This document shows, in pieces, positions 1 to 64,000 of a DNA stretch of 64,000 nt (position 1 is the stretch's first letter; each line of letters starts with the position of its first letter). Source of the stretch: Falsirhodobacter flavus (GTDB lineage Bacteria > Pseudomonadota > Alphaproteobacteria > Rhodobacterales > Rhodobacteraceae); the NCBI GenBank assembly GCA_029846755.1, contig JARWBI010000002.1, positions 62,001 to 126,000 on the forward strand. Direction: 5' to 3'. The notes under the pieces were generated by a model. That model was not told the origin of the DNA, ran no database searches, and worked only from the letters and a program-made list of their open reading frames with translations. A program made the translations under genes and the position numbers.

Positions 1-390
1 CACCCGCGCCCGCGCAGCTGCTCCCTTCAGCCCCTGATGCAGGGTGATGCTTTCCGCAAGCTGGCGCTCGATCGTGTGCAGCGGGTTCAGCGAAGTCATC
101 GGCTCTTGAAAGATGAAGCTGATGTCGTTGCCGCGCACCTTTCGCAGCGCCGCTTCGGACGCGCCCACCATCTCGGCCCCGTCATAGCGGATCGACCCCG
201 TCACCTCGGCACTGTCGGGCAGAAGCGACACGGTGGACAGCGCCGTGACCGACTTGCCCGAACCGCTTTCGCCCACAAGCGCGACGGTTTCGCCCTTGCC
301 GACGGTGAAGGACACGCCCCGCACCGCATGGTGGGTGGCCCCGTCCTGACGGAAGCGGATGTTCAGGTCCTTGACCTCCAGCACGCTCAT
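1..390 (-). CDS. yejF: Peptide ABC transporter ATP-binding protein YejF-like, N-terminal part (cut by window edge)
   Basis: ATPase of the Yej-type oligopeptide/microcin importer, powering uptake through YejB/YejE on the cytoplasmic face. Only about 130 N-terminal residues lie in the window; the rest continues past base 1. The Walker A motif GESGSGKS is at residues 40-47, and the Q-loop with the oligopeptide-transporter signature FIFQEPMTSLNPLHT follows. The start overlaps the yejE stop by four bases (ATGA), implying translational coupling. Family members usually carry two ATPase domains in one chain of about 530 residues; whether the second is present cannot be seen here. Confidence 0.9.
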   Translation of the reverse strand, partial: MSVLEVKDLNIRFRQDGATHHAVRGVSFTVGKGETVALVGESGSGKSVTALSTVSLLPDSAEVTGSIRYDGAEMVGASEAALRKVRGNDISFIFQEPMTSLNPLHTIERQLAESITLHQGLKGAAARARV

Positions 391-1451
391 TTGAAAGTCT
401 TTCGCGGATCGAAGGCATCGCGCACGCCCTCGAAGATGAACACCAGCAGCGACAGCATGATGGCGAAAGCGAAGAAGGCGGTGAAGGCCAGCCAGGGTGC
501 CTGCAGGTTCTGTTTCGCCTGAAGCGTCAACTCGCCCAGGGACGGCGCGGATGACGGCAGCCCGAAGCCGAGGAAGTCCAGCGTCGCAAGGCTGGCGATG
601 GCCCCGGTGATGATGAAGGGCAGCATGGTCAGCGTTGCGACCATTGCGTTGGGCAGAACGTGCCGCCACATGATCTTGCCATCCGACACGCCCAGCGCCC
701 GCGCCGCGCGGACATATTCGAAGTTCCGCGCCCGCAGGAATTCCGCCCGCACCACCCCTACCAGCGCCGTCCAGCCGAACAGCACGGTCAGGCCCACCAG
801 CAACCAGAAGTTCATCTGCCAGATCGCCGCCACGATGATGATGATGTAAAGCGTGGGGGTCGATCCCCAAAGCTCGATGATGCGCTGGAAGATCAGGTCG
901 GTCAGCCCGCCGAAATACCCCTGCACCGCCCCCGCCGCGACCCCCATCACCGAGGTCAGAAACGTCACGATCAGCGCAAAGCCGACCGACAGCCGGAAGC
1001 CGTAGATCACTCGCGCCAGCACGTCCCGCGCGGTGTCGTCCGTGCCAAGCCAGTGCTGCGCATCGGGGGGCGACGGCGCCGCGCGGCCAAGGTTGTTGAT
1101 CGTGTCATAGCTGTAGGGGATCGGCGGCCAGAGCATCCAGCCGTCGCCTTTCGCCGCCGCAACCGGATCGTCGAAGCAATCCACCGACCCGCCCGAGACG
1201 ATCAGGCACTGCACCTCGGGGGCCCGGTAATCGGCCTCGGTCTGGAAATCGCCGCCGAAGGCGGTTTCGGGATAGAACTTGGCGACGGGGACGAACCATT
1301 CGCCGTTATGGCTGACCAGCAGCGGCTTGTCGTTGGCGATCAGCTCGGCGAACAGCGACAGGCCGAACAGCACGGCAAAGATCCACAGCGACCATAGCGC
1401 GCGGCGGTTGGCTTTGAAATTGCGCCAGCGGCGGGCGTAAAGCGGGCTCAT
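387..1451 (-). CDS. yejE: Peptide ABC transporter permease YejE-like
   Basis: Inner-membrane permease of the Yej-type peptide importer, 354 residues, the usual length. A first membrane helix lies at about residues 20-40, followed by the long periplasmic insertion (about residues 41-150) typical of YejE. A block of helices from about 155 onward carries the BPD_transp_1 domain. The EAA loop that docks the ATPase is recognisable at about 245-268 (YVRAARALGVSDGKIMWRHV). It lies between yejB and yejF, overlapping each by four bases, so the three are co-translated. Function comes from family knowledge; the substrate range is not readable from the sequence. Confidence 0.92.
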   Translation of the reverse strand: MSPLYARRWRNFKANRRALWSLWIFAVLFGLSLFAELIANDKPLLVSHNGEWFVPVAKFYPETAFGGDFQTEADYRAPEVQCLIVSGGSVDCFDDPVAAAKGDGWMLWPPIPYSYDTINNLGRAAPSPPDAQHWLGTDDTARDVLARVIYGFRLSVGFALIVTFLTSVMGVAAGAVQGYFGGLTDLIFQRIIELWGSTPTLYIIIIVAAIWQMNFWLLVGLTVLFGWTALVGVVRAEFLRARNFEYVRAARALGVSDGKIMWRHVLPNAMVATLTMLPFIITGAIASLATLDFLGFGLPSSAPSLGELTLQAKQNLQAPWLAFTAFFAFAIMLSLLVFIFEGVRDAFDPRKTFK

Positions 1452-2515
1452 CCACGGCTCCCGAAGTCGATGCGCGGGTCGATCCAGACATACATCAGGT
1501 CGGACAGCAGCCCGACCAGAAGCCCGATCAGCCCGAAGACGTAAAGCGTGCCGAAGATCACCGGATAATCCCGGTCGATCGCCGCCTGAAGCCCAAGCCG
1601 GCCCAGACCATCAAGCGAGAAGATCGTCTCGATGATGAGGCTGCCGCCGAAGAAGACGCCCACGAACACCGCCGGAAAGCCCGCGACCACGATCAGCATC
1701 GCGTTGCGGAAGACATGGCCATACAGCACCCGGCTTTCGGTCAGGCCCTTGGCGCGGGCGGTCATCACGTATTGCTTCTTAATCTCGTCCAGAAAGCTGT
1801 TCTTGGTCAGCAGCGTCAGCGTGGCGAAGCTGGCGATGGTCGAGGCGATCACCGGCAGCGCGATGTGCCAGAAATAATCGACCACTTTTGCAAACAGCCC
1901 CAGTTCGGCCCAGTTGTCCGACACCAACCCCCGCGTCGGGAACCATTGCCAATAGGACCCGCCCGCGAACAGCACCAGCAGCATGATCGCGAACAGAAAA
2001 CCGGGTATCGCATAGGCGACCACGATCACCGCAGAGGTCCATGTGTCGAAGCGCGTGCCGTCCCGCGTCGCCTTGCGGATGCCCAGCGGGATCGAGATGG
2101 CATAGGCAATCAGCGTCGACCAAAGCCCCAGCGAGATCGACACCGGCATCTTCTCCAGCACCAGATCGACGACCGAGATCGACCGGAAGTAGCTTTCGCC
2201 GAAATCGAAGCGCAGGTAGTTGCCCATCATCGTCAGGAACCGTTCCAGCGGCGGCTTGTCGAAGCCGAACTGCTTTTCCAGCTCGTCGATGAATTCGGGC
2301 GGAAGACCCCGCGCGCCAAGATAGCGGTCGTCCCCTGCCCCCTGCTGCTGCGCGCCGGAAATCTGCGAAAAGGCGTCGCCCGACCCTTCCAGCCGCGCCA
2401 GAACCTGTTCGATCGGCCCGCCCGGCACGAACTGGGTCAGCACGAAGTTGATGAGCATGATCCCGATCAGCGTCGGAACGATCAGCGCCAGCCTGCGAAG
2501 GATATAGGCGAGCAT
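1448..2515 (-). CDS. yejB: Peptide ABC transporter permease YejB-like
   Basis: Second inner-membrane permease, 355 residues. The N-terminus (MLAYILRRLALIVPTLIGIM) is the classic first helix of DppB/YejB-type permeases, followed by an extended periplasmic segment and five further helices. The EAA loop YVMTARAKGLTESRVLYGH sits near residues 245-270. The ATG directly abuts the TAG of the upstream substrate-binding gene, and the 3' end overlaps yejE by four bases. Together with yejA, yejE and yejF this forms one minus-strand operon in the order A-B-E-F. Confidence 0.93.
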   Translation of the reverse strand: MLAYILRRLALIVPTLIGIMLINFVLTQFVPGGPIEQVLARLEGSGDAFSQISGAQQQGAGDDRYLGARGLPPEFIDELEKQFGFDKPPLERFLTMMGNYLRFDFGESYFRSISVVDLVLEKMPVSISLGLWSTLIAYAISIPLGIRKATRDGTRFDTWTSAVIVVAYAIPGFLFAIMLLVLFAGGSYWQWFPTRGLVSDNWAELGLFAKVVDYFWHIALPVIASTIASFATLTLLTKNSFLDEIKKQYVMTARAKGLTESRVLYGHVFRNAMLIVVAGFPAVFVGVFFGGSLIIETIFSLDGLGRLGLQAAIDRDYPVIFGTLYVFGLIGLLVGLLSDLMYVWIDPRIDFGSRG

Positions 2516-4414
2516 CTAGCGCAGCGTGCCCTGCGCCCGAAGCGCGTCGAACTTGGACTGGTCGAACCACCAAAGCCCATCGCCGCGCGAATAGGGAGGC
2601 TGCTGCCCCGGCTGGCCGAACACGTCCCAATAGGCGATCAGATACTGCCCGCTATACCAGTTCGGCACCCAAAGCTGTTTCGCACGCAGCACGCGGTCCA
2701 GCGCACGGGCGCGGGTGTCCAGTTCCTCGCGCGTTTTCGACTGGATGACCCGTTCGACCAGCGCGTCCACCACCGGATCGGCAATGCCCGAGATATTCGC
2801 CGACCCTTCGGAATTCGCCGCGTCCGAGCCGAAAAGCTGGCGCAGTTCCAGCGACGGGCTGGTGGACATCACGAACCGCCCCGGCATGATGTCGTAGTTG
2901 AAGTCCTTCTGCCGCTGCTGCATCTGCGCGCTGTCGATCCGCGTGAAGCGGGCATCCACGCCCAGACGGCGCAGGTTGGCGACATAAGGGTTCACCACGC
3001 GGTCCATCGTCGGGTTGTCGTCGATGAATTCGATGCTCAGCGTTTCGTTGTTGGAATTGCGGCGGATGCCGTCTTCGCCCACCGGCCAGCCGGCATCGTC
3101 CAGAAGCTTCGACGCGCGGCGCAACTCGCGCCGGTCAAGCTGCTGCTCGCCGCTGACGGGCGGGGTGAAGGCGGGCTGGTCGAACACTTCGGGCGGAAGC
3201 TCGTCCCTGAACTCCTCCAGCAGCGCAAGCTCGTCGCCTTGGGGCAGCCCCTCGGCCTGAAGTGGCGAGTTTTCGAAGAAGCTGTCGGTGCGTTTATACA
3301 GGCCATAGAACAGCGTCTGGTTGGTCCATTCGAAGTTGAACACCGCCGCGATGGCCTCGCGCACGCGGGGATCCTGAAACTTCTCGCGCCGCAGGTTGAA
3401 CCAGAAGCCCTGCGTGCCAGAGGGCGAATTGTCGGGCAGCTCCGCCTTGACGATCCGCCCCTCGTTCACCGCCGGAAAGTTGTAGCCCGTCGCCCAGATC
3501 AGCGACGAGAATTCCTGTTGGAACAGGTAATTGCCGGACTTGAACGCCTCGAACGCCGCCGTGTTGTCGAAATAGTATTCATAGCGGAAGCAGTCGAAAT
3601 TCGCGCTGCCGATATTTACCGGCAGATCCTTGCCCCAGTAGTCGGGATTGCGGCAATAGGTGATGGACCGCCCCGGCTGAGCGTTCTGGACCACATATTG
3701 CCCCGACCCGACCGGGGGCGTCATGGTGGACTGTTCGAAATCCACGTTCTCGTAATAATGTTCGGGCAGGATCGAAAGCCCGCCCGCCAGCATCGGCAGA
3801 TCGCGGGTGGCGGCGCCTTCGCGGAAGGTGAATTTGACCGTGTGATCATCCAGCGCCTCCACGCTTTCGATATCCTTCAGGATGATCTTGTAGACAGGCG
3901 AGCCCTTTTCCATCAGCACGTCAAAGGTGAACACCACATCCTGCGCCGTGATCGGCTGCCCATCCGAAAACTTCGCCTCAGGGCGCATGTGGAAGGTGAC
4001 CCAAGCGCGATCCTCGGGATATTCGAGGCTTTCGGCAATCAGGCCATAGGCGCTGTCCGGCTCGTCCGGCGATCCCGACAGCAAAGCGTCGTAAAGCAGT
4101 CCCAGCCCCTGCGCCGGTTCGCCCCGCAGGATGAACTGGTTCAGGCTGTCGAAGGTCTGACTGGCCCCGGTGCCGCGAAAGCTCATGGTGCCGCCCTTGG
4201 GCGCGTCGGGGTTCACAAAGTCGAAATGGGCGAAACCTTCGGGATATTTCAACTCGCCGAAGGTGGATATGCCATGGGCGTGGATGACACCTTCGGCATC
4301 CGGAGCAGGCACGAAGGCGGCTACGGGCGGTTCGGGAACGTCCTGTGCGACGGCGCCCGGTGCGATCAACGCAAGGGCCACAGATGCCGCCAGTCCCCAG
4401 GTCCGTTCCACCAT
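2516..4414 (-). CDS. yejA: Extracellular peptide-binding protein YejA-like (SBP family 5)
   Basis: Periplasmic solute-binding protein that delivers peptides to YejBE, 632 residues from the chosen start. The ATG at 4414 is preferred over upstream codons because AAGGAG lies just before it and because it leaves a clean Sec signal peptide: Arg near the start, a hydrophobic core ASVALALIAPG, and predicted cleavage after AVA at residue 23. The mature protein shows SBP_bac_5 features such as TFHMRPEAKFSDGQPITAQD and a C-terminal WYSGQYLIAYWD block. It is the first gene of the operon. The upstream region up to 4498 holds only a short spacer. Confidence 0.92.
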   Translation of the reverse strand: MVERTWGLAASVALALIAPGAVAQDVPEPPVAAFVPAPDAEGVIHAHGISTFGELKYPEGFAHFDFVNPDAPKGGTMSFRGTGASQTFDSLNQFILRGEPAQGLGLLYDALLSGSPDEPDSAYGLIAESLEYPEDRAWVTFHMRPEAKFSDGQPITAQDVVFTFDVLMEKGSPVYKIILKDIESVEALDDHTVKFTFREGAATRDLPMLAGGLSILPEHYYENVDFEQSTMTPPVGSGQYVVQNAQPGRSITYCRNPDYWGKDLPVNIGSANFDCFRYEYYFDNTAAFEAFKSGNYLFQQEFSSLIWATGYNFPAVNEGRIVKAELPDNSPSGTQGFWFNLRREKFQDPRVREAIAAVFNFEWTNQTLFYGLYKRTDSFFENSPLQAEGLPQGDELALLEEFRDELPPEVFDQPAFTPPVSGEQQLDRRELRRASKLLDDAGWPVGEDGIRRNSNNETLSIEFIDDNPTMDRVVNPYVANLRRLGVDARFTRIDSAQMQQRQKDFNYDIMPGRFVMSTSPSLELRQLFGSDAANSEGSANISGIADPVVDALVERVIQSKTREELDTRARALDRVLRAKQLWVPNWYSGQYLIAYWDVFGQPGQQPPYSRGDGLWWFDQSKFDALRAQGTLR

Positions 4415-4498
4415 GCCGCTCTCCTTGCCTTGCAATCGCGCCATCGTGGCCGCAATCGACGGCGGCCTCAAGTTGCGATTGCGTGAAACGGCGGGATC

Positions 4499-5949
4499 CT
4501 AGGATTTGAGCAGCGGGATGCCCATCGCGCGCTCGATCTGCGAACGGGCGTTCTTCAGGCCGTTCGCGTCGCTTGGCGTCTTCGACAGGGTGATCGAAGC
4601 CAGACCGCCATAGCTCTCTCGTGGCTCCAGCTTCGGATGCCCGTTGTCGGATTTGAACTGATACCCGTGCCGTATCAAAAGCGCTTCGACATCGGCGGCG
4701 AAGCGCTTCCTGTCCCCCGTCGCACGGCGCAGATCCTCGCGGAATTCCTCCAGCCCGGGCGAACGGGTCACGGTGTGGAGGAACCGTTCAAAGATCACGC
4801 AGGAGCGATTGTCGAGGCCGATCTGCTCGGATCGTTCCAGCACCTCCCGCACGGCCAGCCGCAGACGGTCGGCAAGCTCGCCCTCGTAAAGCTCTGGACC
4901 GATCCGTTCCGCAAGCTGCCCAAGTCCGATATCCGCCGCGTCGCGCGCCAATTCGCGGCTGCCTTCATGTTCGGCGACACGCATCTGCAAATCGCGGATT
5001 TGCGCTTTCAGTTCGCGATTCTCGCTTTCGTAAAGTTCGCGCCACTCTTGTGCGTCGCGCGCATCCTCGCGCCCTGAACGAAGCGCATTTTCCTGAAGGT
5101 CGGACCAGTCCCATCCGCCGGATGGCATCTGACCGCGCAGCCAAAGCGCCGCACCTTTGACCGCCGATTGCAGTTCCTGCGCCGAAGAAAAGCGCCCGCC
5201 GATGCGGAATTTCCGCACTATGCCGCGTTTCGGAAGCGCCAGACCGATCATACCGCCATAGACGTTTCCGCCCGCCATCGCATCCCGCAGACGGAACGAG
5301 AATTTGCGCGACGGCTCCACGACCACATGGGCGACCCCGCTGAGATCTCGTGCGAGGGCGACGATCTGCTTGCGGTCCAGTGGCAGGCCGTCTGCACCGA
5401 CCGACACATAGACGATCGGCAGGAAACCCGCCGCATCGCCCATCGTCGTGGATTTGGCCAGTTCGATGCCGTCGTCATCATCGGTAAGCCAATGCGGAGC
5501 AGTGCCGACCATCAGCAGGCCGTCTTCACCGCCCCAACCGTCTTCGATGATCGCCTTTACCAGATGTGGTTTCTTGGCATTGTCCAACTGGGCACCCGGC
5601 ATCCGCGCGACGCACTGGGTCCGCATTCGCAACAGGTCCTGCCCAGCCATTCCCATGTCGCGCCGGATCACACCTTCGGTGCGCCACGTCCGCCCGGCCT
5701 CGTCGGGGAACTCGTGCCGGAAGCCAAGCGCGACCCAGGAGTCGTCGGCTTTGGGAACACGCGGAACCGCAGACCCTCGCCACTTTCGGCACGCAGATGC
5801 AACTGTTCGCCGTCGTCATCGACAGCGGCATCGCCCGAAAGGATGGTGCTGTAGTTCGTCCCCTTCAGCCATGCCGCCACGGCGGCCAGCAATGCGGCAC
5901 GGTTCGGACTGGATCTGATCGGAAATTCGGTCGCAAAAGGCAGAATCAT
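4499..5949 (-). pseudogene. Conserved protein of unknown function, split by an apparent -1 base frameshift
   Basis: Two overlapping minus-strand reading frames look like one protein of about 480 residues. The first frame begins MILPFATEFPI at 5949 and reads sensibly to about GLRFRVFPK (near 5750), then degenerates into a Pro/Arg/Gly-rich tail ending at 5668. The second frame, open across the same DNA, reads WVALGFRHEFPDEAGRTWRT and joins the long downstream frame, which is annotated naively from GTG at 5671. Adding one base near 5748-5753, in a CCCAAA tract, restores a single frame. The downstream part has a coiled coil (EWRELYESENRELKAQIRDL). I do not recognise a function. It may be a true pseudogene, a sequencing error, or two coupled genes (the GTGA overlap at 5668-5671 mimics coupling). 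Confidence 0.6.
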
Positions 5950-6003
5950 ACACTCGGCAATCGGCGGGAATAACCCGCCGATCATCGTGTCACCACTACG
6001 GTT

Positions 6004-6516
6004 TTATTGCGTTTGCAGCCAGGCGATCAGGTTCGCGCGTTCCTCGGGGTTGGGCAGACCTGCGAAGGTCATCTTGGTGCCCGGCGCATATCCGCGCGGA
6101 TTTTCGAGGAAGTGGCTCAGGTTTTCCGCCGTCCATGTATCGCCCGCCATGCCGGCCAGTGCCGGGGAATAGGCGAAGCCTTCGGACGCGGCCTTGGCCT
6201 TGTCGACGATGCCGTTCAGATGCGGGCCGGTGGCGTCTGTGCCGTCCAGTTTGTGGCAGGCCTTGCACTTGTTGAACACGGCCTCGCCCTTCGACGCGTC
6301 GGCAGCGGCCAGCAGGTCTGCGAAGGGCACGGCATCCTCGGCCGCAGCTTCCTCGACCCCGGTGTCGATGGTATAGGCCTGCGCATGTTCCTCGTCGCCA
6401 TGGCTTGGCGTGCTGGTGGTATAGAGCGCCTCCGCCGCCCACGACCCCAGAAGAAGGACGAGCAGCGAGCCGCACCCGGCGCCCACCACTTTCGTCATCG
6501 TCATCGTATCGAACAT
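6004..6516 (-). CDS. cycM: Membrane-anchored cytochrome c (CycM / cytochrome cy-c552 type)
   Basis: Electron carrier tethered in the inner membrane, probably linking the bc1 complex to terminal oxidases. It has 170 residues from the ATG at 6516. An uncleaved N-terminal anchor (about residues 9-30, SLLVLLLGSW) is followed by an acidic Ala/Glu-rich linker. The class I cytochrome c domain has haem motif CKACH at 84-88 and the likely axial Met in GTKMTFAG at residue 149. The architecture (anchor, flexible linker, haem domain) matches CycM/cy of Rhodobacter and Paracoccus. A GTG 36 bases upstream is in frame but would disturb the anchor start. It is divergent from pheA. Confidence 0.9.
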   Translation of the reverse strand: MFDTMTMTKVVGAGCGSLLVLLLGSWAAEALYTTSTPSHGDEEHAQAYTIDTGVEEAAAEDAVPFADLLAAADASKGEAVFNKCKACHKLDGTDATGPHLNGIVDKAKAASEGFAYSPALAGMAGDTWTAENLSHFLENPRGYAPGTKMTFAGLPNPEERANLIAWLQTQ

Positions 6517-6622
6517 GTCGCTTGGTTCCCTGGCCTCATGTCTCCTCGGCACCCATCTATCCGCTTCCCTCCTTTCGTTTCAAGCGATAGTCGTTCCGGG
6601 ACCAGCCTTTGGGGAGACAGAC

Positions 6623-7441
6623 ATGACCGGACGCATCGCCTTTCAGGGGGAACTCGGGGCCTATTCCCATGCCGCCTGCCGCCAGTCGCGGCCCGGGATG
6701 GACGTGATCCCCTGCCGCACCTTCGAGGATGCGATCGAGGCCTGCCGTTCGGGCGAGGCAGACCTTGCCATGCTGCCGGTCGAGAATTCCACCTATGGCC
6801 GCGTGGCCGACATCCATTCGCTGCTGCCCAATTCCGGTCTGCATATCGTGGACGAGGCCTTCGTGCGGGTGCAGATCAGCCTGCTGGGCCTGCCGGGCGT
6901 GACGCTGCCCGAGGTGAAGCGGGCGATGAGCCATACCGTCCTGCTGGGTCAGGTGCGCGGGTTCCTGAAGGATCACGGCATCGCGGCGGTCACGGGCGCG
7001 GACACTGCCGGATCGGCGAAGATTGTGGCCGAAAAGGGCGAGCGGGAACTGGCGGCGCTGGCATCGGACCTTGCGGGCGAAATCTATGGCCTCGACGTGC
7101 TGGCGCGGGGGATCGAGGATCAGTCGAACAACACGACGCGGTTTCTGGTGATGTCGCGCGTGGCGGACCCGTCGCGGCGGGCGGCGAAAATGGTCACCAC
7201 CTTCACGTTCCGGGTGCGCAACATCCCGGCGGCGCTTTACAAGGCGCTGGGCGGGTTCGCGACCAACGGGATCAACATGACCAAGCTGGAAAGCTACATG
7301 GTCGGCGGATCGTTCGTCGCGACCGAGTTCTATGCCGATATCGAAGGCCACCCGGAAGATCCGAACGTGAAACTGGCGCTGGAGGAATTGGCGTATTTCA
7401 CGACCCATGTGAACGTGCTGGGCGTCTATCCCCGCGGGTGA
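6623..7441 (+). CDS. pheA: Prephenate dehydratase
   Basis: Converts prephenate to phenylpyruvate in phenylalanine biosynthesis. It is a monofunctional, cytoplasmic enzyme of 272 residues. The catalytic domain begins IAFQGELGAYSHAA and contains the conserved TTRF motif at 171-174. The C-terminal ACT regulatory domain starts near residue 193 (TFTFRVRNIPAALYKALGG) with KLES at 221-224, the expected phenylalanine feedback site. The start at 6623 follows GGGGAGA; longer in-frame starts would add an unrelated leader. No chorismate mutase domain is fused. Confidence 0.95.
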   Translation: MTGRIAFQGELGAYSHAACRQSRPGMDVIPCRTFEDAIEACRSGEADLAMLPVENSTYGRVADIHSLLPNSGLHIVDEAFVRVQISLLGLPGVTLPEVKRAMSHTVLLGQVRGFLKDHGIAAVTGADTAGSAKIVAEKGERELAALASDLAGEIYGLDVLARGIEDQSNNTTRFLVMSRVADPSRRAAKMVTTFTFRVRNIPAALYKALGGFATNGINMTKLESYMVGGSFVATEFYADIEGHPEDPNVKLALEELAYFTTHVNVLGVYPRG

Positions 7442-7442
7442 C

Positions 7443-7496
7443 GGGGGGACCGCCCGGCTCAGGCCCCTTTGGAGCCATCGCCGGGCGGTGCTGCCG
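7443..7496 (-). repeat. Structured palindromic element, copy 1 (between pheA and hemF stops)
   Basis: The element fills essentially all the DNA between two converging stop codons. A perfect 10-bp stem (ACCGCCCGGC at 7449-7458 with GCCGGGCGGT at 7480-7489) encloses a symmetric 3x3 internal loop and an inner 6-bp stem with loop AAA (as read on the minus strand). Flanks are CGGCAGC and CCCCCC. It is the inverted copy of the element at 8863-8921. It probably acts as a bidirectional terminator, though there is no T tract. Confidence 0.8.
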
Positions 7497-8348
7497 CTAG
7501 ACCCACTTGGCCAGCGGCGGCAGGGACATCAGGACGGCATTGGCGTCATGCCCCGATTCCAGCCCGAACTTGGTGCCGCGGTCATAGACGAGGTTGTATT
7601 CGGCATAGAGCCCGCGATGCACGAGCTGCGCGTCGCGGTCCGCCTCCGACCATTCGATATCGCGGCGCAGATCGGCCAGCGGCAGGAAGGCGGGCAGGAA
7701 CGCGCGCCCCACGGCTTGGGTGAAGGCGAAGTCTGCCTCCCAGTCGCCCGTGTTCAGATCGTCGTAGAAAATACCGCCGACGCCCCGTGCCCTTCCCCGG
7801 TGGGGGATGAAGAAATACTCGTCCGCCCATGCCTTGAACCGCGCGTAATAGTCGTGCCCGCTATCGTCGCAGGCCCCGCGCAGGGTGTCGTGGAAATGCG
7901 CGGTATCCTCGTGATATTCGATGCAGGGGTTCAGGTCCGCGCCGCCGCCGAACCACCATGCGCCGGGGGTCCAGAACATCCGCGTGTTCATATGCACCGC
8001 CGGACAATGGGGGTTCCGCATATGCGCGACAAGGCTGATCCCCGACGCCCAGAACCGCGGGTCCGCATCCATTCCCGGAACGCCCCGCGCCGCCATCGCC
8101 TTCTGCGCCGGGCCCGACAGCACCCCATGCACGGTGGACACGTTCACGCCCACCTTCTCGAACAGCCGCCCGCCGCGCATCACGCTCATCAGGCCGCCGC
8201 CCCCATCGGGGCGGGTCGTCGGCGTCACCTCGAACCGGCCCGGCGGCAGGTCCGACCGGGTCGTATCCTCCGCCGCTTCGAACGCGGCGACGATCGTGTC
8301 GCGCAGGTTGCGAAACCATTCCGAGGCGCGGGTTTTCTGCTGGTCCAT
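7497..8348 (-). CDS. hemF: Oxygen-dependent coproporphyrinogen III oxidase
   Basis: Aerobic oxidative decarboxylation of coproporphyrinogen III to protoporphyrinogen IX in haem/(bacterio)chlorophyll synthesis. It has 283 residues, close to the usual 300. Family blocks are visible: VSTVHG, HMNTRMFW, WWFGGGADLNPCI, the His/Asp-rich FHDTLRGACD, and HRGRARGVGGIFYDDL. The ATG at 8348 follows AGGAGAAGACCC. The gene faces pheA across repeat copy 1. Confidence 0.95.
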   Translation of the reverse strand: MDQQKTRASEWFRNLRDTIVAAFEAAEDTTRSDLPPGRFEVTPTTRPDGGGGLMSVMRGGRLFEKVGVNVSTVHGVLSGPAQKAMAARGVPGMDADPRFWASGISLVAHMRNPHCPAVHMNTRMFWTPGAWWFGGGADLNPCIEYHEDTAHFHDTLRGACDDSGHDYYARFKAWADEYFFIPHRGRARGVGGIFYDDLNTGDWEADFAFTQAVGRAFLPAFLPLADLRRDIEWSEADRDAQLVHRGLYAEYNLVYDRGTKFGLESGHDANAVLMSLPPLAKWV

Positions 8349-8448
8349 GGGTCTTCTCCTATGCACCAAGGTCTATCACCCGGCGCCGATGCGGACCATT
8401 GGAATGGGCACGCCCCCGCGCTAAATATTGCCGCAGAGGAGACATGCG

Positions 8449-8856
8449 ATGAAACGCCTTTCCATTCTTCCCCTGCTTCTGGTCCTCTCGGCCTGCGCCA
8501 CGCAGCAGGAACGCTGTATCAGCACCGTGACGCGCGACCTGCGCACGGTGGACAGCCTGATCGCGAAATCCGACGCCACTCTTCGCCGCGGCTACGCGCT
8601 GGAAGAATATGAGACCTCGCGCCCCATCTATCGCCAATGCGGCTGGTATCCTCGCGTGCTGAGCGACGGGCGCATCGTCGCCGGCGCGCCGCGCATGTGC
8701 TGGGATGACGTGACGGAAACCCGAACACGGGCCAAGGCGGTGGACTTGAATCAGGAACGCCGCCTGCTGGACGGCCTGCGCGAGAAACGCACGCAGCTTG
8801 CCGCGCAGGCCGGCCCCGCCGTCGCCCGCTGCGAGGCGGCCTTCCCCGAAGAGTAA
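8449..8856 (+). CDS. Small putative lipoprotein of unknown function
   Basis: A 135-residue protein with an N-terminal lipoprotein signal (MKRLSILPLLLVLSAC) and lipobox LSAC at residues 16-19 with Cys19. The mature part holds several Cys (ERCIST, QCGWYP, MCWDD, ARCEA) and a C-terminal helical segment. It is expected to sit in the periplasm or outer membrane. An AGAGGAGA site precedes both an ATG at 8444 (different frame) and the chosen ATG at 8449. I do not recognise the family. It is flanked by hemF (divergent) and tsaC (convergent, across repeat copy 2). Confidence 0.75.
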   Translation: MKRLSILPLLLVLSACATQQERCISTVTRDLRTVDSLIAKSDATLRRGYALEEYETSRPIYRQCGWYPRVLSDGRIVAGAPRMCWDDVTETRTRAKAVDLNQERRLLDGLREKRTQLAAQAGPAVARCEAAFPEE

Positions 8857-8862
8857 GGCGCG

Positions 8863-8921
8863 CGGCAGCACCGCCCGGCGATGGCTTCCCGCAAGGGAGG
8901 CCTGAGCCGGGCGGTCCCCCC
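8863..8921 (+). repeat. Structured palindromic element, copy 2 (between lipoprotein and tsaC stops)
   Basis: The outer stem ACCGCCCGGC (8870-8879) / GCCGGGCGGT (8906-8915) and both flanks (CGGCAGC, CCCCCC) are identical to copy 1 read on the minus strand. The same 3x3 internal loop (GAT/TGA) follows. The inner stem is 8 bp here (one T-G wobble), closed by a GCAA tetraloop, versus 6 bp with loop AAA in copy 1. The element spans almost the whole gap between stops at 8856 and 8926. Confidence 0.8.
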
Positions 8922-8925
8922 CCGG

Positions 8926-9843
8926 TTACCTCGGGGCCGCCGCCCGGCGCAAACGGTCGTTGATCGCCAGCCCCAGCCCATGTTCCGGCACCGGAGCCAC
9001 GGCGATCACGCCATCCTCGCCTGCCAGCCGGTCCGCCTCGCGCAGCATGTGGAACAGGTTCGCCGCCGCCTCCACCAGATCGCCCGAGGGCGACAGATCC
9101 AAGCCCCCCGTCCCGAAGCCGATCGCGACCTCTCCCGGTCCCGGCACCGCGTTCAGCCGCACCCGCCCGCGCGGCGCGTAATGCGACAGCAGTTGCCCCG
9201 GCGCCGATGGTTTCGCCGCGTCCCCGCCCACTGCCAGCGGCCCCAGCACCGCCTCCAGCGCCTCGCGCGGAACGCCGCCGGGGCGCAGCAGCACCGGCGC
9301 GCCCACCAGCCCAAGGATCGTCGATTCCACCCCAACGGCCGAGGCTCCGCCTTCCAGCACCGCCTCGATCCGCCCCGAAAGCCCGTCCAGCACATGCTCA
9401 GCCCGCGTCGGGCTGATCCGCCCGGACGGATTTGCGGACGGCCCGGCCAGCGGCCCGCCGAAATCGCGCAGCAAGGCCCGCGTCACCGGATGCGCCGGCA
9501 CGCGCACCGCCACGCTGTCCAGCCCCGCCGTCACCAGCGGCGACAGCCCTGCATCCTCGCGCAGCGGCAGCACCAGCGTCAGCGGCCCCGGCCAGAACGC
9601 CGCCACTCGTTCGAATCCCTCCGGCAATACGGCATATCGCGCGACCGCCTCGGCATCGGGCAGATGCACGATCAGCGGGTTGAACTGCGGCCGCCCCTTC
9701 GCCTCGTATATCCGTGCCACCGCCGTATCCGAGCGCGCATCGCCGCCAAGGCCATAGACCGTCTCGGACGGGAAGGCGACCAGCCCGCCGCCGCGCAGGA
9801 TTTGCGCGGCTTCGGCGGTATCTGTCAGAAGGCGGGTCTTCAT
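8926..9843 (-). CDS. tsaC: L-threonylcarbamoyladenylate synthase, Sua5 type
   Basis: Makes threonylcarbamoyl-AMP from Thr, bicarbonate and ATP, the first step of the universal t6A37 tRNA modification. It has 305 residues, so the long Sua5 form: an N-terminal YrdC/TsaC domain (GGLVAFPSETVYGLGGDA, then AKGRPQFNPLIVHL with the nucleotide-binding K/R residues) plus a C-terminal Sua5 domain from about residue 215 (PGQLLSHYAPRGRVRL). The start at 9843 is chosen because upstream in-frame codons run into the divergent acyl-CoA dehydrogenase promoter region. No clear Shine-Dalgarno sequence is visible. Confidence 0.92.
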   Translation of the reverse strand: MKTRLLTDTAEAAQILRGGGLVAFPSETVYGLGGDARSDTAVARIYEAKGRPQFNPLIVHLPDAEAVARYAVLPEGFERVAAFWPGPLTLVLPLREDAGLSPLVTAGLDSVAVRVPAHPVTRALLRDFGGPLAGPSANPSGRISPTRAEHVLDGLSGRIEAVLEGGASAVGVESTILGLVGAPVLLRPGGVPREALEAVLGPLAVGGDAAKPSAPGQLLSHYAPRGRVRLNAVPGPGEVAIGFGTGGLDLSPSGDLVEAAANLFHMLREADRLAGEDGVIAVAPVPEHGLGLAINDRLRRAAAPR

Positions 9844-9916
9844 GACGCAGCGTCCCGTATTGCTGGCGGAAAACCCTTGGCTATCCTCCCCCCCTGCCGC
9901 ATGCAAGGAGGAGACG

Positions 9917-11443
9917 ATGCCCTATACCGCCCCGCTGGACGACTTCCGCCTCCTGAGCGGCCTGCAAGGCAGCGACGATGCCCATGACATCCTGACCGGG
10001 GCCGCGCGGCTGTGCGAGACGACCCTTGCCCCGCTGCAACGCGTCGGCGATACCCACCCCGCGCGGCTGGAGAATGGCGTCACCCGCACCCCGCCCGGTT
10101 TCGCCGAAGGCTATCGCGCCATCGCGGACGGGGGCTGGATCGGCATCTGCGCATCCCCGGATCACGGGGGCCTCGGCCTCCCGCTGTCGGTTGCGACGGC
10201 GGTGAACGAGATGATGGCTTCGGCCTGCCTTGCGCTGCAACTGAACCCGCTGATGACCCAAGGCCAGATCGAGGCTTTGGAGCATCACGCCAGCCCCGAG
10301 ATGCAGGCGCTGTATCTGCCCAAGCTCATCTCGGGCGAATGGTCGGGCACGATGAACCTGACCGAGCCGCAAGCCGGATCGGACGTCGGCGCGCTGACCA
10401 CCCGCGCGGTGCCGGAAGGAGAGACGTTCCGCATCACCGGGCAGAAGATCTACATCACATGGGCCGACAACGACTTCACCGACAACGTCTGCCATCTGGT
10501 CTTGGCGCGTCTGCCCGATGCCCCGGCGGGAACCAAGGGGATCAGCCTGTTCATGGTGCCGAAGACCCTGCCCGATGGCAGCCGTAACGCGCTGCGCGTC
10601 CTCAGCCTTGAACACAAGCTGGGACTGCATGGATCGCCGACCGCCGTGATGGAGTATGACGGCGCGACGGGCTGGATCGTCGGCGCGCCGCACAAGGGGA
10701 TGGCGGCAATGTTCACGATGATGAACAACGCCCGCCTCGGGGTTGCAACCCAAGGCATCGGCGTGGCCGAAGCCGCCTGCCAACTGGCCGAGGCCCATGC
10801 CGCCCAGCGCCAGCAGAACGGCCCCATCGCGAACCATCCCGACGTGCGGCGGATGCTGGCCCGGATGCGGGCGGAGACATTCGCCGCCCGAGCCATCGCC
10901 CTGTCCTGCGCCGCTGCCAGCGACGCCGGGGACACTGCCCGCGCGGCCTTCCTGACGCCCATCGCCAAATCCTTCGGGACCGAAACCGGGATGCGGGTGG
11001 CCGACCTTGGGATTCAGGTTCATGGCGGCATGGGCTATATCGAAGAAACCGGCGCGGCGCAGCTTTGGCGCGACGTGCGCGTCACCGCGATCTATGAAGG
11101 CACCAACGGCATTCAGGCCATCGACCTGATCGGACGCAAGCTGTCGGATGACGGCGCCGCCGCCTTTGCGCTTCTGGACGATCTGCACCCGGATCTGGCA
11201 GATGCCGCGCAGACCCTGCGAGCGGTCACGCAGGTGCTTCTGGCCCGCCCCGTGCAGGACCGTCTGGCCGGGGCCACGCCCTATCTTCGTGCCTTTGCGC
11301 TGGTGCTTGGCACCCATTGGCACCTGCGCGCCGCCGAATCCGACCCCGCCCGCGCCCCGCTCGCCCGCTTCATGCAGCGCAATGTGTTGCCCGAGCACGC
11401 CGCCCTCGCGTCCGAGGCGCTGGAGGATGTGCCAAGCGCGTGA
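9917..11443 (+). CDS. Acyl-CoA dehydrogenase family protein
   Basis: FAD-dependent alpha,beta-dehydrogenation of an acyl-CoA, feeding electrons to ETF (the ETF-ubiquinone oxidoreductase is at 16009). It has 508 residues. The N-terminal helical domain, FAD/substrate motif MNLTEPQAGSDVG, QKIYITWAD, and the C-terminal segment GGMGYIEETGAAQLWRD...YEGTNGIQAIDL are clear; the Glu of YEGTNGIQ is the expected catalytic base. The protein resembles the about 590-residue class with an extra C-terminal domain, but that domain is short here. The start follows AAGGAGGAG. Substrate chain length cannot be told. Confidence 0.88.
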   Translation: MPYTAPLDDFRLLSGLQGSDDAHDILTGAARLCETTLAPLQRVGDTHPARLENGVTRTPPGFAEGYRAIADGGWIGICASPDHGGLGLPLSVATAVNEMMASACLALQLNPLMTQGQIEALEHHASPEMQALYLPKLISGEWSGTMNLTEPQAGSDVGALTTRAVPEGETFRITGQKIYITWADNDFTDNVCHLVLARLPDAPAGTKGISLFMVPKTLPDGSRNALRVLSLEHKLGLHGSPTAVMEYDGATGWIVGAPHKGMAAMFTMMNNARLGVATQGIGVAEAACQLAEAHAAQRQQNGPIANHPDVRRMLARMRAETFAARAIALSCAAASDAGDTARAAFLTPIAKSFGTETGMRVADLGIQVHGGMGYIEETGAAQLWRDVRVTAIYEGTNGIQAIDLIGRKLSDDGAAAFALLDDLHPDLADAAQTLRAVTQVLLARPVQDRLAGATPYLRAFALVLGTHWHLRAAESDPARAPLARFMQRNVLPEHAALASEALEDVPSA

Positions 11444-11499
11444 CAGGACAGGCGGAATCGGCTATGCGGCAATCAGAGGACAAGGGAAGGAACGGACCC

Positions 11500-11634
11500 G
11501 TGGCGGAACACAAAGTCGGCAGCATGGACATCACCACCCAGGAAAAGACCTTTGCGGGCTTCCTGTGGTTCGTGAAATGGGGCTGCATCCTGATCGCGGC
11601 GATCCTGATCTTCCTCGCGCTCGTCAATATCTGA
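11500..11634 (+). CDS. aa3-type cytochrome c oxidase small subunit IV
   Basis: A 44-residue one-helix subunit of the aa3 oxidase. The pattern, a short charged N-terminus (EHKVGSMDITTQEKTFAGF) followed by one transmembrane helix ending FLALVNI, is diagnostic of the bacterial aa3 subunit IV family. GTG at 11500 is chosen because family members begin M-A-E/D-H-K; an AAGGAACGG site precedes it, and an ATG at 11464 would add 12 non-conserved residues. The stop overlaps the next ATG by one base (TGATG). The catalytic oxidase subunits are not in this window. Confidence 0.85.
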   Translation: MAEHKVGSMDITTQEKTFAGFLWFVKWGCILIAAILIFLALVNI

Positions 11635-12242
11635 TGCGCCTGATCCTGTGCCTGCTGGGCCTGCTGACCCTCGCCGCCTGTGCCGAGCCGAAATGGGCAG
11701 ACGATGCGGCCGTGACCCGCGCGGTCTACACCTCGCAGGCGCCTACCTCGGTCACACTGTTCACCGTGGTGCGCAAGCGCGACGGGTCCAGCGGGCATTC
11801 GGGGCTGATGGTGAACGGGGCGCAGCGGATCATCTTCGATCCCGCCGGAAGCTGGAACCACCCCAACGTGCCGGAACGCAACGACGTTCTGTATGGCATG
11901 ACGGACCAGATGGTCGCCTTCTACATCGACTATCACGCGCGCGAGACGTATGACGTGGTCGAACAGACCGTGCCCGTCACGCCGCAGGTCGCGGCGATGG
12001 TCGCGCAGCGGATGCAATCCTATGGCGCGGTTCCCAAGGCGCATTGTGCCCGCGCGATCACCGGGGTTCTGGACGGGGTGCCGGGGTTCGAGGATGTGGG
12101 CCGCACCTGGTATCCGACGAAGCTGATGCAGCGGTTCGACCGGCTGCCTGGCGTCGTCAAACGCACCATCACCGATGACAGCGCCGACAAGAACCACGGC
12201 GTGCTGTTGGTGCAGGCGGGCGATCCGCGCCTGACCAACTAA
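11634..12242 (+). CDS. Putative lipoprotein of unknown function
   Basis: A 202-residue protein with a lipoprotein signal (MRLILCLLGLLTLAAC, lipobox LAAC, Cys16). The mature part begins ...VTLFTVVRKRDGSSGHSGLMVNG, with conserved-looking His and Cys (SGHSGLMV, KAHCARAI). The GHSGLM...HCAR arrangement is reminiscent of NlpC/P60-like cysteine-peptidase folds, but I cannot assign it. It is translationally coupled to the oxidase subunit by a one-base overlap. Its 3' end overlaps that of the convergent azlD by four bases. Confidence 0.75.
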   Translation: MRLILCLLGLLTLAACAEPKWADDAAVTRAVYTSQAPTSVTLFTVVRKRDGSSGHSGLMVNGAQRIIFDPAGSWNHPNVPERNDVLYGMTDQMVAFYIDYHARETYDVVEQTVPVTPQVAAMVAQRMQSYGAVPKAHCARAITGVLDGVPGFEDVGRTWYPTKLMQRFDRLPGVVKRTITDDSADKNHGVLLVQAGDPRLTN

Positions 12243-12553
12243 CCGATCAGGGCGAGCGTGGTGTAAAGCACCGCCGCCCCCGCCCCGATCGCCCAAAGCG
12301 TATTTCTGGTCCAGACCGCCACCGCGATCGTCGCCGCCGCAGCGGCCAGCCTTGCGGGGTCAGGCTGACCGCCCGTGGCGGCGGGCCAGAGCACCCCCGG
12401 CGCGATCAGCGCGGGCAGCACCGCCACCGCGGTATAGCGCAGGTGCCGCAGCGCCCATTCGGGAAACTGCCGCCCGCCCGCAAACGCCAGAAAGGACAGC
12501 CGCAGCAGGTATGTCCCGACCCCGAGGCCAAGGATGATGATCCAGAGCTTCAT
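12239..12553 (-). CDS. azlD: AzlD family branched-chain amino acid exporter small subunit
   Basis: A 104-residue membrane protein of about four helices, partner of AzlC in branched-chain amino acid (and analogue) export. The start MKLWIIILGLGVGTYLLRLSFL is typical of AzlD. ATG at 12553 overlaps the azlC stop at 12550 by four bases, so the pair is co-translated. No adjacent Lrp/AsnC regulator is present. Confidence 0.88.
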   Translation of the reverse strand: MKLWIIILGLGVGTYLLRLSFLAFAGGRQFPEWALRHLRYTAVAVLPALIAPGVLWPAATGGQPDPARLAAAAATIAVAVWTRNTLWAIGAGAAVLYTTLALIG

Positions 12554-13239
12554 GCCGCGCACCCCTTCTGCCAAAGCTCGACCTGCGCGCCAACGACCAT
12601 CGCCAGTGCCGCCGCCACCAGAACCCCCGTGCCATAGGGCAGGAAGGCGAAGAACAGCGATGCCGCCACCGACACGATGCAGGCCGCCACCTGCGGCAGC
12701 GTCCGCAGCATCGGCCCGATCATCGCAAGGAAGGTGATGGGCAGCGCGAAATCAAGCGCCATCCATGGCGGGATCGAGCTGCCCGCGACCGCGCCGATCA
12801 GGCTTGCCAGATACCATGCCGGCATGATCGTGGCCGAGGCCCCGGCAAAATAGGCGACCTTCTGTGCGGTCGTCATCTCGCGCCGTTCGAATTCGGCCAT
12901 GCTGCCGGCAAAGTTCTGGTCGACCAGCGCATAGGCGATCAGCGCCCGCTGCCACATCGGCGCCGCGCCGAAATGCGGGGTCAGCGCGGCGGAATACATC
13001 GCCAGCCGAAGGTTCACCGCCAGCGCGGTCGCAAGGATGATGAGCGTCGGCGCATTGTCGGCATAAAGCTGAAGTGCCGCGAACTGCGAGGCGCCCGCGA
13101 TGACGAGCACGGAAAAGCCCATCACCTCCAGCAGGTTCAGCCCGGCCTCGGTCCCGACCACGCCGAACAGAAGACCGAAGGGAGAGACGACGAACACGAA
13201 CGGGATGGAGCCGCGGAGACCATCGCGGAAGGGCGACAT
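12550..13239 (-). CDS. azlC: AzlC family branched-chain amino acid exporter large subunit
   Basis: A 229-residue inner-membrane protein with the AzlC pattern GLRGSIPFVFVVSPFGLLFG, followed by FSVLVIAGASQFAALQL and NLRLAMYSAAL. It exports branched-chain amino acids together with AzlD. The frame stays open far upstream without coding character (Pro/Arg/Ala-rich, antisense to mobA). The ATG at 13239 is chosen because GAGGT lies seven bases before it and the protein then starts where family members do. It is divergent from mobA. Confidence 0.9.
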   Translation of the reverse strand: MSPFRDGLRGSIPFVFVVSPFGLLFGVVGTEAGLNLLEVMGFSVLVIAGASQFAALQLYADNAPTLIILATALAVNLRLAMYSAALTPHFGAAPMWQRALIAYALVDQNFAGSMAEFERREMTTAQKVAYFAGASATIMPAWYLASLIGAVAGSSIPPWMALDFALPITFLAMIGPMLRTLPQVAACIVSVAASLFFAFLPYGTGVLVAAALAMVVGAQVELWQKGCAA

Positions 13240-13319
13240 GACGATACCTCGGGGGTTTACGAATTGCCTTGTGACGGGCATAGGCGGATCATGGGGCGGA
13301 TGCAACGGCGGCGGGGCGA

Positions 13320-13877
13320 ATGCGGATCTTCGGCGTGATCCTTGCGGGGGGCGAAGGGCGGCGGATGGGCGGCGCGGACAAGGCGCTGCTGCCGCTTGGG
13401 GGCGTTTCGATGATCGCACGCGTCCGCGCCCGGCTGGAGCCGCAGGTGGAGGCGCTGGCGATTTCGGCCAATGGCGATCCGGCCCGGTTCCGCGGGACCG
13501 TCCTGCCCGATGACGATCCGCAGGGGCCCCTTTCAGGCGTGCTTGCGGGTCTGCGCTGGGCGGCGGGGCTGGGTGCGGATGCCGTCGTGACTGCGCCCGT
13601 GGATGTGCCGTTCCTGCCCGGCGATCTGGTGCCGATGCTGTGCCTGCGCTGGCCGGGTGCGGCGCTGGCGCGGGCGGGCGGGCGGCTGCACCCCGCCTGT
13701 GCGCTTTGGCCGGTGACGGCGGCCCCTTCGCTGGAGGCATGGCTGGCATCGGGCCAGCGCCGCGTCGGGGATTTCGCCGCCAGCATCGGGGCGACGCCAG
13801 TCGATTTCCCCGATCCGCGCGAGTTTCTGAACCTGAACACCCCCGAGGATCTGGCCGCCGCGCAGGCGCTGCTGTGA
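13320..13877 (+). CDS. mobA: Molybdenum cofactor guanylyltransferase
   Basis: Transfers GMP from GTP to Mo-molybdopterin, giving the bis-MGD cofactor of DMSO-reductase-family enzymes. It has 185 residues, typical length. The nucleotidyltransferase loop LAGGEGRRMGGADKALLPLGG-type motif starts at residue 8; the metal-binding Asp region (PDDDPQGPLSGVLAGL) and TAPVDVPFLP follow. The C-terminus (FLNLNTPEDL) is the usual MobA ending. The stop overlaps the GTG of the next gene (GTGA). Confidence 0.93.
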   Translation: MRIFGVILAGGEGRRMGGADKALLPLGGVSMIARVRARLEPQVEALAISANGDPARFRGTVLPDDDPQGPLSGVLAGLRWAAGLGADAVVTAPVDVPFLPGDLVPMLCLRWPGAALARAGGRLHPACALWPVTAAPSLEAWLASGQRRVGDFAASIGATPVDFPDPREFLNLNTPEDLAAAQALL

Positions 13878-14449
13878 GGATCGAACGCGGCCTGCCGGAC
13901 GCCCTGCGCGATCAGGCAGCCGAACTCTATTGGGAGGCGTTCGGCCCGAAGCTGAACCGCGTGATGGGGCCGTCGCCGCGCGCCCGCGCTTTCATCGCCC
14001 GCGCGATCCGGGCCGATCACGTGATCGCCGCAACCGAAGGCGCGCAGCTTCTGGGCCTTGCCGGCTTCAAGACATCGCAAGGCGCGTTCGTCGGCGGTTC
14101 GGCGCGCGAGATGCGCCGCGCCTATGGGATCTTCGGCGCGACATGGCGGGGCGTCGCGCTGTCGATGCTGCACACGGATGTGGACAACGAACGGTTCCTG
14201 ATCGACGGGCTTTGCGTGGACGCCAGGTGGCGCGGGCAAGGGATCGGGACGGCGCTGATCGCCGCGATCTGCCACGAAGGCGCGCGGCGCGGATACGATG
14301 CGGTGCGGCTGGACGTGGTGGACACCAACCTGCGCGCGCGGGCGCTGTACGAGCGGTTGGGATTCGTCGCGGTCGGAAGTGACCGGCTGGGTGCCGCCGC
14401 GCCCTTGTTCGGCTTCGGCGCGACGGTCACGATGGTGCGCGGGCTTTAG
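13874..14449 (+). CDS. GNAT family N-acetyltransferase
   Basis: A 191-residue acetyl-CoA-dependent acetyltransferase, cytoplasmic. The coenzyme A pyrophosphate-binding motif is LCVDARWRGQGIGTALI (R-G-Q-G-I-G), followed by LDVVDTNLRARALYERLGF, the usual motif B. The GTG start at 13874 overlaps the mobA TGA, so it is read with mobA; the substrate is unknown. The 3' end overlaps the next convergent gene by four bases. Confidence 0.85.
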   Translation: MRIERGLPDALRDQAAELYWEAFGPKLNRVMGPSPRARAFIARAIRADHVIAATEGAQLLGLAGFKTSQGAFVGGSAREMRRAYGIFGATWRGVALSMLHTDVDNERFLIDGLCVDARWRGQGIGTALIAAICHEGARRGYDAVRLDVVDTNLRARALYERLGFVAVGSDRLGAAAPLFGFGATVTMVRGL

Positions 14450-15282
14450 TCGAAGGTGCCCGTCGCGCGGCCCAGCAGCATGAAGGCGCGGGCCGTGCGG
14501 GTCTGGCCGAACCATTCCAGTTCGGTATCAGTGGCCGCGCGGATGAAGCCCGACACGCTGCGGTCGAAGGCGCGCAGGAAGTGGTGGGCGGCGTCGCGAA
14601 AGATCTGATCCTCGCGCATCCGCTGGCCGACGACGTTCAGCACGTTGCGGTCCGGGATGCCGCCAAGCTGGGCGACAGACGGCCCACGCTCGCCCGCGCC
14701 GAAACGCCGCCATGCCTCTGCCGGGGCGGGATCGAGCGGCAGATCGTCCATGAACACCCCATCCTGCGACATGAGCGTCAGGACGTCCTGCGCGGCACGG
14801 ATGACCTTGGCCGTGTCGTGATCGGCCAGCGCGAGGTTCAGGGCGTTGATCCCCTCCTCGTCATCCTCGGAATCGGGGAAGTTCATCGCGACGATGTAAT
14901 CGGCGATGGTCAGCTGCGACGGCTCCGGCACGTCCAGCGCCAGTGCGGCCTGTTCCTCTGCCGGGGCGGGGCGTTGCGGCGGGGCGCGCACGGCGGCGGG
15001 GCGCGGCGGCGCGTTCTGGCGCTGCACGTCCAGCGCCATGCGCAGCCGTTCCGCCTCGGCCCGCAGAAGCCGGACCGACCGCAGGGTAGAAACCAGCCCC
15101 ACGATCATCGCCAGCGGCAGCACCATCAGGAATGCCGTCATCAGAAGCCCAGGCCCCTGCCCCTCGGGTTGCGACAGCCACCAGAACAGAAGCGTGCCGA
15201 ACCAGGCCGCGCCCGCAAGCGCGCCCGCCACCTCGATCTGGCCCAGCGGCTCGTCGGGATGGGTTTTGACCGGACCGCTCAT
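14446..15282 (-). CDS. Conserved membrane protein of unknown function
   Basis: A 278-residue protein with two predicted membrane helices at about residues 19-37 and 44-65, then a charged coiled segment (TLRSVRLLRAEAERLRMAL), a Pro/Ala-rich linker and a C-terminal globular domain of about 160 residues (TIADYIVAMNFPDSEDDEEG onward). I do not recognise a named domain. It is the second gene after greA, sharing one base with the greA stop (TGATG), so it is probably co-transcribed with greA. Confidence 0.75.
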   Translation of the reverse strand: MSGPVKTHPDEPLGQIEVAGALAGAAWFGTLLFWWLSQPEGQGPGLLMTAFLMVLPLAMIVGLVSTLRSVRLLRAEAERLRMALDVQRQNAPPRPAAVRAPPQRPAPAEEQAALALDVPEPSQLTIADYIVAMNFPDSEDDEEGINALNLALADHDTAKVIRAAQDVLTLMSQDGVFMDDLPLDPAPAEAWRRFGAGERGPSVAQLGGIPDRNVLNVVGQRMREDQIFRDAAHHFLRAFDRSVSGFIRAATDTELEWFGQTRTARAFMLLGRATGTFD

Positions 15283-15752
15283 CAGACGTAACGGACCGTC
15301 AGCACCTCGTAGCTGCGGTCCCCTCCGGGGGTCTTGACCTCGACCGTGTCGCCTTCGTCCTTGCCGATCAGCGCGCGTGCGAGCGGCGAGCGCATGTTCA
15401 GAAGGCCCTTTTCCAGATCCGCCTCGGGCTCGCCCACGATTTGATAGGTGCGCTCCTCTTCGGTATCCTCGTCCACGAGGGTGACGGTGGCGCCGAACTT
15501 GATCGCGCCGGACAGTTTCGTCGGGTCGATCACGTCGGCCATGCCCAGCATCGCCTCAAGCTCCTTGATGCGGCCCTCGATGAAGCTCTGCTTTTCGCGT
15601 GCGGCATGGTATTCGGCGTTTTCAGACAGATCGCCATGTTCACGCGCCTCGGAGATCGCGCGGATCACGGCGGGGCGTTCGACCGATTTCAAGGTCTTGA
15701 GTTCTTCGTCCAGCGCGGCGAAACCCGCGCGCGTCATCGGGATCTTTTCCAT
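15282..15752 (-). CDS. greA: Transcription elongation factor GreA
   Basis: Rescues backtracked RNA polymerase by stimulating transcript cleavage through the secondary channel. It has 156 residues, standard length: an N-terminal coiled coil with the acidic tip region [16 protein letters not shown], and a C-terminal FKBP-like domain from about residue 80 ([20 protein letters not shown]...[14 protein letters not shown]). It is divergent from the ETF-QO gene across a 256-base region in which no convincing terminator was seen. Confidence 0.96.
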
Positions 15753-16008
15753 CGGCCCTTACCAGTAAAAGCAAAGCCACGGGCCCGGAATGGGCGCACG
15801 TGACTCGGGTCTGTCTTCCCCATCACCTGAACCGATGGGCGCGGGGAATGCAAGCACAATGCCGGAAGCAGGCGGAAGCGTGTCGCAACGTGGCGCGAGG
15901 ACGGCGGGAAAGTGCTGTCGGGTCAAGATTGACCTTGGCAGGGCCTTGCGTCACAAAACCTTGTTTCAAGATCAGCCAGGGGCCACCGCCCAAGCCGGGA
16001 GCGACATC

Positions 16009-17637
16009 ATGACGACACGCGAATCCATGGACTACGACGTCGTCATCGTGGGCGGCGGTCCTGCGGGTCTGTCGGCGGCGATCCGGCTGAAGCAGCTGGA
16101 CGCGGACCTGTCGGTGGTGGTGCTGGAGAAAGGGTCCGAGATCGGGGCGCATATCCTGTCTGGGGCGGTTCTGGACCCGGTCGGGCTGGATGCGCTGCTG
16201 CCCGATTGGCGCGAGCGCGGCGCGCCGGTGACGGTGGAGGTGAAGGAGGACAACTTCTACCTTCTGGGCGAGGCGGGGAAGATCCGCGTGCCGAACTGGC
16301 CGATGCCGGGGCTGATGGGGAATCACGGCAACTATATCGTGTCGATGGGCAATGTCTGCCGCTGGCTGGCGGAACAGGCCGAGGCCTTGGGCGTGGAAAT
16401 CTTTCCGGGCATGGCAGCCTCGGCGCTGGTGATGGACGGGGACCGCGTGAAAGGCGTCGTCGCGGGCGAATTCGGGCTGGAGGCGGATGGCACACCGGGC
16501 CCGAACTACGAGCCGGGGATGGAGCTGCACGGCAAATACGTGCTTCTGGGCGAAGGCGTGCGCGGGTCGCTGTCGAAGCAGGTGTTCCAGAAATACGATC
16601 TGGGCGCGGGGCACGAGCCGCAGAAGTTCGGCCTCGGGATGAAGGAGATCTGGGAGATCGACCCGTCAAAGCATCGCCTCGGCACGGTCACGCATACGAT
16701 GGGGTGGCCGCTGGGCAAGAATGCGGGCGGCGGGTCGTTCATCTATCATGCCGAGAACAATCAGGTCCTGATCGGCTTCGTCGTGCATTTGGGGTATGAG
16801 AACCCGTATCTTTACCCCTATGCCGAGTTCCAGCGGTTCAAGCATCACCCGATGGTGGCCGATCTGCTGGCGGGCGGCAAGCGTGTGGCCTATGGGGCGC
16901 GGGCGATCACCGAGGGCGGCTGGCAGTCGCTGCCGAAGCTGGTCGCACCGGGGGTGGCGCTGCTGGGATGCAGCGCCGGGATGGTCAACCTGCCGCGCAT
17001 CAAGGGCAACCACAACGCGATGCTGTCGGGCAAGGCGGCGGCGGAGGCCGTGGTCGCCGCGCTGGCCGAAGGGCGCGAGGGCGAGGAGCTGACCGCCTAC
17101 GAGACCGCCGTGCGGACGGGGCCGATCGCCGCCGACCTGAAGCCGGTGCGGAACGTCAAACCGATCTGGTCGCGCTATGGCCTGATGGCCTCGCTGGCGG
17201 CGGGGGGCTTCGACATGTGGACGAACAGCTTGTTCGGTGTGTCCATCTTCGGCACCGTCAAACACGGCAAGACCGACGCGCAGGCGACCGGCAAAGCCGC
17301 CGATTTCACGCCCATCGACTATCCCAAACCTGATGGAAAGCTGTCCTTCGACCGGCTGACCAACGTCGCGTTCAGCTTCACCAACCACGAGGAAAGCCAG
17401 CCCGCCCACCTGAAGCTGACCGACCCGTCCATCCCGATCACCTATACGCTGCCGACCTTCGCCGAACCCGCCCAGCGTTATTGCCCCGCCGGAGTGTATG
17501 AGGTCGTCGAAAACCGCTTCGTCATCAACTTCCAGAACTGCGTCCACTGCAAGACCTGCGACATCAAGGACCCGCCGCAGAACATCACGTGGACGACGCC
17601 CCAAGGCGGCGATGGGCCCAATTATCCGAATATGTAG
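16009..17637 (+). CDS. Electron-transferring-flavoprotein:ubiquinone oxidoreductase
   Basis: Passes electrons from reduced ETF to ubiquinone at the inner membrane, linking acyl-CoA dehydrogenases to respiration. It has 542 residues. The N-terminal FAD Rossmann motif is VVIVGGGPAGLSAAIRL. The C-terminal ferredoxin-like 4Fe-4S site uses Cys from YCPAGVYEV and CVHCKTCDIKDP. The ATG at 16009 starts a family-like N-terminus; a longer open frame back to 15790 lacks family character. Confidence 0.94.
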   Translation: MTTRESMDYDVVIVGGGPAGLSAAIRLKQLDADLSVVVLEKGSEIGAHILSGAVLDPVGLDALLPDWRERGAPVTVEVKEDNFYLLGEAGKIRVPNWPMPGLMGNHGNYIVSMGNVCRWLAEQAEALGVEIFPGMAASALVMDGDRVKGVVAGEFGLEADGTPGPNYEPGMELHGKYVLLGEGVRGSLSKQVFQKYDLGAGHEPQKFGLGMKEIWEIDPSKHRLGTVTHTMGWPLGKNAGGGSFIYHAENNQVLIGFVVHLGYENPYLYPYAEFQRFKHHPMVADLLAGGKRVAYGARAITEGGWQSLPKLVAPGVALLGCSAGMVNLPRIKGNHNAMLSGKAAAEAVVAALAEGREGEELTAYETAVRTGPIAADLKPVRNVKPIWSRYGLMASLAAGGFDMWTNSLFGVSIFGTVKHGKTDAQATGKAADFTPIDYPKPDGKLSFDRLTNVAFSFTNHEESQPAHLKLTDPSIPITYTLPTFAEPAQRYCPAGVYEVVENRFVINFQNCVHCKTCDIKDPPQNITWTTPQGGDGPNYPNM

Positions 17638-17742
17638 ATCACTTCCGCGGCATTTTTCCGCGATTCCGGGCAACCGTGGCGTGAAGCGTTTGCCTCTGCC
17701 CCTGCCCGACCCTATCCTCGCCGGAACGCCGCCGGAGTAGTC

Positions 17743-19449
17743 ATGCGCAGACCGAACCTCGCCCGCCCCGCATTTGCCCTGATCCTTGCCATGATGGCGC
17801 AGGGTGCCGTCGCGCAGGATTCGGGCGCCTATCTTGCCGCGCGGGTGGCGGGCAGCGACCGCGACCACCGCGCTGCCGCCGCGTGGTTTTCAAAGGCGCT
17901 GATCGCTGACCGGCAGAACCCCGCCTTGATGGAAGGTGTCATCATCGCCAACATCGCGCTGGGCGATTTCGAAAAGGCCGCCCACGCTGCCCGCGCGCTT
18001 CAGGCGACGGGGCTGAAAAGCCAGTCGATGACGCTGGCGCTGCTGGTGGATTCGCTGAAGGCGGGCGACTACGCCGCCGCCCTTGGCGCGCAGAAGGAAT
18101 TGCACGCGGTCGGTGCGCTGCTGGAACGGCTGGTGACCGCCTGGGCGCAGCTTGGCGACGGGCGCGTGACCGAGGCGCTGGCCTCGTTCGACGCGATTGC
18201 AGGGACCGAAGGGCTGGAGGCGTTCGGCCTGTATCACAAGGCACTGGCGCTGGCTTCGGCAGGCGACATGGAGGGCGCGGATGCGATCCTTGCGGGCGAA
18301 GACGGTCGCGGCATCGCGCTTTTGCGCCGGGGCGTCATCGCCCATGCGGAAATCCTGAGCCAGCTTGAACGCCCCGAGGATGCGCTGGCCGTGCTGGACG
18401 GTGCCTTCACCACCGACGATCCCACCGTCGCGCCGCTGCGTGCCAAGCTGGCGGCGGGCGAGGCGCTGGACTACGACATCGCCCGCAACCCGCGCGAGGG
18501 CATCGCCGAGGTGTTCTATACCCTTGCCGCCGCACTGAGCGGAGAGGCTGAGGACGGCTACACCCTCGTCTATACCCGCGCCGCAGCCGCCCTGCGTCCC
18601 GACCATACCGAGGCCATCGTGATGAGCGCGGACCTGCTGGCCGCGCAGGGCCAGACGGCGCTGGCGATCGAGACCTATGCCGCCGTGCCCGAAAGCGATC
18701 CGCTTCATGTCGCCGCCGTGATCGGTCGGTCCGAGGCGATGTTCGCCGAGGATCGTGGCGGCGATGCGATCGAGGTGCTGAAGCTTCTGGCTTCGGATCA
18801 TCAGGATGCGCTGACGGTGCAGCTTGCGCTTGGCGATGCGCTGCGGCGCGAGGAACGATACCCCGAGGCCATTGCCGCCTATGACAAGGTCGAAACGCTT
18901 CTTGGCACGCCCGAGCGGCGCCATTGGCCGATCTTCTTCAGCCGCGGCATGTCGCATGAGCAGCTGGACCAGTGGGACGAGGCCGAGGCCGATCTGCGCC
19001 AGGCGCTGGCGCTGGACCCGGAACAGCCGCATGTGCTGAACTATCTGGGCTATTCGCTGGTCGAACAGGGGCGCGAGCTGCCCGAGGCGCTGGACATGAT
19101 CGAACGCGCCGTCGCCGCCCGCCCGGACAGCGGCGCGATCCAGGACAGCCTCGCATGGGCCTTCTTCAAGCTGGGGCGGTTCGACGAGGCCGTGGCTCCG
19201 ATGGAAAAGGCCGCGCAGCTGGAGCCGGAGGATGCGATCCTGACGGACCATCTGGGCGACGTCTATTGGGCCGTGGGCCGCAAGACCGAGGCCCGGTTCC
19301 AGTGGCGCCGCGCTTTGTCGTTCGAGCCGGAGGAGGCGCTGGAGACACGTATCAAGCGCAAGCTGGAGATCGGGCTGGACGGCGTGCTGTCCGAAGAAGG
19401 CCAAGGCGCCTTCGCGACCAAGCTGGCGCAGAACGCCCATGGCAACTGA
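17743..19449 (+). CDS. Periplasmic TPR-repeat protein
   Basis: A 568-residue protein with a Sec signal peptide (hydrophobic [10 protein letters not shown], cleavage after AVA near residue 24), then serial tetratricopeptide repeats, e.g. [52 protein letters not shown] and [23 protein letters not shown]. Such proteins scaffold envelope complexes; no specific partner can be inferred. The last 11 bases overlap ispE, so the two are read together, an arrangement I recall in other Rhodobacteraceae. Confidence 0.85.
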
Positions 19450-20239
19450 CGCCTTCGCGCGGGCGAAGGTGAACCTGACGCTGCACGTCACCGGGCGGCG
19501 GGCCGACGGGTATCATCTGCTGGACAGTCTGGTCGTGTTTGCCGGGGTGGGCGATACCGTGACCGCGTCGGACGGCCCGATGTCGCTGACGGTGGACGGG
19601 CCGGAGGCGCAGGCGCTGGTGGGCGAAAATCTGGTGACGCGCGCTGCCGCGCTGATGGGCGGCGCGCGGCTGCATCTGGAAAAGCGGCTGCCGGTGGCTT
19701 CGGGAATCGGCGGCGGTTCGGCGGACGCGGCGGCGACGCTTCGCGCGCTGGAACGGATGGGGCGGCCCCTGCCCGATCCGAGGAACGTGCTGGGTCTGGG
19801 CGCGGATGTGCCGGTCTGCCTTTTCGGCCGCGCCGTGCGCATGACCGGCGTGGGCGAGGGTTTGGAGCCGGTGGCGGTGCCGCCCGCATGGCTGGTGCTG
19901 GCCAACCCGCGCGTCGCCGTCTCGACCCCGCAGGTGTTTCGCGGTCTGGACGGGTTCGGCCCGCCGATGCCGGAGGTCCCGGCCTTTGCGGACGCGGCAG
20001 CTTTGGCGCATTGGCTGCACGCCACCCGCAACGACATGGAACCTGCGGCCATCCGCATCGCCCCCGTCATCGCAGAAGTGAAGGCGGCGCTGGCCACCCT
20101 GCCCGGCTGTCTGTTCGCGCGCATGTCGGGATCGGGCGCGACCTGCTTCGGCCTGTTCAGGGCCGAGGCCGAGGCCCGCGCCGGGGCGGCGGCCCTTCCC
20201 GCCGAATGGTGGACCGCCGCCGCGCCGATGGAAGGTTAG
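19439..20239 (+). CDS. ispE: 4-diphosphocytidyl-2-C-methyl-D-erythritol kinase
   Basis: Phosphorylates CDP-ME in the MEP isoprenoid pathway. It has 266 residues with GHMP kinase motifs: [18 protein letters not shown] at the N-terminus, the ATP loop [21 protein letters not shown], and the C-terminal [12 protein letters not shown]. It overlaps the preceding TPR gene by 11 bases and the convergent polyprenyl synthase by four. Both neighbours on this side serve isoprenoid supply. Confidence 0.95.
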
Positions 20240-21231
20240 CGGATCCGCGCCACGACGTAATCGGCCAGATCGCCCAGCAGGTTGCGCAGCGCATGATCTG
20301 GCAGCGGCGACAGCGCCTCCTTGGCCCGCGCGGCCCATGCCAGCGCGTCGGCCCGCGCTGCATCCATCGCGCCATGACGGGCCATGATCGCCTGCGCCCG
20401 TGCCAGATCGCCGTCCTGCTGGTCGCCCTTGGCGATCGTGCGGGTCCAGAACGCGCGCTCGTCCGCGTCTGCCTTCGCCACCGCCTTGATGACGGGCAGC
20501 GTCAGCTTGCGTTCGCGGAAATCGTCGCCTGTGTTCTTGCCGATCGCATCCGCCGATCCGCCGTAATCCAGCAGATCGTCCACGATCTGGAACGCGATGC
20601 CCAAGGCGTCACCGTAATCGTGCAGCCCCCGCACCTGCGCGTCCGAGGCGTTCGCGATCATCCCGCCCACCTCGGTCGCGGCGGCGAACAGGGCCGCCGT
20701 CTTGCCGCGCACGACCTGAAGGTAGATTTCCTCGGTCGTCGCAAGATCCTGCGCGGCGGTCAGTTGCAGCACCTCGCCCTCGGCGATGGTCGCCGCCGCG
20801 TTGCACAGCACGTTCAGCACGTCCAATCGCCCCGGCTCCACCATCAGCTGGAAGGACCGCGCGAACAGGTAGTCGCCCACCAGAACCGAGGATTTGTTGT
20901 CCCAAAGCAGGTTCGCCGTGGGCCGCCCCCGCCGCCGCTGGCTTTCATCCACCACGTCGTCATGCAGCAACGTCGCGGTGTGGATGAATTCGACCGTCGC
21001 CGCCAGATGGACGTGGAACGGGCCGTCATAGCCGCACATCCGCGCCGCCGCCAAGGTCAGCATCGGGCGCAGGCGCTTGCCGCCCGCCTCGACCAGATGG
21101 GCCGTCACCTCGGGAATGCGCGGCGCGTGGCGCGAGGCCATGCGATCGCGGATCAGCGCGTTGACGGCGCCCATGTCGTCTGCCAGCCAGCTCGCCAGCC
21201 GGTCGTGCGGTTTGTGGGAAAGCTCGTCCAC
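20236..21231 (-). CDS. Polyprenyl diphosphate synthase (octaprenyl/decaprenyl type, quinone side chain)
   Basis: Condenses isopentenyl diphosphate onto an allylic primer to make the ubiquinone tail. It has 331 residues from the GTG at 21231. First Asp-rich motif HDDVVDES with nearby [21 protein letters not shown], substrate-binding GGKRLRPML, and second Asp-rich motif DDLLDY are all visible. An in-frame TTG at 21252 is possible, but the GTG has GGGG upstream and gives the family-like start [12 protein letters not shown]. The chain-length class (IspB or DdsA) is not decided by the sequence alone. Confidence 0.92.
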
Positions 21232-21280
21232 GTGAACCCCATCTCTCGACAAGCCGTGGCCTGCCGCCTATCAAATCTGG

Positions 21281-21505
21281 ATGAAGGAGCTTCTGCGCAC
21301 CACCGACCCCACCGTGATCGCTTTCGCCCAGGCGCTGCTTCAGGGCGAGGGTATAAACAGCTTTCCGATGGACGTCCACATGAGCATCCTCGAAGGCGGC
21401 ATCGGTATCTTTCCGCGCCGCCTGATGGTGGCGGATGGCGACCATTTCATCGCCCGCAAGGTCATGGAAGACAACGATATCCCATGTTCGCCGCCGACGA
21501 TCTGA
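21281..21505 (+). CDS. DUF2007 family small protein
   Basis: A 74-residue cytoplasmic protein matching the DUF2007 'putative signal transducing' family: MKELLRTTDPTVIAFAQALL, the alternation of helix and strand, and a C-terminal MEDNDIP. The biochemical role is unknown. Its 3' end overlaps the start of the following methyltransferase by 22 bases in another frame, implying co-expression; it is divergent from the polyprenyl synthase. Confidence 0.85.
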   Translation: MKELLRTTDPTVIAFAQALLQGEGINSFPMDVHMSILEGGIGIFPRRLMVADGDHFIARKVMEDNDIPCSPPTI

Positions 21506-22272
21506 CCGAGGACGGGTTCCTTGGCGGGCGGCTGCGGGTGCTGCAACCGCGCGAGGGGTATCGCGCGGCGACCGATCCGGTGCTGATGGCCGCAGCCGTG
21601 CCCGCGCTGCCGGGGCAGGCGGTGCTGGAACTTGGCTGCGGCGCGGGGGTGGCGAGCCTGTGCCTTGGCTGGCGGGTTCCGGTGCGCCTGACGGGGCTGG
21701 AGATTCAGGCCCCCTATGCCGCGCTGGCGCGCGAGAATGCGGCACGGAATGGGATCGACATGCAGGTGATCGAAGGCGACGTCACCGCGATGCCGATCAA
21801 GGATGCCTTCGATCACGTCATGGCCAACCCGCCCTATTACGCAGGCGGGACCGCTTCGGCGGATGCCGGGCGCGACATGGCGCTGCGCGAAGGGCTGCCG
21901 CTGGCCGAATGGCTTGGGGCGATGGCGCGCAGGCTGCGGCCCGGCGGCTGGGCGACGCTGATCCTCGGGGCGGACCGGCTGCCGGATGCGATGCGCGGGA
22001 TGCCGGGGACGATGGGGTCTGTCACGGTCCTGCCATTGGCGCCGCGCGAAGGGCGAGCGGCAAAGCGGATCATCGTCCAGGCGCGAAAGGGCGGGCGCGC
22101 TGCCTTTACGCTGGCGGCGCCTTTCGTGCTGCATTCGGGCGCGGCACATAATGGGGACGGCGACGATTTCACAGACCCCGCCCGCTCAATTCTACGGCAG
22201 GGCTGCGGGTTTCCGCAGCCTTTGGGGCGCTGCGCCGGCATCTCGCCGCCAAGTGGTCAAAGAGACAGGTGA
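21484..22272 (+). CDS. TrmN6-like tRNA1(Val) adenine-37 N6-methyltransferase
   Basis: A 262-residue SAM-dependent N6-adenine methyltransferase. SAM motif I is VLELGCGAGVASLCL; the catalytic N6 motif NPPYY follows at about residue 118. The N-terminus (FLGGRLRVLQPREGYRAATDPVLMAAA) matches the YfiC/TrmN6 group. The last about 20 residues (CGFPQPLGRCAGISPPSGQRDR-like) look unlike the compact end I would expect, possibly a read-through extension. The start at 21484 overlaps the DUF2007 gene. Target nucleotide inferred by family only. Confidence 0.8.
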   Translation: MFAADDLTEDGFLGGRLRVLQPREGYRAATDPVLMAAAVPALPGQAVLELGCGAGVASLCLGWRVPVRLTGLEIQAPYAALARENAARNGIDMQVIEGDVTAMPIKDAFDHVMANPPYYAGGTASADAGRDMALREGLPLAEWLGAMARRLRPGGWATLILGADRLPDAMRGMPGTMGSVTVLPLAPREGRAAKRIIVQARKGGRAAFTLAAPFVLHSGAAHNGDGDDFTDPARSILRQGCGFPQPLGRCAGISPPSGQRDR

Positions 22273-22327
22273 CACGACTCGAAAGCTGTGTCGTAATTCT
22301 TTTACACGCAATCAGAAGGAGAATGGA

Positions 22328-22495
22328 ATGACGATCGCTTCGCACCTGCAGGAACTGCGCCGCAAGCACGAATCCCTCTCGGACAACGTGGTCACCGCCC
22401 AGCGGCAGCCCTCCACAGACCCGCTGACGATTGCAGAGATGAAGAAACAGAAGCTTCGTCTGAAGGAAGAAATCACCCGCCTGTCGCAGGCCTGA
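22328..22495 (+). CDS. DUF465 (YdcH-like) small coiled-coil protein
   Basis: A 55-residue protein, almost entirely helical: HLQELRRKHESLSDNV followed by IAEMKKQKLRLKEEITRL. This is the DUF465/YdcH pattern; the function is unknown, cytoplasmic. AAGGAGAATGG precedes the ATG, so it is well translated. A GC-rich hairpin follows the stop. Confidence 0.85.
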   Translation: MTIASHLQELRRKHESLSDNVVTAQRQPSTDPLTIAEMKKQKLRLKEEITRLSQA

Positions 22496-22501
22496 AGGAA
22501 C

Positions 22502-22528
22502 GGGCGTCGGCGTTCCCCGCCGGCGCCC
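22502..22528. terminator. Hairpin between converging DUF465 gene and phaB
   Basis: Arms GGGCGTCGGCG and CGCCGGCGCCC (11 bp, one mismatch) with loop TTCCC lie directly after the DUF465 stop and before the phaB stop. There is no T tract, so it is a plausible but unproven bidirectional terminator. Confidence 0.5.
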
Positions 22529-22549
22529 TGCGATCAACCTAAGGTTGCA

Positions 22550-23275
22550 TCACGCAAAATACTGGCCGCCATTGGCGGTCAGGGTCGAACCGGTGATGAA
22601 GCCCGCCTCGTCCGAGGCAAGAAAGACCACGGCACGGGCGATCTCCTCCGGCTCGCCCAGCCGACCCACCGGGATCTGCGGCAGGATGCGTTCTTTCAGC
22701 ACCTTTTCGTCGATGGCACGCACCATCTCGGTCCCGATATAGCCGGGGCAGATGGCGTTGACGGTGATCCCCGCCCGCGCGCCTTCCTGAGCCAGCGCCT
22801 TGGTCACGCCCAGATCGCCAGCTTTGGCAGCGGAATAGTTCGCCTGCCCCGCCTGCCCCTTCTGGCCGTTGATCGACGAGATGTTCACGACCCGCCCGAA
22901 TTTGCGGTCGCGCATCCCCGACCAGACCGGATGCGTCATGTTGAAGACGCCGTTCAGGTTGGTGTCGATCACCTCGCGCCATTGCTGCGGGGTCATCTTG
23001 TGGAACATGGCATCGCGCGTGATACCGGCGTTGTTGACCAGGACCTCGACCGGGCCGATCTCCGCCTCGACCCGAGCAATCCCGGCTGCGCAGGCGTCGT
23101 AATCGGCGACCGACCATTTGAAGGCGGGAATGCCGGTATCGGCAGTAAACGCCGCTGCCGCGTCGTCATTGCCGGCATAGTTCGCGGCCACGCGATAGCC
23201 GGCGGCCTTCAAAGCGATGGAAATGGCAGCCCCGATGCCACGGGTGCCCCCCGTGACCAATGCAACTCGCGACAT
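22550..23275 (-). CDS. phaB: Acetoacetyl-CoA reductase
   Basis: NADPH-dependent reduction of acetoacetyl-CoA to (R)-3-hydroxybutyryl-CoA for polyhydroxybutyrate. It has 241 residues of the short-chain dehydrogenase fold. The cofactor loop GGTRGIGAAIS is at residues 8-18, NNAG in the middle, and catalytic Ser/Tyr/Lys lie in NISSINGQKGQAGQANYSAAK. The C-terminus FITGSTLTANGGQYF is characteristic of PhaB. It is downstream of phaA in the same direction; no PHA synthase gene is in the window. Confidence 0.95.
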   Translation of the reverse strand: MSRVALVTGGTRGIGAAISIALKAAGYRVAANYAGNDDAAAAFTADTGIPAFKWSVADYDACAAGIARVEAEIGPVEVLVNNAGITRDAMFHKMTPQQWREVIDTNLNGVFNMTHPVWSGMRDRKFGRVVNISSINGQKGQAGQANYSAAKAGDLGVTKALAQEGARAGITVNAICPGYIGTEMVRAIDEKVLKERILPQIPVGRLGEPEEIARAVVFLASDEAGFITGSTLTANGGQYFA

Positions 23276-23329
23276 TCGCTCCCCCTCTGGATCGTTGCGG
23301 CGCGGCTGTTTCGCCGCGCCGGTTCAGTC

Positions 23330-24505
23330 TCAGACTTTTTCGATGCACATGGCAACGCCCATTCCGCCGCCGATGCACAGCGTCGCGAGACCTTTCGACG
23401 CATCGCGCCGCTTCATCTCGAAGATGAGGGTGTTGAGGATGCGCGCGCCGGATGCGCCGATGGGGTGGCCGATGGCGATGGCGCCGCCATTCACGTTCAC
23501 GATGTCGGTGTTCCAGCCCATTTCCTGATTCACGGCACAGGCTTGGGCCGCGAAGGCCTCGTTCGCTTCGACAAGGTCCAGATCGGCAGCGTTCCAGCCC
23601 GCCTTCTTCAGCGCCTTACGGCTGGCATAGATCGGGCCGACGCCCATGATCTTCGGGTCAAGACCTGCGGTGGCATAGGAGGCGATGCGGGCCAGCGGCG
23701 TGAGGCCCCGGCGCGCGGCTTCCTCCTCGGCCATCAGCAGCACCGCCGCCGCCCCGTCGTTCAGCCCCGAAGCGTTGCCCGCCGTGACCGAGCCGTCCTT
23801 GGCAAAGGCCGGACGCAGCTTGGTCATCGCGTCGATGGTCGCGCCGTGACGGATATATTCGTCGGCCTCCACCACCGTCTCGCCCTTGCGGGTCTTGACG
23901 GTGAAGGGGACAATCTCGTCCTTGAAGCGCCCGGCCTTCTGCGCGGCTTCGGCCTTGTTCTGGCTGGCCAGCGCGAATTCATCCTGCTGCTGGCGGTTGA
24001 TCTGATACTGGTTCGCGACGTTCTCGGCTGTCTGACCCATGTGATAGCCGTTGAAAGCGTCCCACAGCCCGTCCTTGATCATCGAATCGATGAAGCTCAG
24101 GTCGCCCATCTTCTGACCGTTGCGCAGGTTGGCGACATGGGGCGACAGGCTCATGTTCTCCTGCCCGCCGGCGATGACGACCGACGCATCGCCCAGCTGG
24201 ATGTGCTGCGCGCCCAGCGCGACCGCCCGCAGCCCCGATCCGCAAACCTGGTTGATTCCCCAGGCCGAGCTTTCCTGCGGCAGACCGGCAAGGATATGCG
24301 CCTGACGGGCCGGGTTCTGGCCCTGCCCCGCCGTCAGCACCTGGCCAAGGATCGTCTCCTCGACCTCGGCCTTTTCGACCCCGGCGCGGCGGACCACTTC
24401 CTCGATCACGGCGGCACCCAGCTCATGCGCGGGCACCCCCGCAAAAGCTCCGCCAAAGCTGCCCACAGCGGTGCGTGCAGCCGATACGATAACGACATTG
24501 GTCAT
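23330..24505 (-). CDS. phaA: Acetyl-CoA acetyltransferase (beta-ketothiolase)
   Basis: Condenses two acetyl-CoA to acetoacetyl-CoA, the first step of PHB synthesis. It has 391 residues. Catalytic Cys is in [11 protein letters not shown] (about residue 88), His in [17 protein letters not shown] and the second Cys in the C-terminal [12 protein letters not shown]. It is the first gene of a phaA-phaB pair, 54 bases apart. The 75-base spacer to the EAL gene must hold its promoter, though I could not settle on -35/-10 elements. Confidence 0.96.
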
Positions 24506-24580
24506 GCGACTTCTCCCAGGTCCACCGAACTCTCCCTAGAATTGGGTAAGGATCGAAAATGACAAGGGCAAGACAGCGTT

Positions 24581-25390
24581 TCAGGCCCTTTTTCGCGCGT
24601 CCTCCGCCCATGCCGGGCGGGTGGAGGGGGCGCCGAACAGATAGCCCTGGAGGCAATCGACACCCAAAGCGCGAAGGAATTCCGCTTCTTCGACCGTTTC
24701 GACCGACTCCGCCACCGTCACCATCTCGAAATGACGGCCGATGGACAGGAGCGCCTTGGTCAGAACCTGATTGTCGGGATCGGCCTGGATCGAGCGGATG
24801 AACTGCCCGTCGATCTTGACCATGTCGAAGAAGAAATCCTTGAAGTAGCGGAAGGCGGTGAAGCCTGCGCCGAAATCGTCCAGCGCGAAGGCGATGCCGT
24901 ATTTCTGCAGATCGTCCATGAATGCGGTGACCAGTTCCGGCACCAGCATCGCCGAGCTTTCGGTGATTTCCAGAATCAGCCGCTCGCCCACCGTCGCATC
25001 CTGTTTCAGCCCGGCCATCAGAACGCGCATCCACGGAGCATAGCCTATGGATCGCGCCGACATGTTGATCGCCAGCCGCAGCGTCGGCGTCCGGCGCAGC
25101 GCGGCAAGGCCAAGCTCCAGCGCGGCGCAGTCGATGCGGCGTCCGGTTTCCTGTTCTTCGACCGCATCCATGAAATCGCGGGCGGGGATGATGCGGCCGG
25201 ACGGCTCCATCACCCGGATCAGCCCCTCATAGAAAGCGATCTGTTCGGGGTCCGACCCCAGCACCACCGGCTGATAGGCCAGCGCCACACGCCTTTCGTC
25301 CAGCGCGGCCGAGACCATGGCCATGGTCCGCTTGTCGTTTTCCGAAATGGCGAAGCCGATCGGCGTCCCCTCGACCACTGGCTTTGACAT
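24581..25390 (-). CDS. EAL-domain protein, probable cyclic-di-GMP phosphodiesterase
   Basis: A 269-residue stand-alone EAL domain, predicted to cleave c-di-GMP to pGpG. The signature Glu is kept as EGLIRV (EGL rather than EAL). Metal and catalytic motifs are present: NMSAR, EITES, ALDDFGAG (two Asp), MVKIDGQF (Lys), AESVET (Glu) and QGYLFG (Gln). It should therefore be active rather than a degenerate c-di-GMP sensor. No GGDEF, PAS or membrane segment is attached, only about 30 N-terminal residues. c-di-GMP turnover could affect the flagellar genes elsewhere in the window; this is inference. Confidence 0.88.
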   Translation of the reverse strand: MSKPVVEGTPIGFAISENDKRTMAMVSAALDERRVALAYQPVVLGSDPEQIAFYEGLIRVMEPSGRIIPARDFMDAVEEQETGRRIDCAALELGLAALRRTPTLRLAINMSARSIGYAPWMRVLMAGLKQDATVGERLILEITESSAMLVPELVTAFMDDLQKYGIAFALDDFGAGFTAFRYFKDFFFDMVKIDGQFIRSIQADPDNQVLTKALLSIGRHFEMVTVAESVETVEEAEFLRALGVDCLQGYLFGAPSTRPAWAEDARKRA

Positions 25391-25487
25391 GCCCTACCCC
25401 TTGCGCTGACGGTGGACAGACTGGCGTGCGGGCCGTAAACAAATCGTATAGATTCCGGTTTCGTTCCAATTTTACGCAAATCTCGCC

Positions 25488-26036
25488 ATGCAAACACGCT
25501 GTCACTGGTGCGGGACCGACCCGCTTTATGTCGCCTATCACGACACCGAATGGGGCATGCCCGAACGGGATTCGCGCGCCTTGTGGGAAAAGCTCATCCT
25601 TGACGGGTTTCAGGCTGGGCTGGCCTGGATCACCATTCTGCGCAAACGCGACGGCTTTCGCGCGGCGTTTCAGGGCTTCGATCCGCAGGTCATCGCGTCA
25701 TGGGGCGAATCGGATGTGCAGCGGCTGCTGGCCGATCCGGGCATCGTGCGCCATCGCGGCAAGATCGAAGCCACGATCCTGAATGCCCGCGCCTATCTGG
25801 AGATGGAGGATTTCGCGGATTACCTCTGGGGCTATCTGGACGGCAAGCCGATCCAGTCCGAAACCTACAACATGGCCGAGACGGACCTGTCGCGTCGGAT
25901 CTCCAAGGATCTGAAGAAGCGCGGGTTCAAGTTCTGCGGGCCGACGATCACCTATGCTTTCATGCAGGCGACGGGGATGGTGAACGACCACCACCCCGAC
26001 TGCTTCGCCCGCGCGGTCTGCGCCTCAGCCGCCTAG
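25488..26036 (+). CDS. tag: DNA-3-methyladenine glycosylase I
   Basis: Excises 3-methyladenine from alkylated DNA in base-excision repair. It has 182 residues. The zinc-snap ligands are visible as Cys/His in CHWCGTDPLYVAYHDTEWG and NDHHPDCF. The base-binding pocket is WEKLILDGFQAGLAWITILRKR-like, with the conserved Glu/Trp. Its last 12 bases overlap the convergent TlpA-like gene. Confidence 0.95.
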   Translation: MQTRCHWCGTDPLYVAYHDTEWGMPERDSRALWEKLILDGFQAGLAWITILRKRDGFRAAFQGFDPQVIASWGESDVQRLLADPGIVRHRGKIEATILNARAYLEMEDFADYLWGYLDGKPIQSETYNMAETDLSRRISKDLKKRGFKFCGPTITYAFMQATGMVNDHHPDCFARAVCASAA

Positions 26037-26567
26037 GGCGCCCAGAACCGCCAGCGCGTCGGGGCTGTCCCATTCGGCATCCCCGGTCAGGCGGCCCACG
26101 ATCTGCCCCTCGGGGTTCACGATCAGCGTCACCGGCAGGCCCATCACTCCCACCTGCCGCGCCAGCGTCATTCCCGGATCGCGCAGCGCCTCGACATTCT
26201 CGACACCCGCCTCATCGAAGAACTCCTCGATCTTGGGCACGGCGTTGCGGCCCGTCGCGACGGTCACCACCTCGATCCCCGGCATCGCGACCTGCAGACG
26301 GTCCAGCGAGGGCATCTCGTGGCGGCAGGGCGGGCACCACGTTGCCCAGAAGTTCACCACCGTCCACTTGCCCTGAAACTCGGCCAGCGACCGTTCGGCA
26401 TCGTCCAGTCCCACCAGCCCCACATCCGGCAAAGGTTCGGGATCGTGCAGCGCCAGCTTGCGCATGTCGCCCGCCTTCGCAGCCTCGGCGGCGACGATAT
26501 CGGCCATCGCCGGATTTGCACCGAAGGCCAAGGCGGTATAGACGACAGCACAGACGATACGCAGCAT
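26025..26567 (-). CDS. TlpA/ResA-like periplasmic thioredoxin
   Basis: A 180-residue thiol-disulfide oxidoreductase exported by an N-terminal signal ([22 protein letters not shown], cleavage after AMA near residue 22). The redox site is WCPPC in [20 protein letters not shown], and the cis-Pro region is [16 protein letters not shown]. TlpA-type proteins reduce haem-binding cysteines or oxidase copper sites; the client is not evident here. The ATG at 26567 follows GGAGGGTGGAA. It is divergent from argH, with only 24 bases between starts. Confidence 0.88.
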
Positions 26568-26591
26568 TTCCACCCTCCGAAGGCAACCAGC

Positions 26592-28001
26592 ATGACCGCA
26601 TCCGACAAGACCTCTGCCAACGCCATGTGGGGCGGACGTTTCGCCGCCGGACCGGACGCGATCATGGTGGCGATCAACGCCTCGATCGGGTTCGACAAGC
26701 GGCTTTATGCACAGGACATCGCCGGATCGCGGGCCCATGCGGCGATGCTTGCCGCGCAGGGTATCATCACGGATAACGATGCCACCGCCATCGGGGAAGG
26801 CCTCCTCACGGTGTTGTCAGAGATTGAAACAGGCGCCTTCCCCTTCCGCGAGGATCTGGAAGACATCCACATGAACGTGGAGGCCCGCCTGAAGGAGATC
26901 ATCGGCGAACCCGCTGGCCGTCTGCACACCGCGCGGAGCCGCAACGATCAGGTCGCGGTCGATTTCCGCCTTTGGGTGCGCGACCAATGCGATGCGGCCA
27001 TCGCCGGGATCGACGCGCTCATCGCTGCGTTCCTGTCGCAGGCCGAGGCCGGGGCCGATTGGGTCATGCCGGGCTTCACCCATCTGCAAACCGCGCAGCC
27101 GGTGACATGGGGCCATCACATGATGGCCTATGTCGAGATGCTGGGCCGCGACCAGTCCCGCTTCCGCGATGCCCGTGCGCGGATGAACGAATGCCCGCTG
27201 GGCGCTGCGGCGCTGGCCGGGACCAGTTTTCCCATCGACCGGCACATGACCGCATCCGCGCTGGGCTTCGACCGCCCCACCGCAAACAGCCTCGATTCCA
27301 CCGCCGACCGCGATTTCGCGCTCGAATTCCTGTCGGCCTCGGCCATCTGCGCGATGCACCTGAGCCGGTTTGCCGAAGAACTGGTGATCTGGTCTTCGGC
27401 CCAGTTCCGCTTCGTGCGCCTGTCGGACCGCTGGACGACCGGATCGTCGATCATGCCGCAGAAGAAGAACCCCGACGCGGCCGAATTGCTGCGTGCCAAG
27501 ATCGGCCGCATCCTTGGCGCGGCGGTCGCCCTGTTCACGGTCATGAAGGGCCTGCCGCTGACCTATTCCAAAGACATGCAGGAGGACAAGGAGCAGGTCT
27601 TCGACGCTGCCGATACGCTGATGCTGTGCCTTGCCGCGATGACCGGAATGGTTGGCGACATGCAGGCCAATACCGAAGAACTGCGGAAGGCCGCCGCCTC
27701 GGGCTTTTCGACCGCAACCGACCTTGCCGACTGGCTGGTGCGCGAGCTTGGCCTGCCCTTCCGCGACGCGCATCACGTGACCGGAACGCTGGTCGCACTG
27801 GCCGAATCCAAGCGCTGCGACCTGCCCGACCTGACGCTGGAGGATATGCAGGCCGTCCATGCAGGTATCCGCGCCGATGTGTTCGAAGTGCTGGGCGTGG
27901 AAAACTCGGTCCGCAGCCGCATGTCCTATGGGGGCACCGCGCCGGATCAGGTCCGTGCGCAGATCGCCCGCTGGAAGGAGAAGCTGGGATGCGAATCCTG
28001 A
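26592..28001 (+). CDS. argH: Argininosuccinate lyase
   Basis: Cleaves argininosuccinate to arginine and fumarate. It has 469 residues, usual length. The fumarase/aspartase signature [17 protein letters not shown] carries the catalytic Ser; [16 protein letters not shown] and [17 protein letters not shown] are further family blocks. It begins a plus-strand run argH - two small lipoproteins - lysA. The promoter must lie within the 24-base gap or inside the TlpA-like gene. Confidence 0.96.
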
Positions 28002-28138
28002 TCCTCGTCGCCATTCTGGCCGGGTGCCAGTCCGGCCCGTATCTGAATACCGGGATCAGCATCGGGCCCGGCGGCGTCGGCGTCTATCCTTCCGTCAGCG
28101 GCCGCGTCGGCGGTGTCGGCGTCGCGGTCGGCCCCTGA
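27989..28138 (+). CDS. Very small glycine-rich putative lipoprotein
   Basis: A 49-residue protein starting inside the argH 3' end (overlap 13 bases). It has a lipoprotein signal [13 protein letters not shown] with Cys13, followed by a short Gly/Val-rich tail ([20 protein letters not shown]). Lengths and composition suggest an outer-membrane or periplasmic lipopeptide; the function is unknown. The start is supported by GGAAGGAGAAGCTGGG upstream. Confidence 0.6.
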
Positions 28139-28146
28139 GGACCATC

Positions 28147-28287
28147 ATGAAGCATTCCCTGATCCTTGCCTGCCTTCTGTGCCTTGCCTTCGCCCTGTCC
28201 GCCTGCGGCGTCGATGGCACGCCCACCGCGCCGAATGGCACGAAGCCGAATTTCCCCACCAGCGAACAGCTGGACATCAACCGCTAG
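28147..28287 (+). CDS. Small putative lipoprotein upstream of lysA
   Basis: A 46-residue protein with signal MKHSLILACLLCLAFALSAC (lipobox LSAC, Cys20) and a 26-residue Pro/Thr/Asn-rich mature tail (GVDGTPTAPNGTKPNFPTSE). It resembles the short lipoproteins often found before lysA in proteobacteria (LptM/YifL-like in position and size), which in Escherichia coli assist LPS-transport assembly. The match is by size, position and signal only. Confidence 0.6.
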   Translation: MKHSLILACLLCLAFALSACGVDGTPTAPNGTKPNFPTSEQLDINR

Positions 28288-28296
28288 GGCCGATCC

Positions 28297-29562
28297 ATGG
28301 ACCATTTCCTCTACCGCTCGGGCACGCTGCATGCCGAGGACGTGGCGCTGGCCGACATCGCCCGCACCGTCGGCACGCCGTTCTACTGCTATTCCACCGC
28401 CACGCTGACCCGCCATTACCAGCTGTTCACCGAAGCGTTGTCGCCGATGCCGCATCTGGTCTGTTTCGCGATCAAGTCGCTGTCGAACGTGGCTGTGCTG
28501 AAGACGCTGGGCAATCTTGGCGCGGGGATGGATGTGGTCTCGGGCGGGGAATACCTGCGCGCGAAGGCCGCGGGCGTTCCGGGGGAGCGGATCGTGTTTT
28601 CCGGCGTCGGCAAGACGCGGGACGAAATGCGTCTGGTGCTGGAAGGCGGCATCCGCCAGTTCAACGTGGAATCCGAGCCAGAGATGCGCGCGATTTCCGA
28701 AGTGGCCTCGGCGATGGGCGTAGTGGCTCCGATCACCATCCGCGTGAACCCCGACGTGGATGCCCGCACGCATGAGAAGATCGCAACGGGCAAGAAAGAA
28801 AACAAATTCGGCATCCCGATCGCCCGCGCGTCCGAGGTCTATGCCGAAGCCGCCCGCCTACCCGGCATCGAGGTGGTTGGCATCGACGTGCATATCGGCA
28901 GCCAGCTGACCGAGTTGGAGCCGTTCGAGCAGGCCTATCTGAAGGTCGCCGACCTGACCCGCCGCCTGCGGTCCGAGGGCCACGACATCCGCCGTCTGGA
29001 TCTTGGCGGCGGTCTTGGCATCCCCTATCAGCGATCCAACGAAGCCCCGCCGTTGCCGGTCGAATACGGCGCTCTCATCAAGCGCACGGTCGGCGATCTG
29101 GGCTGCGAGATCGAGATCGAGCCGGGCCGCCTGATTTCTGGCAATTCGGGCGTGCTGGTGTCGGGCGTGATCTATGTGAAAAACGGCGAGGGGCGGGATT
29201 TCCTGATCCTGGATGCCGCGATGAACGATTTGGTCCGCCCGTCGATGTATGGCGCGTGGCATGACATCGTGCCGGTCGAGGAACCCGCCCCCGCCGCCGA
29301 AAAGCAGGAATACGATGTCGTCGGCCCGGTCTGCGAGACGGGCGACACCTTCGCCAAAGCCCGTCCGCTGCCGAAACTGGCCGAAGGGGACCTTGTCGCC
29401 TTCCGCTCTGCCGGGGCCTACGGCGCAGTGATGGCGTCGGAATACAACACCCGCCCGCTGGTGCCCGAGGTGCTGGTGAACGGCGATCACTATGCCGTCA
29501 TTCGGGCGCGACCGACATTTGACGAAATCCTCGCACGCGATACGATACCGGAGTGGCTCTAA
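28297..29562 (+). CDS. lysA: Diaminopimelate decarboxylase
   Basis: PLP-dependent decarboxylation of meso-diaminopimelate to lysine. It has 421 residues. The PLP-binding Lys is in VCFAIKSLSNVAVLK (about residue 60). The HIGSQ motif is VHIGSQLTELEPF. The interdomain substrate motif is GPVCETGDTFAKAR, and YGAVMASEYNTRPL closes the active site. It lies nine bases after the small lipoprotein and fourteen before the DUF4175 gene, so it is probably in one operon. Confidence 0.96.
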   Translation: MDHFLYRSGTLHAEDVALADIARTVGTPFYCYSTATLTRHYQLFTEALSPMPHLVCFAIKSLSNVAVLKTLGNLGAGMDVVSGGEYLRAKAAGVPGERIVFSGVGKTRDEMRLVLEGGIRQFNVESEPEMRAISEVASAMGVVAPITIRVNPDVDARTHEKIATGKKENKFGIPIARASEVYAEAARLPGIEVVGIDVHIGSQLTELEPFEQAYLKVADLTRRLRSEGHDIRRLDLGGGLGIPYQRSNEAPPLPVEYGALIKRTVGDLGCEIEIEPGRLISGNSGVLVSGVIYVKNGEGRDFLILDAAMNDLVRPSMYGAWHDIVPVEEPAPAAEKQEYDVVGPVCETGDTFAKARPLPKLAEGDLVAFRSAGAYGAVMASEYNTRPLVPEVLVNGDHYAVIRARPTFDEILARDTIPEWL

Positions 29563-29575
29563 CCCCGCAGGTGGA

Positions 29576-31999
29576 ATGACCGAAAGCGATCAGACGCTGC
29601 GTCGACTGGCTTGGCCGATCCGGCTCACGCTGGCCGGCCTGTGGGCCGAACGGCTCCTGCGCGCTTTCTGGCCGCTGATCACGCTGGCGATGGCGACCTT
29701 GGCCGTGCTGGCCTTCGGGCTTCAGGACCGGATGCCGCTGGAGGCGCTTTGGGCATGGCTGGTGCTGACCGCGCTGGGCGGCGGCATCGCGCTGGTCTGG
29801 GGGCTACGGCAGTTCCGCAGGCCGCGCCGGACGGATGCGCTGGCGCGGCTGGATGCCGCCCTGCCCGGACGCCCGATTTCCGCGCTGAACGATACTCAAG
29901 CCATAGGCGCGACCGATCCGGCATCGCAAGCCGTCTGGGCTGCACATCGCCAGCGCATGGCCGAACGCGCGGCGGCGGCAAAGGCGGTGCGGCCCGATCT
30001 GCAACTCGCCTCGCGCGATCCTTTCGCGCTGCGCTATCTGGCGCTGACGGCGCTGGTGGTGGCGCTGATCTTCGGCTCGCTCTGGCGCGTCACGTCGATC
30101 ACGGGAACGCCCGTCGGCGGCGGACAAGTCGCGACCGGCCCGACATGGGAGGCGTGGGTCCAGCCCCCCGCCCATACCGGCAAGCCCTCGCTTTATCTGA
30201 ACGACATCACTGCCGCCGAATTCCCCGCCCCCGTGGGCAGCCGTGTCCAGATCCGGCTGTATGGCGAGGTGGGCGATCTGACGGTGGCAGAAACCGTGTC
30301 GGAACGGACCGAGGCGGCGACGGCTTCGGATCCGCAGCAGGAATTTCAGATCAACCGCTCCGGCACCCTATCGATCAATGGCGCGGGCGGGCAGGAATGG
30401 AGGATCATCGCCACACCCGATGCCCCGCCCACCATCGGATCGACCGCCGCGCTGCAGCGCGAGCCGAACGGCGAAATGCGCCTGCCTTTCGAGGCGGGCG
30501 ACGATTACGGCGTCACCGCCGCGCGCGCCGAGATCGCGCTGGACCTCCCTGCGGTGGACCGCCGCTTCGGCCTTGCCGCCGATCCCGAGCCGCGCGAGCC
30601 GGTGGTGCTGGACCTGCCGCTGCCGATCACCGGCAGCCGGACCGAGTTTTCCGAACTGCTGGTCGAGGATCTGTCGCAGCACCCCTTCGCCAACCTGCCA
30701 GTCACCATCCGCCTGAGCGCGACCGACGGCGCGGGCCAGACAGGCGCGTCCGAGCCGATGCACGTCACCCTGCCCGGTCGGCGGTTCTTCGACCCGCTGG
30801 CGGCGGCGCTGATCGAGATGCGGCGCGACCTTCTGTGGACCGCCGGGAATGCCGCGCGAACGGATCAGATGCTGAAGGCGCTGACCCACCGCCCCGAGGG
30901 GCTGTTCCGCAACGAGCGCGCCTTCCTGCGGTTGCGGGTGCTGATGCGCGATCTGGCGGCGAACCGCGACACACTGGCGGGAGAAAAGCGCGACGAGATT
31001 GCCGCCCAGCTTTGGGACATCGCCCTGCTGGTCGAGGAAGGCGATCTCGCATCCGCGATGGAGCAGATGCGCCGCGCGCAGGACCGGCTGGACGAGGCGA
31101 TCAAGAACGGGGCCGATCCGTCCGAGATCGAGGAGCTGATGAAGGAACTGCGCGAGGCCACGGACAACTACATCCGCGAGCTTGCCGAACAGGCCGAGCG
31201 CAATCCTGAACAGCAGCAGACGCAGGAAGGTCAGACGATGCAGCTGTCCGGCCAGCAGCTTCAGGACATGATGGATCAGCTTCAGAAGCTGATGGAAGAA
31301 GGCAAGATGGCCGAGGCCGCCGAGCTGATGGAGATGATGCGTCAGCTGATGGAGAACCTTCAGGTCACCCAAGGTCCCGGCGGGTCGGGCGGTCCGGGCC
31401 AGCAGGCGATGAAGGATCTGCAGGACACGCTGCGCGGCCAGCAGGGGCTGTCGGACGAAAGCTTCGACAACCTGCAGCGTGGCGACGGTCAGGGCGGCGA
31501 GGGTCTGGCGCAGCGCCAGCAGGAATTGCGCGACAAGCTGGACGGGCTGGACGGGCTGCCGGGCCAAGGATCGGAAAAGGGCGCCGAGGGGCAGCGTCAG
31601 CTTGACCGGGCCGGGCGCGCTATGGAAGACGCCGAACGCGCGCTGCGTGACGGCGATCTGTCCGGCGCGCTGGACAAGCAGGCCGAGGCGATGGACGCGA
31701 TGCGCGAGGGAATGCGCAACTTCGGCGAGGCCATGGCCGAGGAACAGGGCCAGCAAGGCCCCGGCGGCCAGCCGAATGGCGAACAGTTCGGACAGGCAAA
31801 CCCCGAGGGCCAGCGCGATCCGCTGGGCCGCGAGCCGGGAGAGTCGGGCCGCATCGGCTCGGACCGCAACATGCTGCAAGGGGAGGATGTCTATCGCCGC
31901 GCCGAGGAACTTCTGGACGAGATCCGCCGCCGGTCGGGCGAACAACAGCGCCCGACGGGAGAGTTGGACTACCTGCGCCGACTGTTGGACCTGTTCTGA
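29576..31999 (+). CDS. TIGR02302 / DUF4175 family large membrane protein
   Basis: An 807-residue protein. Two N-terminal membrane helices (about residues 34-53 and 58-76) and one near 155-175 anchor it; a long extracytoplasmic region follows, ending in a helical, Gln/Glu/Met-rich and Gly/Gln-rich segment (e.g. LQDMMDQLQKLMEEGKMAEA, then GPGGSGGPGQQ). This is the TIGR02302 family, common in alphaproteobacteria and of unknown role. ATG at 29576 is chosen since upstream codons overlap lysA. Confidence 0.85.
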   Translation: MTESDQTLRRLAWPIRLTLAGLWAERLLRAFWPLITLAMATLAVLAFGLQDRMPLEALWAWLVLTALGGGIALVWGLRQFRRPRRTDALARLDAALPGRPISALNDTQAIGATDPASQAVWAAHRQRMAERAAAAKAVRPDLQLASRDPFALRYLALTALVVALIFGSLWRVTSITGTPVGGGQVATGPTWEAWVQPPAHTGKPSLYLNDITAAEFPAPVGSRVQIRLYGEVGDLTVAETVSERTEAATASDPQQEFQINRSGTLSINGAGGQEWRIIATPDAPPTIGSTAALQREPNGEMRLPFEAGDDYGVTAARAEIALDLPAVDRRFGLAADPEPREPVVLDLPLPITGSRTEFSELLVEDLSQHPFANLPVTIRLSATDGAGQTGASEPMHVTLPGRRFFDPLAAALIEMRRDLLWTAGNAARTDQMLKALTHRPEGLFRNERAFLRLRVLMRDLAANRDTLAGEKRDEIAAQLWDIALLVEEGDLASAMEQMRRAQDRLDEAIKNGADPSEIEELMKELREATDNYIRELAEQAERNPEQQQTQEGQTMQLSGQQLQDMMDQLQKLMEEGKMAEAAELMEMMRQLMENLQVTQGPGGSGGPGQQAMKDLQDTLRGQQGLSDESFDNLQRGDGQGGEGLAQRQQELRDKLDGLDGLPGQGSEKGAEGQRQLDRAGRAMEDAERALRDGDLSGALDKQAEAMDAMREGMRNFGEAMAEEQGQQGPGGQPNGEQFGQANPEGQRDPLGREPGESGRIGSDRNMLQGEDVYRRAEELLDEIRRRSGEQQRPTGELDYLRRLLDLF

Positions 32000-32013
32000 G
32001 GGAGCGCCCCTCG

Positions 32014-32030
32014 GGGGGCATCGAGCCCCC
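32014..32030. terminator. Hairpin between DUF4175 and zinc-ribbon genes (convergent)
   Basis: GGGGGC / GCCCCC arms with loop ATCGA sit in the 52-base gap between converging stops, within a wider GAGCG/CGCTC pair. No T tract follows on either strand, so the terminator call is tentative. Confidence 0.4.
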
Positions 32031-32051
32031 GCTCGCGGCGGCTGCCGCGGG

Positions 32052-32735
32052 TCAGGAGCGGAGGGCGGCGCCGACCTGTCTGGCGAAATCCGCCAGCCTC
32101 TGCCGCCCGGCATCCACGAAGGACACGTAGTGCGACAGCGGATCGCGCAGTTCCGGCAGCGCATCGGCCAGACGCGGGGCGGAGACGTAGATGCCGGCGA
32201 CCAGCAGGAAGATGGTGATCGTGGCAAAGAACCCCAACCCAAAACCGCCCTTCGCGCGTGGGGCCGGGCGCAGCGAGGCCGCGACGTCAGGTTCGGCCCG
32301 CTGCGATTGGTGCGGTCTGGCGGCCTGGCGCGCATCGCCCTGCGGGACCGGATTGCGGGGCGGAGGGGGGGGCGGCTCCGCAGATCGCGCCTCGGGCGCG
32401 GGGGCTGGCAGAGGCTTCGGCGCGGCGATGCCCTCCTTGCGCCGTTCGGCCGTCTCGCGTTCCGCCTCTTGCCGCAGGAAGGCGCGGATGTCGTTCAGCG
32501 CGGGCGGGCGGGCCGGTTCCAGCTTCGGCTCCGGCATTGGGTCGCGCTTCGGCTCGGGCTCGGGTGCGCGGCGTTCCACGAACGGCTCGGGCGCGCCGAA
32601 GGGGCGTGCGGTGATCGGCGGATACTGGAACCAGCCATGGCCGCAGGCGGAACACTGGACATCGCGCCCTTCTTCGGGGACGGCGCTTTCATCGACCTCG
32701 TATTGCGCGCCGCACCCCGGGCAATTCAGCCGCAT
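32052..32735 (-). CDS. Zinc-ribbon (MJ0042-type) single-pass membrane protein
   Basis: A 227-residue protein. An N-terminal zinc ribbon with two CxxC pairs (CPGCGAQYEVDE and CSACGHGW) is followed by a Pro/Glu/Arg-rich linker of about 110 residues and one membrane helix near the C-terminus (FFATITIFLLVAGIYVS). The family is frequent in alphaproteobacteria; the role is unknown. It is divergent from ftsE, which may be a hint to an envelope function but no more. Confidence 0.82.
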   Translation of the reverse strand: MRLNCPGCGAQYEVDESAVPEEGRDVQCSACGHGWFQYPPITARPFGAPEPFVERRAPEPEPKRDPMPEPKLEPARPPALNDIRAFLRQEAERETAERRKEGIAAPKPLPAPAPEARSAEPPPPPPRNPVPQGDARQAARPHQSQRAEPDVAASLRPAPRAKGGFGLGFFATITIFLLVAGIYVSAPRLADALPELRDPLSHYVSFVDAGRQRLADFARQVGAALRS

Positions 32736-32853
32736 CGTTCCCGTCCCTCGTGGTTTGCGATGTTCTTAGCAACGAAGACCATGCTATCCAAGCCGTTGCA
32801 AGCACGACGTCCCTGCGGCAAGAGTGCAACCGAAACGCGTGCGGGAGAGCCCG

Positions 32854-33525
32854 GTGATTGCCTTTGACAACGTGGCCTACAGCTATGGCGGGGGGGAGCT
32901 TCTGTCCGAAGTCAGCCTGTCGCTGGCACCGGGCTCGTTCCACTTCCTGACGGGGCCGTCCGGGTCGGGAAAATCGACGCTGCTGAAACTGTGCTATGCC
33001 GAGCTTTTGCCGACGGCGGGGCAGATCACCATCTTCGACCGCGACGCGCGGGGGCTTTCGCGCGACGATGTGGCGCGGGTGCGGCGACGGATCGGGGTCG
33101 TGCATCAGGACTGCCAGTTTCTGGATCACCTGCCAGTCGCCACAAACGTGACGCTGCCGCTGGCCGTGACACGGCGCGAGACGTCCGCGCAGGATCTGGA
33201 GGATTTGCTGGCATGGGTCGGGCTGTCGCATCTGGCAGGCGCCATGCCGCCGGAATTGTCGGGGGGCGAGCGTCAGCGCGCCGCCGTCGCCCGCGCGGTC
33301 ATCATGTCGCCGGACGTTCTGCTGGCGGACGAGCCGACGGGGAACCTCGACTGGGAGATGTCGGTGCGGCTGCTGACATTGCTGGTGGAGTTGAACCGGA
33401 TGGGCAAGACCATCGTCATCGCCACGCATGACATGAACCTGATCCGCATGGCCAAGTCGCAGGTCGCAACGCGCGTGCTGCGGATCAAGGATCGGCGTGT
33501 GCAGCTTGCGGGGGCCGACCTGTGA
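32854..33525 (+). CDS. ftsE: Cell division ATP-binding protein FtsE
   Basis: ATPase of the FtsEX complex that drives periplasmic amidase activation during division. It has 223 residues. Walker A is GPSGSGKST, signature LSGGERQR, Walker B VLLADEPTGNLD, all intact. GTG at 32854 is preferred: GGGAGA lies just upstream and the protein then begins IAFDNVAYSYGGGELL like its relatives; an upstream GTG at 32824 would add ten unrelated residues. It overlaps ftsX by four bases. Confidence 0.95.
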   Translation: MIAFDNVAYSYGGGELLSEVSLSLAPGSFHFLTGPSGSGKSTLLKLCYAELLPTAGQITIFDRDARGLSRDDVARVRRRIGVVHQDCQFLDHLPVATNVTLPLAVTRRETSAQDLEDLLAWVGLSHLAGAMPPELSGGERQRAAVARAVIMSPDVLLADEPTGNLDWEMSVRLLTLLVELNRMGKTIVIATHDMNLIRMAKSQVATRVLRIKDRRVQLAGADL

Positions 33526-34418
33526 TCCGGTCGATCCTTGCAGACATGACGCCCGACCCCGCCGCCGACCGCGTGGTGCCGCCCACCGGGCATACGGCAT
33601 GGCTGACGCAGTTCACCGCCGGGGTCATGGCGTTTCTGGCCGTCTTTGCGCTGGCGCTGTCGATGGCGGCGGGGCGGCTTGCCGATCGGTGGGAGGATGC
33701 GCTGGCCCGCACGGCAACCATCCGCATTTCGGCCCCCGAGGATCAGATGCAGGTCCAGACCGAAGCAGTGCTGGCCCTGCTGTCAACGACGCCCGGCATT
33801 GCCGAAGCACGGGCGCTGAGCGACGACGAACAGCGCGCCCTGCTCGCCCCGTGGTTCGGCCCGGACCTGCCGCTGGACGAATTGCCGATACCCCGCCTGA
33901 TCGAACTGACCGAGGACGGCGAGGGATATGACAGCGAAGGGCTGCGGCAAAGGCTGGCCGCCGAGGCTCCGGGCGCGATCCTTGACGATCACGACCGCTG
34001 GCGCCGCCCGCTGGCCATTGCGGCGGGGCGGCTTCAGGCGCTGGGCTTTGGCGCGGTGGTGCTGATCCTGGCCGCGACGGGGGCGGTGATCTCGCTGGCG
34101 GCGAAAGCGTCGCTGGCATCCAACGATCAGGTGATCCGCGTGCTGCGCCAGATCGGGGCGCGCGACACCTATATCGCGCGAGCCTTCGTGCGGCGGTTCA
34201 CCCTGCGTGCGCTGTCGGGCGCGGCGGCGGGCACGCTCGCGGGGCTGGTGGTGCTGTGGCTGATGCCCTCGGGCGGGGATGCGGCGGGGTTCCTGACCGG
34301 CCTCGGCTTCGAGGGCTTCGGCTGGCTTTGGGCATGGACGCTGCCGATCCTGTCCGCCGCCATCGCCTTCGCCGCCACGCGCGCCACCGCCTTTGCGAAA
34401 TTGGGGACGATGCGATGA
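33522..34418 (+). CDS. ftsX: Cell division protein FtsX
   Basis: Membrane partner of FtsE, 298 residues. One helix follows a short cytoplasmic start (GVMAFLAVFALALSMAAG, about residues 27-45), then a periplasmic loop (about 50-160) and three further helices: LQALGFGAVVLILAATGAVI, LSGAAAGTLAGLVVLWLMP, and the C-terminal WAWTLPILSAAIAFAA. GTG start overlaps the ftsE stop (GTGA). The gene overlaps plsC by four bases. Confidence 0.93.
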   Translation: MIRSILADMTPDPAADRVVPPTGHTAWLTQFTAGVMAFLAVFALALSMAAGRLADRWEDALARTATIRISAPEDQMQVQTEAVLALLSTTPGIAEARALSDDEQRALLAPWFGPDLPLDELPIPRLIELTEDGEGYDSEGLRQRLAAEAPGAILDDHDRWRRPLAIAAGRLQALGFGAVVLILAATGAVISLAAKASLASNDQVIRVLRQIGARDTYIARAFVRRFTLRALSGAAAGTLAGLVVLWLMPSGGDAAGFLTGLGFEGFGWLWAWTLPILSAAIAFAATRATAFAKLGTMR

Positions 34419-35143
34419 TCCGCCGGATTTACCTGCTGCAATGGCTGCTCTCGCTGGTCTTCATCGTCCAGATGTATCTGGCGATGGCCGTGCTGGCGCT
34501 GGTCTTCACCCCCATTGCGATCTTCCGGCGCGAGGCGGCGATGGCCGCCTGCCAGAACTTCTGCCGCTGGGTGCGCTTTTCCCTGCGGGTGATCTGCGGG
34601 CTGCGGACCGAGGTGCGGGGCACGCCCCCCACCGGCGCGGCACTGGTTCCGGCCAAACATCAGAGCTTCCTCGACATCCTGCTCATCTTCGGCGCGATGG
34701 AGCAGCCGCGTTTCATCATGAAGCGGGAGCTGGTCTATGCCCCGATCCTTGGCTGGTATGCGCTGCGGGTCGGCTGCGTCCCCGTCTCGCGCGGCAAGCG
34801 GGGCGAGGCGATCAAGCGCATGATGGACCGCGTGCGCGAAGGGGCGGAACGCCCGGGGCAGCTTGTGATCTATCCCCAAGGCACGCGGGTCGCGCCGGGG
34901 GCCAAGCTGCCCTACAAGGTCGGCGCGGCGCTGCTTTATGCGCAGATGGGCGGGGCCTGCGTCCCGGTTGCCGCCAATGTCGGATTGTTCTGGCCGCGCC
35001 ACGGCATCTATCGCAAACCCGGGACGGCGGTGGTGGAGTTTCTGGCCCCCATCGAGCCGGGGCTGCCGCAGGGCATCTTCATGGAGCGGCTGGAGCGCAG
35101 CATCGAAACCGCATCCGACCGGCTGATGGCAGAGGCAAGATGA
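34415..35143 (+). CDS. plsC: 1-acyl-sn-glycerol-3-phosphate acyltransferase
   Basis: Acylates lysophosphatidate to phosphatidate at the inner membrane. It has 242 residues with an N-terminal membrane helix (YLAMAVLALVFTPIAIF). The catalytic HX4D motif is HQSFLD, and the acyltransferase block III appears as IYPQGTRVAPG, where most relatives have FPEGTR, so Glu is replaced by Gln. It is read with ftsEX and the next gene by four-base overlaps. Confidence 0.9.
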   Translation: MIRRIYLLQWLLSLVFIVQMYLAMAVLALVFTPIAIFRREAAMAACQNFCRWVRFSLRVICGLRTEVRGTPPTGAALVPAKHQSFLDILLIFGAMEQPRFIMKRELVYAPILGWYALRVGCVPVSRGKRGEAIKRMMDRVREGAERPGQLVIYPQGTRVAPGAKLPYKVGAALLYAQMGGACVPVAANVGLFWPRHGIYRKPGTAVVEFLAPIEPGLPQGIFMERLERSIETASDRLMAEAR

Positions 35144-35745
35144 AGAAGATCGACACGCTGGACGAGCTTCACGCCGCCTATGGCACCCCCGGACGCGCGG
35201 CAACCGAGAAGGTCACGGCGCGCCTGACCCCCGCCTATGCCGCGTGGATCGAGCGCAGCCAGTTCTGCATTCTGACCACCGTGGGGCCGGAGGGGACCGA
35301 CGGATCGCCCCGCGGCGACGACGGCCCGGTGGTGAGGGTTCTGGATCCCGAAACGCTGGCCATGCCCGACTGGAAGGGCAACGACCGCATCGACAGCCTG
35401 CGCAACATCGTGCGCGACGGGCGGTGCAGTCTGATGTTCATGGTGCCGGGGTCGAACAACGCGATGCGGGTGAATGCCGATGCCGTGGTGACGGCGGACG
35501 ATGCCCTACGGGAAAGTTTCGCGCATGGCGGGCTGCTGCCCCGCACGGTGATCGTCTTCCGCATCCGCGAGGTCTATTCCCAATGCGCGCGGGCGATGAT
35601 GCGGTCACGGCTCTGGTCGGGCGAGGATCGCTCGGCCGGTCTGCCCAGTGTCGGCGACATGATGAAGGATGCGACAGGGGGCAGCTTCGACGGGGCCACC
35701 TATGACGCGGAATGGGCGGCGCGTGCCGCCCGGACCATGTGGTGA
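35140..35745 (+). CDS. PPOX-type FMN-dependent flavoprotein (MSMEG_1061-like)
   Basis: A 201-residue pyridoxamine-5'-phosphate-oxidase-fold protein. The split-barrel FMN-binding region is recognisable: AWIERSQFCILTTVGPEG, GSPRGDDGP, and NIVRDGRCSLMFMVPG. The C-terminus CARAMMRSRLWSGEDR is typical of the MSMEG_1061 flavoprotein group. The reaction is unknown. Its TGA directly abuts the stop codon of convergent accA, with no intervening base. Confidence 0.85.
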   Translation: MKKIDTLDELHAAYGTPGRAATEKVTARLTPAYAAWIERSQFCILTTVGPEGTDGSPRGDDGPVVRVLDPETLAMPDWKGNDRIDSLRNIVRDGRCSLMFMVPGSNNAMRVNADAVVTADDALRESFAHGGLLPRTVIVFRIREVYSQCARAMMRSRLWSGEDRSAGLPSVGDMMKDATGGSFDGATYDAEWAARAARTMW

Positions 35746-36705
35746 TTACGCAGCCAGACCCTTGGTGCCCATGTCGAGGAACTTCTGACGGCGGTCCTTG
35801 ATCAGCGCCTCGGGCTTCTTGCCCGACAGCTCCTTCAGCATCGTCTCGATCGCCTTGCCGACCGCGTCGATGGCTTCGGACGGCGCACGCTGGGCACCGC
35901 CCATGGGTTCCTTGATGATGCGGTCGATCACGCCCAGCTTTTGCAGGTCCTGCGCGGTCAGACGCAGCGCCTCGGCCGCCTCGCGCATCTTCTCGGCATC
36001 TTTCCACAGGATCGACGCGCAGCCTTCGGGCGAGATCACGGAATAGACCGAATGTTCCAGCATCGCGACTCGGTTGGCGGCAGCGAAGGCGACCGCCCCG
36101 CCCGAGCCACCTTCACCGATGACGGTGGCGATGACCGGCACGCCGATTTCCAGGCATTTCTGGGTGGACCGGGCGATGGCCTCGGACTGGCCGCGTTCCT
36201 CGGCCCCCTTGCCCGGATAGGCGCCGGGCGTGTCGATCAGCGTGATGACCGGCAGGCCGAAACGGTCGGCCATGTCCATCAGGCGGATCGCCTTGCGATA
36301 GCCTTCAGGGCGGGCCATGCCGAAGTTCCGGTCGATCCGGCTTTTGGTGTCATGGCCTTTTTCATGGCCGATCACGACCACGGGCCGACCGTCGAACCGC
36401 GCAAGACCGCCCATGACCGCATGATCGTCGGCGAAGTTCCGGTCTCCCGCCAGCGGCGTGAACTCGGTGAACAGCTGCTCGATATAGTCTTTGCAATGCG
36501 GGCGTTCGGGGTGGCGGGCCACCTGCGTCTTCCGCCAGGCCGACAGATCCTTGTAAAGGTCGCGCAGCATCGTCTCGGCCTTGCGGTCCAGCGCGGCGGC
36601 TTCCTTTTCGACGTCCATCTCGGAATTGGCGCGGGCCAGCGCGCGAAGCTCCTCTGCCTTGCCTTCGATTTCGGCGAGGGGCTTTTCGAATTCAAGGTAA
36701 TTCAT
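35746..36705 (-). CDS. accA: Acetyl-CoA carboxylase carboxyltransferase subunit alpha
   Basis: Alpha chain of the carboxyltransferase that makes malonyl-CoA for fatty acid synthesis, with AccD. It has 319 residues. Family blocks: [20 protein letters not shown] at the N-terminus, [55 protein letters not shown] and [14 protein letters not shown], all present. It is a single gene with its own promoter in the 471-base region upstream. Confidence 0.97.
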
Positions 36706-36734
36706 GGCGCGCGTCCCTGATGGAATGTTCCGGC

Positions 36735-36763
36735 TATATGCCTTCCCGGAGCCGTCATTGCAA
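36735..36763 (-). promoter_or_regulatory. Candidate sigma-70 promoter of accA
   Basis: On the minus strand TTGCAA (36763-36758), a 17-base spacer, then CATATA (36740-36735), about 30 bases before the accA ATG. Both hexamers are near consensus for a housekeeping promoter. Confidence 0.5.
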
Positions 36764-36806
36764 CCGCGCCGCCTTCATCGTGGAAACCGACCCCCTTCAA
36801 CAGCAA

Positions 36807-36830
36807 CGCCCCGGAGCTTCCCCCGGGGCG
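36807..36830. promoter_or_regulatory. GC-rich hairpin upstream of accA promoter
   Basis: Perfect 8-bp arms CGCCCCGG and CCGGGGCG with loop AGCTTCCC. It lies in the divergent region, not after a gene end, so it is either a terminator remnant or part of a leader; there is no T tract. Confidence 0.35.
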
Positions 36831-36928
36831 CGCGTCCTCCCCTTTGCCACGATGGCCTCCCCGCCTATCGCGACCGGGTAAAGGGTTCGACGGGTGCCGA
36901 TGCCGTCGCGACTCAGACGTTGCCTGTT

Positions 36929-36946
36929 TTGACAGCGGTTTGTCAA
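36929..36946. promoter_or_regulatory. Palindrome, candidate operator for the dgc operon
   Basis: TTGACA-N6-TGTCAA perfect dyad about 230 bases before dgcN. Its left half also matches a -35 hexamer, though no good -10 was found 17 bases on. The spacing suits a dimeric regulator; no regulator gene is adjacent. Confidence 0.35.
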
Positions 36947-37038
36947 CGAGTCTTCACAGTTCTGTCATGGTCCTTTCGCACGGTCGAATCTTCGACACGG
37001 GAGCGACACCACGCACAAAGAAACCGGATGGATACGAT

Positions 37039-37050
37039 ATCTTCGAAGAT
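37039..37050. promoter_or_regulatory. 12-base perfect palindrome in the dgcN leader
   Basis: ATCTTCGAAGAT is self-complementary over 12 bases and lies 127 bases before the dgcN ATG. It could be a half of a regulator site or chance; nothing else supports it. Confidence 0.25.
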
Positions 37051-37176
37051 TCTTCTTTCGCTTGGGGCGAATTGTCCAGTTGCTTGCAGAAAAACCGTTC
37101 TGGAAGACTGCATTCGCGCAGGAATTCCGTTGCGTCATGGGTAGGGTTGAAGAAAGCCGCATAAAGGACCTCCCCC

Positions 37177-38178
37177 ATGATCCAGACACCATACCTGCTC
37201 TTTCTGGGCGATGCGCCCGACGCGCTTGCCGCCAAGGTTGCACAGGGAATCAAGGACTGGCGCCCGGAATTCGCGGTCGGCCAGTTCCGCATGGAGGGTT
37301 GCCGCGCCGATATGGGCCTGCCGGACCTGACCATCGCCGAGGCAAAGGCCGCCGGCGTCAAGACGCTGGTGATCGGCGTTGCGAACCGCGGGGGCGTCAT
37401 CAGCCCCGCATGGAAAAAGGTGCTGATCGAGGCGCTGGAGCAGGGTCTGGACCTTGCTTCCGGCCTGCACAACCTGCTGCGGGACGAGCCGGAACTGGTC
37501 GCCGCGGCCGAAGCCAACGGTCGCGCCCTGCATGACGTGCGCGTGCCCTCGGTCGACTATCCCATCGCGAATGGCAAGAAGCGGACGGGCAAGCGGATGC
37601 TGGCGGTCGGCACGGATTGTTCGGTCGGCAAGATGTATACCGCGCTTTGCGTGGAAAAGGAGATGCGGGCGCGTGGGCTGAAGGCCAGCTTCCGCGCGAC
37701 GGGGCAGACCGGAATCCTCATCACCGGGGATGGTGTCCCGCTGGATGCGGTGATCGCGGACTTCATGGCCGGGTCGATCGAATATCTGACCCCCGACAAC
37801 GACGCCGATCACTGGGATCTGATCGAGGGTCAGGGCAGCCTGTTCCACGTCTCCTATTCCGGGGTGACGCTGGCGCTGGTGCATGGCGGGCAGCCTGATG
37901 CGCTGGTCATCTGCCACGAGCCGACCCGCCCCCATATGCGCGGGCTGCCGGACTATACCCCGCCCTCGCTGGAACAGGTGCGCGACACGGCGCTGCTGCT
38001 GGCGCGGGTGGCGAACCCTGCCTGCGTCGCCGTCGGCTATGCCATCAACACCCAGCACATGGCCGAGGATGAGGCGAAGGCCTATCTTGCCGACGTGGAA
38101 ACGAAACTTGGCCTGCCTGCGACCGACCCCTTCCGCTTCGGCGCGGGCAAGCTGGTCGATGCGCTGGAGAAGATATGA
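37177..38178 (+). CDS. dgcN: DgcN-type D-glutamate N-acetyltransferase (DUF1611)
   Basis: A 333-residue DUF1611 protein. In characterised marine bacteria DgcN acetylates D-glutamate to N-acetyl-D-glutamate. A P-loop-like motif AVGTDCSVGKMYTAL is at about residues 146-160, followed by SFRATGQTGILITGDGV and LVICHEPTRPHMRG. The N-terminal about 130 residues form a separate Rossmann-like domain (LVIGVANRGG). It is the first gene of a three-gene operon; its stop overlaps dgcA by four bases. AAAGGACC precedes the ATG. Confidence 0.85.
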   Translation: MIQTPYLLFLGDAPDALAAKVAQGIKDWRPEFAVGQFRMEGCRADMGLPDLTIAEAKAAGVKTLVIGVANRGGVISPAWKKVLIEALEQGLDLASGLHNLLRDEPELVAAAEANGRALHDVRVPSVDYPIANGKKRTGKRMLAVGTDCSVGKMYTALCVEKEMRARGLKASFRATGQTGILITGDGVPLDAVIADFMAGSIEYLTPDNDADHWDLIEGQGSLFHVSYSGVTLALVHGGQPDALVICHEPTRPHMRGLPDYTPPSLEQVRDTALLLARVANPACVAVGYAINTQHMAEDEAKAYLADVETKLGLPATDPFRFGAGKLVDALEKI

Positions 38179-39137
38179 TCACCGTCACCCCCGACACGTT
38201 CCGTCTGGCACAGGTCTTCACCATCAGCCGAGGATCTCGGACCGAGGCGAAGGTGCTGACCGTTCGGGTCGAACGCGGCGGGCTGGTGGGGCGCGGCGAA
38301 TGCGTCCCCTATGCCCGCTATGATGAAACGCTGGACAGCGTGGCGGCGCAGATCGCGACGCTGCCGGACAACGTGACGCGCGCCGATCTCCAATCGCTGT
38401 TGCCCGCCGGGGCTGCGCGCAACGCCGTCGATTGCGCGCTGTGGGATTTGGAGGCGAAGGCGGCGGGCAAGCGGGTCTGGGACCTGCTGGGCTTGCCCAG
38501 CCCGCGCCCCGAGATCACCGCCTATACCCTGTCGCTGGATACGCCCGACAACATGCGCGCGGCGGCGGCAAAGAACGCGCATCGCCCGCTTTTGAAGATC
38601 AAGCTGGGAACGCCCGACGACATGGCGCGGCTGGAGGCAGTCCGCACGGGCGCTCCGTCCACCAGGATCATCGTCGATGCGAACGAGGGGTGGACTGCAG
38701 AGGTGTATACCGACCTTGCGCCGCACCTGATCCGTCTGGGCGTCGCGCTGGTGGAACAGCCGCTTCCCGCAGGCAGCGACGATATGCTGGCGGAAATCGC
38801 GCGCCCCCTGCCCGTCTGCGCCGACGAATCCTGCCATGACACGCATTCCCTGCCGGGACTGCGCGGCAAATACGACTTTGTGAACATCAAGCTGGACAAG
38901 ACGGGCGGGCTGACCGAGGCGCTGCGCCTGAAGGACGCGGCGCTGGCCGGGGGCTATGGGCTGATGGTCGGCTGCATGGTCGGATCGTCTCTGGCGATGG
39001 CCCCTGCCGTGCTGGTCGCCCAGGGCGCGGGATACACCGACCTTGACGGGCCGCTGCTTCTGGCCGAAGACCGCGATGATCCGCTGGTCTTCGACGAGGC
39101 TGGCGTCCACCCGCCAACAGCCAACCTCTGGGGATGA
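38175..39137 (+). CDS. dgcA: DgcA-type N-acetyl-D-glutamate racemase (enolase superfamily)
   Basis: A 320-residue muconate-lactonizing-type enolase superfamily member, annotated in older databases as dipeptide epimerase. The barrel shows the acid/base Lys in LLKIKLG (KxK), metal ligands Asp in IIVDANEGW, Glu in ALVEQPLP and Asp in VCADES, and the second Lys in FVNIKLDKTGG. Next to dgcN it is best read as the racemase converting N-acetyl-D-glutamate to N-acetyl-L-glutamate. Four-base overlaps on both sides. Confidence 0.83.
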   Translation: MITVTPDTFRLAQVFTISRGSRTEAKVLTVRVERGGLVGRGECVPYARYDETLDSVAAQIATLPDNVTRADLQSLLPAGAARNAVDCALWDLEAKAAGKRVWDLLGLPSPRPEITAYTLSLDTPDNMRAAAAKNAHRPLLKIKLGTPDDMARLEAVRTGAPSTRIIVDANEGWTAEVYTDLAPHLIRLGVALVEQPLPAGSDDMLAEIARPLPVCADESCHDTHSLPGLRGKYDFVNIKLDKTGGLTEALRLKDAALAGGYGLMVGCMVGSSLAMAPAVLVAQGAGYTDLDGPLLLAEDRDDPLVFDEAGVHPPTANLWG

Positions 39138-39985
39138 CCATGACGCGCACCGTCTATGTGAACGGCGACTACCTGCCGGAAACCGAAGCCAAAGTCTCGA
39201 TCTTCGACCGGGGCTTTCTGATGGCCGATGGCGTCTACGAAGTCACGTCTGTGCTGGATGGTAAGCTGCTAGACTATGCGGGCCATGAGGCGCGTCTGGA
39301 ACGCTCGCTGGCGGAACTGGACATGGCGAACCCGCTGACGAAAGAGAACCTGCTGGAGGTTCACCGCGAACTGGTTCGCGCCAACGGGCTGACCACGGGC
39401 ATGGTCTATCTTCAGATCACCCGTGGCAGCGCCGGGGATCGCAGCTTCTTTTTCCCCGATGCCGCGACCGTGCCGTCGACCATCGTGCTGTTCACGCAAT
39501 CGGTGCCGGATCTTGCCGGACCGAAAGCGCCGATCCGCGTGATGTCGATCGACGATATCCGCTGGGGTCGCCGCGACATCAAGACGGTGCAGCTTCTCTA
39601 TCCGTCGATGGCCAAGATGGCGGCGAAGAAAGCGGGCGTGGACGATGCGTGGTTCGTACAGCACGGGCTCGTGACCGAAGGCACCGCGAACAACGCCTAT
39701 ATCGTCAAGGACGGCAAGATCATCACCCGCCCCCTGTCGAACGAGATCCTGCACGGCATCACCCGCGCCACGCTGTTCAAATACGCAGCCGAGGCGCAGA
39801 TGGTGATCGAGGAACGCGCCTTCACGATCGAGGAAGCGCAGAAGGCGGACGAGGCCTTCATCACCGGCGCATCGACCTTCGTGACCCCGGTTGCGGAAAT
39901 CGACGGCGTTGCGCTGCCGGGCGGCCCGGTGGCCACCCGCCTGCGCGAGCTTTACATCGAGGAATCGCGCAAGGCCGCGATCTAA
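39134..39985 (+). CDS. dat: D-amino-acid transaminase (PLP fold-type IV)
   Basis: A 283-residue fold IV aminotransferase. Recognisable are FDRGFLMADGVYE, the PLP Lys in RRDIKTVQLL (about residue 149), the Glu of LVTEGTANNAYIV, and the C-terminal FITGASTFVTPV. Fold IV also includes branched-chain transaminases, but operon context and the N-terminus favour D-amino acids, giving D-glutamate from 2-oxoglutarate. ATG at 39134 overlaps dgcA; a second ATG six bases on has a better-spaced GGGGAT. Its end overlaps the DUF1244 gene. Confidence 0.85.
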   Translation: MTMTRTVYVNGDYLPETEAKVSIFDRGFLMADGVYEVTSVLDGKLLDYAGHEARLERSLAELDMANPLTKENLLEVHRELVRANGLTTGMVYLQITRGSAGDRSFFFPDAATVPSTIVLFTQSVPDLAGPKAPIRVMSIDDIRWGRRDIKTVQLLYPSMAKMAAKKAGVDDAWFVQHGLVTEGTANNAYIVKDGKIITRPLSNEILHGITRATLFKYAAEAQMVIEERAFTIEEAQKADEAFITGASTFVTPVAEIDGVALPGGPVATRLRELYIEESRKAAI

Positions 39986-40218
39986 CGCTGATACAGCGCC
40001 TTCCATTCGTCATAGGGCATCCCATAGACGATGGTTCGCGCTTCTTCCTTCTCCATCGGGATGCCGCGCTCGGTCGCGGCTTCCTGATACCATTTCGACA
40101 GGCAGTTGCGGCAGAAGCCCGCAAGCTCCATCAGGTCGATGTTCTGCACATCGGTCCGCGCGCGCAGATGGTCGCGCAAACGGCGGAAGGCGGCGGCTTC
40201 CAGTTCGGTCTCGTTCAT
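39982..40218 (-). CDS. DUF1244 family small protein
   Basis: A 78-residue helical cytoplasmic protein of the DUF1244 family: AAAFRRLRDHLRARTDVQNI, the Cys pair in FCRNCLSKWY, and IVYGMPYDEWKALYQ. The function is unknown. It overlaps the upstream N-formylglutamate amidohydrolase by four bases. Confidence 0.88.
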   Translation of the reverse strand: MNETELEAAAFRRLRDHLRARTDVQNIDLMELAGFCRNCLSKWYQEAATERGIPMEKEEARTIVYGMPYDEWKALYQR

Positions 40219-40940
40219 ATGTCCTCCAGCGTGGCAGTCAGGATAGGCGCGAGGCGGGCCGCCCAGTGGGCCTGCTCCTGCGGCGTTCCGATCAGATCGT
40301 TACGTAGTTCGATCAGCGTGTTGTGCCGCCCTTTTTGCAAGGCGTGCCGGTCGATGGCATCGCCCGGCAGATGGCCGTCATAGGGCTCGTTGTCGCCGAT
40401 GCACAGGTCCGGCTCCGCCTCCAGCCGCCGGATCAGCGCTGCGGAAAAGCGCGAATCCGGATGCGAATGCAGAACCCCGACATGCCACGGGCGCGGCGGG
40501 CGGTTCACGAGACGCGGCGTGAAGCTGTGGATCGACACGATCACCGTATCGCCACGCCGCGCCGCCAGCCGCTCCAGCGCGTCATGATAGGGGCGGTAGA
40601 GGGTCGCCAGCCGCCGCTCGACCTCGGTCGCATCGACATGGCGGTTGGCGGGGATGATCGTGCCGTCATAAAGGCGCATCACCAGCGTCGGATCGTCCTC
40701 GCCCCGGTTCGGGTCGATGACGAGACGCGTGAAATCCGACAGCACCGCCGTCGCCCCCAAAACATCCGCCAGCGCACCCGCCAGCCCCGCCGCGCCCACG
40801 TCATAGGCGATGTGACGCTCCATGTCCGCTGCGGCGATCCCAAGGCTTCCGATCTCGGCCGGGACGCGATTGGTGGCGTGATCGCAGGTTATCAGGAACC
40901 GCGACGATCTTTCCTCTCCGATGATCCGATAGGCGTCCAC
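40215..40940 (-). CDS. N-formylglutamate amidohydrolase family protein
   Basis: A 241-residue zinc hydrolase of the HutG/FGase family, which removes formate from N-formyl-L-glutamate. Blocks seen: FLITCDHATNRVP, HIAYDVGAAGLA, LVIDPNRGEDDPTL, VIVSIHSFTP and HVGVLHS. GTG at 40940 is chosen because AGGAGAGGAC immediately precedes it; the frame is open back to 41054 without family similarity. No other hut genes are nearby, so a histidine-pathway role is not assured. Confidence 0.88.
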   Translation of the reverse strand: MDAYRIIGEERSSRFLITCDHATNRVPAEIGSLGIAAADMERHIAYDVGAAGLAGALADVLGATAVLSDFTRLVIDPNRGEDDPTLVMRLYDGTIIPANRHVDATEVERRLATLYRPYHDALERLAARRGDTVIVSIHSFTPRLVNRPPRPWHVGVLHSHPDSRFSAALIRRLEAEPDLCIGDNEPYDGHLPGDAIDRHALQKGRHNTLIELRNDLIGTPQEQAHWAARLAPILTATLEDI

Positions 40941-41095
40941 GTCCTCTCCTGTCGCATTACGGTGCCATTGGGGGTATATGCCGCCGGGAAGGGAAGCGCC
41001 AGTTGCGCGGGACCGGGGGATGTTTACGCTAACATCACGGTTGCCGGGCATCATCCGATCGGCGATAACCCCAGCCGAAGCATACGGAGAAGCAG

Positions 41096-42541
41096 ATGAG
41101 ACGCCTTCGCAACGTCAAGATCGTGGCCACGCTCGGCCCGGCTTCCAGCAGCTATGAAACCATCCGCGCCCTGTTCGAGGCTGGCGCCGATGTGTTCCGG
41201 CTGAACATGAGCCATGGCAGCCATGACGACATCCGTGCGCGGCACGAGATCATCCGCAAGATCGAAGCCGATACGGGCCGCCCCGCCGGCATCCTTGCCG
41301 ACCTTCAGGGGCCGAAACTGCGTGTCGGCACCTTCGCGAACGGGTCCGAGGATCTGGACATCGGCGCGAAATTCCGCATGGACCTGTCCGACGCGCCGGG
41401 CGATGCCACCCGCGTCAACCTGCCCCACCCCGAGATTTTCGCCGCCCTCCAGCCCGGATCGACGCTGCTGGTCAATGACGGCAAGATCCGCCTGCTGGTC
41501 GACGATTGCGGCCCGGATTTCGCCAACTGCACCGTGACGGTGGGCGGGACGATCTCCAACCGCAAGGGCGTGAACGTGCCGGACGTGGTCCTGCCGCTGG
41601 CCGCGCTGTCGGCCAAGGACCGCAAGGATCTGGAATTCATCTGCGATCTGGGCTGCGACTGGCTGGCCCTGTCCTTCGTCCAACGCCCCGAAGACGTGAT
41701 CGAGGCGCGGGAGCTTGCCAAGGGCCGCGCCGCGATCCTGTCCAAGATCGAGAAACCCGCTGCCGTCCACGCCTATGACGCCATTCTTGACGTGTCGGAC
41801 GGGATCATGGTCGCGCGCGGCGATCTTGGGGTCGAATTGCCGGTCCACGCCGTCCCTCCGATCCAGAAGCGCCTGATCCGCGGCGCGCGCGCGGCTGCCA
41901 AGCCGGTGATCGTGGCGACGCAGATGCTGGAATCGATGATCGAATCGCCCGTCCCCACCCGCGCCGAAGTGTCCGACGTCGCGACCGCCATCTATGAAGG
42001 GGCCGATGCCGTGATGCTTTCGGCGGAATCGGCGGCGGGCCAGTATCCGATCGAGGCGGTGACGACGATGAACAACGTCGCCATCTCGGTCGAAAGCGAC
42101 CGCACCTATCGCGACGTGATCGAGGCGAGCCGGACCGCGAAACGCCAGACCGTCGCCGACGCCATCGTGGCGGCTGCGCGCGAGATTGCGGAGACGACCC
42201 CCGTCCGCGCGATCTGCTGCTTCTCGCAGACCGGAACGACCGTGTCGCTGGTGGCACGCGAGCGCCCCCGCGTGCCGATTCTGGCGCTGACCCCGCTGAT
42301 GGACACGGCGCGCCGCCTGTGCCTGACCTGGGGCACCCATTGCGTCATCACCGAAGAACAGGACCGCTTCAAGGGCGCGGTCATCGCCGCCGCCCGTGCC
42401 GCGCGCAAATACGACTTCGCGACCGAAAAGGAACAGATCGTCGTCACCGCCGGCGTTCCGTTCAACAAATCGGGCACGACCAACATCCTGCGTGTCGCCC
42501 CCTGCGACGAAAAGCTGATCTACAAGGCGGAAACCGAATAG
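41096..42541 (+). CDS. pyk: Pyruvate kinase
   Basis: Final glycolytic step, phosphoenolpyruvate plus ADP to pyruvate plus ATP. It has 481 residues. Barrel motifs: VFRLNMSHGSHDD, GILADLQGPKLRVG, ILSKIEKPAA (catalytic Lys), MVARGDLGVELP and VIVATQMLESMIESP. The C-terminal effector domain ends at FNKSGTTNILRV. The 155-base upstream region must carry its promoter; no elements clear enough to list. Confidence 0.97.
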   Translation: MRRLRNVKIVATLGPASSSYETIRALFEAGADVFRLNMSHGSHDDIRARHEIIRKIEADTGRPAGILADLQGPKLRVGTFANGSEDLDIGAKFRMDLSDAPGDATRVNLPHPEIFAALQPGSTLLVNDGKIRLLVDDCGPDFANCTVTVGGTISNRKGVNVPDVVLPLAALSAKDRKDLEFICDLGCDWLALSFVQRPEDVIEARELAKGRAAILSKIEKPAAVHAYDAILDVSDGIMVARGDLGVELPVHAVPPIQKRLIRGARAAAKPVIVATQMLESMIESPVPTRAEVSDVATAIYEGADAVMLSAESAAGQYPIEAVTTMNNVAISVESDRTYRDVIEASRTAKRQTVADAIVAAAREIAETTPVRAICCFSQTGTTVSLVARERPRVPILALTPLMDTARRLCLTWGTHCVITEEQDRFKGAVIAAARAARKYDFATEKEQIVVTAGVPFNKSGTTNILRVAPCDEKLIYKAETE

Positions 42542-42544
42542 GTC

Positions 42545-42573
42545 TTGCCATCAGGGCGCGGCGCCTCTATACG
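42545..42573 (+). promoter_or_regulatory. Candidate sigma-70 promoter of rpmI-rplT
   Basis: TTGCCA (42545-42550), exactly 17 bases, TATACG (42568-42573). It lies just after the pyk stop and 78 bases before rpmI. It sits inside an imperfect 12-bp inverted repeat (42552-42563 with 42572-42583), which could also act as the pyk terminator. Confidence 0.5.
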
Positions 42574-42650
42574 CCGCCCCCTGATACCCGCGCGCCCGGC
42601 CGATGTGGCATTGCCGTGGCGCGTGTTCACACTCTGAACAGGAGATGAAA

Positions 42651-42851
42651 ATGCCCAAGATGAAGACCAAATCGGCCGCGAAGAAGCGTTTCAGCTTCAC
42701 GGCCTCCGGCCGCGTCAAGGCCGGTCCTGCCGGCAAACGCCACGGCATGATCAAACGCTCGACGAAATTCATCCGCGACGTCACCGGGACCATGATCCTG
42801 TGCGATTCGGACGAGAAGATCGTCAAGAAATACATGCCCTACAACCGGTAA
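42651..42851 (+). CDS. rpmI: 50S ribosomal protein L35
   Basis: 66 residues, the normal size. Start [14 protein letters not shown] and the ending [11 protein letters not shown] are diagnostic. CAGGAGATGAAA precedes the ATG. It is 12 bases upstream of rplT. infC, often the first gene of this operon elsewhere, is absent; pyk is upstream instead. Confidence 0.97.
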
Positions 42852-42863
42852 GGAGAGCGTAGA

Positions 42864-43226
42864 ATGTCCCGCGTCAAATCCGGCGTCGTCACGCACGCCC
42901 GCCACCGCAAGGTCATCAAGGCAGCGAAAGGCTACTACGCCGCCCGCTCGACCAACTTCCGCACCGCGACCCAGGCCGTCGACAAGGCGAACCAGTACGC
43001 GACCCGCGACCGCAAGACCCGCAAGCGCCAGTTCCGCGCCCTGTGGATCCAGCGGATCAACGCGGCCGTCCGTCTGTTCGACGCCGAAATGACCTATTCG
43101 CGCTTCATCAACGGTCTGGCGAAAGCCGGGATCGAAGTGGACCGCAAGGTTCTGGCCGATCTGGCCGTGCACGAGCCCGAAGCCTTCAACGCGATCGCCG
43201 CACAAGCGAAAACCGCGCTGGCCTGA
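42864..43226 (+). CDS. rplT: 50S ribosomal protein L20
   Basis: 120 residues, binding 23S rRNA early in assembly. [19 protein letters not shown] and the conserved [20 protein letters not shown] are typical, with the C-terminal [20 protein letters not shown]. It follows rpmI and ends in a strong intrinsic terminator. Confidence 0.98.
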
Positions 43227-43251
43227 GCCGGAAGTCACGTTAAAGTAGAAA

Positions 43252-43276
43252 GCCGCGGGACATCCCGCGGCTTTTT
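43252..43276 (+). terminator. Rho-independent terminator after rplT
   Basis: Arms GCCGCGGGA (43252-43260) and TCCCGCGGC (43263-43271) form a nearly loopless 9-bp stem (8 bp with loop ACAT in practice), followed by TTTTT. It is the only textbook intrinsic terminator I found in the window. Confidence 0.92.
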
Positions 43277-43290
43277 GCATTGGAGGACGG

Positions 43291-44019
43291 ATGCCCAGAT
43301 TCGGTGGCAGCAGCAATTACTTCCGCGATTACACGATGCGGACGGGCGATCGCATGATGCTGAAGATGGAGCATTACCTCGACATCTATCCCCGCATCGT
43401 CGGCCATCTTCGCGGCAAGGACATCTCCTTCCTTGAAATCGGCATCTACAAGGGCGGCTCGATCCCGATGTGGAAGGGCTATTTCGGCGGCGGCGCGAAG
43501 CTGACCTTTCTCGACATCGACCCGGCCTGCATGAAGCTGGCTCTCCCGGGCACCACAGTCGAGATCGGCGACCAGTCCGACCCGGATTTCCTGTCGCGCA
43601 TGGCCGACCGCCGTGGTCCGTTCGATCTGATCGTCGACGATGGCGGCCACCACATGGACCAGCAGATCACCAGCTTCAACGCGCTGTGGCCGCGGCTGAG
43701 CGATGGCGGGCTGTATATCGTCGAGGATACGCATACCTCCTACTGGCCCGGCTTCGGCGGAGGCTTCCGCGAGCCGGCCAGCTTCATGGAATTCGCCAAG
43801 GACCTGATCGACCGGATGCACAGCTGGTACACCGATCAGGACGACGCATTCCCGCTGCATCCGCTGGCCGCCGAAATCGGCTCCGTCCGCTTCTACGATT
43901 CCATGGTGGTGATCGAAAAGCATGTGAAAGAGGCCCCCATCTCTATCGCCGCGCTGGATGGGCAGGTCCGCTGTTCGCGCAAGATGCTTCAGGTCCGGGG
44001 CCGCAAGTCGATCTTCTGA
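43291..44019 (+). CDS. Class I SAM-dependent methyltransferase-like protein (sugar O-methyltransferase type)
   Basis: A 242-residue protein. [18 protein letters not shown] is a SAM motif I of the cephalosporin-hydroxylase / rhamnosyl-O-methyltransferase group, and [11 protein letters not shown] supplies the ribose-binding Asp. [24 protein letters not shown] carries the metal/catalytic Asp-His cluster. It likely methylates a sugar, perhaps of a surface glycan; the target is unknown. It lies between the rplT terminator and pheS, apparently as a separate small transcription unit, and no glycan genes are adjacent. Confidence 0.8.
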
Positions 44020-44077
44020 CGCCTTGCAAAAAAGGCCCCGCGCGGCTAGTCCCAAGGCAAAGACGAAGGGGGCCGCA

Positions 44078-45160
44078 ATGGACGGGATCGACACGCTTCG
44101 GGGCAAATACCTCGAAAGCATCACGGGCGCGGGCGATGAATCCGCGCTGGAGGAGATCCGCCTCGCGGCGCTGGGCAAGAAGGGCGAGATCAGCCTGAAG
44201 ATGCGCGAGCTGGGCAAGATGACGCCCGAGGAGCGCCAGACCACCGGCGCTGCGCTGAACCGCCTGAAGGACGAGCTGGACGCCGCCCTGCGCGCGCGCA
44301 AGACCAGCCTTGCCGATGCCGCGCTGGATGAACGTCTCCGCTCGGAATGGCTGGACGTGACCCTGCCCTCGCGCCCGCGCCGCTTCGGCACGATCCATCC
44401 CGTCTCGCAGGTGATGGAGGAACTGACCGCCATCTTCGCCGATATGGGTTTTTCCGTGGCGGAAGGCCCGCAGGTCGAAAGCGACTGGTACAACTTCGAC
44501 GCCCTGAACATCCCGCCGGAACACCCCGCGCGGCAGGAGCACGACACCTTCTTCATGCACCGCGCGGAGGGCGACAACCGCCCGCCTCACGTCCTGCGCA
44601 CCCACACCTCCCCCGTGCAGATCCGCGCGCTGGAGGCGAATGGCGCCCCGATCCGCGTCATCGCGCCGGGCCGCGTCTATCGCATGGACATGGACCAGAC
44701 CCACACGCCGATGTTCCATCAGGTCGAGGGTCTTGCCATCGACAAGGGGATTTCGATGGCAAACCTGAAATGGGTGCTGGAGGAATTCTGCCGCGCCTTC
44801 TTCGAGGTCCCCTCGGTCGAGCTTCGCTTCCGCGCCTCGCATTTCCCCTTCACCGAGCCCTCGGCCGAGGTCGATATCCGCTGCTCGTGGGTGAACGGTC
44901 AGCTGAAGATCGGCGAGGGCGACTCTTGGATGGAAATCCTCGGCTCCGGCATGGTCCATCCCAAGGTGCTGCAAGCCGCAGGCGTCGATCCCTCGAAATG
45001 GCAGGGCTTCGCTTTCGGCATGGGCATCGACCGCATCGCCATGCTGAAATACGGCATCCCCGACCTCCGCGCCTTCTTCGAAAGCGACCTGCGCTGGCTG
45101 CGCCACTACGGCTTCGCCGCGCTGGACATGCCGGATTTGGCGGGTGGGCTTAGTCGGTGA
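44078..45160 (+). CDS. pheS: Phenylalanyl-tRNA synthetase alpha subunit
   Basis: 360 residues. The N-terminal coiled coil ([18 protein letters not shown] region) is followed by the class II catalytic domain: motif 1 [19 protein letters not shown], motif 2 [17 protein letters not shown], and motif 3 [18 protein letters not shown]. Together with PheT it forms the alpha2-beta2 enzyme. It is separated from pheT by two small low-GC ORFs. Its stop overlaps the first of these by four bases. Confidence 0.97.
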
Positions 45161-45471
45161 AATGGTTCGAGTGGTCGGGACTTATCCTTCCCAGTGCAAT
45201 CGCACTGTATGTAGCGATATATGCCTATCCCAACCAAAAGGAATATGATCGCGAAAATGAGGTTCAGCGAGAAGTCCGGGAGAGCTACAGAAACTACGTC
45301 AAAGCGACAGACGAAGCTGTTCTATTGGTATCGGAAGTCGATGCGACCCCTAATGATACCTCAGATCTAGTCGCACGCGTTCTGGGAGCGCACGCAAAGA
45401 TCAGGTTGGAAACTCAGGCTTTAACCTTGCTTGGTGAGCCAGAGGTGTTGAGTGAGCGGCCAATTTTATGA
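45157..45471 (+). CDS. Low-GC hypothetical protein between pheS and pheT (ORF 1 of 2)
   Basis: A 104-residue protein, no family recognised. One membrane helix near the N-terminus ([19 protein letters not shown], residues 6-24), then a charged helical stretch ([20 protein letters not shown]). The DNA is visibly AT-richer than its neighbours (about 47% GC by hand count over 45181-45600) and uses codons such as TTA, ATA and AGA that are rare around it. It overlaps pheS by four bases and the next ORF by four (ATGA). Likely acquired; possibly one half of a split gene. Confidence 0.6.
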
Positions 45472-45662
45472 ACTCGTTTCACGCAATGATCGCCGAAGTC
45501 AAAGATCAATATCTTGATAAAGGCACTTCATTAACAAAGCAGGACGCGCAAAGTATCCTGTTGAACGCCTTTATCGACCATCAAGATGCGCTGATAGATG
45601 CGCGCGACAAGGTAGTGATGGAAATGAGAAACCAAAGTTTCGCTTTTCGGGAAGAACAGTAG
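45468..45662 (+). CDS. Low-GC hypothetical protein between pheS and pheT (ORF 2 of 2)
   Basis: A 64-residue predicted helical, soluble protein (SFHAMIAEVKDQYLDKG and ILLNAFIDHQDALIDARDKV). No family recognised. It shares the low GC of ORF 1 and starts within its stop (ATGA). It ends one base before the pheT ATG. It may be the second half of a roughly 170-residue protein frameshifted near 45468, or a true small partner of ORF 1. Confidence 0.55.
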   Translation: MNSFHAMIAEVKDQYLDKGTSLTKQDAQSILLNAFIDHQDALIDARDKVVMEMRNQSFAFREEQ

Positions 45663-45663
45663 A

Positions 45664-48051
45664 ATGAAATTCACCCTCTCCTGGCTCAAAACCCATCTCG
45701 ACACCCAAGCCAGCCTCGATGACATCGCCTATGCCCTGACCGATCTGGGGCTGGAGGTGGAGGGCATCCACGACCCCGCCTCGAAGCTGAAAAGCTTTAC
45801 GCTGGCCAAGGTTCTGCAGGCAGAGCAGCATCCCGATGCCGACCGTCTGCGCGTCTGCCGCGTGATGACCGACGAGGGCGAGAAGCAGATCGTCTGCGGT
45901 GCGCCCAACGCGCGCGAGGGGATCACGGTCGTTTTGTGCAAACCGGGCGACTATGTGCCGGGCATCGACACCACGCTGGGTGTCGGCAAGATTCGCGGCG
46001 TCGAATCCCACGGCATGATGGCGTCCGAGCGTGAGCTGGAGCTGTCGGAAGAACATGACGGCATCATCGAGCTTTCCTCGGGCGAGGTCGGGCAGAAGTT
46101 CACCGACTGGCTGGCCGCGAACGCGCCCGAAAAGATCGACCCGATGATCCATATCAAGATCACGCCGAACCGCCCCGATGCGCTGGGCGTGCGCGGCATC
46201 GCGCGCGATCTGGCGGCGCGGGGTCTCGGCACCTTGAAGCCTTTGGCGGTCGAACCCGTCGCGGGACAGTTCCCGAACCCGATCACGGTGCGGCTGGAGA
46301 CCGAGGCTTGCCCCCTGTTCGCGGGCCGAGTGATCCGGGGCGTGACGAACGGTCCCTCGCCTGCATGGCTGCAAGCGCGGCTGAAGGCGATCGGGCTGCG
46401 TCCGATCTCGGCATTGGTGGACATCACCAACTTCTTCACCTTCGATCTGAACCGCCCCCTGCATGTCTTCGACGCGGCCAAGGTGGCGGGCGATCTGGTC
46501 GTGCGAGGCGCGCAGGAGGGGGAAACCCTGCTGGCGCTGGACGGCAAGAACTATGCCCTGCGCGCCGGGATGGTCGTGATTGCGGACGATAGCGGCGTCG
46601 AATCCCTTGGCGGGATCATGGGCGGCGAGGCTTCGGGCTGCGACGAGACGACCACGGATGTCTATCTGGAGGCCGCCTATTTCGACCCGATCACCACGGC
46701 AACCACGGGCCGCGCGCTGAAGATCAACTCCGACGCGCGGTATCGCTTCGAGCGTGGCATCGATCCGGCCTTCACCGTGGGCGGGATCGAACTTGCGACG
46801 CGCATGATCCTCGATCTGTGCGGCGGCACCCCGTCCGAGGTGCAGGTCGCGGGCGCGGTGCCGGACACCGCCCGCGCCTATCGTCTGGACACCGACCGCG
46901 TGGTTTCGCTGGTCGGGATGGAGATCGCGGCGCAGGAACAGCGCGCGACGCTGGAAGCGCTCGGCTTCCGGCTGGAGGGCGACATGGCCCATGTGCCGTC
47001 CTGGCGCCCCGACGTTCTGGGAGAGGCCGACTTGATCGAGGAGATCGCCCGCGTCGCCTCGCTGACCAAGCTTCAGGGCAAGCCCCTGCCCCGCGCAGTT
47101 GCGGGCGTGCCGCTGCCGATCCTGACCCCGCTGCAACAGCGCGAAAAGGCGGCGCGGCGAACGCTGGCGGCTTTGGGTTACAACGAATGCGTCACCTACA
47201 GCTTCATCAACGCCGGTGACGCCGCGCTGTTCGGCGGCGGCACGGATGCGGTGCGGGTGGAAAACCCCATCAGCAGTGAAATGACGCATCTGCGGCCCGA
47301 CCTGCTGCCCGGCCTGCTGCGGGCCGCTGCCCGCAATCAGGCGCGCGGCTTTGCCGACATGGCGCTTTTCGAGGTCGGCCCCGCCTTTGCGGGCGGCGAA
47401 CCGGGCGAGCAGGTGCTGCTGGCGACCGGACTTCTGGTCGGTGCCAGTGCCCAGCGCGACACCTATGGCTCGCGCCGCGCGCTGGACGTGTTCGACGCCA
47501 AGGCCGATGCCGAGGCGGTTCTGGCCGCCATCGGTGCGCCCGCCAAGGTTCAGGTCAGCCGCAAGGTCGCAGGCTGGTGGCATCCGGGGCGGTCGGGCGT
47601 GATCGGCCTTGGCCCGAACGCGATGGCGACCTTTGGCGAGGTGCATCCGCGCATCCTGAACGCGCTGGACGTGAAGGGCCCCGCGGTCGCCTTCACGATC
47701 CAGATCGCCAATATCCCGCTGCCCAAGGTCAAGACGCCGACGCGCCCCGCGCTGAAAATCTCGGACCTGCAGGCGGTGGAGCGGGACTTCGCCTTCGTCG
47801 TCGATGCCGGAACCGAGGCTCTGGCGCTGGTGAATGCGGCGGCGGGAGCGGACAAGGCGCTGATCGAAAGCGTGCGCGTGTTCGATCAGTTCGCGTCCGA
47901 AGCGCAGAAGGCCGAAGGCAAGAAGTCGCTGGCGATCACCGTGCGCCTGCAACCCGAAGGCAAGACGCTGACCGACAAGGATATCGAGGCGGTCAGCGCG
48001 AAGATCGTGGAGAAGGTGGCGAAAGCGACCGGGGCTGCCCTGCGGTCCTAG
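45664..48051 (+). CDS. pheT: Phenylalanyl-tRNA synthetase beta subunit
   Basis: 795 residues, the usual length. An N-terminal tRNA-binding EMAP-like domain (about 40-150) with KVLQAEQHPDADRLRVC and GVESHGMMASE, then the B3/4 editing domain (RPISALVDITNFFTFDL), the B5 domain and the C-terminal FDX-ACB anticodon-binding domain (VERDFAFVVD...LTVRLQPEGKTLTDKDI-type). Domains appear intact. Its 3' end overlaps the convergent DUF1523 gene by four bases. Confidence 0.97.
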   Translation: MKFTLSWLKTHLDTQASLDDIAYALTDLGLEVEGIHDPASKLKSFTLAKVLQAEQHPDADRLRVCRVMTDEGEKQIVCGAPNAREGITVVLCKPGDYVPGIDTTLGVGKIRGVESHGMMASERELELSEEHDGIIELSSGEVGQKFTDWLAANAPEKIDPMIHIKITPNRPDALGVRGIARDLAARGLGTLKPLAVEPVAGQFPNPITVRLETEACPLFAGRVIRGVTNGPSPAWLQARLKAIGLRPISALVDITNFFTFDLNRPLHVFDAAKVAGDLVVRGAQEGETLLALDGKNYALRAGMVVIADDSGVESLGGIMGGEASGCDETTTDVYLEAAYFDPITTATTGRALKINSDARYRFERGIDPAFTVGGIELATRMILDLCGGTPSEVQVAGAVPDTARAYRLDTDRVVSLVGMEIAAQEQRATLEALGFRLEGDMAHVPSWRPDVLGEADLIEEIARVASLTKLQGKPLPRAVAGVPLPILTPLQQREKAARRTLAALGYNECVTYSFINAGDAALFGGGTDAVRVENPISSEMTHLRPDLLPGLLRAAARNQARGFADMALFEVGPAFAGGEPGEQVLLATGLLVGASAQRDTYGSRRALDVFDAKADAEAVLAAIGAPAKVQVSRKVAGWWHPGRSGVIGLGPNAMATFGEVHPRILNALDVKGPAVAFTIQIANIPLPKVKTPTRPALKISDLQAVERDFAFVVDAGTEALALVNAAAGADKALIESVRVFDQFASEAQKAEGKKSLAITVRLQPEGKTLTDKDIEAVSAKIVEKVAKATGAALRS

Positions 48052-48656
48052 TTGCGGAACCAGCGCCAGAAGCGCGAGCGGATGCCGTCGGTGCGGTCCC
48101 CCACATCGTCGGCAAACCGCCGCCCGGCCATCACGACCAGCCGCCAGACGGTCAGGATCAGCGCCAGAAGCGCCCCGACGGTGATGATCGCGGGCCAGGG
48201 GAACAGCTTCACGTCCGGCCCCTCGACGGTGCGGACAGACAGCGCGTTGGGATAGACGGACAGCCACGCCATCCGCCAGCCGTAATGGGTGATCGCCACC
48301 CATTCCGGCTGGCCTTGGGTCGATTTGCGATCCGCCGCCTGCGCCTGCAGGTTGGAGCTGTCATACTTGAAGTAGGGCGGCCAGACCCAGCCCGTATCCT
48401 CGTTGCGATAGACGATGGGCTTGCCGTTCGGGCGCACCGCCTCGATGAAAAAGATGTCGCGGTTCTGCCCGCCCTGCGCGTTCGTGCCGCTGTCGGACGA
48501 AGCATAGAACATCCAGTTCGATCCGATGGTCGTCAGCCGGTTGTAGGTGTTGGTGATCCGCACAACGTCCCGCTGCGGCAGGGTATAGTTCAGGAACCCC
48601 GCAACCAGCAGCCCCAGCACCGTCAGGATGCCCCATTTCACATATCGCATCGACAT
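48048..48656 (-). CDS. DUF1523 family membrane protein
   Basis: 202 residues: an N-terminal membrane helix (KWGILTVLGLLVAGFLNY), a periplasmic DUF1523 domain (LPQRDVVRITNTYNRL, FFIEAVRPNGKPIVYRNEDT), a second helix (WPAIITVGALLALILTVWRL) and a short basic tail. The function is unknown; the family is prominent in Rhodobacteraceae. Read in the same direction as the small membrane protein just upstream (three-base gap). Confidence 0.88.
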   Translation of the reverse strand: MSMRYVKWGILTVLGLLVAGFLNYTLPQRDVVRITNTYNRLTTIGSNWMFYASSDSGTNAQGGQNRDIFFIEAVRPNGKPIVYRNEDTGWVWPPYFKYDSSNLQAQAADRKSTQGQPEWVAITHYGWRMAWLSVYPNALSVRTVEGPDVKLFPWPAIITVGALLALILTVWRLVVMAGRRFADDVGDRTDGIRSRFWRWFRN

Positions 48657-48659
48657 CCC

Positions 48660-48902
48660 CTATTCATTGTTCATCCACCATACGGCCACCCCGAACACTG
48701 CGCTCGGGATCGCATAGACCATCACGGGCAGCCAGCGGCGCAGGCCACGCTGGTATTCTGCCATGCCTTCTTCGACAGAAACATGATCGTCATGGCGCCG
48801 TTCCAGCCAGCGCCGATGACGCGAGCGCAGGATGATCGTCAGCGTCAGATAAAGGATCGTCAACCCGAAGAACCCGAGGATCAGGAACCGCAGGAAGACC
48901 AT
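48660..48902 (-). CDS. Small membrane protein of unknown function
   Basis: 80 residues with two predicted helices (FLRFLILGFFGLTILYLTLT and LPVMVYAIPSAVFGVAVWWM) flanking a short Arg/His/Asp-rich cytoplasmic segment (RSRHRRWLERRHDDH). The family is not recognised. It is placed between panC and the DUF1523 gene, three bases from each, so it is likely co-transcribed with panB-panC. Confidence 0.75.
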   Translation of the reverse strand: MVFLRFLILGFFGLTILYLTLTIILRSRHRRWLERRHDDHVSVEEGMAEYQRGLRRWLPVMVYAIPSAVFGVAVWWMNNE

Positions 48903-48905
48903 CCG

Positions 48906-49679
48906 TCACACCGCCATGTTGTCGATCAGCCTGACCCCGTCCAGCGTTGCCGCGACCAGAACGCGCCGCACACCGCCCAGATCGGCAATCTCCAGATAGT
49001 CGATGCTTTCAAACCCCGCCGCAAGGATTTCCGCCCGCGCGCGGTCCAGATCGCCGGTCCGCGCCACCTGCATCGCGCGATACAGCGCCGGAGCCTTCGC
49101 CCGCGCGTCGGGCGACAGGCGGGCGTTGCGGGACGACATCGCCAGCCCGTCCGCCTCGCGCAGCGTGGGGCAGCCGACGATGATGACGGGCAGGTTCAGA
49201 TCCGCCACCAGACGCCGCACGACCTGAAGCTGCTGCCAGTCCTTTTCGCCGAAGTATGCGCGGTCGGCGCGGGTCATCCCGAACAGCTTGGTCACCACCG
49301 TCGCAACGCCGTCGAAATGGCCGGGACGGTGCGCGCCCTCCAACGGCTCGCTGACGCCGGAAACCGAGACCGTGGTCGCGAACCCATCCGGATAGACTTC
49401 TTCGGGCAGCGGGGCGAAGATCGCATCCACCCCTTCGGCCGCCAGCAACGCGGCGTCGCTTTCCTCGGTCCGGGGGTATTTCGCCAGATCGTCGGGGTTG
49501 TTGAACTGGGTCGGGTTCACGAAGATCGTGACGATCACCCGGTCGCATTCGGCCTTGGCGGCCCGCACGAGGCTCAGATGCCCGTCATGCAGCGCACCCA
49601 TGGTCGGCACGACACCGACCGTGGCAGGACGCCAGCCCGCGACGGTTTCGCGCAGGTCGGAACCGCGGCGCAGGATCAT
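48906..49679 (-). CDS. panC: Pantothenate synthetase (pantoate-beta-alanine ligase)
   Basis: ATP-dependent joining of pantoate and beta-alanine to give pantothenate. 257 residues, a little short of the common 280. The nucleotidyl-transferase motif [14 protein letters not shown] is near residue 26, and [30 protein letters not shown] and [10 protein letters not shown] follow. The ATG overlaps the panB stop by four bases. Confidence 0.95.
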
Positions 49680-50488
49680 GTATCGAAACTGTGTTCGGGC
49701 GCGGGGAACGTCCGCGCACGCACCTCGGCGGCATAACCTTCGATGGCGCGGTCGGCGGCCTCGGCCAGATTGCCGAAGCGTTTGACGAATTTCGGGCGGA
49801 AGTCGGTGAACATGCCAAGCATGTCATCCACCACCAGCACCTGCCCGTCGCAATCCTTGCCCGCGCCGATGCCGATGGTGGGGATCGCCACCGCCTCGGT
49901 GATCTCGCGCGCCAGACCCTGCGGCACCTTTTCCAACACCACGGCAAAAGCGCCCGCATCCGCCACGGCCTTCGCATCGGCCAGCACGCGTGCGGCATCC
50001 TCGCCGCGCCCCTGCACCTTGTAGCCGCCAAGCGCGTTCACCGCCTGCGGCGTCAGCCCGATATGCGCCATGACCGGGACCCCCCGCGCGGTCAGAAAGG
50101 CGATCGTCTCGGCCATATGGACGCCGCCCTCCAGCTTGACCGCCGCAGCCCCGGTTTCGGCCAGAAGGCGCGAGGCGTTGCGGAAGGCTTGCGCCGGGCT
50201 TTCCTCGAAGCTGCCGAAGGGAAGGTCGATCACGCACATCGCAGCCGTCAGCCCGCGCATCACCGCCTGACCGTGGGCGATCATCATCTCCATCGTGACA
50301 GCCAGCGTGGACGGCAGGCCGTAGACGACCATCCCAAGGCTGTCGCCCACCAGCGCGATGTCGCAATGCGCATCGACCAGTTTCGCGACGGGGGTGGTAT
50401 AGGCGGTCAGGACGACCAGCGGCGTGCCGCCCTTGCGGGCCTCGATATCCGGCGGAAGAATCCCGCGTTTGGCGGTGCTTGCGCTCAT
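49676..50488 (-). CDS. panB: 3-methyl-2-oxobutanoate hydroxymethyltransferase
   Basis: First committed step of pantothenate synthesis: adds hydroxymethyl to 2-oxoisovalerate, making ketopantoate. 270 residues. [16 protein letters not shown], the metal Asp in [37 protein letters not shown] and [15 protein letters not shown] are conserved. ATG at 50488 follows GGAGGCAAAGAC; the longer open frame upstream overlaps the divergent cupin gene and is not coding. Confidence 0.96.
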
Positions 50489-50591
50489 GTCTTTGCCTCC
50501 GGTCGTTTGGCGCGGGTTATATCGGCGGGGTTTGCGGGGTTCCAGCGAAACTTGCCCTCTGCCATGATCGGCCAAAACCCCGGAGAATGAC

Positions 50592-50930
50592 ATGACCCTG
50601 CTTGCCCCCGTCAGCCGCGACGGCATCACACCGGAAGTAAACCGCCCCGCCCCCGAAAAGGTGCTGGCAGGCGACCCGGTCCACACCACATGGAACATGG
50701 ACGAGATCGACGGTCTGTTCTGCGGCATGTGGCATTCGACCCCCGGCAAGTGGCGCATCAGCTACTCCGAGTGGGAGTATGTGCATATCCGCGAGGGCAT
50801 CTCGGTGCTGACCGGCGCGGACGGCATCCCGGTCACGCTTCGGGCCGGAGACAGCTATGTCATCCGGCCCGGTTTCGAAGGCACGTGGGAAGTGGTGGAA
50901 GCCACCCTGAAGGATTACGTCATCCGGTGA
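50592..50930 (+). CDS. Cupin-fold protein (DUF861 / cupin_3)
   Basis: A 112-residue single-domain cupin. [21 protein letters not shown] and the second barrel motif [21 protein letters not shown] match the EutQ-like/DUF861 group, small proteins often called (S)-ureidoglycine aminohydrolase-like. The function is unknown. It is divergent from panB; its 3' end overlaps the L,D-transpeptidase gene by eleven bases. Confidence 0.83.
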
Positions 50931-51639
50931 CTTCGGAAACGAGGAGCGGCGGCTGGATGTCGCCATCCTCGTCGTCGAACCATTCGCCTTCCAGGCGGCG
51001 GCTTTCCTCCAGCGAGCGGACCTTCACCCGTGCGCCGCGATCAACATTGTTGTAAAGGTGGATGATGTCCTGGTTGAACAGCCGGATGCAGCCTGCCGAG
51101 GTTGCCCGACCGACCGATGCGTTGTCGATCGTGCCGTGGATGCGATACATCGTGTCCTTGCCGTTGCGGTAAAGATACAGCGCCCGCGCGCCCAGCGGGT
51201 TTTCGAGCCCGCCTTCCAGCCCGCCCGCGAATTCGGCGTAAAGCTCCGGCATCTGGCGGATCATGTTCTGCGTCGGCGTCCATCCCGGCCATTCGCGTTT
51301 CGCGCCGACGGTCGTCTGCCCGCGCAGCGCCCGCCCCTCCGGCCCGGTGCCGATGGCATAGCGCGTCGCCCGACCGCCCTCATGCACGTGATAGAGCTTG
51401 CGCGCATGTGTATCGACCACGAGGGTCCCCGGCGCCTCGCCGCCCTCGTAATCCACCTCTTGCCGCACCGAATGCTCGTTCAGGAAACGCGGATGCACGG
51501 CGGGGATCAGGATGTCGCCATCCTGCACGGCGGCGTATTCCGGGTGCTGCGGCGGCATCATCGGGATCGGCGCGCTGGCGCAGGCGCCAAGAAGGACAAG
51601 CGAGAGGGCGGCGGCCAAGGGGCGGAATGGAATGTTCAA
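50920..51639 (-). CDS. L,D-transpeptidase (YkuD) lipoprotein
   Basis: A periplasmic peptidoglycan cross-linking or protein-anchoring enzyme, 239 residues. The signal and lipobox LALAAALSLVLLGAC-type region ends in Cys near residue 19. The YkuD domain carries HGTIDNASVGRATSAGCIRLF, with catalytic Cys and the conserved Ser/Arg; the usual His before Gly-Cys is Ala. The frame opens at 51744, but TTG at 51639 is chosen because only that start gives a lipoprotein signal; no clear Shine-Dalgarno is visible. Directly downstream of fliP. Confidence 0.8.
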   Translation of the reverse strand: MNIPFRPLAAALSLVLLGACASAPIPMMPPQHPEYAAVQDGDILIPAVHPRFLNEHSVRQEVDYEGGEAPGTLVVDTHARKLYHVHEGGRATRYAIGTGPEGRALRGQTTVGAKREWPGWTPTQNMIRQMPELYAEFAGGLEGGLENPLGARALYLYRNGKDTMYRIHGTIDNASVGRATSAGCIRLFNQDIIHLYNNVDRGARVKVRSLEESRRLEGEWFDDEDGDIQPPLLVSEVTG

Positions 51640-51736
51640 AGGGGTATCCGACTTCTGCTGATATGCCCACAGGAAGTGGCGCGCGCCGCCCGAGGTCAAC
51701 CCCGCACGCCGCCTTTCCCGCCAAGTGGTGCCGAAA

Positions 51737-52447
51737 CTACCCATAGCTGCGCACCAGCGCCCCCGAGATCAGCGCCCATCCATCTGCCACCACGAAGAAG
51801 GCCAGCTTGAACGGCAGCGACACGATGGCGGGCGGCACCATCATCATCCCCATCGACATCAGGACCGCCGAAACCACCAGATCTATGATGAGGAACGGCA
51901 GGAAGACCAGAAACCCGATCTCGAACGCGCGCTGGATCTCCGACAAAAGGAAGGACGGCACCAGCAGCGACAGCGGCGCATCCACCGGGGCGGTTTCGGC
52001 CACCGGGCGCAGCGATTGCAGCGTCTGGAATGCGTCGGGGTCCAGCCTTGCCGCCATGAACTCGCGGAACGGCTGCACGATGGCGGGCCATGCGGCCTCC
52101 AGCGTCATGCGGCCGTCGGACAAAGGCTGCACCCCTTCGGCCCATGACCGCATCAGCACCGGGTCCATGACATACCATGTCAGGAACAGCGCCAGCGACA
52201 CGATCAGCATGTTGGGCGGCGCCTGTTGCAGCCCGATGGCTTGGCGCAGGATCGACAGCACTGTCACAATGAACGGAAAGCACGTCACCATCACCGCGAT
52301 CCCCGGCACGAGGCTGAGCAGCGTGATCAGCGCGATCAACTGCACCGACCGCCCCGCCAGCGATGTCCCGTCGCCAAGGTTCAGCGTCACCTCCTGCGCC
52401 AGCGCGGGCGAAGCGGCGAAGACCAGCAGCAGCGCCAGTAGCCTCAC
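51737..52447 (-). CDS. fliP: Flagellar type III export protein FliP
   Basis: Core pore subunit of the flagellar type III secretion gate. 236 residues, with a cleavable signal (MRLLALLLVFAASPALAQ) as in most FliP. Helical blocks LIALITLLSLVPGIAVMVTCFPFIV and the C-terminal VLMSMGMMMVPPAIVSLPFKL are the family signatures. Overlaps fliN by four bases. The last gene of the leftward flagellar operon. Confidence 0.95.
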   Translation of the reverse strand: MRLLALLLVFAASPALAQEVTLNLGDGTSLAGRSVQLIALITLLSLVPGIAVMVTCFPFIVTVLSILRQAIGLQQAPPNMLIVSLALFLTWYVMDPVLMRSWAEGVQPLSDGRMTLEAAWPAIVQPFREFMAARLDPDAFQTLQSLRPVAETAPVDAPLSLLVPSFLLSEIQRAFEIGFLVFLPFLIIDLVVSAVLMSMGMMMVPPAIVSLPFKLAFFVVADGWALISGALVRSYG

Positions 52448-52698
52448 AGCCCGCCCCGCAGCGAGGCGACTTCGGTCAGGCGGACGGAAAGCTGCCCCTC
52501 CTTCTCCTCCAACTCTCCGCGCGCGATCAGGCGGTCGCCGACGTAAAGCTCCACCGGGTCGTCCACCTTGCGGTCCAGCGTCAGCACCGCCTCGCGCCCA
52601 AGCCGCAAGAGGTCGCGCACCGGCAGCCGCGCGCGCCCGACCGAGATCGTGATTTCGATCGGCACCTGCGAGAATGGGCTTTCGGTCATCTCATCCAT
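52444..52698 (-). CDS. fliN: Flagellar motor switch protein FliN
   Basis: An 84-residue short FliN of the C-ring, essentially one SpoA domain: VPIEITISVGRARLPVRDLL and PVELYVGDRLIARGELEEKEG. Starts MDEM at 52698 or, less likely, at the second Met (52689). It overlaps the fliH stop by eight bases in the first case. Other switch genes (fliM, fliG) are not in the window. Confidence 0.9.
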   Translation of the reverse strand: MDEMTESPFSQVPIEITISVGRARLPVRDLLRLGREAVLTLDRKVDDPVELYVGDRLIARGELEEKEGQLSVRLTEVASLRGGL

Positions 52699-53272
52699 AC
52701 ATGCGCTCCTGTTCGTTCGGCGCGAAGAAGCCGCGCAGGGCGGCGGTGATCGTGTGGGTCGCGCGGGTCAGATCGACGCGCGTCTCGGTCTGGCCCAGCC
52801 GAAGCTGAACCGCGCCTTGGGGCAGTGCAGCGTCCTGCACCGCCTCCAATGGAAAGGGGCATTCGGCCAGCACGCGGGCAATGGCATCCGCCGCGTCCGG
52901 GTGATGGGCGACCCGGATCGGCGTCTCGGCCAGCCCTTCGGCCATCGGCATCAGCGCCTCCGCCACGACGGGGGCCAGCGCCTCGCGGGCGATCTCGGGC
53001 AGCAGGGGTGCGGCGATCTGTTCGAACACGGGGCGCAGGGCAGACAGCACATGCGCCCGCGCCTCGTGGAAGGTGAAGGCAAGGTCGGCAAGGTTGCGCT
53101 TCGCCTCCGCCTCGTGCCTGTGTCGCGCGGCTTCCGCCTCGGATGCCGCCTCGGCGCGGCCCGCGGCAAGACCCTCGGCATAGGCGGCGCGGCGGACTTC
53201 CTCCATCGCGGCGCGGTCGGTGACAACGGTGTCGTCCTCGGTCTCGAAGACCTCCAGCCTCAGCGCGATCAT
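52691..53272 (-). CDS. fliH: FliH-like flagellar export regulator
   Basis: A 193-residue soluble protein. A charged Ala/Glu/Arg coiled coil (YAEGLAAGRAEAASEAEAA, the GxxxG-type repeats typical of FliH) is followed by a helical C-terminal domain (VRVDLTRATHTITAALRGF region). FliH holds the FliI ATPase in check in the export apparatus. Sequence similarity is loose; the assignment rests on repeats, size and position between fliF and fliN. Confidence 0.75.
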   Translation of the reverse strand: MIALRLEVFETEDDTVVTDRAAMEEVRRAAYAEGLAAGRAEAASEAEAARHRHEAEAKRNLADLAFTFHEARAHVLSALRPVFEQIAAPLLPEIAREALAPVVAEALMPMAEGLAETPIRVAHHPDAADAIARVLAECPFPLEAVQDAALPQGAVQLRLGQTETRVDLTRATHTITAALRGFFAPNEQERMYG

Positions 53273-54777
53273 GCGCGCCCCCTGTTCATCCAGTCGCGCA
53301 GGATCTCGACCGATTCGACCTGCCTTGCGTCGATCAGGCGGCGCAGCCGGTCCACCGGATTTTCCGGCTCGGGTTCGTGGTCGTCATCCGCGATCTCTCC
53401 GTCCAGCACACGTGTGGCGCCGGGCAGCGCCAAGGGCGGCTCCATCGGGATCGGCACCGGCTCGCGCTTCGTGGTCAGGATCGGACGCAGCACGAACAGA
53501 CCCAGCACCAGCACGACAAAAGCCAGCACGGCAAGCTGAATCGCCGTCATCAGATCGAACCCGCCAAGGCTGGCCAGCAGCCCCCCCTCGGCCAGCGTGC
53601 CGAGTTCCGCCGGGGTCTGGAATTGCAGCGACCGCAGCGTCAGCACATCCCCCCGCGCCGTGTCCAACCCCACGGCCGAGGCGACCAGATCATGCAACAC
53701 TGCCAGCTCCTCGGGCGTGCGTTCAGCCCAGCCATCCGGCCCTTGCACGCCATCGACCAGCACGGCGACGCTGATCTTGCGGATGTCGCCCGGCGCGCGC
53801 AGAACCTCGCGCTGCGTCTCGGAGACTTCGTAATTCACCATCTCGCGCGATTCGGAGGCTTGGCTCTGCCCCGACGGTCCTGCCGCCGCGTCGCCCTCGG
53901 GCAGGTTCGAGGCGACCGTCACATCCCCCGCAGGCCGCGTGTCGTTGCTGGTCTTGGTCGTCGCCTCGGACGAGATCGCGACCCGCCCCTGCGGATCGAA
54001 TCGCCGCTCGGAAATCTGTTCGGACGCGGTTTCGACATCGACCGATACCTCGACCACCGCGCGCCCCGGCCCGACGCGAGCGGCCAGCAGGCGTTCGACA
54101 TTGGCGCGCAGGTGATCCGCGCGGTCGGTCGCGACCGGCGCTTCGGCCGCGTCGATCAGACCGCCGACGCTGTCGATTACCGAAACATCCTCGGCTTTCA
54201 TGCCGGACACCGCCGCCGCGACCAGATGCTTCAGCGCCTTGGCCTGCGCCGGGGGCAGCGTTCCGTCGGCGGTTCCCACCGTCACGCTGGCGGTCGGGCG
54301 GGAATCGCGCCGGAAAGGTTGGGTGCCGTCCTGCGCGATATGCACGCGGGCCGACCGGATGCCGGGATTGGCAAGGATCGTGCGGGCCAGCTCCCCCTCT
54401 TTGGCGCGCAGGTAAGCGGCGTCGAACATCTGCGAGGTGGTGCCGAAGCCCGAAAGCCCGTCGAGCAATTCATACCCCGTCCCGCTGCTGGCTGGCAGCC
54501 CTTCGGTTGCCAGCATCATGCGAAGCTGGTCGCGCATTGCGGCATCGACACGGATCGAATCGCCCTGCACCTCGTAAGCCGCGCCGCTCTGTTCCAGCGC
54601 CGCTACGACCTCCCCCGCCGCACGCGAATCGAGGCCCGAATACAGCAGTGCCATGTTGGGGGCCGAGGCGATGCGCGAAAGCGCCAGAACCGCCGCGAAC
54701 ATGGCCACAGTAGCCCCCACGACCGCCATCCGGCGCATCATCGACAGCGATTTCCACAAGGATATGAGGTTTTGCAC
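53269..54777 (-). CDS. fliF: Flagellar MS-ring protein FliF
   Basis: 502 residues, shorter than the common 540-570. First helix MRRMAVVGATVAMFAAVLAL (about 14-33), the ring-building motifs LYSGLDSRAAGEVVAALEQSG, LPASSGTGYELLDG and ARVHIAQDGTQPFRRDSRPTA, and the second helix (IQLAVLAFVVLVLGLFVL) near 440 are clear. GTG at 54777 is the start. The first gene of the leftward operon fliF-fliH-fliN-fliP, 60 bases from the CtrA-like box. Confidence 0.94.
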   Translation of the reverse strand: MQNLISLWKSLSMMRRMAVVGATVAMFAAVLALSRIASAPNMALLYSGLDSRAAGEVVAALEQSGAAYEVQGDSIRVDAAMRDQLRMMLATEGLPASSGTGYELLDGLSGFGTTSQMFDAAYLRAKEGELARTILANPGIRSARVHIAQDGTQPFRRDSRPTASVTVGTADGTLPPAQAKALKHLVAAAVSGMKAEDVSVIDSVGGLIDAAEAPVATDRADHLRANVERLLAARVGPGRAVVEVSVDVETASEQISERRFDPQGRVAISSEATTKTSNDTRPAGDVTVASNLPEGDAAAGPSGQSQASESREMVNYEVSETQREVLRAPGDIRKISVAVLVDGVQGPDGWAERTPEELAVLHDLVASAVGLDTARGDVLTLRSLQFQTPAELGTLAEGGLLASLGGFDLMTAIQLAVLAFVVLVLGLFVLRPILTTKREPVPIPMEPPLALPGATRVLDGEIADDDHEPEPENPVDRLRRLIDARQVESVEILRDWMNRGRA

Positions 54778-54836
54778 GCGCGGCTCCGATCCCGGGGGCG
54801 TTCTGCCCCGTCACGGTGAACATTCCCCGAACTGCC

Positions 54837-54851
54837 TTAACAATCGGTTAG
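54837..54851. promoter_or_regulatory. CtrA-like binding box in the fliF/fliL divergent region
   Basis: TTAA-CAATCGG-TTAG matches the CtrA full site (TTAA-N7-TTAA) at seven of eight bases. Centred between the two divergent flagellar operons, 60 bases from the fliF start and about 49 from fliL. Confidence 0.6.
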
Positions 54852-54899
54852 TGGACTCGGGGCTATAGCTGGCGGCAACGCAGAATGCCGGAGACGAAG

Positions 54900-55364
54900 A
54901 TGACGGACGCCACCGCCGCGCCGGAAACGCCAGCGAAGAAATCGCGCCTGCCGCTGCTGATCGGCCTTGTCCTTGCCCTGTTGCTGGGCGGGGGCGGGTT
55001 CTTTGCAACATACAGCGGGATGATCCTGAAGCCGGGCCACAAGGATGATGTCGCGGCGCTGCCCGCCATCGCCTTCGTCCCACTCGATCCGCTCATCATC
55101 TCCTTGGGTCAGGGCGGCACGCGCCAGCACCTGCGATTCCAGGCGCAGCTGGAGGTCGATCCCGCCCATCAGGCCGAGGTGCAGCTTCTGACGCCGCGCA
55201 TCCTCGACGTGCTGAACGGATACCTGCGCGCGGTGGATATCGCGCAGCTTGAGGATTCGTCGGCGCTGGTGCCGCTGCGCGCGCAGATGTTGCGCCGCAT
55301 CCAGATCGTGACCGGCGAGGGGCGCGTGCGCGACCTGCTGGTCACGGAATTCGTGCTCAACTGA
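54900..55364 (+). CDS. fliL: Flagellar basal-body associated protein FliL
   Basis: 154 residues from ATG 54900 (GGAGACGAAG upstream; ATG 54885 is also open). One N-terminal helix (LPLLIGLVLALLLGGGGFFAT), then a periplasmic stomatin-like domain. FVPLDPLIISLGQGGTRQHLRFQAQLEV is typical. FliL supports stators and swarming. It begins the rightward operon. Confidence 0.88.
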   Translation: MTDATAAPETPAKKSRLPLLIGLVLALLLGGGGFFATYSGMILKPGHKDDVAALPAIAFVPLDPLIISLGQGGTRQHLRFQAQLEVDPAHQAEVQLLTPRILDVLNGYLRAVDIAQLEDSSALVPLRAQMLRRIQIVTGEGRVRDLLVTEFVLN

Positions 55365-55376
55365 CGGGGCCATGCG

Positions 55377-55709
55377 ATGGACATGATCGCGGACATGCTT
55401 CTTGGGGCGGGCGCGCTCGGCGCGGCGGTCTACTGCTATGTGCTCGCCTCGCGCCTGAAACGCTTCACGGCGCTGGAAGGCGGGATGGGCAGCGCCATCG
55501 CCGTGCTGTCGGCCCAGGTGGACGAGATGACGAAGGCGTTGGAGGGTGCGCGCGGTGCGGCGACCGATTCGGCCGCCAAGCTCGATGCGCTGACCGTCCG
55601 CGCCGAAGCCGCCGCCATGAAGCTGGAGCTGATGATGGCGTCGATGCACGACCTGCCGGGCCGCCGCGTCTCGCGCCGCCGCCGCATGGTTGAGGAGGAA
55701 GACGCATGA
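55377..55709 (+). CDS. Small coiled-coil membrane protein in the fli operon
   Basis: 110 residues. A short N-terminal membrane segment (ADMLLGAGALGAAVYCYVLA) is followed by a coiled coil with regular hydrophobics (MGSAIAVLSAQVDEMTKALE) and a basic C-terminus (RRVSRRRRM). Not recognised as a named family; position between fliL and motE indicates a motor-associated role. Overlaps motE by four bases. Confidence 0.72.
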   Translation: MDMIADMLLGAGALGAAVYCYVLASRLKRFTALEGGMGSAIAVLSAQVDEMTKALEGARGAATDSAAKLDALTVRAEAAAMKLELMMASMHDLPGRRVSRRRRMVEEEDA

Positions 55710-56251
55710 GACGCCGCGGAACCCTCGCGATCCTCGCGATCCTGATGGCCTCGGCGGGCGCGCTGCGTCTGGGATCGGGCGTGGGCGCGGCACTGGCCCG
55801 CGTGCCGGAGCCGTCCGCCCCTTCCGCCCCGCTGGTCTGCCCCGAGCCGCCCGCCGCCCTGGCCGAAGCCCTGCGCCTTCGCGAAGCGGACGTGGCCCTG
55901 CGGGAAAAGGCGCTGGCCGAACGGCTGGCTGCGATGGACCTTGCCAACGCCGCCATCGACCAGCGTCTTGCCGAATTGCGGGTGGCCGAGGCGGAGCTGT
56001 CCGAAACGCTCGCCCTTGCCGATGGCGCGGCGGAAGCCGACCTGTCGCGCCTGACGGCGGTATATGAGGCGATGAAGCCCAAGGACGCCGCCACCCTGTT
56101 CCAGACGATGGACCCCGATTTCGCCGCCGGCTTCCTTGGCCGGATGCGCCCCGAAGCTGCGGGTGCGATCCTGTCCGGGATGCCTGCGGAAACCGCCTAT
56201 GCCGTCAGCGTTCTGCTGGCCGGGCGCAACAGTTCCGTCCCGACGGAGTGA
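55706..56251 (+). CDS. motE: MotE-like protein (flagellar motility, MgtE N-domain related)
   Basis: A 181-residue protein with a signal/anchor (LAILAILMASAGALRLG), a long coiled coil (ALRLREADVALREKALAER) and a C-terminal MgtE_N-like block VYEAMKPKDAATLFQTMDP...RMRPEAAGAILSGMPAE. In Sinorhizobium MotE is a periplasmic chaperone for the motility protein MotC. Here it precedes motA, consistent with a motor role. Assignment is by domain pattern and context. Confidence 0.75.
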   Translation: MRRRGTLAILAILMASAGALRLGSGVGAALARVPEPSAPSAPLVCPEPPAALAEALRLREADVALREKALAERLAAMDLANAAIDQRLAELRVAEAELSETLALADGAAEADLSRLTAVYEAMKPKDAATLFQTMDPDFAAGFLGRMRPEAAGAILSGMPAETAYAVSVLLAGRNSSVPTE

Positions 56252-56255
56252 TTCC

Positions 56256-56263
56256 TTAACCAT
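56256..56263 (+). promoter_or_regulatory. CtrA half-site upstream of motA
   Basis: TTAACCAT is the preferred CtrA half-site and falls in the 49-base gap between motE and motA. No second half-site is seen at N7, so the call is weak. Confidence 0.3.
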
Positions 56264-56300
56264 TCGCCACAATGGTCCCGGCAAGGAACAGGAGACAGAC

Positions 56301-57167
56301 ATGTTCGGCATGATCGGTATCGCGGTGATCTTCATCATGGTCTTTGGCGGCTACATGCTGGCCGGGGGCAAGATGGGCATCATCATGAAGGCCCTCCCGT
56401 TCGAGATGATCATGATCGGCGGCGCGGCTCTGGGCGCGTTTCTGCTGTCGAACGATCTGGCCACGGTGAAGGCGACCGGCAAGGACATCGCCAAGGTCTT
56501 CAAGGGGCCGAAATGGAAAGGGCAGGACTATCAGGACCTGCTCTGCCTTCTGTTCGAGCTTGTCCGCGTCGCCCGCTCCAGCCCCATCGCGCTGGAGGAG
56601 CATATCGAGAACCCCCACGATTCCGCGATCTTCGGCAAATACCCCAAGATCCGCGACGACCACGAGGCGGCGGACCTGATCTGCGACACGCTGCGCGCGG
56701 CCTCGATGAACTATGACGACCCGCATCAGGTCGAAGAGGTGCTGGGCAAACGCATGGACGCCTCGCACCACCACGCGCTGGTCCCAAGCCATGCGCTTCA
56801 GAACGTGGCCGACGCCCTGCCCGCGCTTGGCATCGTCGCCGCCGTTCTGGGCGTCATCAAGACGATGGGATCGATCGACCAGCCGCCCGAAATCCTCGGC
56901 AAGATGATCGGCGGCGCGCTGGTCGGCACCTTCCTCGGCGTCTTCCTCGCCTATGGCATCGTCGGCCCTTTCGCCGCACGGGTGAAGGCGGTGATCGAGG
57001 AGGACGCGCATTTCTATGCCCTCATCCGCGAGGTGCTGATCGCGAACCTTCACGCCCATCCCGCCAACATCTGCATCGAGGTCGGGCGCCAGAACACGCC
57101 CCACCACATCCGCCCGACCTTCAACGATCTGGAACAGGCCCTGCGCGCGCTGAAGGAAGCGGCATGA
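56301..57167 (+). CDS. motA: Flagellar stator protein MotA
   Basis: 288-residue proton-channel stator subunit, 4 membrane helices. FGMIGIAVIFIMVFGGYML and FEMIMIGGAALGAFLLS at the N-terminus, then the cytoplasmic loop with the charged FGKYPKIRDDHEAADLI, and the ALPALGIVAAVLGVIKTMG and GALVGTFLGVFLAYGIVGP helices that line the channel. AGGAGACAGAC precedes the ATG. No motB is found in the window. Overlaps the next gene by four bases. Confidence 0.95.
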   Translation: MFGMIGIAVIFIMVFGGYMLAGGKMGIIMKALPFEMIMIGGAALGAFLLSNDLATVKATGKDIAKVFKGPKWKGQDYQDLLCLLFELVRVARSSPIALEEHIENPHDSAIFGKYPKIRDDHEAADLICDTLRAASMNYDDPHQVEEVLGKRMDASHHHALVPSHALQNVADALPALGIVAAVLGVIKTMGSIDQPPEILGKMIGGALVGTFLGVFLAYGIVGPFAARVKAVIEEDAHFYALIREVLIANLHAHPANICIEVGRQNTPHHIRPTFNDLEQALRALKEAA

Positions 57168-59119
57168 GGGGCATCTGCCTTGCCTTCCTGCTGTCCACCT
57201 CTGCCGCATGGGGACAGACGGTGCAGGTGCGGTCGGGCGAACATCCCGGATTCACGCGGCTGGCGATGGACCTGCCTGCGGGGACGGAATGGCGGCTTGG
57301 CCGGATCGAGGGCGGCTATGGGCTGGCGGTCGATGCGACGCTGGACATCTCTCGCGTCTATCGCCTGATCGGGCGGCAGCGTCTGGCGCGGCTGGGCGCG
57401 GTGCCTGGGCGGCTGAACCTCGGCATCGACTGCGCCTGCCATGTCACGGCTTTCGAAACGAAGCGCGGGACGGTGGTGCTGGACATCCGCGGAGGTGCCG
57501 CACCCGCCGGATCGCAGTTCGAGGCGCCGCTCGTGCCCCCTGCCCCCGCCCCTGCGCCCGTTGCGGCGCCAGCCCCGCCTCCCGCTGCGCCCGGCTATGA
57601 CTGGCAGGCCCTTCCGCCGCCCGCTGCATCGCTGGCAGAAACCACGCTGGACCCGCTGCGCGAGGCGCTGCTGCGCAAGCTGGCCGACGGGGCGGCGCGG
57701 GGCGTCGTCGACATCGTGGACCGCATCCCCCCACGCCCCGAACCCGCGCCCATGCCGGAGCAGGTCCGCATCGGCGAAGCGCCCGGCTTCCTGCCCGATC
57801 CCGCCCAGCCCATCACCCCCGAGGGCCGCGCCTGCATCGCCAACGACCGCGTCGCCATCGGCGCATGGGGCTCGGATCTTCCCGCTGCCGAGGAGATCGC
57901 CCGCGCCCGCGCCGCCTTCGTGACCGAGTTCGACCAGCCCGACCCGGAGGCTGTCGCCCGCGCGGTCCGCTATTACCTCCACCTCGGCTTCGGGGCCGAG
58001 GCGCGGCAGCTTGCCGAAAGTTTCCCTATCAACCCGCATGACCGCGCATTGTGGGAGGCGATGGCGAATATCCTCGACGCCCGCCCCCAGACCAGCGACA
58101 TCCTTGCCACGATGGCAAGCTGCGATGCCGATGTGGCGATGTGGGCAATTCTCGCCGCCCCTGCCCCGACGCCCGGAGAGGTCGAGCAGACCGAGGCGGC
58201 GTTGCGCAGCTTTTCCGCCCTGCCGGTGCATATGCGCCAGCACCTCGGCCCGCAGCTTGCCGAACGCTTCGCCGCGCGAAAGGACGCCAATGCCGCGCTG
58301 ATGGTGCGCGAGGCGGTGGAGCGTGGCGCGACCGTGCCCACGGACGACACGCGCATGATGACCGCGTTGGCGCAGCAGGACGATGCCCATCTGAAGGCGC
58401 TGGTGGCCAAAGGCGGCACCCGGTCGGGCGAGGCGCTGATTGCGCTCTCCGCCCGCAGGCTCGAGGCGCGCGAACCGCTTGACCCCGGCACCGTGACGGC
58501 GCTGGCCGCCCTGCGGCATGAACGGCGCGGCGGCGAGGGCGAGGCAGCCGTGGCGCGGCTGCATGTGCTGGGGCTCGCCTCGACCGGCGATTTCGCAGCG
58601 GCGTTTTCGGGGCTGCGCAATGCGCCGGACGCCGCACCCGCGCTATGGGACTGGCTGGCGCGGACGGGGGGCGACGGGGCACTGCTGACCCATGCCGTGC
58701 TGCCTGAAGGGTCCGCGCTGCCCGATGCCCCGGCGGCGACCCGGCTGATGCTGGCGGACCGGCTGACCGGGCTTGGCCTTGCCGCGCCCGCGCTTCTCTG
58801 GCTGGAACGCGGGGAACGTCTGGCCGCCGCCGCGCCCGAAGAAAAGCTTGCCGCCGCCCGCGCGCGGATACAGCAGCGCGATGCACGCGCCGTGCTGCCG
58901 CTGATCGCCGGGATGGAGGGCGAGGCCGCGGATGCCTTGCGGATCGCGGCGCTGGAACAGCTTGGGACGGCCCCGCCCGCCGAAACGACCGCGATCGCCG
59001 CGCCCCCGCCGGCCGAGGGTGGCGTGCTGGCCCGTGGCCGCGCGATGGTCAGCGATGCCGCCGATGCCCGCGCGCGGATCGAGGCGCTGCTTCAGGGGAC
59101 CGAGCTTTCCGCGCGGTAA
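57164..59119 (+). CDS. Large periplasmic protein of unknown function in the flagellar operon (MotC-like candidate)
   Basis: A 651-residue exported protein (signal ICLAFLLSTSAAWG, cleavage near residue 18). An N-terminal beta-rich domain of about 90 residues (HPGFTRLAMDLPAGTEWRL) resembles AMIN-type domains. A Pro/Ala-rich linker follows (about 112-150). The remainder is Ala-rich and helical, with TPR/HEAT-like character (YYLHLGFGAEARQLAESFPI). It directly follows motA and overlaps it. MotC of rhizobia is a periplasmic motility protein in an equivalent location with MotE as chaperone; I infer a MotC-like role, unverified. Confidence 0.6.
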   Translation: MRGICLAFLLSTSAAWGQTVQVRSGEHPGFTRLAMDLPAGTEWRLGRIEGGYGLAVDATLDISRVYRLIGRQRLARLGAVPGRLNLGIDCACHVTAFETKRGTVVLDIRGGAAPAGSQFEAPLVPPAPAPAPVAAPAPPPAAPGYDWQALPPPAASLAETTLDPLREALLRKLADGAARGVVDIVDRIPPRPEPAPMPEQVRIGEAPGFLPDPAQPITPEGRACIANDRVAIGAWGSDLPAAEEIARARAAFVTEFDQPDPEAVARAVRYYLHLGFGAEARQLAESFPINPHDRALWEAMANILDARPQTSDILATMASCDADVAMWAILAAPAPTPGEVEQTEAALRSFSALPVHMRQHLGPQLAERFAARKDANAALMVREAVERGATVPTDDTRMMTALAQQDDAHLKALVAKGGTRSGEALIALSARRLEAREPLDPGTVTALAALRHERRGGEGEAAVARLHVLGLASTGDFAAAFSGLRNAPDAAPALWDWLARTGGDGALLTHAVLPEGSALPDAPAATRLMLADRLTGLGLAAPALLWLERGERLAAAAPEEKLAAARARIQQRDARAVLPLIAGMEGEAADALRIAALEQLGTAPPAETTAIAAPPPAEGGVLARGRAMVSDAADARARIEALLQGTELSAR

Positions 59120-59190
59120 CCTGTTGGCAAGGAACGGCAGCTAACCTCGGACCCGAGGCGGAGAATCCGCGAAGAAGCAGGGTGAAACCC

Positions 59191-59832
59191 ATGATCCGAT
59201 GGATGATCTGCGCGCTGGCCCTGATGCTGCCGGTCGCCGCCCGGGCGGATGCGCGGCTTTGCGAACAGGCGGCGGCCGAGGCAGCGCGGCGCAGCGGGGT
59301 TCCGGGCGACGTGATGCAAGCGCTGACGCTGACCGAAACCGGACGACGGCAAGGGGGCGAATTGCGTCCCTGGCCGTGGGCGATCAACCATGCAGGCGAA
59401 GGCCACTGGTTCGCCACCCAGCCCGAGGCGATGCAATATGCCCAGACCGCGCTGGCGCAAGGGATGCGGAATTTCGACGTCGGCTGTTTCCAGTTGAATC
59501 ACCGCTGGCATGGGCAGCATTTCAGCGATCTGACCGCGATGTTCGATCCGCTGACCAACGCGCTCTATGCCGCGCGTTTTCTGCGCGAACAGTATAACCG
59601 CCATGGCGACTGGGCGCTGGCCGCCGGGGCCTACCATTCGAACACGCCCGAATTCGCCAACCGCTATCGCCAGCGGTTCGAGGCGCTTTATGCCGGGAAC
59701 CTGCCCGAGCCCACGCTGCTGGCCGCAGCCGAGCCACGGGTGAACCACTTCCCCCTGCTGCGCGGCGGCGCGGGAATGCGCGGATCGCTGGTGCCCTTGG
59801 GCAGCGCATCGCAACGGCTGATCGGGAACTGA
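59191..59832 (+). CDS. Lytic transglycosylase-like flagellar protein (SLT domain)
   Basis: 213 residues, signal MIRWMICALALMLPVAARA. The soluble-lytic-transglycosylase domain shows the catalytic Glu in ALTLTETGR (about residue 49), NFDVGCFQLNHRWHG and the C-terminal AAGAYHSNTPEFANRYRQRF. It probably opens peptidoglycan for rod or motor assembly. A GTG nine bases upstream is in frame; the ATG is preferred because AGGGTG precedes it. Two bases from flhA. Confidence 0.82.
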   Translation: MIRWMICALALMLPVAARADARLCEQAAAEAARRSGVPGDVMQALTLTETGRRQGGELRPWPWAINHAGEGHWFATQPEAMQYAQTALAQGMRNFDVGCFQLNHRWHGQHFSDLTAMFDPLTNALYAARFLREQYNRHGDWALAAGAYHSNTPEFANRYRQRFEALYAGNLPEPTLLAAAEPRVNHFPLLRGGAGMRGSLVPLGSASQRLIGN

Positions 59833-59834
59833 AG

Positions 59835-61883
59835 ATGAAGATCGCGAACCTCTACCACCCGACCGTGCTGATGGCGCTGGCGCTGACCGCCGTGGTCGTC
59901 ATGATGATCCTGCCCGTGCCCGCATGGATGCTGGACCTTGGCCTCGCGCTGTCCTTCGCGCTGGCGATCCTGATGCTGACGGTGACACTGTTCATCGAAC
60001 GACCGCTGGATTTCTCGGCCTTCCCGACGATCCTTCTGGCCTCGCTGATGCTGCGACTGGCGCTGAACGTGTCGTCCACCAAACTCATCATCGGCGAGGG
60101 GCATACCGGCACCGACGCGGCGGGCCATGTGATCGAGGGATTCGCCAATTTCATCATGGGCGGCAACCTGCTGCTGGGGATCGTGATCTTCCTCGTGCTG
60201 CTGATCGTGAACTTCATGGTCATCACAAAGGGCGCGGGCCGGATGGCCGAGGTCGGCGCGCGCTTCGCGCTGGACGGGATGCCCGGCAAACAGCTTGCCA
60301 TCGACGCCGACATGTCCGCAGGCGCCATCGACCATGCCGAAGCGAAACGCCGGCGCGAGACGGAACTGGCCGAGACGAACTTCTTCGGCTCGCTGGACGG
60401 GGTGTCGAAATTCGTGAAGGGCGATGCGGTGGCGGGCCTGCTCATCACCGGGCTTAACATCGTCGTGGGGCTGATGGCGGGTATCCTGATCCACGGAATG
60501 CCGGCGGGCGAGGCGTTCGAGACCTATACCATCCTGACCGTCGGCGACGGTCTGGTGGGGCAGATCCCGGCGGTCATCATCTCCATCGCCTCGGCGCTGC
60601 TGCTGACGCGGGGCGGGACCAGCGGCACGGCGGATGTCGCCTTCGTGGAACAGCTTGGCCGATACCCGGCGGCGCTGGGCACGGTGGCGGCGCTGATGGC
60701 GCTGTTCGCGCTGGTTCCGGGGCTGCCGTTCGTTCCGTTCATGATCGGCGCGGGCGCCTTGGCGGCGGCGTCGTGGTATGGCTATCGCCGCGCCAAGGTG
60801 CCGCCGCCCGTGGCTGCCGCCCCCGCGCCAAAGAACCGTCCGCTGGGCGACGTGCTGGATTTCGACGACATCCACATCGAATTCGCCCCCGACCTCGTGC
60901 AGATGGTGCTGGACCCAGCCACGGGGCTGGACGCGCGCATCACCAACATGCGCACCCATATCGCCACCGCCTTCGGCCTGATCCTGCCCGAGATCCGCCT
61001 GACGGACGAGGCCGCCTTGCCCCCCGGCACATATCGCATCCGGCTTCAGGGGGTGGAGAAGGTCCGCGACCGGCTGCTGCCCGACCGCGCATTGGCACTG
61101 ATGCAGGAGGGGATCGACGCGCCCCCCGGTGCGGATGTGCGCGAGCCTGTCTATGGCGCGCCCGCACGCTGGATCGCGCAGGACGATCAGGAGATGGCCG
61201 CCATCGCTGGCCTGACCGTCGTGTCCCCCGCCGAGGTTCTGGCGACCCATCTGCTGGAGGTGTTGAAGGGCAACCTTTCGCGCCTTCTGACGCTGAAGGG
61301 GCTGCGGCGGCTGCTGGACGAATTCACCAACCTGTCCGACCCTGCCCGCGCCGCTGCCAATCGCCGACTGCTGGACGAGCTGGTGCCGGACAAGCTGCCG
61401 GTGGAACTGCTTCTGGGCGTTCTGCGCCTGCTGCTGGACGAACGTGTGTCGATCCGCAACCTGCCGCTGATCCTGGAGGCGGCGTCCGAGGGGCGCGGTC
61501 TGGGCACGCCGGAGGCGGTCTGCGAGCATGTGCGACAGCGGCTCGGCTTCCAGATGGTGGCGGAGTTGAAACGCTCCGACGGGACGATCCCGCTGATCCA
61601 GCTTGCACCGGAATGGGAACGCGCCTTCGCCGCGCATCAGATGGACGGTGCGCGCGATGTCGCCCTGCCGCCCGAGGCGTTCAGCCGTCTGGCGACCGGG
61701 CTTGCCGACCGTTTGAACAAGGCCGCCGAAAACGGCATCTATCCGGCCATCGTTACATCGTCCCTGCGGCGGCGGTTCCTGCGGACGGTGGTGGCTGCCA
61801 AGGGTCTGGGTGCCCCGGTGCTGTCCTATGACGAGATCGGGATAGAGGCGCGGCCGTCGATGGTGGGTGTGGTCCCGGCATGA
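59835..61883 (+). CDS. flhA: Flagellar type III export protein FlhA
   Basis: 682 residues, full length. Eight N-terminal helices (LALTAVVVMMILPVPAWMLD ...), the FHIPEP-type signature LRLALNVSSTKLIIGEGHTG and GRMAEVGARFALDGMPGKQL, then the large cytoplasmic domain. Core component of the export gate, with FlhB and FliP/Q/R. Overlaps fliR by four bases. Confidence 0.96.
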   Translation: MKIANLYHPTVLMALALTAVVVMMILPVPAWMLDLGLALSFALAILMLTVTLFIERPLDFSAFPTILLASLMLRLALNVSSTKLIIGEGHTGTDAAGHVIEGFANFIMGGNLLLGIVIFLVLLIVNFMVITKGAGRMAEVGARFALDGMPGKQLAIDADMSAGAIDHAEAKRRRETELAETNFFGSLDGVSKFVKGDAVAGLLITGLNIVVGLMAGILIHGMPAGEAFETYTILTVGDGLVGQIPAVIISIASALLLTRGGTSGTADVAFVEQLGRYPAALGTVAALMALFALVPGLPFVPFMIGAGALAAASWYGYRRAKVPPPVAAAPAPKNRPLGDVLDFDDIHIEFAPDLVQMVLDPATGLDARITNMRTHIATAFGLILPEIRLTDEAALPPGTYRIRLQGVEKVRDRLLPDRALALMQEGIDAPPGADVREPVYGAPARWIAQDDQEMAAIAGLTVVSPAEVLATHLLEVLKGNLSRLLTLKGLRRLLDEFTNLSDPARAAANRRLLDELVPDKLPVELLLGVLRLLLDERVSIRNLPLILEAASEGRGLGTPEAVCEHVRQRLGFQMVAELKRSDGTIPLIQLAPEWERAFAAHQMDGARDVALPPEAFSRLATGLADRLNKAAENGIYPAIVTSSLRRRFLRTVVAAKGLGAPVLSYDEIGIEARPSMVGVVPA

Positions 61884-62611
61884 TCGAGGCGCTGACCGGC
61901 TGGGGCGCGGACTGGGCGCAATGGGGGTTTGCCGTTTTCCTGCGCGTCGGCGCGGTCATGGCGCTGCTGCCGGGCTTTGGCGAGCAGTCGGTGCCGCAAA
62001 AGGTGCGGCTGGCGCTGGCGCTGGCCTTCACCGCCATTGTCGCCCCGGCGGTATCGGTGCCTGCGCTGGACCTGATGGGCTATGGGGCCGAGGTGATGTC
62101 GGGGCTGGCGCTGGGCATGGGGCTGCGGCTGTTCGTGATGGCGCTTCAGATGGCGGGCGCGATCGCGGCGCAGGCGGCCTCGCTGTCGCAGCTTGTCGGC
62201 GGCGCAGGAGAGCCGCAGCCCGCGCTGGGCCATCTGCTGACCGTGTCGGGCCTTGCACTGGCCATGGCGAACGATCTGCACCTGCGCGCGGCGGAAATGC
62301 TGATCCTGTCCTATGACGTGCTGCCAGCGGGGCGCCTGCCCGATGCGGCGGATATGGCCGATTGGGGGCTGGCGCAGGTGCGGCGGGCCTTCTCGCTGGG
62401 GTTCTCGCTGGCCGCGCCCTTTGTTCTCGCCTCGCTGATCTATAACGTCGCGCTTGGGGTCATCAACCGGGCGATGCCGCAGCTGATGGTGTCGTTCATC
62501 GGCGCGCCCGCGCTGACCTTCGGCGGGCTGGTGCTGATTGCCGTGTCGGTGCCGCTGGCGCTGGCGGTCTGGATCGCGGCCTTCAACGGCTGGATGGCGA
62601 ACCCGATATGA
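61880..62611 (+). CDS. fliR: Flagellar export protein FliR
   Basis: 243 residues, multi-helix membrane protein. FAVFLRVGAVMALLPGFGEQ at the start, then QKVRLALALAFTAIVAP and FLGFSLAAPFVLASLIYNVALG-like helices. Forms the FliP5Q4R1 gate. No separate fliQ is seen in the window. Overlaps flhB by four bases. Confidence 0.93.
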   Translation: MIEALTGWGADWAQWGFAVFLRVGAVMALLPGFGEQSVPQKVRLALALAFTAIVAPAVSVPALDLMGYGAEVMSGLALGMGLRLFVMALQMAGAIAAQAASLSQLVGGAGEPQPALGHLLTVSGLALAMANDLHLRAAEMLILSYDVLPAGRLPDAADMADWGLAQVRRAFSLGFSLAAPFVLASLIYNVALGVINRAMPQLMVSFIGAPALTFGGLVLIAVSVPLALAVWIAAFNGWMANPI

Positions 62612-63681
62612 GCGAGGACGCCGAAAAGGAACACGAGGCGTCCCAGAAGAAGCTGGACGACGCGCGCGAAAAGGGCGAGATCGCGCGATCCCCCGACCTG
62701 ACCGCCGCTGCCGCCTGGGGCGGGCTGGTTCTGGCCGCTGCCGTCATGGGCGAGCGCTCGCTGCGCGGCGCCGGAGAGGCGGCGCAGGTGCTGCTGGATC
62801 AGGCCGACCGGCTGGCCCCGATGATGGCGAATGGCGGCGCGGCCCCCTTGGGGGGCGTGCTGCTGCGTTTCGGAGGGGCGCTGCTGCCCTTTTTCGCTTT
62901 CCCCGCCGCCGCTGCGCTGATTGCGCTGATCGTGCAGCGCGGGTTCCTGATCACACCGTCCAAGCTGATGCCGCAACTGTCGCGGATCTCTCCCATCTCG
63001 GGGGCGAAGAACAAGTTCGGGCGCAGCGGGCTGTTCGAGTTCGGGAAAAGTTTTGCCAAGCTGCTGCTGATCTCAGTCATCCTGGGCTGGTTCCTGACGG
63101 GCCGTGCGCAGGAGATAGTTGCGACCCTTTATCTGGATCCCGCGCTTGCCTTCGCGCTGGCGCTGCGAATGCTGCTGCGGTTCCTGATGATCGTGCTGCT
63201 GATCCTGTCGGTGCTGGGGGGCTTGGATTACCTGTGGCAACGCTTCGAGCATATGCGACGCAACCGCATGAGCCGACAGGAGATGCTGGACGAGCACAAA
63301 AGCTCGGAAGGCGATCCGCATACCAAGGCGCAGCGCCGCCAGCGCGGAATGGAGATCGCGACGAACCGGATGCTGGCCGATGTGCCGAAAGCCGATGTGG
63401 TGGTCGTCAATCCGACTCATTACGCGGTGGCGCTGAAATGGGACAGGGCGGGCGGGCGAGCGCCGGTCTGCGTGGCGAAGGGGGTGGACGAGATCGCCGC
63501 CCGCATCCGCGAAAAGGCGGCGGAGGCCGGGGTTCCGATCCACCGCGATCCGCCCACCGCCCGCGCGCTGCATGCCACGCTGGAGATTGGCGACACGATC
63601 CATCCCGACCATTACCGCGCCGTCGCTGCCGCGATCCGGTTCGCCGAAACGATGCGCAAGAAAGCGAAGGAGCGGGGATGA
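62608..63681 (+). CDS. flhB: Flagellar export switch protein FlhB
   Basis: 357 residues. Four membrane helices (e.g. GGALLPFFAFPAAAALIALI) followed by the cytoplasmic domain with the auto-cleavage site NPTH (Asn268-Pro269-Thr-His), embedded in VVVNPTHYAVALKW. Cleavage after Asn switches export from hook to filament substrates. Overlaps the last gene by four bases. Confidence 0.95.
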   Translation: MSEDAEKEHEASQKKLDDAREKGEIARSPDLTAAAAWGGLVLAAAVMGERSLRGAGEAAQVLLDQADRLAPMMANGGAAPLGGVLLRFGGALLPFFAFPAAAALIALIVQRGFLITPSKLMPQLSRISPISGAKNKFGRSGLFEFGKSFAKLLLISVILGWFLTGRAQEIVATLYLDPALAFALALRMLLRFLMIVLLILSVLGGLDYLWQRFEHMRRNRMSRQEMLDEHKSSEGDPHTKAQRRQRGMEIATNRMLADVPKADVVVVNPTHYAVALKWDRAGGRAPVCVAKGVDEIAARIREKAAEAGVPIHRDPPTARALHATLEIGDTIHPDHYRAVAAAIRFAETMRKKAKERG

Positions 63682-63986
63682 AACAGATCGACCGGCTGGC
63701 GAAGATCGCGAACCTGCTTTTGGACGTGAAGCTGGCTGAATTGCAGAAGGCCAGCTGGGCGCGGGAAGAAAGCCTCGCGCGGCTGGCGGATCTGAAAGTC
63801 GCACCGTCGGATGATCCCGACCCGATCGCGGCGGCGCAGGTCGATGTGCGCTATCAGCTTTGGGCCGATGCGCGGCGGGCCGAGATCAACATGACCCTCG
63901 CTCGCCAGACCGCAAAATGGATGGAGGCGCAGGACGATGCCCGCGCCGCCTTCGGCAAGGCCGAGGTGCTGCGCAAACTGCGCTAG
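63678..63986 (+). CDS. Small coiled-coil protein after flhB (FliJ-like candidate)
   Basis: 102 residues, two long helices: QIDRLAKIANLLLDVKLAEL and ARRAEINMTLARQTAKWMEA, ending EVLRKLR. Size, coiled-coil hairpin and location suggest a FliJ-type export component, but sequence identity to known FliJ cannot be shown. Four-base overlap with flhB. No gene begins in the remaining bases of the window. Confidence 0.6.
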   Translation: MKQIDRLAKIANLLLDVKLAELQKASWAREESLARLADLKVAPSDDPDPIAAAQVDVRYQLWADARRAEINMTLARQTAKWMEAQDDARAAFGKAEVLRKLR

Positions 63987-64000
63987 TTGTCCTGACGCAT

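Follow-up and report, generated by a model that had tools for sequence, protein, structure and literature searches.

A covarying hairpin element at gene ends in Falsirhodobacter flavus and other Rhodobacteraceae

Two inverted hairpins in the window (the whole stretch of 64,000 nucleotides analysed here) were found to belong to a dispersed family of structured elements. The covariance-model searches proposed in the preliminary description recovered more copies in the same genome and in relatives, as that description had supposed. The evidence points to a conserved structured element at gene ends, probably an undescribed RNA or single-stranded DNA structure. The strand starting with GYGGCARC, referred to below as the plus strand of the element, can fold into a GGCA mini-hairpin, a 10-bp helix, a tandem G.A and a variable inner hairpin. 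As to function, we infer, with a probability of roughly 40%, a protein-recognised 3'-end hairpin that would insulate gene ends, act in RNA and have spread by lineage-specific copying. This reading ranks above a mobile single-stranded DNA hairpin, which is less probable, an ordinary terminator, which is improbable, and a small RNA, the least likely of the four. Covariation of this strength around fixed non-canonical landmarks is, in our judgement, unusual for a bacterial gene-end element.

The two window copies and their fold

The preliminary description had reported two inverted copies of one hairpin, and both were confirmed at 7443-7497 (minus) and 8862-8921 (plus) (Table 1). The locations stood; the bounds were shifted, each copy being one base longer at its 5' end because the common 5' flank is GCGGCAGC. 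Comparison of the copies bore out the identical flanks, the 10-bp outer stem (ACCGCCCGGC/GCCGGGCGGT) and the 3x3 internal loop of GAT and TGA. The inner stems differ but pair fully, with 6 bp and an AAA loop in copy 1 and 8 bp and a GCAA loop in copy 2. Four strands were folded together with 200 shuffles each, and 0, 0, 1 and 1 of the shuffles folded as well as the real sequence. The exact arm pattern CCGCCCGGC-N8..40-GCCGGGCGG occurred only at the two window places in the 4.02-Mb genome; its reversed control had 0 matches in the same 4.02 Mb. A chance pair of hairpins was ruled out by the BLAST matches, the rarity of the exact pattern, the family search and the covariation.

The stop codon positions agreed with the claim that each copy sits between two converging stops. 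At copy 1 these are the pheA TGA (7439-7441), 1 base away, and the hemF TAG (7497-7499, minus) at -1, which overlaps the copy by one base. At copy 2 they are the TAA of the small ORF (8854-8856) and the TAA of sua5 (8926-8928, minus), at distances of 5 and 4 bases. The N-terminus of the small ORF contains what we take to be a lipobox.

Table 1. Positions of the element copies, their parts and the adjoining genes in the window.
Feature	Position	Strand	Details
Element copy 1	7443..7497	minus	pheA/hemF junction; covariance model R3, 74.0 bits
Copy 1 mini-hairpin, GC-GGCA-GC	7490..7497	minus	aligned copies
Copy 1 outer helix, 5' arm, 10 bp	7480..7489	minus	folding and alignment
Copy 1 outer helix, 3' arm	7449..7458	minus	folding and alignment
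Copy 1 GAT/TGA (tandem G.A plus U.U) around 6-bp inner hairpin, loop AAA	7459..7479	minus	
Copy 1 C-rich 3' tail	7443..7448	minus	
Element copy 2	8862..8921	plus	small lipoprotein-like ORF/sua5 junction; R3, 69.8 bits
Copy 2 mini-hairpin, GC-GGCA-GC	8862..8869	plus	aligned copies
Copy 2 outer helix, 5' arm	8870..8879	plus	folding and alignment
Copy 2 GAT/TGA around 8-bp inner hairpin, GCAA loop	8880..8905	plus	
Copy 2 outer helix, 3' arm	8906..8915	plus	folding and alignment
Copy 2 C-rich 3' tail	8916..8921	plus	C run extends to 8923
pheA, prephenate dehydratase	6515..7441 (ORF bounds)	plus	opposing gene of copy 1
hemF, oxygen-dependent coproporphyrinogen oxidase	7497..8369 (ORF bounds)	minus	same sense as copy 1
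Small ORF, lipoprotein-like N-terminus	8428..8856	plus	same sense as copy 2
sua5-type L-threonylcarbamoyladenylate synthase	8926..9906	minus	opposing gene of copy 2

A dispersed family with one structured strand

A BLAST search of the whole genome with 101 bases around copy 1 returned a third copy (E 1.4e-15), copy 2 (3.3e-14) and a fourth copy (1.5e-5). Covariance model R1 was built from the four BLAST-found copies, copy 1 included. It gave ten matches in the source genome with E from 1.4e-12 to 5.1e-5, plus two weak ones, one of which was the reverse strand of copy 1. Model R2, built from 25 matches, recovered the same ten and one weaker match. The 10 strong copies of this genome carry several stem sequences. 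A core pattern with up to 3 mismatches was too loose, with 24 forward and 17 reverse hits in the source genome against 7 and 8 in the control.

Copies were present in 5/7 Falsirhodobacter genomes. In the Rhodobacteraceae sample, 16/295 genomes matched at E <= 0.01: eight on good rows, three on doubtful rows (L068, L070, L072) and five only on rejected rows (L063, L066, L067, L069, L071). The search with R3 matched 8/120 genomes at E <= 0.001, two of which (G093, G148) rested on rejected rows and two (G068, G103) on doubtful ones. Occurrence was thus patchy across other Rhodobacteraceae, and absence is weak evidence, since the best 92, 19 (295-genome sample) or 46 (120-genome sample) candidates per genome were scored. 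The genome G215, of another genus, had ten matches, all with the expected fold. In a pattern scan, 13 of 36 loci formed the outer stem, which in a few had one mismatch, and the other 23 did not (by eye); the 13 came from records labelled Rhodobacter, Cereibacter, Luteovulum, Falsirhodobacter, Tabrizicola or Rhodobacteraceae. Records labelled Cereibacter ovatus, C. johrii and Luteovulum azotoformans contained copies; we take these to be closely related to Rhodobacter sphaeroides, which would open the element to genetics and RNA-seq.

Loci L063, L066, L067 and L071, which have a common coding-like sequence and were judged protein-coding by eye, were left out before the counts, as was L069, which had no proper outer stem. 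Alignment A5 excluded L037 (27.7 bits), the weak reverse-strand matches, and L039 and L043, two close copies from G004. Alignment A6 (40 sources) excluded most G004 copies and L078 and still contained L068 and L070. Alignment A8 (51 sources, 52 distinct curated copies) excluded the doubtful L068, L070, L072, L115-L119 and L127 and the repeat loci L124-L126 and L128.

The 52 curated copies were about 53-61 nt long and had one architecture: a mini-hairpin G-Y-GGCA-R-C, a 10-bp outer helix, a tandem G.A and a variable inner hairpin. Among the 50 copies with letters at the 5' foot, 49 fitted GYGGCARC and one, L065, had GTGGAAAC; the GGCA loop was found in 49/50. Mini-hairpin pair 2-7 was C-G in 37 of these 50 copies, U-A in 11, U-G in 1 and unpaired in 1; copies beside pfkB showed both main states (e.g. 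L084, L136). The outer helix was exactly 10 bp without a gap in 52/52. The tandem G-A pairs, earlier suggested as possible, were present as GA/GA beside the outer helix in 51/52 copies, and the stretch between the two GA motifs ranged from 15 to 23 nt. A U.U followed the tandem G.A in 24/40 (A6 set). The least kept outer pairs were 16-50 (14/52 not paired) and 17-49 (12/52 not paired), largely because nine copies have another tandem G.A at this place, displaced outward by one pair. The C-rich 3' tail occurred in the window copies and in the aligned copies.

In A8, which was fitted to a model leaning towards structure and whose copies were chosen by the scores of such models, standard pairs filled 96.0% of 932 pair cells, and two-sided changes were found in 16/18 pairs. 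The covariation score was 0.591, against 0.176 in shuffles (0/500 reached 0.591) and 0.078-0.116 in the slid control. Selection on structure, which had been suggested from the outer and inner stems, was therefore upheld, pair-keeping changes lying far above shuffled and slid controls. Because fixed landmarks ten base pairs apart are combined with a freely varying inner hairpin, the element looks like a protein recognition site.

The GCGGCAGC strand had 58 G-U and 0 A-C cells (A8, 52 copies), an asymmetry that is somewhat inflated because covariance models tolerate G-U more than A-C. A G-U on one strand is an A-C on the other; therefore, the GCGGCAGC strand is the structured strand, a result that fits RNA and single-stranded DNA equally. 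The earlier, smaller A6 set had 40 G-U cells and 1 A-C cell, the latter from the doubtful L068. When the loci were grouped, G-U was favoured in 16 of 17 informative groups out of 23 (p 0.0003, the groups not being fully independent). Folding energies did not separate the strands in the 52 copies: for RNA the plus strand was more stable in 31 and the minus strand in 21 (p 0.16), and for DNA the split was 25 to 27 (p 0.54). In both window copies, the minus strand was slightly more stable than the plus strand.

The GNNA loop and the tandem G.A are RNA-like motifs, and an extra 3' hairpin with pair-keeping changes was seen by eye in several G215 copies. Both would suit an RNA whose body is the element, either a small trans-acting RNA or one processed from a 3'-UTR. 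This explanation is very unlikely. The alignment of 52 copies contained no conserved unpaired seed; the inner loop is variable; nothing pointed to a promoter; and the ten dispersed copies have unrelated neighbours.

Position at gene ends and the terminator reading

At the C-rich end of the 10 strong copies in the source genome, the opposing stop was -6 to +4 bases away in eight and inside the element loop in two (AMP-binding and ceramidase-like). The opposing genes were pheA, sua5, a ceramidase-like gene, an adhC-like gene, a glycosyltransferase, a squalene-synthase-like gene, anmK, folD, an AMP-binding enzyme and purU. On the 5' side, a same-sense gene ended before the element in 8/10 and a tandem gene started in 2/10. 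The same-sense stop lay -1 to 5 bases before the element in seven copies (hemF, the small ORF, hisN, universal-stress-like, eno, metallophosphoesterase-like and tldD), and the eighth gene, ychF-like, stopped 110 bases before it. The two tandem cases were adhC-like>gph-like and squalene-synthase-like>alkA-like. The names adhC, gph, alkA, ychF, hinT and lhr, and the labels metallophosphoesterase-like, ceramidase-like, squalene-synthase-like and universal-stress-like, are presumed from the sequences. Neighbours outside the source genome are crude script gene calls, except where a family model is cited. At L035, L047 and L055, and at L005 and L048, the stop of the opposing frame lay inside the terminal loop; the element would therefore encode the end of the opposing protein.

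In more than one Falsirhodobacter species, the element was kept at the eno/anmK, tldD/AMP-binding, metallophosphoesterase/folD and purU junctions. Elsewhere in the Rhodobacteraceae, ten copies adjoined a pfkB-family kinase gene at its 3' end. The gene across from pfkB was a sulfotransferase (L096, L100, L106), an ABC transporter (L061) or a tandem hinT-like gene (L059, L084, L112); the remaining loci of this type were L064, L081 and L136. The kinases formed two groups, sharing about 80% and about 50% identity with the L106 kinase, and may therefore represent more than one gene. Some G215 copies were farther from both neighbour genes, as judged from crude script gene calls.

The hemF-lipoprotein pair was kept in 7/7 Falsirhodobacter genomes. 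It lay between pheA and sua5, and had elements at its ends, only in the source genome (G000) and G004; the inverted copies therefore bound a segment that is sited elsewhere in relatives. The element after hemF was absent in 5/5 other Falsirhodobacter genomes beyond the closest species. In these five, hemF was followed by an lhr-like gene (four) or another gene, and it abutted its neighbour in four, G005 having a longer spacer with another hairpin. Judged from hemF in these five genomes, the element is dispensable at gene ends. The hemF-lipoprotein neighbourhood at window 6515-9906 differs from that of 5/6 other Falsirhodobacter genomes, with an element at both borders.

The window copies had been proposed to serve as bidirectional terminators, with the remark that no T tract was present. 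The remark was correct for both copies, no T tract following the hairpin on either strand; the terminator reading was not supported. An intrinsic terminator has a G+C hairpin, which was found, and a U tract directly after it, which was not. The plus strand continued into the C-rich tail and the minus strand into GCTGCCGC, and the U-tract terminator class was rejected on this basis. A terminator scan of window 1-20000 gave 12 sites, against 12.4 in shuffles. The element could still be an ordinary bidirectional, or Rho-assisted, terminator hairpin common to two convergent genes, and this is improbable. It is a strong G+C hairpin that fills short convergent gaps, T runs occurred about 28-33 nt after it in two G215 copies (L076, L122), and a weak terminator-like match (5 bp, tail TTACTCTTCG) was found at the minus-strand edge of copy 2. 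A terminator does not need a conserved mini-hairpin, a tandem G.A or a fixed 10 bp, however, and only one strand carries the conserved non-canonical pairs and the excess of G-U over A-C. In addition, 2/10 strong copies in the source genome lie between tandem, not convergent, genes, and at L075 of G215 the opposing side has its own hairpin, with a T-rich tail, beside the element.

A proposed RNA boundary, a possible mobile DNA hairpin and known systems

In the preferred reading, the plus strand would act as RNA and form the 3' end of a transcript heading for the opposing gene. A putative protein would recognise the mini-hairpin and the tandem G.A, two fixed landmarks separated by about one helical turn. 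The protein would turn the hairpin into a boundary that sets the 3' end of the arriving transcript and protects it. Such a boundary could prevent antisense extension of the transcript into the opposing gene, the stop codon of which touches the element. The copies probably arose by lineage-specific duplication and would then have been kept by compensatory change. The RNA boundary is favoured because of the covariation, the 10-bp ruler, the GA/GA motif, the GGCA loop, the strand asymmetry, the gene-end position and the retention beside pfkB. Against it stand the tandem cases, the strand-neutral folding energies, the inflated G-U count, the dispensability and the patchy presence. In adhC-like>gph-like, squalene-synthase-like>alkA-like and pfkB>hinT-like (L059, L084, L112), the plus strand has no same-sense gene to feed it, and a plus-strand RNA would need antisense transcription there. 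A narrower version holds that the element is a new class of protein-read RNA boundary, in which a Rhodobacteraceae protein recognises the GGCA mini-hairpin and the tandem G.A, separated by exactly 10 bp, and stops antisense transcription at the 3' edge of genes; this is rather unlikely. If the element acts as RNA, a dedicated protein and gene insulation without U-tract terminators in a high-G+C group are implied.

A strong rival, though a doubtful one, is a REP- or MITE-like non-autonomous mobile element, whose plus strand would be a single-stranded DNA hairpin read by a recombinase or transposase. Gene ends would then be the places where insertions are tolerated. The copies form lineage-specific sets: three G000 loci have one outer stem, nearly the same in G004, and eight of the ten G215 copies have an outer arm ending in CGAC. 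Two inverted copies bound the hemF-lipoprotein pair at junctions absent from five other Falsirhodobacter genomes, and at two loci the opposing stop is in the element loop, as after insertion into a gene end. A mobile origin also fits copies without a plus-strand gene. On the other side, a search for the RAYT family (Y1_Tnp, PF01797), the only transposase family searched for, gave 0 matches in the source genome (51 contigs, completeness 99.83), with 5/14 control genomes positive. A single query against phages gave no match. Three queries against plasmids gave two records: a 1.58-Mb Pseudorhodobacter replicon with a complete copy next to pfkB, and a record covering only 32% of the query. Stems differ among many copies of one genome, and pfkB-type loci keep the element across genera. 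The RNA boundary is weakened by the tandem cases, and the mobile element by the lack of Y1_Tnp and the retention beside pfkB in several genera. If the element acts as single-stranded DNA, a RAYT-free dispersal system is implied.

REP/BIME sequences with RAYT (TnpA_REP) are short imperfect palindromes in intergenic regions or 3'-UTRs, with a 5' foot GTAG/GGAG and inverted pairs. The element is likewise an intergenic or 3'-UTR short imperfect palindrome with a conserved 5' foot by a mismatched hairpin and inverted pairs. Its foot is GYGGCARC, however, its stems covary rather than being alike, there are about 10 copies, and no Y1 transposase was found in the genome. The REP/RAYT class was rejected for the missing RAYT, the missing GTAG/GGAG foot and the lack of many near-identical intergenic copies. 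attC ends are RYYYAAC and GTTRRRY. The attC sites of integrons and the OTH-22-1 motif are, in excerpts from their descriptions, folded strand-specific hairpins like the element, but the element has no RYYYAAC 5' end and its two ends are not complementary. The attC class was rejected because neither end was seen in the aligned copies (by eye). In a kink-turn, a tandem G.A lies beside a 3-nt bulge. The tandem G.A then U.U of the element is kink-turn-like; this class was rejected because no bulge lies between the G.A, present in 51/52 copies, and the outer helix.

The nearest published relatives found were Br-REP1 and Br-REP2 of Bradyrhizobium, described in excerpts of the source as 3'-UTR repeats (PMC5082802). 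They resemble the element as alphaproteobacterial 3'-UTR repeats, and one Br-REP is reported there in overlapping 3'-UTRs of convergent genes, with three stem-loops (PMC5082802). The same excerpts give about 200 sites, and at least 50 sites, for Br-REP1 and Br-REP2 in B. japonicum and define both by a sequence consensus and a predicted fold (PMC5082802). The printed consensus sequences differ from the element by eye (PMC5082802). HRC-28-1 and HRC-8-4, known from excerpts of another source, are structured motifs from comparative genomics, as is the element (PMC8632094). HRC-28-1 was likewise proposed to occupy a 3'-UTR whose downstream neighbour is an opposing gene, but it has six stems and occurs mostly in Polynucleobacter (PMC8632094). 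HRC-8-4 occurs only in Rhodobacterales and, unlike the element, has a U run and lies mainly between cco operons (PMC8632094). Among the matches listed in the open-licence literature, titles and abstract starts contained no description of the element.

Rfam searches in E-value mode over window 7300-9050 and L084 5550-5800 gave only sub-gathering matches, including one across the L084 element (17.2 bits against 46). In gathering mode, 12 loci gave only a cobalamin riboswitch, away from the element. A known Rfam RNA was rejected, as no match at the element was above gathering. The cobalamin riboswitch was located at L076:1675-1883, about 120 bases after a G215 element. In G215, a further hairpin of the CGACGCC-GGCA-GGCGGCG type lies directly after the element at L075, L076, L077, L078, L060, L121 and L122; its stem varies and the pairing is largely kept (by eye). 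A second gene-end repeat, similar to CTTTCATCTTGGCAAAAATACCTCCGCCGGAGGC, was observed in G215 and G264. It lies about 60-100 bases before the element at L074, L076, L077, L078, L121 and L122, with a variant at L060, and also occurs in L072 and L117. A strict pattern detected it in L072, L074, L077 and L078, and the others were found by eye.
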